Virus record (IMG/VR): IMGVR_UViG_3300042892_000120
Location: 1 to 29,996 of that record
Reading direction: 5' to 3' (one strand)
Length of the DNA: 29,996 nt
Source: a virus
The position numbers and the translations under genes were made by a program. Below the pieces are notes generated by a model. The model was given only the letters and a program-made list of their open reading frames with translations, had not been told where the DNA came from and searched no databases. Position 1 is the stretch's first letter. Every line of letters starts with the position of its first letter. Positions 1 through 29,996 of the stretch are shown here, in pieces.

Positions 1-72
1 TCCAATTTGACAGCCGCTACGTTAGAATGCGCCCAGCGACCGGGCAGCATCGCCCGAGATGAGGTGAGCAAT

Positions 73-459
73 ATGCCGTCTGGAAGGCTGACAGACTATT
101 CGCCAGAGATCGTTGAGAAGGCGTGGGAATACGCCAACGGAGGCTGGATCAAGGCGGGCGACAAGGTGCCGTCAGTTGCCGGTCTGGCTTGCGAAATCGG
201 CATGCACCGTGAGACTTGCTACGATTGGGCGCGGGACAAGGACAAGGTTTTTTCTGACATCCTCAAGGCAATCGCGCAAAAGCAAGAGCGTGAGTTGCTG
301 AATAATGGCCTGTCTGGTGACTTCAACTACTCGATCACCAAGATGATGCTGTCCAAGCACGGCTACTCTGACGCGACGAAGCAGGAACTGTCTGGGCCAT
401 CAGGCGGCGCAATACCAATCGAGATCAAGCGAACCATCATAGATCCATCAGAGGCGTGA
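73..459 (+). CDS. terS: Terminase small subunit (DNA-packaging, P22 gp3-type)
   Basis: This is probably the small terminase subunit, which recognises the packaging site and regulates the large subunit. The 128-residue product has a helical DNA-binding-like N-terminal half (residues about 10-70, with an HTH-like stretch around GLACEIGMHRETCYDWARD). A second helical stretch contains KMMLSKHGYSDATKQEL, a pattern I know from gp3-type small terminases. The frame is open to the left edge, and a TTG at position 7 is possible. I chose the ATG at 73 because GAGGTGAG at 61-68 is a good ribosome binding site for it. The next gene begins one base after the stop. Position upstream of a clear large terminase supports the call, although the two are separated by an unusual 608-codon gene. 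Confidence 0.75.
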   Translation: MPSGRLTDYSPEIVEKAWEYANGGWIKAGDKVPSVAGLACEIGMHRETCYDWARDKDKVFSDILKAIAQKQERELLNNGLSGDFNYSITKMMLSKHGYSDATKQELSGPSGGAIPIEIKRTIIDPSEA

Positions 460-460
460 C

Positions 461-2287
461 ATGGGCATTTTCGATTTTCTCACCCCGAAAACTGACGGAT
501 TTGCATATGACCCAATGCGTCTGCCTGCCGGGGCTGATCCAGAAAATGATCCTGTTGTCGGTTATGATGAGTTGGGACAGAAAATCCGCAGGTCGCGGTT
601 CGACGGCACGCAATACTTGTTTGAGATGACGCCGCCCAAAACGCAATCTGTGGTCAAGGGCGCGTATCGTGAGGCAACAGCCAACCCGCTGGGCTTTACT
701 GGTGACTTGCTCAGTAATGCCGTGCAAAGCGCTTGGGACGCCATCTCAGTGCCAGCCAGATCAATGGCAGGCGAGCCAATCACTTACGGAGATATTGCTG
801 GGCTGACAGGTATGGTGACGCTTGGCGCTGGCGCTGGCACCGCACCTGCTGGAGCATTGCGCATGGGTGCAGCGCGTGATGGCCGACCACCGCTAACCTT
901 TGCCGATGTGGAACGTGTGATGATGGCACCATTCGACATGGGGCGTGGCATGGGGGACAACGGTGGTCCACCACTTAGAGAGGTTGTGCGTCCAAGAAGC
1001 TATGAGCGCGTTGGCTTAGATATTGCAGAGAATTTGAGAGGCGTGCCATCTGCCGCAGAAATCTCTGGGCGTGGGCCGACAGCGCCCGGCGCTGGCATGA
1101 CAGACATTAAATCGCAAAAGCCAACTGCACTCTCCGGCAGTTACAGTCGCGGATTCATTGACGAAGAATTGGTTGCCCCAATTCAGTCAAGCATAGCAGA
1201 CCTTGAGGGCCGGACGCTGATGGGAATTGTTGGGGACACGTCTGGTCGGCAGCGCGTCACGCAGGTCAACGAAGATGTTTTTGAGACCCCAATCGATACA
1301 CAGGGCGGCTTCCAATATATTGATCGCCCCGGACAGGGATATGCTGGTGCGCAAACTGCAACATCCAGCAAACTCAACGAGGCAAGCAAAACTGAAGACC
1401 CATTCTACATCAGCTTGCTGATGGGCGAACAATCGCCCGACTTTGCTGTTCCAACCTCGCAGATTTTTGGCCAGATGCTTAAGGGCGCCCCAATCGCCAC
1501 AAAGAACATCCCCACAATTGACGAAGCTATCCGTGGCATTGGCATGTCTGTGGTGAAAAAGAAGATTGTTGATGGGCAAGAAGTCAAATACAGCGAAACA
1601 ATATACCCATTCGGAGATTTCAAAAGCATTGGAACACCGGGCTACTTTGATGAGTATGTGGCTAGTCTCCCGACTGGCACGCAGCGTGCGGCACTTCTAA
1701 AGGGATTGGATAAGGCAAATCTCCAAAAGATGGGTCTGCCAAAAGTTTCCGATGCTCGCGCAGCGATGATGGACGAAGCCCAGATTGGCATGGATTGGGG
1801 ATCGACAGGCTATCGCGGGTTTACCCCAGACATTGAGCGTGGCGCATTCCGCACAACGCCCGATCAGTCGTTAACATATCAGGCTGGCGTTGATAAGGTC
1901 GGTGCTGCAAGAACGCTTACTGGCCAAGGCCGTGGCATACCCTATGCGCTGACATTCCCTGATTTGGCGGCAGAACTTCGTGCAAAGGGAACTGGCGGTG
2001 GCCTTGAGCTGACAAGCCCAGCATATAAAGTGTTTGAGGGAAGCCCTAAGCGCGCAAAGCAACCTGTCACGCCTCTTGTCGTTGATCTTGTTTCGACATT
2101 TCGTGAAATGGAAGACAGATTTGGCCGACGCTCTGCGCTAGGGTTTGCCCGTGACACGTTAAAGGACATAAAGGTCACCAAGGAAATGATTGAAGCTGCT
2201 CGACGCGCCAATGCCCCGACTTGGATGATTGCCCTAATGTCATCCGCTGCGCTATTGTCTCAAAGCCCAGAAGAAGAAGGTATTTAA
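461..2287 (+). CDS. Unknown 608-residue phage protein between terminase subunits
   Basis: I do not recognise a function. The protein has an ordinary soluble N-terminus, then a glycine/alanine-rich hydrophobic segment at about residues 111-135, and the motif GDNGGPPL at 165-172. A long mixed region follows to the C-terminus, which ends in a short hydrophobic stretch (PTWMIALMSSAALL). I recall GNGGPPL-like motifs in alphaproteobacterial phage and plasmid proteins, but cannot attach a function. The hydrophobic Gly/Ala region resembles in style that of the third ejection protein at 16863. A virion or injected protein is therefore possible, but this is inference. The start is well supported by GAGG at 451-454, six bases upstream, overlapping the end of the small terminase. 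Its place between small and large terminase genes is unusual, since these are normally adjacent. Confidence 0.85.
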   Translation: MGIFDFLTPKTDGFAYDPMRLPAGADPENDPVVGYDELGQKIRRSRFDGTQYLFEMTPPKTQSVVKGAYREATANPLGFTGDLLSNAVQSAWDAISVPARSMAGEPITYGDIAGLTGMVTLGAGAGTAPAGALRMGAARDGRPPLTFADVERVMMAPFDMGRGMGDNGGPPLREVVRPRSYERVGLDIAENLRGVPSAAEISGRGPTAPGAGMTDIKSQKPTALSGSYSRGFIDEELVAPIQSSIADLEGRTLMGIVGDTSGRQRVTQVNEDVFETPIDTQGGFQYIDRPGQGYAGAQTATSSKLNEASKTEDPFYISLLMGEQSPDFAVPTSQIFGQMLKGAPIATKNIPTIDEAIRGIGMSVVKKKIVDGQEVKYSETIYPFGDFKSIGTPGYFDEYVASLPTGTQRAALLKGLDKANLQKMGLPKVSDARAAMMDEAQIGMDWGSTGYRGFTPDIERGAFRTTPDQSLTYQAGVDKVGAARTLTGQGRGIPYALTFPDLAAELRAKGTGGGLELTSPAYKVFEGSPKRAKQPVTPLVVDLVSTFREMEDRFGRRSALGFARDTLKDIKVTKEMIEAARRANAPTWMIALMSSAALLSQSPEEEGI

Positions 2288-2296
2288 GGCTCAGTA

Positions 2297-3523
2297 ATGA
2301 ACCTAAACATCAACACGCCACGCTGGGCTGTTCCAATCCTCAAGAAAGAACACGCCCGCTACATTGGCGCATTCGGTGGGCGCGGCTCTGGCAAATCAAC
2401 CTTCTTTGCTGAGTGGATCGTTGAGCGCTGCGTGATGAAGCGCACAGATGTGGTCTGCGTTCGTGAGGTGCAGAAGTCTCTCAAGCAATCCGTCAAGAAG
2501 CTGATCGAAAACAAGATACAGGAACTTGGCGTTGGGCACATGTTTGAGGTGCAGCAGGCTGAGATCAAATGCCCGCACGGTGGCGTCATCATCTTTCAGG
2601 GGATGCAGAACCACACAGCCGACAGTATTAAGTCGCTTGAAGGCTTTGACATCGCTTGGGTGGAAGAGGCGCAGTCGATCAGCCAGTTTTCTCTAGACCT
2701 ATTGCGCCCGACAATCCGCAAGCCCGGATCGCAGTTGCTGTTCAGTTGGAACCCGCGATATGAAGATGATCCAGTTGAGACGCTGCTGCGTGGAAGCAAC
2801 GCTCCGACCGACAGCATCGTGGTCGAGGTCAACTATTCCGAGAACCCGTGGTTTCCTGACGTTCTGCGGGATGAGATGGAATACGATCTCAGACGTGATC
2901 CAGATAAATATCTGCACGTCTGGAAAGGCCAGTATGTTCGCAATAGCGAAACCAGAGTGTTCAAGAACTGGGTGATTGAAGACTTCGACGCGCCGCCAGA
3001 TGCTGTCCATCGGTTCGGCGCGGATTGGGGCTTTGCATCTGATCCGACAGTTTGCGTTCGCTGCCACATCATAGGCCGCAAGCTATACATCGACTATGAG
3101 GCGTATCAGGTCGGCTGCGAGATCGTGGACACGCCATCGCTGTTCATGTCCATTCCAGAGGCTGAGAAGTGGCCTATGGTGGCAGACAGTGCACGGCCTG
3201 AGACAATCAGCCACATGCGCAAGAACGGTTTCCCCAAGATACAATCAGCCGTCAAGGGCGCGAAGTCTGTTGAGGAAGGCATCGAGTGGCTGAAGTCGTT
3301 TGACATCGTTGTGCATCCACGCTGCAAGCACACGATTGACGAACTGACGCTGTATAGTTTCAAGACCGATCAGATGACGGGCAAGATTCTTCCCGTGCTG
3401 GAAGACCGCGACAACCATGTGATCGACGCGGTTCGCTATGCTCTTGAAGGTGCGCGGCGGGCTAACGCACAGCAGAAGCCAAAGGCCCGGCCAGTGGTCA
3501 CAATGATGCCGATGGCAAGGTGA
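2297..3523 (+). CDS. terL: Terminase large subunit
   Basis: The large terminase is the ATPase and nuclease that pumps DNA into the prohead and cuts concatemers. The 408-residue protein has a Walker A motif GGRGSGKS at residues 27-34 and a Walker B region FDIAWVEEAQ at 117-126 with the catalytic glutamate pair. A coupling motif SWNP lies at about 150-153. The C-terminal RNase H-like nuclease has acidic residues D243 (GADWG), D297 (VADSA) and D377 (HVIDAVRYA). These are hallmarks of the Terminase_3/PBSX-XtmB type family. The start at 2297 has AAGG seven bases upstream. The stop codon abuts the -35 element of a promoter for the portal gene. Confidence 0.96.
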   Translation: MNLNINTPRWAVPILKKEHARYIGAFGGRGSGKSTFFAEWIVERCVMKRTDVVCVREVQKSLKQSVKKLIENKIQELGVGHMFEVQQAEIKCPHGGVIIFQGMQNHTADSIKSLEGFDIAWVEEAQSISQFSLDLLRPTIRKPGSQLLFSWNPRYEDDPVETLLRGSNAPTDSIVVEVNYSENPWFPDVLRDEMEYDLRRDPDKYLHVWKGQYVRNSETRVFKNWVIEDFDAPPDAVHRFGADWGFASDPTVCVRCHIIGRKLYIDYEAYQVGCEIVDTPSLFMSIPEAEKWPMVADSARPETISHMRKNGFPKIQSAVKGAKSVEEGIEWLKSFDIVVHPRCKHTIDELTLYSFKTDQMTGKILPVLEDRDNHVIDAVRYALEGARRANAQQKPKARPVVTMMPMAR

Positions 3524-3552
3524 TTGTTTTATCCGCCAAAAGCGCCTATAAT
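3524..3552 (+). promoter_or_regulatory. Sigma70-like promoter upstream of portal gene
   Basis: TTGTTT at 3524-3529 is followed by a 17-base spacer and a perfect TATAAT at 3547-3552. The -35 element begins immediately after the large terminase stop. Transcription would start near 3559, leaving a short leader with AGGAA at 3571-3575 before the portal start at 3581. The -35 matches consensus at only three positions, so the perfect -10 and the exact spacing carry the call. Confidence 0.55.
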
Positions 3553-3580
3553 GGCGCGAAATGAATTGCGAGGAACTGCC

Positions 3581-5659
3581 GTGGCAAGAATGACCAGAAG
3601 CGAACGGCTTGCAACAGTGCATCAGGATGCGCTGCAAGAGTTCGACGACATTCAAAGTGCCATGCGTGAAGGCCGTCTGCAATGCCTTGAAGATCGCCGC
3701 TTTTATTCCATTGCCGGGGCGCAGTGGGAAGGCAACCTTGCAGAGCAGTTCAACAATAAGCCGCGCTTCGAGGTGAACAAGATCCACCTGTCGGTGATGC
3801 GGATTATCAACGAATACCGAAACAACCGCATCACGGTGGACTTCGTGAGCAAGGACGGCACGTCAGACGATAAGCTGGCCGATACTTGCGATATGCTATT
3901 CCGCGCAGATGAGCAGGACAGCGGTGCGGATGAAGCCTATGACAACGCCTTTGAGGAAGCGGTGGGCGGTGGCTTTGGTGCATTCCGCCTGCGCACTGAA
4001 TACGAAGATGAGTATGACGAAGAAAACGAAAACCAGCGCATTCGGATCGAACCGATCTATGACGCTGACACAACGGTGTTCTTTGATCTAGACGCCAAGC
4101 GCCAAGACAAGTCTGACGCGAAGGTGTGCTTTGTGCTGACCTCGATGACGCGGGATTCCTACCGCAAAGAGTTTGATGACGATCCAGACACATGGCCGCA
4201 CGAAATTCACCAGAATGAATTTGATTGGTCAACGCCTGACATGATCTTCATCGCCGAGGTTTTCCGCGTTGAGGAAGCATCGGAACTGATCCGCACGTTC
4301 CAATCTATCGACGGCGAGGAAACCCGTTACAGCGAGAAAGACTTCGCTGACGATCCAGAACTTGAGAACATGCTGACGGCTACGGGTCAGGTCGAGGTGC
4401 GCCAGAAGCGCGTGAAGCGCCGCAAGGTGCATAAGTATATCATGAGCGGCAACGGCATTCTGGAAGACAGCGGCTATATCGCTGGCACTGAAATCCCGAT
4501 TGTGCCTGTTTACGGAAAGCGCTGGTATATCGACAACATCGAGCGCTGCATGGGCCACGTTCGCATGGCCAAGGATGCGCAGCGCCTTAAGAACATGCAG
4601 CTATCTAAGCTGGGCGAAATCTCTGCGCTGTCCACGACTGAAAAGCCAATCTTCGCAGCCGAGCAAGTCGCTGGCTATGAGGTGATGTGGGCAGAGGACA
4701 ACCTGAAAAACTATCCGTATCTGCTGATCAACACCATGACGGATGCGAACGGCAACGAGGCTTTGGCTGGCCCGGTTGCATATACCAAGCCGCCGCAAAT
4801 CCCGCCTGCACTGGCTGGCCTGTTGCAGATCACCGAGCAAGACATCAGCGATCTGTTGGGCAACCAGCAGGCTGGCGAGCAGATGGTTTCCAACATCTCT
4901 GGCAAGGCTGTGGAGTTGATCCAAAGCAAGATCGACATGCAGACCTACATCTACATGTCGAACATGGCCAAGGCGATCAAGCGCTGCGGTGAAATCTGGC
5001 TGTCGATGTCGCGCGATGTGATGGTTGAATCGGGCCGAAAGCTAAAGGGCATCGGATCGCAAGGGCAGATGTCCACAGTTGAATTGGCTCGACCTGTCCT
5101 GAACCCAGAGACGGGCGCGGTGGAATATGAGAACGATCTAAGCAAAGCCAAGTTTGACGTTGCGGTTGAGGTCGGGCCATCGTCGGAATCCAGACGCGCC
5201 GCCACTGTTCGGTCGCTGATGGGCATGATGCAACTGGCAACCGATCCAGAGACCCAGCAGGTGCTTGGTTCGATGGCGATGCTGAACATGGAAGGCGAAG
5301 GCATCTCTGACGTGCGAGACTTCTTCCGCAACCGTCTGATCAAGATGGGCGTGGTTAAGCCAACAGCAGAAGAACAGCAGTTGTTGCTGGAGGAACTGCA
5401 ACAGGCGCAGTCGCAGCAGCAACCAGATCCGCAGGCGCAGTATCTGCAAGCAGCGGCAATGGAAGCGCAGGCCAAAGCAGGTCAGGCGCAGGCCAACACA
5501 GCATACACCTTGGCACGGGCTGAAGAGACCAAAGCCAAGACCGTTGAAGTGCTTTCTGGCATCCAGCAGAAAGAGCGCGACAGCGTATTGAACACGGCGA
5601 AGGCACTTCAAGAAGTGGTATCGCCCGGAATGCGGCAACCGCCCAGCCGCACATTCTAA
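3581..5659 (+). CDS. Portal protein (P22 type)
   Basis: The portal forms the dodecameric DNA channel at one capsid vertex and docks the terminase and the gp4-like adaptor. The product is about 692 residues, near the size of P22 gp1. It starts with a helical region containing FYSIAGAQW and VNKIHLSVMRIINEYRNNR, which I recognise as typical of P22-type portals. An acidic wing region follows (EDEYDEENENQ). The C-terminus is a long Gln/Ala-rich helix, as expected for the barrel of P22 portals. Reading frames upstream allow TTG 3524 or ATG 3551, but those lie inside the promoter. GTG 3581, five bases after AGGAA, is the best start, and ATG 3590 is an alternative. Terminase lies upstream and scaffold and coat follow, the P22 order. 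Confidence 0.92.
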   Translation: MARMTRSERLATVHQDALQEFDDIQSAMREGRLQCLEDRRFYSIAGAQWEGNLAEQFNNKPRFEVNKIHLSVMRIINEYRNNRITVDFVSKDGTSDDKLADTCDMLFRADEQDSGADEAYDNAFEEAVGGGFGAFRLRTEYEDEYDEENENQRIRIEPIYDADTTVFFDLDAKRQDKSDAKVCFVLTSMTRDSYRKEFDDDPDTWPHEIHQNEFDWSTPDMIFIAEVFRVEEASELIRTFQSIDGEETRYSEKDFADDPELENMLTATGQVEVRQKRVKRRKVHKYIMSGNGILEDSGYIAGTEIPIVPVYGKRWYIDNIERCMGHVRMAKDAQRLKNMQLSKLGEISALSTTEKPIFAAEQVAGYEVMWAEDNLKNYPYLLINTMTDANGNEALAGPVAYTKPPQIPPALAGLLQITEQDISDLLGNQQAGEQMVSNISGKAVELIQSKIDMQTYIYMSNMAKAIKRCGEIWLSMSRDVMVESGRKLKGIGSQGQMSTVELARPVLNPETGAVEYENDLSKAKFDVAVEVGPSSESRRAATVRSLMGMMQLATDPETQQVLGSMAMLNMEGEGISDVRDFFRNRLIKMGVVKPTAEEQQLLLEELQQAQSQQQPDPQAQYLQAAAMEAQAKAGQAQANTAYTLARAEETKAKTVEVLSGIQQKERDSVLNTAKALQEVVSPGMRQPPSRTF

Positions 5660-5684
5660 TGGGTGAGAATTGTATGAGGATCGA

Positions 5685-6533
5685 ATGGACGAAGATAAGG
5701 CAGAATTTGACGACGATCTAGATGAAGTTGAGGAGCCGGAAGTCGAAGAACCTGAAGAGGAAGAAATCGACACTGAGGCCGAGACCGAAGAAGACGATGT
5801 TGTTGTCAGCATAAATGGGGAATCGCCTGACCCCGAAGACGAGAAGGAAGTTAGCGCTCCCGGCTGGGTGCGTGATCTTCGTAAATCGTATCGTGAGGAA
5901 AAGCGTCGAGCGAAAGACCTTGAGCAGAAGGTGCAGCAGCTGGAGCAGCGGACACAACCCGCGCAACAGCCGCTAGGCCAGAAACCCACGTTAGATTCGG
6001 TTGACTACGACACCGAGCGTTATGAGACGGCACTTGCGGCGTGGTATGAAAAGAAGCGCCAGCATGACGACAGGCAACTATCCGTCCGGGCTGAACAGGA
6101 AGCTGTTCAGAAGGGATGGGAGAAGAAGCTTGAGGGTTATCATTCTGCGAAAGCAGGCTTGAAGGTCAGGGACTATGACTTCGCAGAAGAAGTTGTTCAG
6201 GACACCCTAAGCGTCATGCAGCAGGGGATGATCGTGCAAGGTGCGGAAAACCCCGCATTGCTCGTTTATGCTCTGGGCAAGAACCCAAAGAAAGCGAAGG
6301 AACTTGCTTCTATAACCGATCCCGTAAAGTTCGCCTTTGCGGTGGCCAAGTTGGAGACCAATTTGAAAGTCACGAATCGCAAGGCGTCATCCACGCCGGA
6401 AAAGAAGTTAAGCGGCACAGGCCGTCCTTCTGGAACGGTAGACGGCACCCTAGAACGGCTGAGAGCAGAAGCTGAACGCACTGGGAACTACACGAAAGTG
6501 ACCCAGTATAAAAAGCAGAAGCAATCGGCATAA
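5685..6533 (+). CDS. Scaffolding protein (P22 gp8-like)
   Basis: This likely directs coat assembly into the prohead and exits before DNA entry. The 282-residue product has an extremely acidic N-terminus (roughly residues 1-60, rich in E and D). A charged coiled-coil region follows (RKSYREEKRRAKDLEQKVQQ), then a helical middle. It ends in a basic helix (KVTQYKKQKQSA), as in the coat-binding C-terminus of P22 scaffold. Sequence identity to P22 itself is not obvious, so the call rests on composition, size and position between portal and coat. The start ATG at 5685 follows GAGGA at 5676-5680. A TTG at 5670 would extend it by five residues but lacks a ribosome site. Confidence 0.82.
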   Translation: MDEDKAEFDDDLDEVEEPEVEEPEEEEIDTEAETEEDDVVVSINGESPDPEDEKEVSAPGWVRDLRKSYREEKRRAKDLEQKVQQLEQRTQPAQQPLGQKPTLDSVDYDTERYETALAAWYEKKRQHDDRQLSVRAEQEAVQKGWEKKLEGYHSAKAGLKVRDYDFAEEVVQDTLSVMQQGMIVQGAENPALLVYALGKNPKKAKELASITDPVKFAFAVAKLETNLKVTNRKASSTPEKKLSGTGRPSGTVDGTLERLRAEAERTGNYTKVTQYKKQKQSA

Positions 6534-6553
6534 ACCCATAAAGGACATGCCAA

Positions 6554-7822
6554 ATGGCAAACTCGTTTTCTAAAGAAGAGCGCGTAGCGTTCGAAGACAT
6601 CCTCTCCGGCTTTAACGACGCACTCGTTTTGTCGTCGTTGGTCACTAAGTATAACACCAACGGTCAACAGATGGAGCGTTCGTCGGACACCATCTGGCGC
6701 CCTGAACCCTACATCGCACAGTCGTTTGATGGTTCGGACGCTACGTCCAACTTCAAAGACTCGACCCAGCTTGCTGTGCCTGCAACCATTGGCTACCAGA
6801 AGCACTCGACGGCGCTGCTGACCGCAAAAGAACTGCGCGACCAGTTGCAGGAAAACCGTCTGGGTCAGGCTGCTGCTCAGAAGCTGGCTTCTGACATCAA
6901 CGTGGCCGTGCTGACTGTTGCTTCTAACCAAGGCACTATCGTTTCCAAGCGCACCACCGCTGCATCGGGCTTCACTGATGTTGCAGAGGTTGATGCTCTG
7001 ATGAACGAGCAGGGCGTGATGATGAGCGACCGCAACTATGCGCTGTCCACCCGTGACTACAACGGAATGGCTGCTGACTTGGCTGCGCGTCAGACCATGA
7101 TCCAAATCCCGACCGAAGCGTATCGTCGCGCTTACGTTGGCGAAGTGGCTGGCTTCCAGACCTATAAGATGGACTATGCAACCCGCCTGACGGCGGCTGC
7201 TGGCACAACTGTGACGGTCAACGGCGCTAACCAGTATTACACCCCCAAGGCCACCTCGACGGCTTCGACGGGTGAAGTTGCAAACGTGGACAACCGCTAC
7301 CAGAACCTGACCATCGCTGTTGGCGGCGGCACGGTGAAGGTTGGCGATGCGTTCACCATCGCAAACGTCTTTGCTGTTCACCACATCACCAAGCAAAGCA
7401 CTGGCGTTCTGAAGACCTTCCGCATCACCGCAATCGTCTCTGGTTCGGGCGGTTCGGGCGTGGTCACGATCAGCCCGCCGATCATCTCCAATGGCGGTTC
7501 GACCGATGCCGAAGCGCAGTATAAGAACGTGACTGCAACGCCTGCAAACGGCGCGGCTATCACCTTCTTGAACACTGTGACTGCAGCAGTGAACTGCTTC
7601 TGGCACCGCGATGCCATCGAGTTGCTGCCCGCATCGTTGGCGATCCCGACTGATGCTGGTGCTGACATCATGCGCGCAACGACCGATCAGGGCGTTGAAC
7701 TGGTGATGCAGAAGCAGTTCGACATCAACACCCAGAAGACCAAGTATCGTTGGGATACTTTGTTCGGTGTGGCGATGTTGCAGCCCGAAATGGCTGGCAT
7801 CCAGTTGTTCTCGCAGACCTGA
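6554..7822 (+). CDS. Major capsid protein (P22 gp5-type coat)
   Basis: The coat protein builds the icosahedral shell with an HK97-type fold. The 422-residue length matches P22 gp5 (430). Stretches recall P22 coat directly: MERSSDTIWRP near the N-terminus, VDNRYQNLTIAVGG in the middle and CFWHRDAIELL near the C-terminus, each with a counterpart in the P22 protein at a similar position. AAGGA at 6541-6545 lies eight bases before the ATG. Codon use looks strongly biased, with many GTT/GCT/AAG and CGC/CGT codons, as expected for the most abundant product. A strong terminator follows nine bases after the stop, which would limit read-through to later genes. Confidence 0.96.
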   Translation: MANSFSKEERVAFEDILSGFNDALVLSSLVTKYNTNGQQMERSSDTIWRPEPYIAQSFDGSDATSNFKDSTQLAVPATIGYQKHSTALLTAKELRDQLQENRLGQAAAQKLASDINVAVLTVASNQGTIVSKRTTAASGFTDVAEVDALMNEQGVMMSDRNYALSTRDYNGMAADLAARQTMIQIPTEAYRRAYVGEVAGFQTYKMDYATRLTAAAGTTVTVNGANQYYTPKATSTASTGEVANVDNRYQNLTIAVGGGTVKVGDAFTIANVFAVHHITKQSTGVLKTFRITAIVSGSGGSGVVTISPPIISNGGSTDAEAQYKNVTATPANGAAITFLNTVTAAVNCFWHRDAIELLPASLAIPTDAGADIMRATTDQGVELVMQKQFDINTQKTKYRWDTLFGVAMLQPEMAGIQLFSQT

Positions 7823-7830
7823 TAACAACG

Positions 7831-7858
7831 GAGAGGGGGTTTTGGCCCCCTCTCTTTT
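7831..7858 (+). terminator. Rho-independent terminator after coat gene
   Basis: A perfect 9-bp GC-rich stem pairs 7831-7839 (GAGAGGGGG) with 7846-7854 (CCCCCTCTC), around a 6-base loop TTTTGG, followed by TTTT at 7855-7858. It lies between the coat stop and the ribosome binding site of the next small gene. It probably sets a step-down in expression after the coat protein, with read-through supplying the tail genes. Confidence 0.9.
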
Positions 7859-7872
7859 CATAGGGGAATGAC

Positions 7873-8043
7873 ATGGCGCTTAAAAAAGGTTACAGTAGCA
7901 AGACCATCGGCTCCAACATTAAGGCGGAGATGAAGGCCGGAAAGCCCAACAAGCAGGCGATTGCTATTGCTCTCAGCACTGCTGAAAAGGCCGCAAAGAA
8001 AGCTGGCAAGCCATCAAAAGCACCCAAGAGGAAAATGGCATGA
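7873..8043 (+). CDS. Small lysine-rich phage protein (GYSxKTIxxNI type)
   Basis: This 56-residue, very basic protein begins MALKKGYSSKTIGSNIKAEM and continues with KPNKQAIAIALSTAEKAAKKAG. I recognise the pattern of a GYS-K-T-I-NI start followed by a KQA-AIAL helix from many small phage proteins of unknown role. A DNA- or RNA-binding role is plausible from charge alone. AGGGGAA at 7862-7868 precedes the ATG by four bases. The gene is the first after the coat terminator, and its stop overlaps the next start as ATGA. Confidence 0.8.
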   Translation: MALKKGYSSKTIGSNIKAEMKAGKPNKQAIAIALSTAEKAAKKAGKPSKAPKRKMA

Positions 8044-8216
8044 CTGTGATGCTCTACAAATCGCCGGGGCCGCACAAGTTTCATGGTGGCGATTTTGATT
8101 ATATCGTTGTGGATGAGGCTGACGTTGATGTGTGCTTGGCCGAGGGCTGGGCGCTGACAACGACTGAGGCTGGCGACAAACCCAAGCGCGGTCGCAAACC
8201 AAAGTTTGAGGAATAA
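8040..8216 (+). CDS. Small phage protein with basic AT-hook-like tail
   Basis: This 58-residue product has the N-terminal pattern MTVMLYKSPGPHKFHGGDFDYIVVDEADVD, followed by a short helix ending in GWALTTTEA. A basic C-terminal tail KPKRGRKPKFEE resembles an AT-hook core but lacks the exact RGRP. Similar short proteins sit just upstream of gp4-like adaptor genes in P22-like phages as I recall them, with function unknown. The start overlaps the previous stop (ATGA at 8040-8043), so translational coupling is likely. The next gene starts three bases after the TAA. Confidence 0.8.
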   Translation: MTVMLYKSPGPHKFHGGDFDYIVVDEADVDVCLAEGWALTTTEAGDKPKRGRKPKFEE

Positions 8217-8219
8217 ATC

Positions 8220-8705
8220 ATGGCCTTCACGAAGCGCGACATCATCAATCAAGCGTTTGCCGAAATTGGCATGGCTGACTATGTGTTCGACCTGCAACCG
8301 CAGCAGCTTGAAAATGCGCTTCGCCAGTTGGACATGATGATGGCGACATGGAATGGCAAGGGCATCCGCATCGGCTATCCGCTGCCATCATCGCCCAGCG
8401 GTAGTGATCTGGACGAGAACACTGGCGTGACCGACATAGCTTTAGAAGCCATGTATTTGAATTTGGCCATTCGGATTTCCAGTGGCTACGGCAAGACCGT
8501 CAGCCCGGAAACCAAGGCCGCTGCAAAGTATGCTTACAACCAGTTGCTTGGTCGGTCGGCGCTGCCGATTGAAATGCAGATTGGCAATCAAACTGTTCCA
8601 TCGGGTGCTGGCAACAAGGGCTGGCGCTACTACAACAACCCCTATTTGCGTCAGCCTACCGATCCTTTGACGGTTGGCTCTGATAGCATTCTTGATCTGG
8701 AGTGA
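8220..8705 (+). CDS. Head-to-tail adaptor (P22 gp4-like tail accessory factor)
   Basis: P22 gp4 binds beneath the portal and closes the head before gp10 is added. The 161-residue product has the typical opening MAFTKRDIINQAFAEIG. A helical core follows with LENALRQLDMMMATWNGKGIRIGYPLP, then TDIALEAMYLNLAIRISSGYGKTVSPETKAAAKYAYNQLL. The opening, the WNGKGIRIGYP segment and the length (P22 gp4 is 166) fit the family well. The C-terminal segment is glycine- and asparagine-rich. In P22 the gp4 protein also has peptidoglycan hydrolase activity; here a separate transglycosylase is encoded downstream. Confidence 0.88.
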   Translation: MAFTKRDIINQAFAEIGMADYVFDLQPQQLENALRQLDMMMATWNGKGIRIGYPLPSSPSGSDLDENTGVTDIALEAMYLNLAIRISSGYGKTVSPETKAAAKYAYNQLLGRSALPIEMQIGNQTVPSGAGNKGWRYYNNPYLRQPTDPLTVGSDSILDLE

Positions 8706-8708
8706 ATC

Positions 8709-9806
8709 ATGGCTAACATCAACCAACTTTCCTCAACCTCGACATTGCAAGGCGGCGATCTTCTAGCCGTCTGGGCGCAAGACAACGGCGACACGCGAAA
8801 GGCTTCCCTGACGCTTGTGTCAGACTACATCGCTGGCACGATTGATCTGCCTGTTGACATCAGCCTAAGCCAATACTCTGCTCCCAGCGCAACGGGATTT
8901 ACGGTGGCGATTACGGCTGCGAACACATGGCTGGTGTTGAACCCAACCAACGCATTTGCAGCCGGAACGATTGTTCTTCCCACTGGTGTTGCAGACCTGT
9001 CAATGGTTTCAGTTGTCACGACCCAAGCTATCACGGCGCTGACGGTTTCTGTGTCTGGTGCTGCTGTAATCGGTGCGCCGACATCCGCTGCGGCCAACAC
9101 GGCCTTCACTCTGCGCTACGATGCAGTTACCAACTCTTGGTATCCCGAAAATCAGAACTTTCTGAGCGCGACTGCGTTTGCTCTGACCTTGCTGAACGAT
9201 CCTGACGCTGCAACGGCTCGAGCGACCTTGGGTCTTGGGACGATTGCAACGCAGGCTGCGGCCAGTGTGGCTATCACAGGCGGATCAATCACTGGCATCA
9301 CAGACCTTGCGGTTGCTGATGGCGGAACGGGATCATCCACGGCTTCTGGTGCGCGAACCAATCTTGGCGCTGGTGCAGTTGGCGCAAACGTATTCACTGC
9401 GGCCACGGCACTTGCAGCGCAGCAGGCTATGGACACCGAGGTTGGCGTGGATGTGCAGGCATACGATGCTGACCTTGGCGCTTTGGCTGGATTGGCTACG
9501 AACGGCATGATCGCACGCACTGGTGCTGGAACGGCGTCTGTGCGCACCATTACTGCCGGGGCTGGCATCGTCGTTGCGAATGGTGACGGCGTTGCTGGAA
9601 ACCCAACCATTACGTCAACAGACGTTCTTGAGAGTGTCTCTGCTGCTACCATTGCTTCCATTGTCAGCGGGATCAACACCACTGGCAAGGCTGCTGGGAG
9701 AATGGTCTGGGACACCACCAACGGAAGAATCAAAGTGGCAACGGGTGCGCTTGCTGCATCGTCGTGGGTGAACGCGGATGGCACAACCGCTGTGATACCT
9801 ACCTAA
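8709..9806 (+). CDS. Fibre-like phage structural protein
   Basis: This 365-residue protein is rich in Ala, Thr, Gly and Val, with almost no Cys or charged clusters. Its middle holds motifs typical of phage tail-fibre shafts: ATARATLGLGTIATQAA, ADGGTGSSTASGARTNLGAG and VDVQAYDADLGALAGL. The C-terminus ends in WDTTNGRIKVATG followed by SSWVNADGT, a form seen at the ends of many fibre and decoration proteins. It lies between the gp4-like adaptor and the gp10-like plug, so a tail or collar role is likely. I cannot say whether it is a side fibre or a head decoration. The start three bases after the gp4 stop is supported by tight spacing. Confidence 0.72.
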   Translation: MANINQLSSTSTLQGGDLLAVWAQDNGDTRKASLTLVSDYIAGTIDLPVDISLSQYSAPSATGFTVAITAANTWLVLNPTNAFAAGTIVLPTGVADLSMVSVVTTQAITALTVSVSGAAVIGAPTSAAANTAFTLRYDAVTNSWYPENQNFLSATAFALTLLNDPDAATARATLGLGTIATQAAASVAITGGSITGITDLAVADGGTGSSTASGARTNLGAGAVGANVFTAATALAAQQAMDTEVGVDVQAYDADLGALAGLATNGMIARTGAGTASVRTITAGAGIVVANGDGVAGNPTITSTDVLESVSAATIASIVSGINTTGKAAGRMVWDTTNGRIKVATGALAASSWVNADGTTAVIPT

Positions 9807-9848
9807 TATGACACAGCCACCACGGCATACAATGTAAAGGAAAGCAAA

Positions 9849-10775
9849 ATGTCCACGTTCATCTATCCTGCGTCAGTCTCTACCCAAACAGATGTTTCGA
9901 TCCCAGTTGGTCAGACGCTGGTTGTCGGCAGCACTGGCAATCAGCAATCGTTTGTAAACGTCAATAACACGCTTGTGTCGCTGTCAGATCGCGCACAGGC
10001 TTTTGGCCCATACACTGGCGACCGCATTGCAACCATCACCAACTATTATTCCACTGTGGAATATGCTGTTGGTCTTTCTCCAGCGCTGCGCAGTTTCCCG
10101 AATCTGGTTAGTGAAAACTTCGTTGGTGTTGGTTTGGTTGAACCCGCAGCAACCTTCGCAACGCTGACCTATGAAACCAACGCTGGCTTAGTTCGCCTTG
10201 TCAGCGCCGGAGCGCACGGGCTGACCGCAGCAATCTCTGTTGGGGCAAGCGTCTATGTGACTTGGGCAACAGGCACGGGCGTCAATGGCCTTTACGCTGT
10301 CACCGCGCTGGATGCGGACACAACGGGCGTCAAGATCACCATCAACTACCCCTACGTTTTGGGCCTTGGCACTCCGACTGTTGCGGTGGCAAACACTGTT
10401 GTCACTCTGGCATCAGTGACCATTCCCGCATTCTCAATGGGTATCGGCGGCGGGATGGAAATCGACTCGCTGTTTTCGATGACGAACAATGCCACGGTTA
10501 AAACGCTTGGCATGACGCTTGCGGGAACATCTATTCTGTCAGCAGCACTTGCAAGCAACGCAAGCGTTTCTGTCCAGAAGAACTTGGTTAACCGTGGATC
10601 ATCTACGATTATTACCAACTCAACAACATCGGTTGGCCACGGCCTATCAACAGGTGCAATTGTTTCGGTGACTGCAGATGCAACGACCGATCTGGTGTTC
10701 GCAATCACAGCACAGCCTGCCACGGCAAATAACCTGATGCGCCTAGAATACTTCAAACTCAACATCAGCTTCTGA
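9849..10775 (+). CDS. Phage structural protein, probably collar or fibre
   Basis: This 308-residue protein is rich in beta-forming residues (V, T, A, S, G), with no membrane segment or catalytic motif. The N-terminal part (STFIYPASVSTQTDVSIPVGQ) looks like the start of a small beta-domain. Residues about 110-180 contain an AHGLTAAISVGASVYVTW segment resembling beta-sandwich virion domains, and GHGLSTGAIVSV echoes it near residue 268. Two such related AHGL/GHGL segments suggest an internal repeat of a beta-domain. AAAGGAAAG just before 9849 is a strong ribosome site. Its place just ahead of the gp10-like gene points to the tail, but the exact role is unknown. Confidence 0.65.
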   Translation: MSTFIYPASVSTQTDVSIPVGQTLVVGSTGNQQSFVNVNNTLVSLSDRAQAFGPYTGDRIATITNYYSTVEYAVGLSPALRSFPNLVSENFVGVGLVEPAATFATLTYETNAGLVRLVSAGAHGLTAAISVGASVYVTWATGTGVNGLYAVTALDADTTGVKITINYPYVLGLGTPTVAVANTVVTLASVTIPAFSMGIGGGMEIDSLFSMTNNATVKTLGMTLAGTSILSAALASNASVSVQKNLVNRGSSTIITNSTTSVGHGLSTGAIVSVTADATTDLVFAITAQPATANNLMRLEYFKLNISF

Positions 10776-10783
10776 GGTAGTTG

Positions 10784-12184
10784 ATGCAAATCCCAATTTT
10801 GTCGGGCATCTACGCAGACGGATCGCCAAACTTTCGGACATCATATCCGAAAAACATGGTTCCCGTTCCTAAAGAGAATGGGATTTCGAAAGGCTATCTG
10901 CGGCCCGGCGAAGGGATCGTTGAACTAGGAAATGGCCCCGGCATCAGTCGCGGGGCCATTAACTGGAACGGCGAACTTTACCGCGTGATGGGGACTAGCT
11001 TGGTTTCCATTTCTGGTAGCAATGTTGTCACAGTGATTGGCGATGTTGGGTCAGGTGGCCGCGTTACGTTTGACTATGGCTTTACCTATCTAGCTGTAAC
11101 ATCGGGCGGTCGGCTGTATCTGTATGACGGCACCACTCTGACACAAGTGACCGATCCAGACCTTGGCGTGGCTCTAGATGTGGTTTGGGTTGATGGTTAC
11201 TACATGACCACTGATGGCGAGTTTCTTGTCATCACAGAATTGAATGACCCGTTCTCTGTGAGTCCTCTGAAGTATGGCTCGTCTGAAGTTGACCCAGACC
11301 CGATCAAAGCCATCTGGAAACTGCGCAACGAAATCTATGCTCTGAACCGCTATACCATCGAGGTGTTTGACAATACAGGTTCGGCAGGGTTTCCATTCCA
11401 GCGAATCAGCGGTGCGCAAATCCAGAAAGGCACAGTCGGAACCTTTGCCTGCTGTGTGTTCATGGATGCCATTGCGTTTATCGGCGGCGGTCGGAATGAG
11501 GCACCAGCAATCTATCTTGGGGCCAATGGAAACGCGCAGAAGATTTCCACCCGTGAGATTGAAGAAGTCTTGCAGGAATATACCGAAGCCGAGTTGAGTA
11601 TATCCTATATCGAAGAAAAGATTGACCGGGCGCACCAGCACCTGATCGTCCACCTACCGCGCCACACGTTCGTGTTTGATGGCGCTGCATCAACCGCGCT
11701 GTCTATGCCCGTTTGGTTCATGCTTTCGTCTACGTTGGTTGATGAGGACATCTGGAACGCGACCGAGTGCGTGTGGTGCTATGACCGCTGGAACGTGGCG
11801 CATCCCACAACTACCCAATTTGGCTATCTTGTCGACAACATCAGCACCCACTGGGGCGAAACCATTGGCTGGGAGTTCGGCACGCTGATCGTCTACAACG
11901 CTGGCAACGGCGCTTTGTTCCACGACATGGAATTGGTCAGCCTGACAGGCTCAACAGCATTCGGCGTCGATCCCACGATCTGGACGCAGTATTCGGTCGA
12001 CGGCATCACTTGGAGCGTCGAGAAGGGCATCAGCGCAGGGACCATAGGACAGCGCAACAAGCGCCTAGTCTGGTTCCAGCAGGGGAACATGCGGAACATG
12101 CGGATGCAGCGCTTCCGGGGCACCTCTGACGCTCATGTGGCCGTTGCAGCACTGGAGGCGCGGGTTGAACCGCTGGCATTCTAA
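10784..12184 (+). CDS. Packaged-DNA stabilization protein (P22 gp10-like)
   Basis: P22 gp10 forms a hexameric beta-propeller hub under gp4 that keeps packaged DNA in and carries the tail needle. This product of about 466 residues begins MQIPILSGIYADGSPNFRTSYP, with the NMVPVPKENGISKGYLRPGEG segment typical of the family. It continues with repeated propeller-like blades (YRVMGTSLVSI, GGRLYLYDGTTL, DGYYMTTDGEFLVIT, YALNRYTIEVFDNTG). The length matches gp10 (472). TTG 10781 could be read, but ATG 10784 lies six bases from GAGG at 10774-10777 and is preferred. The stop TAA shares a base with the next ATG (TAATG). Confidence 0.92.
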   Translation: MQIPILSGIYADGSPNFRTSYPKNMVPVPKENGISKGYLRPGEGIVELGNGPGISRGAINWNGELYRVMGTSLVSISGSNVVTVIGDVGSGGRVTFDYGFTYLAVTSGGRLYLYDGTTLTQVTDPDLGVALDVVWVDGYYMTTDGEFLVITELNDPFSVSPLKYGSSEVDPDPIKAIWKLRNEIYALNRYTIEVFDNTGSAGFPFQRISGAQIQKGTVGTFACCVFMDAIAFIGGGRNEAPAIYLGANGNAQKISTREIEEVLQEYTEAELSISYIEEKIDRAHQHLIVHLPRHTFVFDGAASTALSMPVWFMLSSTLVDEDIWNATECVWCYDRWNVAHPTTTQFGYLVDNISTHWGETIGWEFGTLIVYNAGNGALFHDMELVSLTGSTAFGVDPTIWTQYSVDGITWSVEKGISAGTIGQRNKRLVWFQQGNMRNMRMQRFRGTSDAHVAVAALEARVEPLAF

Positions 12185-12981
12185 TGGCTGACCCAACAGT
12201 TCCAACACGCAACCAGATCGCGGCACTTGCCCAGAATGACCCGGCAATGATCAAGGCGCTTGAACGTCTGTTCATCGTGGCGGGTGATTTAACGCCTGCC
12301 GACATTGCCACGCTGACGCAACTGATTATTGACAACAGCTACGCCACTGGCGCAGCAGACAACAAAGCAGATGTTGCACTGTCTGAAGCTGGGATAGCAA
12401 AGGCGTTGGCCGATCTGGTGGCGCGTGCGCCATCACCTGCGTCTCAAGAGCAAATCAATAGTCTACAACAGCAGATTTCCGCGTTGCAGCAAACTCCGCC
12501 GCCCAAAGAATACCGCACGCCGCGTTATGGGTCTTTCTACGACACGACATCACAGACGGCTGCTGCAATCAACACCGCTTACGCCATGACGTTCAACACC
12601 ACAGACCTGTCAAATGGGGCCTATCTGGGAACGCCAACATCCCGCGTCTATGTTGATCGTTCCAACGTCTACAACATACAGTTTTCGGCTCAGGTGGATA
12701 AGACGGCTGGCGGTGTGGCGCTGATGTGGATTTGGTTGCGCAAAAATGGGGTCAATGTGCCTGATAGTTCCGGGCAAATTCGCATCCAAGGCAACAACGC
12801 AGAAGTCATTGCGGCGTGGAACTACATCATCCAGTTGAACGCTGGCGACTACATCGAATTGATGTGGGAGGTCGACAATACTTCTGTTATTCTACTGGCC
12901 GAGGTAGCATCGGCAATCCATCCATCTGTGCCGTCAATCATATTGACTGTCACAGATAACGTTAGCACTTTGGAGGTCTAA
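12184..12981 (+). CDS. Tail-needle candidate: short coiled coil plus TNF/C1q-like domain
   Basis: This gene occupies the gp26 position of the P22 order, directly after the gp10-like gene. The 265-residue protein has a helical N-terminal part and a Gln-rich heptad-like stretch (SQEQINSLQQQISALQQ, about residues 87-103). Its C-terminal domain, about 130 residues, runs from YGSFYDTTSQTAAAINTAYAM through YVDRSNVYNIQFSAQ and RIQGNNAE to LNAGDYIELMWEVD. That pattern looks like a C1q/TNF-type jelly roll. Some P22-like needles, such as Sf6, carry a TNF-like knob. A needle role is therefore a reasonable inference, but a short fibre or decoration protein is the alternative. The coiled coil is much shorter than in P22 gp26. 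Confidence 0.6.
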   Translation: MADPTVPTRNQIAALAQNDPAMIKALERLFIVAGDLTPADIATLTQLIIDNSYATGAADNKADVALSEAGIAKALADLVARAPSPASQEQINSLQQQISALQQTPPPKEYRTPRYGSFYDTTSQTAAAINTAYAMTFNTTDLSNGAYLGTPTSRVYVDRSNVYNIQFSAQVDKTAGGVALMWIWLRKNGVNVPDSSGQIRIQGNNAEVIAAWNYIIQLNAGDYIELMWEVDNTSVILLAEVASAIHPSVPSIILTVTDNVSTLEV

Positions 12982-12983
12982 TC

Positions 12984-13319
12984 ATGGCTGTTACAACGAC
13001 CGTTCTAATCGCGGCTAAGACAGCCGAAGCAAGCCAAACCGCCCAGTATACCGCAAGCGGTGTTAGCACGATTATCGACAAATTCACTGCCACAAACTAC
13101 GACACGGTGGCGCGAACAATCAGCGTCAACCTTGTGGCATCTGCGGGATCTGCTGGAAACGACAACCTGATCGTCAAGACTAAGACGCTTCAGGCATCCG
13201 AGACCTACACCTTCCCCGAACTGGTCGGGCAGGTGATTACGCCGGGTGGGTTTATTTCCACAATCGCCAGCACTGGCACTGCTATAAACATTCGCGCTTC
13301 TGGAAGGGAGATTTCGTGA
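12984..13319 (+). CDS. Small beta-rich virion-type protein, unknown role
   Basis: This 111-residue protein (MAVTTTVLIAAKTAEASQTAQYTASGVSTIIDKFTATNYDT...) is beta-rich, with alternating hydrophobic and polar residues. It includes the segment RTISVNLVASAGSAGNDNLIVKTKTLQ. Similar short proteins occur in tail regions of many phages, perhaps as decoration or spacer proteins. It has no catalytic motif and no transmembrane helix. It follows the needle candidate after two bases, and its stop overlaps the next start (TGATG), so it is part of the same translated string. Confidence 0.65.
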   Translation: MAVTTTVLIAAKTAEASQTAQYTASGVSTIIDKFTATNYDTVARTISVNLVASAGSAGNDNLIVKTKTLQASETYTFPELVGQVITPGGFISTIASTGTAINIRASGREIS

Positions 13320-13690
13320 TGGACGAAATGATGATTGAATTTGGTTTGCCGAAGCAGAAGATTGTTTCGACAGCCGAGAACCGCAAGAACCGCCAAGTGG
13401 TGATCGATGAATGGAAGCTGGGGCCAGAAAAGGCATCGGTCGAACCGTCAGCCAATGGCCCGTTCTGGAAGGGTGTCGCGGCTGCTTGGGACATGAGCGA
13501 GAAAGAGGCTCGCCGCCGTCTCTGTGCCAACTGCGAATACTTCCAAAACGATCCCATGATGCAGGCGAAGATGGAAAGCATCCCGCTGGACAAGTTTGAT
13601 ATGGATGGTGGTGGCCGAGGCTATTGCGAGAAGTTTGACTTTATCTGCCACAACTTGCGTGTCTGTCAGGCTTGGGAAGAGGACGACTGA
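13319..13690 (+). CDS. Cysteine-containing small phage protein, probable metal site
   Basis: This protein of about 123 residues has five cysteines in its second half: C69 and C72 (CANCEYF), C103 (GYCEKF), C110 and C116 (FICHNLRVCQAW). The spacing suggests a structural zinc site or an iron-sulfur cluster. I recall related proteins in alphaproteobacterial phages but know no function. GTG 13316 is an alternative start. The ATG at 13319 overlaps the previous stop, with GGAG at 13307-13310. It sits between virion genes and the transglycosylase. Confidence 0.7.
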   Translation: MDEMMIEFGLPKQKIVSTAENRKNRQVVIDEWKLGPEKASVEPSANGPFWKGVAAAWDMSEKEARRRLCANCEYFQNDPMMQAKMESIPLDKFDMDGGGRGYCEKFDFICHNLRVCQAWEEDD

Positions 13691-13691
13691 T

Positions 13692-14210
13692 ATGGACTAT
13701 CGCAGCCTCGCCAGCCAGATCGCAGTTGAAGAAGGTGTTGACCCTGACCTGTTCATGCGTCTGGTCGAGGCTGAAAGTTCATTCGATCCCAATGCCACAT
13801 CGTCGGCTGGCGCGATTGGATTGACGCAGTTGATGCCCGGCACCGCAAGCGATCTGGGCGTCGACCCGACCGATCCCGTGCAGAACCTTCGCGGTGGTGC
13901 GCGATATTTAAAGCAGCAATTGGACAGCTTCGGTGATCCAACACTGGCACTTGCTGCGTATAACGCGGGGCCAAGCAATGTTCGCAAATATGGCGGCATC
14001 CCACCATTTGAAGAAACCCAGAACTACATCAATCGCATCATGGGCATGGCTTCAACTGGCCCGCAGCCTATGGAAACCGCACCAGCGCAGGGCGACTTTG
14101 CGCGTGGGTTTCAGCCAGCCCAGACGTTGGCCGATCTATATCCCAAGCCAGTTGATCCATATTCGCTCTACGATCCGCGAGCAATTCAACAGCGGTATGC
14201 ACTCAAATGA
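13692..14210 (+). CDS. Lytic transglycosylase (SLT family), virion-associated
   Basis: The enzyme cleaves the MurNAc-GlcNAc bond of peptidoglycan. Its place just before the ejection proteins suggests it opens the wall locally during DNA entry. The 172-residue protein has the classic family-1 motifs: catalytic E28 in EAESSFDP, AGAIGLTQLMPGTA at 39-52 and LAAYNAGP at 87-94. NYINRIMG follows. No signal peptide is present, which fits a virion-borne enzyme rather than a secreted lysin. The frame is open upstream, but the ATG at 13692, two bases after the previous stop, gives an N-terminus that begins directly with the domain. Confidence 0.92.
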   Translation: MDYRSLASQIAVEEGVDPDLFMRLVEAESSFDPNATSSAGAIGLTQLMPGTASDLGVDPTDPVQNLRGGARYLKQQLDSFGDPTLALAAYNAGPSNVRKYGGIPPFEETQNYINRIMGMASTGPQPMETAPAQGDFARGFQPAQTLADLYPKPVDPYSLYDPRAIQQRYALK

Positions 14211-14216
14211 CAAACC

Positions 14217-14245
14217 TTGATAAAGCGCCGGTTTTCTGCGATACT
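14217..14245 (+). promoter_or_regulatory. Candidate extended -10 promoter for the ejection-protein genes
   Basis: TTGATA at 14217-14222 (five of six consensus bases) is followed by a 17-base spacer ending in TGC and by GATACT at 14240-14245. The TG one base before the -10 makes this an extended -10 form. A transcript from about 14252 would carry AAGGGA at 14288-14293 and the ATG at 14300. It would bypass the long upstream operon for the ejection proteins. Confidence 0.4.
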
Positions 14246-14299
14246 GCGCGGGCTGAGACATTGGCCAACCAGCAGGCAAGTTCTGACAAGGGACGGCCA

Positions 14300-14743
14300 A
14301 TGCGTGAAATCCTAGAACATCACCTGATTGAGACACTGGCCATCCCAGACGATGCTTCTCATTGGTTGATGGGCATGTGGGACGCAATCCAGTTCTTGGA
14401 TGATGTTGCTGATGGCGATGCCGTTAGTCGCGGTGCATTTGATCGAGCATTGCATCATTTGCTGGTTGGCTTGCCTTCTAACGCATTCTTTATGGCACAT
14501 GCGCAACAACTTCTGCCAGTTGTCGCTGTCCAGCTTTTGAAGTGGCAGGCTTCCGACATCGTTGAACGTGCAGGCGCGGCTGACGCCCGCAGCTACATGT
14601 GGCGGGCTGGCTATTACGATCTGGTGCTTTGGGTGGTTCAGTTGTGCCATGGCTATGATGCGGCTGTGACGCTAGCACCTGTTGTCATGTCGCTTTATGG
14701 CGAAACCGCCGAAGATTACGAAAAGGAGTTCGCCAATGCCTAA
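14300..14743 (+). CDS. Conserved helical phage protein, unknown function
   Basis: The 147-residue product (MREILEHHLIETLAIPDDASHWLMGMWDAIQ...) is all-helical in appearance, with several Trp and His residues. The segment FLDDVADGDAVSRGAF superficially resembles the first aspartate motif of prenyl-transferring enzymes. No second aspartate motif is visible, so I do not infer an enzyme. An in-frame ATG at 14207 overlapping the transglycosylase stop would add 31 residues but has no ribosome site. ATG 14300 has AAGGGA six bases upstream and follows a promoter candidate, so it is preferred. Its 3' end overlaps the next gene by eight bases. Proximity to ejection genes suggests a virion-assembly or accessory role. 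Confidence 0.65.
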   Translation: MREILEHHLIETLAIPDDASHWLMGMWDAIQFLDDVADGDAVSRGAFDRALHHLLVGLPSNAFFMAHAQQLLPVVAVQLLKWQASDIVERAGAADARSYMWRAGYYDLVLWVVQLCHGYDAAVTLAPVVMSLYGETAEDYEKEFANA

Positions 14744-15431
14744 TCCTATGATTGCAATGATTGGTGGAAGTGTTGGAAGCGCTGTTATGCAGTCGAGCGC
14801 ACAGAAAAGCGCAGCGAAAACGCAAGCAGCATCTGCCCAAAAAGGGATTGAAGAACAGCGTCGCCAGTATGATGCGATGCAAGCATTGCTGAAGCCATAC
14901 GTTGAGGCTGGAACGGGTGCTTTGTCTAACCAGTTGGCGCTGGCTGGTGTGTCTGGCGCAGAGGCGCAGCAAAAGGCCATCAACGCCCTGCAGCAAGGCC
15001 CAGAGTTCAATGCGCTGGTGCAGCAGGGCGAGCAGGGTATCTTGCAGAGCGCAGCCGCTACGGGTGGCCTACGCGGCGGGAATGTTCAGGGTGCTTTGTC
15101 TCAGTTCCGCCCGCAGGTTTTGTCTTCACTGATTGAGCAACAATATAATCGTCTGGGTGGCATTGCTGCATCAGGCCAGAATGCGGCGACAGGCGTTGGA
15201 ACCGCTGGAATGCAGACAGGCACAAACATCTCTAACCTTCTCGCCCAGCAGGGCGCGGCGCAGGCTGGTGGAACGCTTGCGGCTGCGCAAACGTGGGGCA
15301 ATACAATCGGCAGTATCGGAACAGGCATAGGTCGTGGCTTGGCCTATCAAGGTTATCAACCACTGGACGCTCAAGGTAACAAAATGGCACCCCTGAACTT
15401 TGCCCAAGGCTTCATGGGGGGATTCCAATAA
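14736..15431 (+). CDS. DNA ejection protein, P22 gp7-like
   Basis: In P22, gp7, gp20 and gp16 leave the virion with the DNA and form a conduit through the envelope. This 231-residue protein starts with a hydrophobic Gly/Met stretch (MIAMIGGSVGSAVM) and a basic helix. It then has PYVEAGTGALSNQLALAGVSG, ALQQGPEFNALVQQGEQ and ATGGLRGGNVQGALSQF, the pattern of gp7-type transfer proteins. A long Ala/Gly/Gln-rich region follows. AAGGAG at 14723-14728 sits seven bases before the ATG at 14736. The frame is open further upstream, but no upstream start has a ribosome site. It is the first of three overlapping ejection genes. Confidence 0.85.
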   Translation: MPNPMIAMIGGSVGSAVMQSSAQKSAAKTQAASAQKGIEEQRRQYDAMQALLKPYVEAGTGALSNQLALAGVSGAEAQQKAINALQQGPEFNALVQQGEQGILQSAAATGGLRGGNVQGALSQFRPQVLSSLIEQQYNRLGGIAASGQNAATGVGTAGMQTGTNISNLLAQQGAAQAGGTLAAAQTWGNTIGSIGTGIGRGLAYQGYQPLDAQGNKMAPLNFAQGFMGGFQ

Positions 15432-16873
15432 TGGACCCGATTAACTACATGCTTGATGTCAAGAACCCCATCGAGGAAGCCATCAAGGGCTACACGATGG
15501 GCCGCAATGAAATCGCCCAGCGGCAGGACATGCAAATCCAGCAACAAAATGCAGCACGGCAGCAGGAAGCATTTGCAATGCAGAAATCCGCGGCTGACAA
15601 AGCCGTGGCTGATGCACAGGCTGGTCAGGCTGAACTGGCGCGGCTGGCAGGCTTAGGCGCGGCTGCAACGGCAGAGGATTACATGAAGGCATGGGTAGCC
15701 AATCCCGCAATCCGTGATGATCTGAACAATCTAAAAACGATGATCACGGAACCGCAATCTGCGGCATTGCTCCAAACTACTCAAAACATGTATGCCACCA
15801 CTGCGTCTGGCAATGTTGAGGCAACACGAAACATCCTTCAAACTAATCTTGATGCGGCAATGAATTCTGGCGATCAGACAATGGTTCCAGCATACAGGGC
15901 AGCATTGGATCAACTGGACCAAAATCCAGAAGGCGCAATGTCGCAATTGAAAACAATGGCGGCAATGACGCTGATGGGTTTGAAGGGGCCGGAATACATC
16001 AAGGCAATCAATGAAAGCCTTGGCCTTGCAGGTCAAGAATACCGTCCGGCAACCCCACAAGAGGCCGCGGCCTATGGTGCAGTCGCGGGGCAAGTAAATA
16101 TCAAAACGGGCAAGTTTGAAGCAAGCAATCCGCAAATTGGTCTTTCATTCACAACAAACCCAGATGGCACAACGACATTCACCCAAGGCCCGGGTGTTGG
16201 TGGTGCTGATGTTAGGAAGCCGAGTCAAAATTACGTTTATGGGACTGATGCGGCAGGCAGGCAAGTGGCGCAGCCAATTGCTGGAACGCCCGAGGCTTTG
16301 CAAGTTACAGAGACCGCAGGAAAGCTAGATGCCGCCATAGAGGTTGGCAATAATATGTTGGCAACACTTGAATCTATTGTTGGCCGTCCTGCTGGTGATG
16401 GCATGACAGCAGTAAAGCCAAATGCGGCGCTTCCCGGAATTTTGGGAATGTTTGAAGGGCGATTGCCAGCAAAAACACAAGCACAAGCTGACCTGCTTGC
16501 AAAAGTTGAGCAAGTTCAGGGCCAAGCATTCCTAGAGGCATTTAGCATCTTGAAAGGTGCTGGCGCTATCACAGAACAGGAAGGCATCAAGGCAACACAG
16601 GCTTATGCTCGCTTGCAAAGAACGCAAAGCCCAGAAGCATTTACGGCCTCACTGAATGAGTTTGCCGACATTGTTCGTCTTGGCATGAAACGTGCGCAAG
16701 ATCAAAAGATGGCGTTGCCGCAAATTGCTCCAGTGACAGCAGAAGGCAGCGGATTGCCTCAATCTTTCTTGTCTGACCAATCCGCTATTGACGCAGCAAA
16801 AAATGCTGGCGTCACGCTTCAAGACATGTGGAACATCATGACCCCAGCAAATAAGGCGCGTTATGGCAAATGA
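15431..16873 (+). CDS. DNA ejection protein, P22 gp20 position
   Basis: The 480-residue protein begins MDPINYMLDVKNPIEEAIKGYTMG. It continues with a Gln/Ala-rich coiled-coil region (residues about 28-75), then a long helical body and a glycine- and threonine-containing linker (FTTNPDGTTTFTQGPGVGG). Its C-terminal domain contains GAGAITEQEGIKATQAYARL. The same overall plan (coiled coil, helical body, terminal globular segment) is seen in P22-like ejection proteins, and gene order places it at gp20. The length is close to P22 gp20 (471). The ATG overlaps the gp7-like stop by one base (TAATG). The role is to enter the host with the DNA; direct sequence identity is uncertain. Confidence 0.78.
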   Translation: MDPINYMLDVKNPIEEAIKGYTMGRNEIAQRQDMQIQQQNAARQQEAFAMQKSAADKAVADAQAGQAELARLAGLGAAATAEDYMKAWVANPAIRDDLNNLKTMITEPQSAALLQTTQNMYATTASGNVEATRNILQTNLDAAMNSGDQTMVPAYRAALDQLDQNPEGAMSQLKTMAAMTLMGLKGPEYIKAINESLGLAGQEYRPATPQEAAAYGAVAGQVNIKTGKFEASNPQIGLSFTTNPDGTTTFTQGPGVGGADVRKPSQNYVYGTDAAGRQVAQPIAGTPEALQVTETAGKLDAAIEVGNNMLATLESIVGRPAGDGMTAVKPNAALPGILGMFEGRLPAKTQAQADLLAKVEQVQGQAFLEAFSILKGAGAITEQEGIKATQAYARLQRTQSPEAFTASLNEFADIVRLGMKRAQDQKMALPQIAPVTAEGSGLPQSFLSDQSAIDAAKNAGVTLQDMWNIMTPANKARYGK

Positions 16874-19097
16874 AGCAATTGACTTTAACGCTCTTGCAGC
16901 CTTAGCCGCAGCTGCGAAAGCCGCGTCACAAGCAAAACAACAGCCCGCCCCGGCTGCTGAACCAACAACTACGCCAACAGATCGCCCATCTGCGCTTGAT
17001 CAACTAGTGCAACGTGGCTTCACAAAGGCCATTGCTACATATCAAGACGGACAAATTCTTGAAAACCCTGAAACGGGTGAACGCGCATTTGTTTCGCCGG
17101 GTTATGTGACGCAGGATCAGCAAGTGATTGCTGGCATGATGGAAGGCACTTCCCCAGCCGAGACGCAGCGCGGACAGATGCAAGAGCAGATCATTGCTCA
17201 ATATCCAGTGGCATCACGGGCAGCAACTGCGCTGCAAGCCGTGCCATTTGTTGGGTCTTATACTGATGAAGCAGTTGGATTGGTAAGCCCAACGGCAGCG
17301 AATGCCATGACGCAAGCGGCGACTGCGGTGCAAGAGCGCCGTCCGGGTCAGGCTGCGGCATTAGCTGTTGGCGGGACGCTTGCGGCATTGCCAGCAATAG
17401 TAGCGGCAACACCTGCGGCTGTTGGAAGTTTTGTCGGCGGTGCGGCGTCTATGGGCGGGCAAATTCTGCGCGGTGCATTGTTGGGCGCAGCGGGTGGAGG
17501 CACTGAAGGAGCGGTTTCTGGATATGGCCGAGGCACTGGGGAAACTCGGGCTACTGAAGCAGTTTCGGGTGGCCTTATGGGGACAGCGCTTGGCGGTGCA
17601 TTAGGCGGCGCAATGCCGCTTGTATCTGCTGGCGTTCGCAGTGCATGGCAAAACATCAAGGGTCGCTCAGTCGGGCAAATTGCAAAAAGTTTGAACATCT
17701 CGACTGATGCGGCAAAGGTTGTCCGCACTCATTTAGAAAATGATGACCTGACCGCAGCGGCAGCAGCACTGGACCGTGCCGGATCAACTTCAATGCTAGC
17801 CGATGCAGGCCCCGGCACGCAACGTCTGCTTGATGCGTCTGTGACATATGGCGGGACAGCGCCACGCATTGCTGGCGAGGCTGTGACGCGCCGTGCAGAG
17901 GATGCGGGCGCACGCATGACGGGAGTGATGGACAACATTCTTGGCGCACCAGAGGGCGTTGGAACGTCTCAGCGCGCCATTCGCCAAGGAACAGCGCAGG
18001 CGCGGAATGATGCTTATCGAATCGCCTATGCCCAGCCCATTAATTACGCCGCTGGACGTGGGAAGTTTCTGGAAACGTTGTTAAGTCGCGTCCCTAAGTC
18101 GGCAGTTGATCGAGCGAATGAACTGATGCGCCTTGAGGGTGTTCAGAGTTCGCAGATTTTGGCAGAGATTGCACAAGATGGCTCTGTTACCTATCGCCGC
18201 CTGCCAGATGTTCGTCAGCTTGATTATATCACGCGAGCGATGGGAGATGTAGCCGAGGCTCAGAACGCAGCTGGGAAACTTGGCGGCACAACGCAGCTGG
18301 GCCGAGCAACTAGCAATCTGCAAAAGACCATCCGCGATGTTTTGAAGCGCGAGGTTCCAGCATATGGAACAGCGCTTGACGTAGCATCTGACGCCATCAG
18401 CCGTGTCCGAGCAGTTGAACTTGGCGCTGACATCCTGCGATCTACAACAACGCGGGAATTTGTTAGAGACGCGCTAAAGGGTGCTAGTAAGGCAGAGAGA
18501 GATGCCGCAAAGGCAGGTTTCCGTAGTGCCGTGGATGATCTACTAGCTAATGTTAATGCAGTAGCATCTGACCCAAACATTGAAATTCGTGAGTTTCAAA
18601 AGTTAGCTAATAATCTCAGAAGCCGATCCATGTTTGAAAAGATGCAAACATTGTTAGGTCCAAAAGATGCGGATGCATTATTTAACGCCCTTGATGAAAA
18701 TGTTGTTGCATTGGAGTTACGGGCTGCAATTGCCCGTAACAGCGCAACTGCTGGGCGACAGGCTATCAAGGGAACCGTTGAAGGCATAACTGCACCCGGA
18801 CCGTTATATATGCTGCGGGCTGGTAATCCGGGTCAAGCTGCAAAAAGAATGGTCCAAGTCTTTACAGGAACAACCCCAGAGGCTCGCGCACTGCGCCAGA
18901 TGGGCATCTATGACGAGATTGCTGCGACACTGGTTAACCTACGCGGCCCGCAAGCGCAGATGGCTTTGAAGCTGGTTGAAAAGGCAATTGCTGGTGATGC
19001 TTTGACTGAGACTCAGGCCCGCATCATCGCTAAATCTTTGACCACACCTGCCGCGACAGCGCTGTATGGATATGGGCAAGCAGAGGCACAGCAATGA
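16863..19097 (+). CDS. DNA ejection protein, P22 gp16 position
   Basis: This is the third and largest ejection-type protein (744 residues; P22 gp16 is 609). It has an Ala-rich N-terminus (ALAALAAAAKAASQAKQQPAPA) and a long glycine- and alanine-rich hydrophobic region at about residues 120-260, with several membrane-like segments. The remainder is helical and carries many arginines. The hydrophobic middle fits insertion in the host membrane during DNA entry, and no transglycosylase motif is visible in it. It overlaps the preceding gene by 11 bases. The stretch around 18580-18740 looks richer in A+T than its surroundings. Confidence 0.8.
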   Translation: MANEAIDFNALAALAAAAKAASQAKQQPAPAAEPTTTPTDRPSALDQLVQRGFTKAIATYQDGQILENPETGERAFVSPGYVTQDQQVIAGMMEGTSPAETQRGQMQEQIIAQYPVASRAATALQAVPFVGSYTDEAVGLVSPTAANAMTQAATAVQERRPGQAAALAVGGTLAALPAIVAATPAAVGSFVGGAASMGGQILRGALLGAAGGGTEGAVSGYGRGTGETRATEAVSGGLMGTALGGALGGAMPLVSAGVRSAWQNIKGRSVGQIAKSLNISTDAAKVVRTHLENDDLTAAAAALDRAGSTSMLADAGPGTQRLLDASVTYGGTAPRIAGEAVTRRAEDAGARMTGVMDNILGAPEGVGTSQRAIRQGTAQARNDAYRIAYAQPINYAAGRGKFLETLLSRVPKSAVDRANELMRLEGVQSSQILAEIAQDGSVTYRRLPDVRQLDYITRAMGDVAEAQNAAGKLGGTTQLGRATSNLQKTIRDVLKREVPAYGTALDVASDAISRVRAVELGADILRSTTTREFVRDALKGASKAERDAAKAGFRSAVDDLLANVNAVASDPNIEIREFQKLANNLRSRSMFEKMQTLLGPKDADALFNALDENVVALELRAAIARNSATAGRQAIKGTVEGITAPGPLYMLRAGNPGQAAKRMVQVFTGTTPEARALRQMGIYDEIAATLVNLRGPQAQMALKLVEKAIAGDALTETQARIIAKSLTTPAATALYGYGQAEAQQ

Positions 19098-19149
19098 TGC
19101 TATCCAAACGCCCCATTTTCGTGTTAAATGACACGCAAGGAGATCACAA

Positions 19150-20883
19150 ATGCCGTTGACGCAGCTTGCACCGCCCTATCCGATCTTCACTGACAAAAGT
19201 GGTCTGCCACTGAACAATGGTTATCTGTATTTCGGGACAGCGAACCTGAACCCAGAGACAAACCCGATCACGGTGTATTACGACAGCGCGTTGACACAGC
19301 CCGCAGCGCAGCCTCTGCGCACGTCCAATGGCTATGTGATGCGCAATGGCTCACCCGCCATCATCTACGCTAACAGCCAGTTTTCCGTGACTGTGCGTGA
19401 CAAAAACCGCGCAATGGTGATTTACAGCCCGGTCGGCTATGGAATAACGCCCGGAACGTCGGCCACTATCACTGGCCAAATCACCTACAACCAAGGTGGA
19501 ACTGGCGCCGTTAACCGCGTTCTGACATCTCGCCTACAAGACTATATATCAGTTAAAGACTTCGGCGTTGTTGGCGACGGGACAACGGATGACACGGCGG
19601 CATTTAATGCGGCCAGAGCGGCGGCGAGGGCTGCGAAACTTCCTTTGATGATTTATGGAACACCAAGGATCACATCGCAGCTTCTGGTCGACCAAAAAGA
19701 GCATTGGATTTTTGATGGTTTTCTCGGAAACATTTCTGGCTCTCGTCCCTCATCCTATCTCATCAAGGCCTCTTCTGTTTCTGGGGCGCTTGTGTGGATA
19801 ATCGGTTCAGCCACAAATACACTTATCCAGTATGGCGGCATTGTTGGAGAAGCTGGAAACACTGGTGACGGGTATTTGATCCAAGCCAACAGCACTGTCC
19901 TTGAGTATCCCTACGTCGAAGGCGTCGGTCAGGATGGTATTCGTGTTGGCTCTGACACCCCCGGCTCCGGCATCAACACAAACTCTGTGTTAATCCACAA
20001 GCCCAAAGTTTTTGCCTGCGGTCGTCATGGGATTTACCTCAGTGATGGGGATGATACGCAACCTTCAAACGGAAACGCTGGGACTTTGTTCCATGCGTCA
20101 ACTCAGTCAAACTCTGGTGACGGTATCCGTGTCGGGAACGCCAGTTGGTGGTCAATCATTAACCCGCTGTGCCAAGCAAATTCTGGGTATGGGATTTATC
20201 TCGAACCCAACTCATCTATCTCCATTTTCGGGGGTGACAGTGAAAATAATCCGGGCGGAAACCTGTTTTTAGCAAACCCTGAACGGAATAAAATTTACGA
20301 TCTTGACGTAAATGGCCTGCGCTATTCGTCGTTGTTGGACTATGGACCCATTGCCCCTGCAATTAATGGGAACAATGTTGTTTTGAATCCAAATTTTGCA
20401 GATACTTCCATTTGGAAGCTGACTTCGGGATCAAGTATCTCTGGCGGCATTTTGACAATGAATGCCAGCAACGGTGCTTCTCAAAAATTAACCACCGTCA
20501 AAGGGAATAGCTACACCCTGAAAGTTACTGTTTCACAGGCAAGCAATCGCGGTGTGATAAAGGTTGGATCGACGGGCGCTGGGTCATTCAACATCCTAAG
20601 TGCAGGATACATCACGGGGACTGGGGTTTACGAATATTCTTTCGTCGCATTGTCTGAGAACACATGGGTCCAGCTTTCTGCCGATGTATCTGCTACTCCA
20701 GCTTGGGGCGTTTCTCTTGTGGAGGTATATGGGAAAATTGTGAGTAACGGCACCATCAAGCCGAGGCTGTCCACAACTGCGCTGGCTCCTGCATATGAGA
20801 AGGGCGCAATTTACTTCGACAGCACGCTTAACAAGTTGCGTGTCGGCGGTGCTTCTGGGTGGGAAACTATCACTTCAACGTAA
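19150..20883 (+). CDS. Tailspike: P22-type head-binding domain plus beta-helix
   Basis: The tailspike binds and often cleaves host surface polysaccharide. Residues about 1-110 (PPYPIFTDKSGLPLNNGYLYFG, YYDSALTQPAAQPLRTSNG, GSPAIIYANSQFSVTVRDKN) are a P22-type head-binding domain. Residues 134-152 (SVKDFGVVGDGTTDDTAAF) open a pectate-lyase-like right-handed beta-helix of about 250 residues. From about 405 a second module begins (VVLNPNFADTSIWKLTSGS, SYTLKVTVSQA), resembling a carbohydrate-binding jelly roll. The end (KGAIYFDSTLNKLRVGGASGWETI) is a typical fibre tip. AAGGAG at 19137-19142 precedes the ATG. The catalytic residues cannot be assigned from sequence alone. Confidence 0.9.
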   Translation: MPLTQLAPPYPIFTDKSGLPLNNGYLYFGTANLNPETNPITVYYDSALTQPAAQPLRTSNGYVMRNGSPAIIYANSQFSVTVRDKNRAMVIYSPVGYGITPGTSATITGQITYNQGGTGAVNRVLTSRLQDYISVKDFGVVGDGTTDDTAAFNAARAAARAAKLPLMIYGTPRITSQLLVDQKEHWIFDGFLGNISGSRPSSYLIKASSVSGALVWIIGSATNTLIQYGGIVGEAGNTGDGYLIQANSTVLEYPYVEGVGQDGIRVGSDTPGSGINTNSVLIHKPKVFACGRHGIYLSDGDDTQPSNGNAGTLFHASTQSNSGDGIRVGNASWWSIINPLCQANSGYGIYLEPNSSISIFGGDSENNPGGNLFLANPERNKIYDLDVNGLRYSSLLDYGPIAPAINGNNVVLNPNFADTSIWKLTSGSSISGGILTMNASNGASQKLTTVKGNSYTLKVTVSQASNRGVIKVGSTGAGSFNILSAGYITGTGVYEYSFVALSENTWVQLSADVSATPAWGVSLVEVYGKIVSNGTIKPRLSTTALAPAYEKGAIYFDSTLNKLRVGGASGWETITST

Positions 20884-20899
20884 CGTAACGGAGGCTAAA

Positions 20900-21193
20900 A
20901 TGCCAAGAACTTCTGTATCTGCTGCCGCACAAAACACGTTTTCACCAGCGATTCAAGTCGTTGGTAGTTTTGACATCTCAATCAGTGGAACATTTGTTGC
21001 GACTGCAACAGCGCAGCGTTCCGAAGATGGGACAACATGGCGCGATGTCAAATCATTCACTGTTCCAGCAGAAGAAGTCGGGTATGACCCAATTTTGACT
21101 TATTACAGAGTTGGCGTGAAAACTGGCGGTTATACATCTGGGACTGTTGTTGCGTCCATCAATGGATATGACGTATGGCCTAACCGTTTGTGA
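20900..21193 (+). CDS. Small tail-associated beta-domain protein
   Basis: The 97-residue product (MPRTSVSAAAQNTFSPAIQVVGSFDISISGTFVATATAQ...) looks like a single beta-sandwich domain with the segment SEDGTTWRDVKSF. Similar short proteins are found next to tailspikes and may be chaperones or decoration proteins, but no function is known to me. GGAGG at 20890-20894 lies five bases before ATG 20900. The frame runs back into the tailspike gene, but no upstream start has a ribosome site. It sits between two receptor-type genes. Confidence 0.75.
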   Translation: MPRTSVSAAAQNTFSPAIQVVGSFDISISGTFVATATAQRSEDGTTWRDVKSFTVPAEEVGYDPILTYYRVGVKTGGYTSGTVVASINGYDVWPNRL

Positions 21194-21200
21194 GGTAGTG

Positions 21201-22388
21201 ATGCTTGTAATAGGCTCAGTTTTTTCACAGATTTTCAGGTCTGTGATTGGGGACGTGAATTGGACTCCATCATCTATTTTTTATGATGGGGCACCCGGTG
21301 TCTGGTATGATCCGTCTGACCTGGCTACGCTATTCCAAGATAGCGCAGGGGTTACGCCTGTGACTACTCCGGGGCAGACCGTTGGCATGATGCTGGATAA
21401 GTCTCAGGGGCTGGTGCTTGGGACAGAACGACTGACGAATGGAAACTTTTCGGACGGTTCGACCGGGTGGACCGTAACTGGCAGTGATGCCACGCACATT
21501 GCGACTTTCTCGGGCGGGACGCTTCGCTACCAAAGCGACACGACGACTCCCGTTCTTAACGTCGCGCAGGCTGGCGCACTGGTCATTGGTAAGACTTACC
21601 TCATTACAGTCGTAACCTCTGCCTACACCAGTGGCTCCATAAAGTCAGACAATTTTGGGTCTGCTATGGTTCTGTCGAACGGTCTGGGCACCAGAACACT
21701 TCGGGTAACTGCGTCTGCAACAAACTTCACACTCCTGCGCAACACCGTTAATGTGGACATCACTATTGATAGCATTTCCATTAAGGAAATCGCGGGCAAC
21801 CACGCCACGCAAGCCACCTTGGCACAGCGTCCTACCTACCAGATCGACAGCAACGGCAAACCATACCTGTTATTCGACGGCGTGGATGACGGCATGGTCA
21901 CGAATACGATCACCCCTGCCACCAATAAGGTTCAGGTGTTTGCTGGGTTGCGGAAGCTGTCGGATACGGCACAGAAGATTGTTGCAGAGATGTCTGCGAC
22001 TATTACATCAAATGCGGGTGCTTTTGCTCTTACTGCACCAAATAGCGCCGCTGCAAACTATAATTTCAGCAGCAAAGGCACAACACAAACTGATAATGTC
22101 GTTACGACATACACTGCGCCGATAACAAGCGTCATCAGCGGCCTTGGCGACATTGCAGGGGCATCAAACTTAATCCGTGTAAATGGTTCTCAGGTTGGTG
22201 CAGTGCTTACCACACAAGGCACGGGGAACTACCTTGCCTATCCTCTTTACATTGGTCGCCGTGCAGGGGCGTCTTTGCCATTCAACGGCAGCATCTACAG
22301 CATGATCGTGTGCTTTGGACCTAACCTAACTACTGGTCAGATCACATCTGCTGAAACTTATGTAAACGAAAAGACAGGGGCTTACTGA
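21201..22388 (+). CDS. Second receptor-type tail protein with LamG-like domain
   Basis: This 395-residue protein has three visible parts. Residues about 35-75 hold GVWYDPSDLATLFQDSAGVTPVTTPGQTVGMMLDKS, a motif common in phage adhesins of alphaproteobacteria as I recall. Residues about 78-200 form a carbohydrate-binding-like jelly roll (LTNGNFSDGSTGWTVTG to DSISIKEI). The C-terminal half (YLLFDGVDDGMVTNTI to LPFNGSIYSMIVCFGPNL) resembles a LamG/concanavalin fold. It probably contacts surface sugars. The short hydrophobic start may be a virion-anchoring segment. GAGGT at 21192-21196 supports ATG 21201, and GTG 21198 is an alternative. The stop overlaps the next ATG. Confidence 0.8.
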   Translation: MLVIGSVFSQIFRSVIGDVNWTPSSIFYDGAPGVWYDPSDLATLFQDSAGVTPVTTPGQTVGMMLDKSQGLVLGTERLTNGNFSDGSTGWTVTGSDATHIATFSGGTLRYQSDTTTPVLNVAQAGALVIGKTYLITVVTSAYTSGSIKSDNFGSAMVLSNGLGTRTLRVTASATNFTLLRNTVNVDITIDSISIKEIAGNHATQATLAQRPTYQIDSNGKPYLLFDGVDDGMVTNTITPATNKVQVFAGLRKLSDTAQKIVAEMSATITSNAGAFALTAPNSAAANYNFSSKGTTQTDNVVTTYTAPITSVISGLGDIAGASNLIRVNGSQVGAVLTTQGTGNYLAYPLYIGRRAGASLPFNGSIYSMIVCFGPNLTTGQITSAETYVNEKTGAY

Positions 22389-22627
22389 TGGAAATCACAA
22401 CCATAGCTTGCCCGCCCGGCTACACTGATCCCAATGTGGCCGACAACGCACCGATCTGGCTTGATGCCAACGGCGTTGAATACATGGTCGCATCTGGGCC
22501 AATCGAGGGCTATGCAACGTCAGACCCAATACAAGCAACGCCTAAGCGTGTCAGTGTTGTTGTCGGGATGAATGGCCTAGATGCTTTGGCTGCGATGGGC
22601 CTGACTGTCAAAGAGGATGAAATTTAA
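22388..22627 (+). CDS. Small hypothetical protein after receptor gene
   Basis: This 79-residue acidic protein (MEITTIACPPGYTDPNVADNAPIWLDANGVEYMVASG...) shows no membrane segment or known motif. The C-terminal half (KRVSVVVGMNGLDALAAMGLTVKEDE) is a mixed alpha/beta stretch. The TGATG overlap with the receptor gene upstream indicates coupled translation, so it may be an assembly partner or chaperone of that protein. That is inference from position only. Confidence 0.7.
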   Translation: MEITTIACPPGYTDPNVADNAPIWLDANGVEYMVASGPIEGYATSDPIQATPKRVSVVVGMNGLDALAAMGLTVKEDEI

Positions 22628-22629
22628 TC

Positions 22630-22896
22630 ATGAGCAGCGTCCAGATCACCCCGCAGGAACTGGAAGACATGCTGGACCGTGCAGCGATCAAGGGCGCAAA
22701 GAAAGCGCTTGAGGATTTAGGGCTGCATGATGAAAGCGCTTCTGATGATCTGAATGAGATCCGCAGCTTGCTATCGTCGTGGCGTGAAACGCGCAAAGCG
22801 ATCTGGGCGACAACTGTAAAGATGACGACTACGGCCATATTGTTGTTCATCAGCGGTGCGGTTTGGATGACACTCAAAGATAGGGTCGGCCAATGA
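22630..22896 (+). CDS. Small membrane protein at head of lysis block (DUF6127-like)
   Basis: The 88-residue protein has a helical N-terminal part (QELEDMLDRAAIKGAKKALEDLGLHDESASDDLNEIRSLL). One C-terminal transmembrane segment follows at about residues 63-82 (VKMTTTAILLFISGAVWMTL), with a basic patch before it. The arrangement resembles DUF6127-type proteins as I remember them, which occur beside endolysin genes in alphaproteobacterial phages. It overlaps the amidase gene by four bases, which suggests a holin, pinholin or accessory lysis role. It is not a classic two- or three-segment holin. Confidence 0.72.
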   Translation: MSSVQITPQELEDMLDRAAIKGAKKALEDLGLHDESASDDLNEIRSLLSSWRETRKAIWATTVKMTTTAILLFISGAVWMTLKDRVGQ

Positions 22897-23348
22897 GACC
22901 CATCAGCGAAATCATTGTTCATTGCACTGCCACCCGCCCTGAGTGGATGGACGGCAAGCGCACCAGCGAGAAGGTGGCAGAGGTGCGGCGCTGGCATGTT
23001 GAAGACAATGGCTGGCGTGACATCGGTTATCATTTCCTGATCGACCGCGATGGAACGGTTGCCAAGGGCCGACCGATTGAACAGGTCGGGGCGCACACAA
23101 TGAACCACAATGTCGGCTCTATTGGGATTGTCTTGGTCGGTGGTCATGGGTCTGTTGCGAATGGAAAGATCAGCGACAACTTCACTGATCTGCAAGACGC
23201 AGCGCTTCATGCGCTGATTGTGAAACTGATGGCCATTTACAAAATCGCAAAGGTTAGCGGCCATAATCAGTTCGCGGCAAAGGCTTGTCCGGGCTTCTAT
23301 GTTCCGGGCTGGTTCGGAAAATCATCATCTGCAAACATGAATGGATAG
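22893..23348 (+). CDS. Endolysin: T7-lysozyme-type N-acetylmuramoyl-L-alanine amidase
   Basis: The enzyme cleaves the amide bond between MurNAc and L-Ala in peptidoglycan. The 151-residue protein has an Amidase_2 fold with zinc ligands H10 (IIVHCTAT), H124 (GHNQF) and C132 (KACPGF). Catalytic residues Y46 (IGYHFLIDRDG) and K130 match the T7 lysozyme pattern. No signal peptide is present, so it needs a holin for export. It overlaps the upstream membrane protein by four bases and the downstream holin candidate by eight. Length and motifs agree well with T7 lysozyme (151). Confidence 0.95.
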   Translation: MRPISEIIVHCTATRPEWMDGKRTSEKVAEVRRWHVEDNGWRDIGYHFLIDRDGTVAKGRPIEQVGAHTMNHNVGSIGIVLVGGHGSVANGKISDNFTDLQDAALHALIVKLMAIYKIAKVSGHNQFAAKACPGFYVPGWFGKSSSANMNG

Positions 23349-23523
23349 CAAAATGACGGCTCAGGAAATTTCTGGCATCGTGCGGGCCTTGGTTGCGGCT
23401 CTGGGCGGGTGGCTTGTTGGTCAGGGGCTTGTGGACTCTGAAACTATGATGACGGCTGGCGGGGCCGTCACAACGCTGGTGGTGGCAGCGTGGTCGATCT
23501 ACTCAAAACGTAAGGCTGCTTGA
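23341..23523 (+). CDS. Holin candidate
   Basis: This 60-residue protein has two hydrophobic segments, at about residues 12-30 (GIVRALVAALGGWLVGQGL) and 37-54 (MTAGGAVTTLVVAAWSIY), separated by the short acidic turn VDSETM. A basic tail SKRKAA follows. The pattern of two short transmembrane segments and a charged tail, directly after the endolysin, fits a small holin. It starts inside the endolysin stop region. An internal ATG at 23353 (MTAQEI) is an alternative start. Two nearby methionine starts are typical of dual-start holins, but no clear ribosome sites separate them here. Confidence 0.72.
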   Translation: MDSKMTAQEISGIVRALVAALGGWLVGQGLVDSETMMTAGGAVTTLVVAAWSIYSKRKAA

Positions 23524-23524
23524 T

Positions 23525-23686
23525 ATGGACGGCCTTTATAAAAACATCGCTGCCAAAAAGGCACGCATCAAGGCTGGATCGAAAGAGAAGATGCGCAAGC
23601 CCGGCACTAAGGGTGCGCCAACCAAGGCGGCTTTCGTAGCATCTGCAAAGACCGCGAAGCCTGCCAAGATGGCGAAGAAGAAATGA
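23525..23686 (+). CDS. Small lysine-rich phage protein (GLYxNIxAKxxRIKAGS type)
   Basis: The 53-residue product (MDGLYKNIAAKKARIKAGSKEKMRKPGTKG...) is strongly basic. It matches a very common small phage protein pattern of GLY-NI-AK-RIKAGS-EKMRKPG-KGAPT, whose role is unknown. The C-terminus is a KTAKPAKMAKKK tail. It starts one base after the holin stop, and its TGA overlaps the next ATG (ATGA). Such proteins often lie in head or lysis regions and may bind nucleic acid, judging only by charge. Confidence 0.82.
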   Translation: MDGLYKNIAAKKARIKAGSKEKMRKPGTKGAPTKAAFVASAKTAKPAKMAKKK

Positions 23687-23961
23687 AAGACAGTCGGTTG
23701 GGAAAAGTGGGTGTGGCTGGTTATAACAAGCCTAAGCGCACACCAAACCATCCGACGAAAAGCCATGTGGTTGTCGCCAAGGAAGGCGACACCATCAAGA
23801 CGATCCGCTTTGGCCAACAAGGTGTGAGCGGATCGCCTGCCAAGAAGGGTGAGAGCGAGGCCGACAAAAAGCGCCGGGCATCGTTTATGGCTCGCCATGC
23901 CAAGAACATCGCCAAGGGAAAGATGAGCGCAGCTTTTTGGGCCGCAAAAACAAAATGGTGA
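23683..23961 (+). CDS. Conserved basic phage protein (RFGQQG/ARHAKNI type)
   Basis: This 92-residue protein contains KPKRTPNHPTKSHVVVAKEG, IRFGQQGVSGSPAKKGESEADKKRR and ARHAKNIAKGKMSAAFWAAKTKW. I recognise the pattern as a widespread phage protein of unknown function, often found near virion or lysis genes. A compact beta-turn-beta N-terminal part and a basic helix at the end suggest a nucleic-acid or virion partner. The ATGA overlap with the preceding gene implies coupling, and its stop overlaps the next ATG (TGATG). Confidence 0.85.
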   Translation: MKDSRLGKVGVAGYNKPKRTPNHPTKSHVVVAKEGDTIKTIRFGQQGVSGSPAKKGESEADKKRRASFMARHAKNIAKGKMSAAFWAAKTKW

Positions 23962-24167
23962 TGTTTTGGACGGCTCTGCTTAAACTTATCACAGCAATCT
24001 TGTCTGTGGTGTCTGGTTGGTTTGCTGGCAGGGCGTCTGGGCTAAACACAGCCAAGATCGAGGAATTGCAAAGCTATGCTGACACTTCCAAAAAGATCGA
24101 TGCAGTTGGGCCTGTGCCTGACGCTGACGCTGCTGCTGAGTGGCTGCGCAACCGTTCCAAGCAGTGA
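23961..24167 (+). CDS. Inner-membrane spanin candidate (Rz-like)
   Basis: This 68-residue protein has an N-terminal transmembrane segment at about residues 4-24 (TALLKLITAILSVVSGWFAG). A short charged helical periplasmic part ends in WLRNRSKQ. In its 3' half an outer-membrane lipoprotein gene overlaps in another frame, the arrangement of Rz/Rz1 spanin pairs. The periplasmic part (about 44 residues) is much shorter than in lambda Rz, so bridging the periplasm would require a long partner or a different mechanism. ATG 23955 is a possible earlier start; 23961 overlaps the previous stop and is preferred. Confidence 0.7.
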   Translation: MFWTALLKLITAILSVVSGWFAGRASGLNTAKIEELQSYADTSKKIDAVGPVPDADAAAEWLRNRSKQ

Positions 24168-24297
24168 GGCAATCTGTGATGGCACGGCGCAAAGCAGGAC
24201 GGCCCATGCGGCGGCACTGGTTACGGATGGTGGCCCGCTTTCGCTGGTCACGGGCGCAACACTAATCCAACAGATCGACGCCGGGTGTGAGGAATGA
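24076..24297 (+). CDS. Outer-membrane spanin candidate, lipoprotein (Rz1-like)
   Basis: This 73-residue protein begins with a basic start and a hydrophobic segment ending in the lipobox LSGC (residues 21-24), followed by the mature part from C24. The predicted mature chain of about 50 residues has two further cysteines (DGTAQ region and C-terminal GCEE). It overlaps the inner spanin candidate by 92 bases in another frame, the nested arrangement seen for Rz1. GAGGAA at 24060-24065 lies ten bases before the ATG. Its stop overlaps the next gene by four bases. Lipoprotein character is clear; a spanin role is inferred from the overlap and the lysis context. Confidence 0.75.
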   Translation: MLTLPKRSMQLGLCLTLTLLLSGCATVPSSEAICDGTAQSRTAHAAALVTDGGPLSLVTGATLIQQIDAGCEE

Positions 24298-25415
24298 CGC
24301 CCCGGCAGCGCGAAATCTACGACATGGTAAAGAAACTTGGCGGCAAGCGGGCCGCAGCGCGGGCATTGAACCTTGACCCAAAGACAGTTCGCCGCGCCTA
24401 TATCGTCGCAGAGGCATGGATAAACGCTGACGAAGGAATCAAGGCTGCACTAGAAACAACTGGCCTGTCTATGGAAAGCGGCAGGCACGGCTGGCGGCGG
24501 GTGCAGAACAAAGAAACTGGATCGTGGGATTCGGTTTTCTGGAAGGCCGATGCAGCGCAAGATGATCTAACGTCATGGGCCGATCTATTCCGTGAAGCGC
24601 TTGGGTCTGTGCCTGAACCATTGCCAGCTCCAATGCCTGACAATGTGTCGCATGATCTGCTGCCGCGCTACATCGTCGCTGACATCCACTTTGGCATGAA
24701 GGCATGGAAGGATGAGGCGGGCGAGGAATACAGCATTGAGATCGCCGCTAAACGGCTGGCAGAGGCATCTGCGATGCTTATCAATGCCGCGCCGTATACG
24801 GATCGCGCAATCATTCTGAACCTAGGTGACACGCTCCACCAGAACGACAGCAAGAACATGACACCGACATCAGGTCACATCCTAGATGTCGATGGCCGCT
24901 TTGCACAGGCGGCGATGGCTGCGGTCAGATCACACGTTGCTTTGATCGAGGCGATGAAGGCCAAGCATAAACATATTGAGGTCGTGGTGCTGGCTGGAAA
25001 CCATGATCCAGACTTCACGCATATGTTAGCTATCGCGCTTTTGATGCGATACGAAAACGACGAGCGGGTGACGGTCAATTTCAACCCTGCTAAATTGTGG
25101 TGCATGGAGTTTGGCCGCAACTTGCTGACGGCGCATCACGGCGACAAAACCAAGCCGGATCGTCTGGCAATGCAAGTGGCTGATGCTCGTGCGCCCATGT
25201 GGGGCCGGACGTATTGGCGTTACCTAGATACCGGTCATATACACCAAGACAGCAGCAAAGACATTGGCGGGATCTTCTGGGAAAGCCACCGGGCAATCAC
25301 AACGCGGGACGCAGCTGCGGCTGGTTTTGGCTATACGGGCCGATCAACCATGAAGTGCATCACCGTGCATCGTTTACGGGGCGAGGTTATGAGGCACACA
25401 GCGGCAATAGGGTAA
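24294..25415 (+). CDS. Metallophosphoesterase with N-terminal HTH domain
   Basis: This 373-residue protein joins an N-terminal helix-turn-helix (residues about 5-36, LGGKRAAARALNLDPKTVRRA) to a calcineurin-type phosphoesterase. The metal-binding motifs are DIH at 130-132, GD at 178-179, GNHD at 235-238, HH at 281-282 and GHIH at 314-317, all in the expected order. Such enzymes hydrolyse phosphodiesters or phosphomonoesters with two metals; the substrate here is unknown. The N-terminal HTH suggests it binds DNA. It overlaps the spanin lipoprotein by four bases at the end of the late operon and is followed by a convergent hairpin. A role in lysis is not implied. Confidence 0.88.
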   Translation: MTPRQREIYDMVKKLGGKRAAARALNLDPKTVRRAYIVAEAWINADEGIKAALETTGLSMESGRHGWRRVQNKETGSWDSVFWKADAAQDDLTSWADLFREALGSVPEPLPAPMPDNVSHDLLPRYIVADIHFGMKAWKDEAGEEYSIEIAAKRLAEASAMLINAAPYTDRAIILNLGDTLHQNDSKNMTPTSGHILDVDGRFAQAAMAAVRSHVALIEAMKAKHKHIEVVVLAGNHDPDFTHMLAIALLMRYENDERVTVNFNPAKLWCMEFGRNLLTAHHGDKTKPDRLAMQVADARAPMWGRTYWRYLDTGHIHQDSSKDIGGIFWESHRAITTRDAAAAGFGYTGRSTMKCITVHRLRGEVMRHTAAIG

Positions 25416-25429
25416 TGCGTTTGCATTAC
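25412..25429. terminator. Convergent hairpin, possible bidirectional terminator
   Basis: GTAATGC at 25412-25418 pairs with GCATTAC at 25423-25429 around the loop GTTT. The stem includes the stop codons of the rightward phosphoesterase gene (25413-25415) and the leftward HNH gene (25426-25428). TTT follows on the + strand. The U-tract is short and the stem is not GC-rich, so efficiency is uncertain. It lies exactly where the late and leftward operons meet. Confidence 0.45.
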
Positions 25430-25743
25430 TTTAACCATTGTTTAACCAGCGGCAAGTATTTGTGGTCTTCGCCGTATTTCTCAACCCACGATTCTTTGCC
25501 GTTATGAATTGCGTCTGCGCCTTCTTGGTGGTGCGCCTTGCAAAGCGGGATTGTCTCAAAGTCGCTGGCCTTGGGTGACCCATATCGACCAGAAAATACA
25601 TGGTGGGCATCGCTCGGCCCGTGCTTCAAACAGATCACGCAGGGCAGTTGTTTGACGCGGGCAATGTGCGCCCGCGCCTTAGCTGTGCCACGTTCGGCCT
25701 TGGGTTTCTTCTGACCCAGTGGGCCGCGTTTTGCTAAATCCAT
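25426..25743 (-). CDS. HNH-type nuclease-like protein (Ref/DUF968-like)
   Basis: The 105-residue protein has a basic N-terminus and a zinc-ribbon HNH-like core: CVICLKHGPSDAHHV (about residues 35-49), then TIPLCKAHHQEGADAIHNGKESW. The CxxC, AHH and LCKAHHQ pattern resembles phage proteins related to the RecA-dependent nuclease Ref and to DUF968. It may cut DNA during recombination. It is the last gene of the leftward operon and starts immediately after the TAA of the gene upstream. Nuclease activity is inferred from motif pattern only. Confidence 0.78.
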   Translation of the reverse strand: MDLAKRGPLGQKKPKAERGTAKARAHIARVKQLPCVICLKHGPSDAHHVFSGRYGSPKASDFETIPLCKAHHQEGADAIHNGKESWVEKYGEDHKYLPLVKQWLK

Positions 25744-25935
25744 TTAGGTCAACCATCTTTCCCACTTCAGGCACTGGATGTTGTTCTGCCGCGCCATGTC
25801 ATACAAGTCAGATACTTTTGTCTTGGACTTTTTGGCACGTTGTATGGCCGCTTCAATACGGTCTTTTTCTTCATACAACGGCGGCAGTTTAGCATAGGCG
25901 GCGGTTTTCATAAAGGGCTTTAGAATCCAGTGCAT
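25744..25935 (-). CDS. Small hypothetical protein in recombination operon
   Basis: The 63-residue basic protein reads MHWILKPFMKTAAYAKLPPLYEEKDRIEAAIQRAKKSKTKVSDLYDMARQ..., with a helical basic middle. No known motif is visible. The frame extends to 25989, but GAGGAA lies five bases before the ATG at 25935, which decides the start. The ATG follows the stop of the next upstream gene by one base. It lies between an HNH protein and a winged-helix-like protein. Confidence 0.68.
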   Translation of the reverse strand: MHWILKPFMKTAAYAKLPPLYEEKDRIEAAIQRAKKSKTKVSDLYDMARQNNIQCLKWERWLT

Positions 25936-25936
25936 A

Positions 25937-26197
25937 TCAGTTCCTCGGTCTGGTTGGTGGAAGGATTTTGAGAACGGTTTTTCCTGCATCGGTCAACCGC
26001 CAATGGTTTCCGACAGTTTCAACGACAAAGAATGGCCCATCGTCCGGGGCATCTACACGTTCAGCCCATCCGACCAATTCGAGGCTGTAAAGCGCCGCGC
26101 CATGAACACCGCTGTGAATTGATGTGAAGACTTCTTGCCCGTATTGCTCAATGTCTTTGAGCGCTTGCCACCTTGTGGCGTTTAGTCTGGGTTTCAT
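25937..26197 (-). CDS. Small winged-helix-like protein, unknown role
   Basis: The 86-residue protein has an opening helical part (MKPRLNATRWQALKDIEQYGQEV), a GVHGAALYSLELVGWAERV segment, and the end WRLTDAGKTVLKIL. The LTDAGK pattern is typical of winged-helix wings, so DNA binding is possible, but no direct evidence exists. The start overlaps the stop of the NinB-like gene (ATGA at 26194-26197), with AGGAG upstream inside that gene. It sits in the leftward recombination operon. Confidence 0.7.
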   Translation of the reverse strand: MKPRLNATRWQALKDIEQYGQEVFTSIHSGVHGAALYSLELVGWAERVDAPDDGPFFVVETVGNHWRLTDAGKTVLKILPPTRPRN

Positions 26198-26646
26198 TGG
26201 AACTCCTGTTCATATTTCAGTGCTTCTGGATCAGTTAATCGCACACCTTGCGCCGTCCAGTTCCGCTGCATTTCATCCATAAACGCAGTCATTTGTTTTG
26301 CTGTCATTAGTCTTGTGACTGGCAGATCAAAGGCCTTGATCGCATCAAGTTTATTTTCATAAGGCAGGTCTTTGATTACTCGATCATAAGAAATCCGAAA
26401 CGCCTCATTTTCGGCTCGCAAAATAGGAACGCCGAATCGAAGTTTGCAATCCGCTCGAACATCCTCATGGGTTTGGTCTCCAAGTTGTGTGGCAATGTCA
26501 GTAAACCACCGCTGTGCTAGTCTGTTCTGTGCAGTTGATCTTGGCGCACCTTGTGTCCATGTTACGGTTATTGGCAGTTTGCGCCCGCGCAACAGGTTTG
26601 CAAGCGCTTCAACATGGATGGGGTCTCTGATGACCTTGGTGGGCAT
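26194..26646 (-). CDS. NinB-like recombination protein candidate
   Basis: This 150-residue protein contains PITVTWTQGAPRSTAQNRLAQRWFTDIATQ, close in pattern to the R-S-x-x-Q-N segment of NinB/YbcN-type single-strand DNA binding recombination proteins of lambdoid phages. The rest is helical and basic/acidic mixed (VRADCKLRFGVPIL, LPVTRLMTAKQMTAFMDEMQ). Its place beside Erf and exonuclease genes fits a recombination role. Length is close to lambda NinB (146). The start overlaps the stop of the small paralogue upstream (TGATG). The family assignment is tentative. Confidence 0.6.
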   Translation of the reverse strand: MPTKVIRDPIHVEALANLLRGRKLPITVTWTQGAPRSTAQNRLAQRWFTDIATQLGDQTHEDVRADCKLRFGVPILRAENEAFRISYDRVIKDLPYENKLDAIKAFDLPVTRLMTAKQMTAFMDEMQRNWTAQGVRLTDPEALKYEQEFQ

Positions 26647-26831
26647 CAGCCTGCGCCCTGATTTCTCAAAAATGAAATCAAAACATCTTTGACCTCATCG
26701 TTTGTTACGTTCAATTCCTTGGCTGTTTTTTCAAATGTTTCATACAAGTTATCGCCCCACGGCACGCCGTCTTTTTCTTCGATATTTTCAAAAGTTCTGA
26801 TGATTAACTTTGCATCGATCAAGTTCTTCAT
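26646..26831 (-). CDS. Small protein, tandem paralogue B (NQGAG end)
   Basis: The 61-residue product (MKNLIDAKLIIRTFENIEEKDGVPWGDN...) is clearly a paralogue of the gene just upstream. They share KLIIxT[FY][DE], EE, a W, the helix AKELx[IV]xxDEV and the C-terminal NQGAG. Function is unknown, and I recognise no family. Its ATG overlaps the upstream stop (ATGA) and its stop overlaps the NinB-like start (TGATG). The codons for NQGAG contain AGGGCGCAGG, which can act as the ribosome site of the next gene. It is an acidic, helical protein. Confidence 0.75.
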   Translation of the reverse strand: MKNLIDAKLIIRTFENIEEKDGVPWGDNLYETFEKTAKELNVTNDEVKDVLISFLRNQGAG

Positions 26832-27004
26832 CCTGCACCCTGATTGGTCCAGTGGCTCACCATCACTTCGCTGACCTCATCGCGTGGGATGTCCAGTTCT
26901 TTTGCCACCTTGTCCATCGTCATCGATGCCAAGGCATGCCATATGCCGCCAGCCTCTTCTTCAAGGCGGTCATATGTAGCAATGATTAGTTTTCGATCAG
27001 ACAT
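26828..27004 (-). CDS. Small protein, tandem paralogue A (NQGAG end)
   Basis: The 58-residue product reads MSDRKLIIATYDRLEEEAGGIWHALASMTMDKVAKELDIPRDEVSEVMVSHWTNQGAG; the full frame covers 27004 down to 26828. It aligns along its whole length with the next gene. Shared residues include KLII, T, EE, G, W, AKEL, DEV and the terminal NQGAG. It overlaps the exonuclease stop by eight bases, with GAGAAG upstream. The DNA encoding NQGAG (AGGGTGCAGG) lies just before the next start. Function is unknown; position between exonuclease and NinB-like genes suggests a recombination accessory role. Confidence 0.75.
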   Translation of the reverse strand: MSDRKLIIATYDRLEEEAGGIWHALASMTMDKVAKELDIPRDEVSEVMVSHWTNQGAG

Positions 27005-27611
27005 TAAACTTCTCCCGCAGCTGCTGAAGTTTCATTTCCAGATCGCCAAGGAACTTGATCACCTCGGCCTTGATGTCTGTCTGCGTGGCGTGATCTGCGT
27101 GGACCCGCTGCATCCAAAAATTCATATCGCCCGGCATACGGGGATCGAAGCTGACGAAATCGCACCATTCCCGCCCGCAGCACATCATCTGCACTTGCAT
27201 CTGGATCATGTATTTCGACGGAACCTTGCCAGCCAGCAGCGTCTCAATGTGGGTGGCAGAGTTTGGGCATTTGATTTCGATCAGCCCATCCGATCCTACC
27301 AGCCCATCAGGTGATGCTCCGAAGCCAGCGATGGTCGGGTGTGGAATAAAGCCTGTCTCCACCACAGCCTCGCCTGTCATCAACTCGTAGGCCATGCGGG
27401 CCTGTGGCTCAGTATCCGTTCCCCACTGCATAGCGCTGCTAGAAAAGCCCTCTGTGGGCGTCTGCGTCAGTCGCTCGGTGATAAGCTGGGCCATGTAGTT
27501 TGCACGGCTGGCGCTATATCCCGTCTTGGTGGTCGCCATCACATCGGCGGTGCGGGATGCTGTGACACATCCCAACCGCGCTGCGAACCATTCTTCACTG
27601 CGCTGTTCCAT
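26997..27611 (-). CDS. YqaJ/lambda-exonuclease family 5'-3' exonuclease
   Basis: The enzyme resects double-stranded ends to give single strands for the Erf-type annealing protein. The 204-residue protein has EEWFAARLGCVTASRTADVM at the N-terminus and E76 in the MAYELMTG helix. The catalytic PDGLVGSDGLIEIKCP block carries D102, E112 and K114, equivalent to lambda exonuclease D119, E129 and K131. SKYMIQMQVQMMC follows. The gene overlaps the upstream Erf gene by 17 bases, so the two are co-translated as a synaptase/exonuclease pair. Confidence 0.94.
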   Translation of the reverse strand: MEQRSEEWFAARLGCVTASRTADVMATTKTGYSASRANYMAQLITERLTQTPTEGFSSSAMQWGTDTEPQARMAYELMTGEAVVETGFIPHPTIAGFGASPDGLVGSDGLIEIKCPNSATHIETLLAGKVPSKYMIQMQVQMMCCGREWCDFVSFDPRMPGDMNFWMQRVHADHATQTDIKAEVIKFLGDLEMKLQQLREKFNV

Positions 27612-28191
27612 TTGCCACCCCCAATGCTGATTTTTTGGTCAGCATGGCGATTGCGTCGATCGCTTGCTTTTCGGTCATGTCTTCTAGCTGCTTAACTTTC
27701 CAGTAAGCGCAAAACTTTGCCTCGTCTGTGTTTGTATCAAACATCAGGTCGCTCATTTCCACATATTGCTCTTTGCTGATCAGCTTGCTCGGTTCGACCT
27801 TGGGCGCGGCTTTCGCAGCTGCGTTGCCATCATCATCTTCTGGCGCGATGCCTGTGAGGCTCTCAAGGCCGATCCGCTTGGCATAGGTCGTGGCAGACTT
27901 CATCCCCTGCATATCTTGCTTGTTGATGATCAGCGGCACATCGCAGGAAACGCTGGTTTCGCTTGCGCCATGAACCAGCATCGTGCGCATCACGGCGCCC
28001 TGTTCATCCCGCACCATCATGTGGAACATGGCGATGCCTTGCTCGGTCAGCGCCGGGATGGCGACCGAAACCACATCGGCCAGATCAGCGTATTTCGATT
28101 TAAACGCGGGGTTGGTTGCGCCTTTCACAACCTTGCCCATGCCAGCCTGTGCTGCGCACAAAGCCATGTAGATGTTTTTATGCTCGGTCAT
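27595..28191 (-). CDS. erf: Erf-family single-strand annealing protein
   Basis: ERF proteins anneal complementary strands, and in P22 circularise the genome and promote recombination. The 198-residue protein has the ERF core NPAFKSKYADLADVVSVAIPALTEQGIAMFHMM, then TMLVHGASETSVSCDVPL, and DMQGMKSATTYAKRIGLESLTGIAPEDDDGN (residues about 28-120). The QGMKSATTYAKR motif is diagnostic. The C-terminal region is a charged, helical, family-variable tail. ATG 28191 begins MTEHKN and follows the stop of a 30-residue membrane-protein gene; an upstream ATG at 28209 lacks a ribosome site. Confidence 0.94.
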   Translation of the reverse strand: MTEHKNIYMALCAAQAGMGKVVKGATNPAFKSKYADLADVVSVAIPALTEQGIAMFHMMVRDEQGAVMRTMLVHGASETSVSCDVPLIINKQDMQGMKSATTYAKRIGLESLTGIAPEDDDGNAAAKAAPKVEPSKLISKEQYVEMSDLMFDTNTDEAKFCAYWKVKQLEDMTEKQAIDAIAMLTKKSALGVANGTAQ

Positions 28192-28192
28192 T

Positions 28193-28285
28193 TCAGAACC
28201 CCAATCCATAACCCAAAAAGAACAGGCCGTAGGCCATTACAAAGAGCATCACAGCCCCAACTGCATCTTCGATCCATTCGCGCAT
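28193..28285 (-). CDS. 30-residue single-pass membrane protein
   Basis: This very short gene lies exactly between two genes of the leftward operon. The reading frame 28285-28193 gives MREWIEDAVGAVMLFVMAYG followed by LFFLGYGLGF. A charged, amphipathic start (MREWIED) precedes one hydrophobic segment (residues about 10-29). The ATG directly follows the TAA of the upstream gene, and its TGA is one base from the Erf start. I recall similar MREW-type tiny membrane proteins in alphaproteobacterial phages, with unknown role. Coupled position and the clean N-terminal charge/hydrophobic pattern support it being real. Confidence 0.72.
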   Translation of the reverse strand: MREWIEDAVGAVMLFVMAYGLFFLGYGLGF

Positions 28286-28510
28286 TTAATAAAACTCCAC
28301 TTCAATCCAAAGAGACAGGATGGCGTCCTGCAGCGCTTTTGGCAGTTCTTTTATGTCGACTGGCGTATCCAGAATGAACACTTGGTCAACCTCAACAGTG
28401 TTCATATCGACCTCTTCCCAGACAGGCGAACCCGGCACACCGAAGTCTGTGCGGACGCTCTCTGCGACAAAGCGAACCTTGATTTCTTCACCCTTGTAGT
28501 ATGCTTGCAT
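28286..28510 (-). CDS. Small acidic hypothetical protein, first in leftward operon
   Basis: The 74-residue protein (MQAYYKGEEIKVRFVAESVRTDFGVPGSPVWEEVDMNTVEVDQVFIL...) looks like a small beta-rich acidic domain with no known motif. The start at 28510 is preferred over the in-frame ATG at 28525, because GGGAG (fwd 28519-28523) lies eight bases upstream of it. It is the first gene after the divergent control region and is followed immediately by the 30-residue membrane protein. As the promoter-proximal early gene it could be a host-takeover or inhibitor protein, but nothing in the sequence shows that. Confidence 0.7.
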   Translation of the reverse strand: MQAYYKGEEIKVRFVAESVRTDFGVPGSPVWEEVDMNTVEVDQVFILDTPVDIKELPKALQDAILSLWIEVEFY

Positions 28511-28527
28511 GGTCTTTTCTCCCATTC

Positions 28528-28577
28528 TTGCGTTGTTCGTCTAACATCGGTCTAACGATCTTGCTTGCGCTTGTAAA
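28528..28577. promoter_or_regulatory. Divergent early control region with 11-bp direct repeats
   Basis: GTCTAAC occurs at 28539-28545 and again at 28550-28556, exactly one helical turn apart. A rightward promoter candidate is TTGCGT at 28528-28533, a 17-base spacer and TCTAAC at 28551-28556. A leftward candidate is TTTACA (minus strand of 28572-28577), a 17-base spacer and TAGACC (minus strand of 28549-28554). Both -10 elements lie on the second repeat, so a repressor bound there could control both directions. The hexamers match consensus only moderately, so the promoters are provisional. Confidence 0.38.
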
Positions 28578-28618
28578 CAACTATTTGCATCAGGCGCAAC
28601 TTTGTGCAAGATGGCCGC

Positions 28619-28813
28619 ATGGAAAACACATCACGCATCGCTCTGGCCCAGCACATCAAGGCCGAAAAAATGAAGAAGAAAGATTTTGCTGCCATGCTCG
28701 GTGTCAGCGCATCGCAGCTTTCCCGCTGGCTGTCTGGCTCGGTTGTGCCTGATCGCCTGTCACGCAAGTTTCTGGAGTTTGCCACAGGCGTCTCGTCGGA
28801 TGGCTGGCAGTGA
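28619..28813 (+). CDS. Small Cro/C1-type HTH regulator
   Basis: The 64-residue protein has an HTH_3-type fold: helix (IALAQHIKAEKMKKKDFAAMLGVS) and recognition helix (ASQLSRWLSGS) at about residues 20-40. A short C-terminal helix follows (LSRKFLEFATGV). There is no peptidase or dimerisation extension, so it is Cro-like in size. The ATG at 28619 is within 50 bases of the repeated operator-like sequences, which it may bind. AAGATGG ahead of the ATG is only a weak ribosome site. Its TGA overlaps the next GTG start (GTGA). Confidence 0.8.
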   Translation: MENTSRIALAQHIKAEKMKKKDFAAMLGVSASQLSRWLSGSVVPDRLSRKFLEFATGVSSDGWQ

Positions 28814-29166
28814 AGATTCAGCCCAGCTTTGCCCGCAAGACAGCTAACAAGTATGGCGCTAAGAAAACGATGGTTGGCGAAGTCCAGTTCGCAAGCAAAA
28901 AGGAAGCCCAGCGCTATATGGAATTGCAGCTGCTCGAGCGGGCTGGGGAGATCAGCAATCTGCGCCGGCAAGTCAAGTTTGAACTGATGGGCCAGCATAG
29001 GCCGCTATACACCCGCACGGGCCGGAAGATGAAATACACGGCGGACTTCGCTTATGTTGAAGACGGCGTTGAGGTAATCGAGGAATGTAAAGGCGCTTGG
29101 ACTCGTGACTTTGAGGTGCGCTATGCGGTCGCCATTGCGATGGGATTAAATCTGCGCGTGACCTAG
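28810..29166 (+). CDS. DUF1064-type nuclease-like protein
   Basis: The 118-residue protein matches the DUF1064 pattern as I remember it: KYGAKKT, FASKKEAQRYMELQLLERAG, LRRQVKFEL, KMKYTADFAYVEDG and VIEECKGAWT. Acidic residues E32, D79 and E92 with K94 fit a PD-(D/E)XK nuclease core, including the E-x-K of EECKG. A DNA-structure endonuclease role is therefore plausible. The start is GTG at 28810, overlapping the upstream stop, so coupling is likely. It lies in the early rightward operon with the regulator and replication protein. Confidence 0.82.
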   Translation: MKIQPSFARKTANKYGAKKTMVGEVQFASKKEAQRYMELQLLERAGEISNLRRQVKFELMGQHRPLYTRTGRKMKYTADFAYVEDGVEVIEECKGAWTRDFEVRYAVAIAMGLNLRVT

Positions 29167-29194
29167 AAAACGCTTTATTTGATCTTGAATGAGG

Positions 29195-29306
29195 TATAGA
29201 AAAAGAAGTGGGCAGGGAACGCGGAAACGTTCAACCTGCCCTAAGTAAGCCGCAGCGGGGGAGAAGACCGCTGATCATCGGCAAGCGCAGCATGGATGCG
29301 CTGATC
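29195..29306 (+). ncRNA. Structured untranslated region: three hairpins before rep gene
   Basis: The 188 bases between the DUF1064-type gene and the replication gene hold no convincing gene. A -10-like TATAGA at 29195-29200 has no good -35. Downstream, GGGCAGG (29210-29216) pairs with CCTGCCC (29235-29241), with an inner GAACG/CGTTC stem and loop CGGAAA. CAGCGG (29253-29258) pairs with CCGCTG (29268-29273). AGCGCA (29284-29289) pairs with TGCGCT (29297-29302), extended by GATC/GATC. No U-tract follows the first stem on the + strand, so it is not a rightward terminator. A regulatory RNA or leader structure for rep is possible. Confidence 0.4.
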
Positions 29307-29354
29307 GTGGTTCTACACCGCGATTGGCAACTCCACAACCCAAGGAGTGCCAAG

Positions 29355-29996
29355 ATGCACAGTTTCGACCCAGACATAGCGCAGCGCGTGGGCGTCCATG
29401 CCGCTGTAATCTACCAGAACATTTTCTGGTGGACCCAGAAGAACGCTGCGAACGGAAAGCATATCAAAGATGGGTATGTTTGGACGTTCAACAGCAGAAC
29501 GGCCTTTGCCAAACTTTTCCCATATCTCACTGAAAGCCAGATCAAGACGGCATTGCAGAAACTTTGTGAGAGCGGGCTGGTCATAAAGGGCGAATACAAC
29601 GCATCAAGCTATGATCGAACAAACTGGTATGCGCCGACCGAAAGCGCAAAATGGGTCAACCTTGCCATTGGTCAAGAATCGCCAATGGGCTGGTCAGAAA
29701 AGGCCAATGGGCTGGTCACTGAGGGCCAACCTATACCAGATATAAACACAGATCATAAACCAGTTGGTAAACAAGATAAGGCGGGCAAGCCGCCCGTGGT
29801 TAATGAAGCCTCAGAGATTTTTGATTGTTTGACAATGTGGGCTTCAGAAGCTGCTGTCAAAAGTTTCATCGAGTATCGCAAGAAATCCAAGAGCAAGGGC
29901 TTGACCCTAACCGCAGCCAAACGGCTTGCATCCACCTTACAGGAGATTTTTAATGCAGGAGAAAACCCCGATGACGCACTTGGTCTCGCAGAAGAA
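29355..29996 (+). CDS. Replication initiator protein (O-like), partial
   Basis: The frame opens at ATG 29355 with AGGAG at 29343-29347 and stays open to the window edge, so at least 214 residues are present and the C-terminus is missing. The N-terminal part (RVGVHAAVIYQNIFWWTQKNA, VWTFNSRTAFAKLFPYLTESQIKTALQKLCESGLVIKG) is a winged-helix domain typical of phage replication initiators. A polar linker follows (about residues 105-145). The helical C-terminal domain contains FIEYRKKSKSKGLTLTAAKRLASTL, seen in helicase-loader type proteins. Origin-like repeats lie in the linker-coding DNA, as in lambda O. Confidence 0.85.
   Translation, partial: MHSFDPDIAQRVGVHAAVIYQNIFWWTQKNAANGKHIKDGYVWTFNSRTAFAKLFPYLTESQIKTALQKLCESGLVIKGEYNASSYDRTNWYAPTESAKWVNLAIGQESPMGWSEKANGLVTEGQPIPDINTDHKPVGKQDKAGKPPVVNEASEIFDCLTMWASEAAVKSFIEYRKKSKSKGLTLTAAKRLASTLQEIFNAGENPDDALGLAEE
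29664..29780 (+). repeat. Iteron-like repeats and AT-rich stretch, putative origin
   Basis: The 16-bp sequence GCCAATGGGCTGGTCA occurs at 29681-29696 and again at 29703-29718, with a 22-base period. A related inverted copy, CCATTGG, lies at 29665-29671. Because 22 is not a multiple of three, the two direct copies are read in different frames, so the repeat is kept at DNA level. An AT-rich stretch follows at 29731-29780 (34 of 50 bases A or T). This resembles the lambda origin inside gene O, with iterons then an AT-rich region. Confidence 0.5.

Follow-up and report, generated by a model that had tools for sequence, protein, structure and literature searches.

Does a phage replication gene cut off by the end of its contig contain the origin on which its own product acts? 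The question is raised by a viral contig of 29,996 bp, the whole of which is called the window below, since its 3' end falls within a replication gene begun at position 29355 and short repeats occur in the middle of this gene. A lambda-like origin had been proposed there in a preliminary description made from the letters of the DNA. GC skew in the window tracks gene direction and is uninformative on the putative origin, at which the contig ends.

The initiator gene and its product

The truncated product comprises 214 residues, and a complete relative, L002, which is identical to it across these shared 214 residues, indicates a full length of ~278 residues. Profile search of the window protein reports hits with phrog_11233, a replication initiation protein (E 1.4e-32, residues 2-98, N-terminal domain), and with the 'O-like' phrog_678 (E 8.4e-16); the phrog_11233 profile is matched by 48/48 relatives. 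Pfam did not return any match for the window protein at E 0.1, and Pfam and PDB sequence searches with the initiator protein gave nothing useful. The AlphaFold model of L002, built on 48 relatives, exhibits a predicted N-terminal winged helix (pLDDT mostly >90 across residues 1-97), a linker of low confidence (residues 105-143) and a C-terminal helical domain. The predicted winged helix and the two PHROG hits bear out the assignment of the gene as a winged-helix initiator. Its parts are the following:

29355..29996, + strand: replication initiator gene, 214 of ~278 residues, cut by the contig end (ORF, relatives and PHROG)
29355..29645, + strand: N-terminal winged-helix DNA-binding domain, residues 1-97 (AlphaFold model of L002)
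29532..29573, + strand: predicted recognition helix, residues 60-73 (H60-73 in the AlphaFold model, and covariation)
29535-29537 and 29544-29546, + strand: covarying residues S61 and K64, associated with half-site positions 5 and 4, respectively
29802..29996, + strand: C-terminal helical domain, from residue 150 on, truncated at the contig end (AlphaFold model)

An array of three 22-bp iterons

The 16-bp repeat GCCAATGGGCTGGTCA is present exactly twice, at 29681-29696 and 29703-29718, and its start-to-start spacing of 22 bp puts the copies out of codon phase. As a statistic we took the longest exact repeat at offsets 15-40 within the initiator gene: it did not exceed 13 nt in 1000 protein-preserving codon shuffles and was never >12 in 1000 shuffles of the codon order of the gene, as compared with 16 observed, which rules out a chance origin of the repeat. 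Aligning the relatives at CCTATACC, a sequence located 3' of the repeats, defines the unit, and the two repeats first described become three units of 22 bp (29664-29685, 29686-29707 and 29708-29729):

29664..29685, + strand: iteron 1, GCCATTGGTCAAGAATCGCCAA, dyad 29668-29685
29686..29707, + strand: iteron 2, TGGGCTGGTCAGAAAAGGCCAA, dyad 29690-29707
29708..29729, + strand: iteron 3, TGGGCTGGTCACTGAGGGCCAA, dyad 29712-29729

Each iteron ends in an 18-bp imperfect dyad, YTGGTC-N6-SGCCAA, and a pattern scan of the window finds three perfect matches to it, all within the array. The inverted CCATTGG copy that had been set apart from the repeats is not a separate element, because it shares positions with the left arm (TTGGTC) of the iteron 1 dyad. 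The array lies, as first noted, in the linker-coding part of the gene, between the DNA-binding and C-terminal halves. A candidate fourth iteron at 29577-29594 (CTGGTCATAAAGGGCGAA, with a single mismatch), which precedes iteron 1 by 91 bp, was rejected: it is probably due to chance, since it sits in winged-helix codons, is off the 22-bp register, and the scan outside the array is near chance level.

Iterons of the relatives

A protein scan yielded near relatives of 95-100% identity and others of 37-90%, and further alignment scans extended the relatives to 82 parsed loci. These genes were checked for missing repeats, which the preliminary description had named as refuting its proposal. The proposal withstands this check, as most of them carry 22-bp-phased dyad repeats in the same linker, with different sequences. 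Over the 20 nt before the anchor, the self-identity of the 82 iteron sets (<80% alike) is 0.68 at offset 22, as compared with 0.34-0.41 at offsets 21 and 23 and mostly 0.2-0.3 at other offsets (~0.25 being the level at unrelated offsets). Three does not divide 22, so each copy is translated in a different frame from the next, and coding periodicity is no explanation for this identity. Dyad complementarity in the same 82 sets reaches 0.62 at one centre versus <=0.41 at other centres, and at pairs 8-19, 9-18 and 10-17 it is higher than in any of 500 shuffles across loci. At block positions 12-14, A is the base in 0.52-0.85 of the 82 sets, which makes an A-rich centre; this centre is weaker in iteron 3 of the window.

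The iteron arms differ from phage to phage yet agree between the copies of one phage. Among close relatives, L005-L009 have GCCAATGCGCTGGTCA in both copies, a C replacing the same G and thereby altering two different codons, and L010 and L011 have another arm, again the same in both copies. Of note, three near-perfect GGGCTGGCCCAAAAGGGCCA units stand before position 7748 of locus L151 at a spacing of 21-23 bp, not strictly 22, which indicates that the iteron register can shift slightly.

A conserved AT-rich element abuts the iterons

The AT-rich stretch reported directly 3' of the repeats is indeed there: it is 67% AT over 52 nt, a level reached in only 0.28% of the 52-nt windows of the contig. 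It is itself ordered, comprising four 12-bp units, in codon phase, that start immediately after iteron 3:

29730..29777, + strand: putative AT-rich opening element made of four 12-bp units, CCTATACCAGAT / ATAAACACAGAT / CATAAACCAGTT / GGTAAACAAGAT

Viral contigs were scanned with the DNA pattern of the 12-mers alone, blind to iterons and protein, and at least 119 stretches were returned. The element is in frame within an ORF in 60/60 representatives of 80 fetched stretches, and 80% of these 60 show >=0.6 identity at offset 22 just upstream of the 12-mers. Among the fetched loci there is one exception, L244:3476-3499, where the 12-mer pattern is in frame and the upstream protein is not initiator-like. 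The exact 24-mer CCTATACCAGATATAAACACAGAT is present in 65 stretches of viral contigs; it is found in Vibrio phages, in Flavobacterium phages inside a longer near-exact match, and also in one Lachnoclostridium genome. In the contigs compared, phages of several phyla thus have the AT-rich 24-mer in identical form. As a background control, the element was searched for in ~1190 genomes of three phyla, with no match besides the seed (Lachnoclostridium) genome, indicating that chance matches to it are rare; a search for the 36-nt element in plasmids returned no match.

A codon test was run on 20 protein-chosen loci, since pattern-selected loci hold the element by construction. Compared with the same amino acids in the rest of the same genes, codons ending in A or T amount to 209/221 in the element versus 756/1519 elsewhere (p 4e-43), an excess which shows that the element is maintained at the DNA level. 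This result also bears on the reading in which the repeats matter at the protein level, as a flexible-linker segment that was duplicated in tandem and is retained for the sake of its peptide. They fall where the model has a linker of low confidence (residues 105-143), which would suit such a duplication. However, the 22-bp period shifts the frame, so that the copies encode different peptides, and the dyads, the concerted base changes and the codon bias point to selection on the DNA. A repeat kept for its peptide is ruled out by the frame, dyad and codon tests, and we hold this reading to be extremely improbable.

Erwinia phage PEp14 (L112:1780-1960) possesses an O-like gene with GAGGGCAA/TTGCCC repeats ~23-25 bp apart; next come 12-bp repeats that differ in sequence from those of the window (ACAGAGATTACA type, TEIT codons) and may be a second version of the opening element.

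Residues of the predicted recognition helix covary with iteron bases

Protein-DNA associations were computed for 96 N-terminal domains <85% identical, with Z values uncorrected for ancestry. In the two top associations, half-site position 4 varies with residue 64, and position 5 with residue 61 (Z 17.4 each, the next being 10.9), and in the model these residues are about one turn apart on the predicted recognition helix. In this training set, Arg or Lys at residue 64 goes with G at position 4 in 60/60 cases, while Glu, Ser or Asp goes mostly with C, and Gly, Val or Ala with T. To limit the effect of ancestry, 62 disjoint close pairs were matched: position 4 is changed in 0/46 pairs with the same residue 64 and in 12/16 pairs differing at it (p 8e-10), and at the 60% identity threshold this association has the smallest p of 658 tests.

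With the rules frozen, 34 held-out loci were usable. Position 4 is predicted correctly in 19/31 (commonest base 11/34) and position 5, by the residue 61 rule, in 15/31 (commonest base 12/34); G accompanies Arg/Lys64 in 9/11 loci versus 2/23 for other residues (p 5e-5). Leave-one-out prediction from residue 61 scores 0.71 versus a base rate of 0.28. When relatives of >=50% identity are dropped, residue 64 alone scores 0.69 versus a base rate of 0.71, a failure explained by the dominance of Arg and G. For half-site position 6, prediction from residue 61 does no better than the base rate. A check by hand of four phages that had no part in the training (Staphylococcus phage 96, phiLdb, PEp14 and H6/1) finds position 4 in agreement in 4/4 and position 5 only in Staphylococcus phage 96 and phiLdb; this is weak evidence, the register having been fitted by eye.

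Recognition and common descent are mixed in this covariation. We regard the association of residue 64 with position 4 as solid for the Arg/Lys-G class and as tentative beyond it, and that of residue 61 with position 5 as partial. Since iteron specificity covaries with recognition-helix residues, the initiator very probably reads the iterons.

Apparent exchange of DNA-binding domain and sites

The C-terminal helical domain is common to relatives with differing DNA-binding domains and iterons, as seen in the identity profile of L002 versus L016. In relatives L013-L018 the C-terminal half is kept, with a different DNA-binding domain and, along with it, iterons of a different type. Between L016 and L002, identity is ~0.5 over gene nt 93-350, a segment which spans the recognition part and the iterons, and rises to at least ~0.9 from nt 395. 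In L013-type proteins, K61 and R64 occur alongside iterons of the TTTGCCC type, and in the window protein S61 and K64 alongside TTGGTCA, in agreement with the association described above. DNA-binding domain and cognate sites therefore appear, from these alignments, to move together between phages. Such joint transfer of a DNA-binding domain and its sites is reported for RepA_N satellites of Vibrio (PMC8263062).

As the breakpoint of the L002/L016 mosaic falls at the 12-mer element, the latter might be mainly a recombination joint that shuffles initiator domains, and not a melting site. Yet the element is common to phages otherwise little alike in nucleotides (Flavobacterium, Vibrio and the Lachnoclostridium genome), and recombination at it may be a by-product of its conservation. 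We consider a role mainly as a joint very unlikely and retain the reading as an opening element. Taken as a whole, it is rather probable that phages of several phyla share the fixed CCTATACCAGATATAAACACAGAT and 12-bp variants of it while the neighbouring iterons diversify, that a helix code (residue 64 to position 4, residue 61 mainly to position 5) predicts the origin, and that the initiator-iteron pair moves as a cassette.

Comparison with the nearest known systems

Annotated iterons of phage lambda were fetched as a control: they are four 18-bp dyads, 20-24 bp apart, located mid-O and adjoining an AT-rich tract. As in lambda O/ori-lambda, the initiator gene of the window contains the putative origin, with iterons between the DNA-binding and C-terminal halves, the direct repeats are imperfect dyads around an A-rich centre, and an AT-rich tract lies directly downstream (PMC7466680). 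In contrast, lambda has ATCCCTCAAAACGAGGGA-type iterons and is devoid of conserved 12-mers, whereas the window has three units in a 22-bp register followed by 12-mers, and the window protein, matching no Pfam family, matches no curated phage O model. Of the lambda-like origin first proposed, the gene-internal layout stands; three iterons with a 12-mer element, and a fold closest to RepA_N, depart from it.

Indeed, RepA_N initiators are the top four PDB fold matches of the DNA-binding domain (4pql, 4pt7, 5kbj and 4pta, Z 8.9-10.0). The RepA_N-type structure alignments cover 86-91 residues, and one of the structures is a Rep-DNA complex. With a Foldseek E of ~0.03, this similarity is a fold resemblance and not proof of kinship. 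The RepA_N profile (PF06970) is found neither in the window protein, nor in L002, nor among the 25 families listed for 48 relatives. Besides the winged-helix fold of the DNA-binding domain, the RepA_N initiators (pSK41, pTZ2162 and Vibrio PLE RepA) share with the window semi-palindromic iterons that meet at an A tract, and in them the DNA-binding domain is exchanged jointly with its origin (PMC7145576, PMC8263062). PLE iterons differ in being ~30 bp long and located in a noncoding region, and a conserved 12-mer element is not described for RepA_N plasmids and satellites in the text consulted. We read the window initiator as working like lambda O and the RepA_N origins and place it in neither family; it belongs to phrog_11233.

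The iteron plasmids of the RK2/F type encode a Rep with two winged-helix domains and have their origin outside the rep gene; to our knowledge, they have no repeat sequence in common with the element of the window. Like the window, RK2 oriV and F have iterons beside AT-rich short tandem repeats, 13-mers in RK2, and Rep proteins of this type bind one single strand of the AT-rich element (PMC4081077).

A very probable replication origin within the initiator gene

Taken together, the locus very likely serves as an origin of phage replication that lies within the gene of the initiator acting on it. We class it as a lambda-like internal origin and, among these, as a subtype that is distinct and widespread. 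The sequence itself shows the iterons with their phasing and dyad symmetry, the conserved element, selection on the DNA, and the covariation of iteron specificity with the predicted recognition helix; what we infer is origin activity, with binding by the initiator, melting, loading of the helicase and a start of replication at this site in vivo. The winged-helix domain would bind the three dyad iterons, as a dimer or as paired monomers, on nearly the same face of the DNA since the 22-bp spacing is ~two turns. Initiators bound in this way may form an O-some-like complex that strains open the adjacent AT-rich 12-mers, and the C-terminal domain would then recruit the replicative helicase or its loader. 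The 12-mers may also be bound directly as a single strand by the initiator, by analogy with RK2 TrfA and F RepE (PMC4081077).

Recognition of the iterons by the initiator would fit equally well with an operator by which the initiator represses its own gene or controls copy number, the origin being elsewhere. Autoregulation is common among Rep proteins and counts in favour of this alternative. However, the sites are ~300 bp inside the gene and not at its start, and an operator would not need to be abutted, across phages from several phyla, by AT-rich repeats of conserved sequence at a constant distance. An operator is therefore unlikely, and we keep to the reading as an origin.

The 22-bp/12-mer layout and the residue-base association are undescribed in the open-access literature searched, and their novelty is provisional. 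The parts provisionally new are the conserved opening sequence and a partly readable initiator-iteron code. The origins of most double-stranded DNA phages known only from sequence are unmapped, and in many contigs the layout lets a probable origin be located, from sequence alone, with single-base precision. It also provides a natural library of initiator-site pairs for learning how winged-helix proteins read DNA. That the opening element stays fixed while the adjoining sites are hypervariable suggests a shared, sequence-specific contact on which strand opening depends. The divergence of the iterons may split phages into replication compatibility groups, or may allow escape from origin-targeting nucleases, for which ICP1 Odn and the PLE satellites give a precedent (PMC8263062).

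Genes around the initiator and in the rest of the window

Among the relatives, neighbouring genes are in line with the proposed origin: a DnaB-like helicase adjoins or follows the initiator gene in Pseudoalteromonas phage H6/1, as does a DnaC-like loader in BcepMigl and phiLdb, and a primase/helicase adjoins it in elemo phage. In the close relative L011, the first ORF downstream of the initiator gives no PHROG match; the region beyond (4204-6291) encodes a DNA methyltransferase (4204-5613) and a single-strand-binding protein (5920-6291).

Upstream of the initiator gene, a recombination module on the minus strand, with plus-strand genes alongside, occupies 25426-28813 of the window:

25426-25743, - strand: RecA-dependent-type nuclease
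26194-26646, - strand: NinB/Orf
26997-27611, - strand: YqaJ exonuclease
27595-28209, - strand: Erf-like annealing protein
28604-28813, + strand: small HTH protein
28810-29166, + strand: DUF1064 resolvase-like gene

The virion module covers 461-12981, where ORFs resemble by eye those of a P22-like phage for large terminase, portal and coat. Two further genes were assigned by PHROG:

19150-20883: tail-spike-like ORF
22893-23348: amidase
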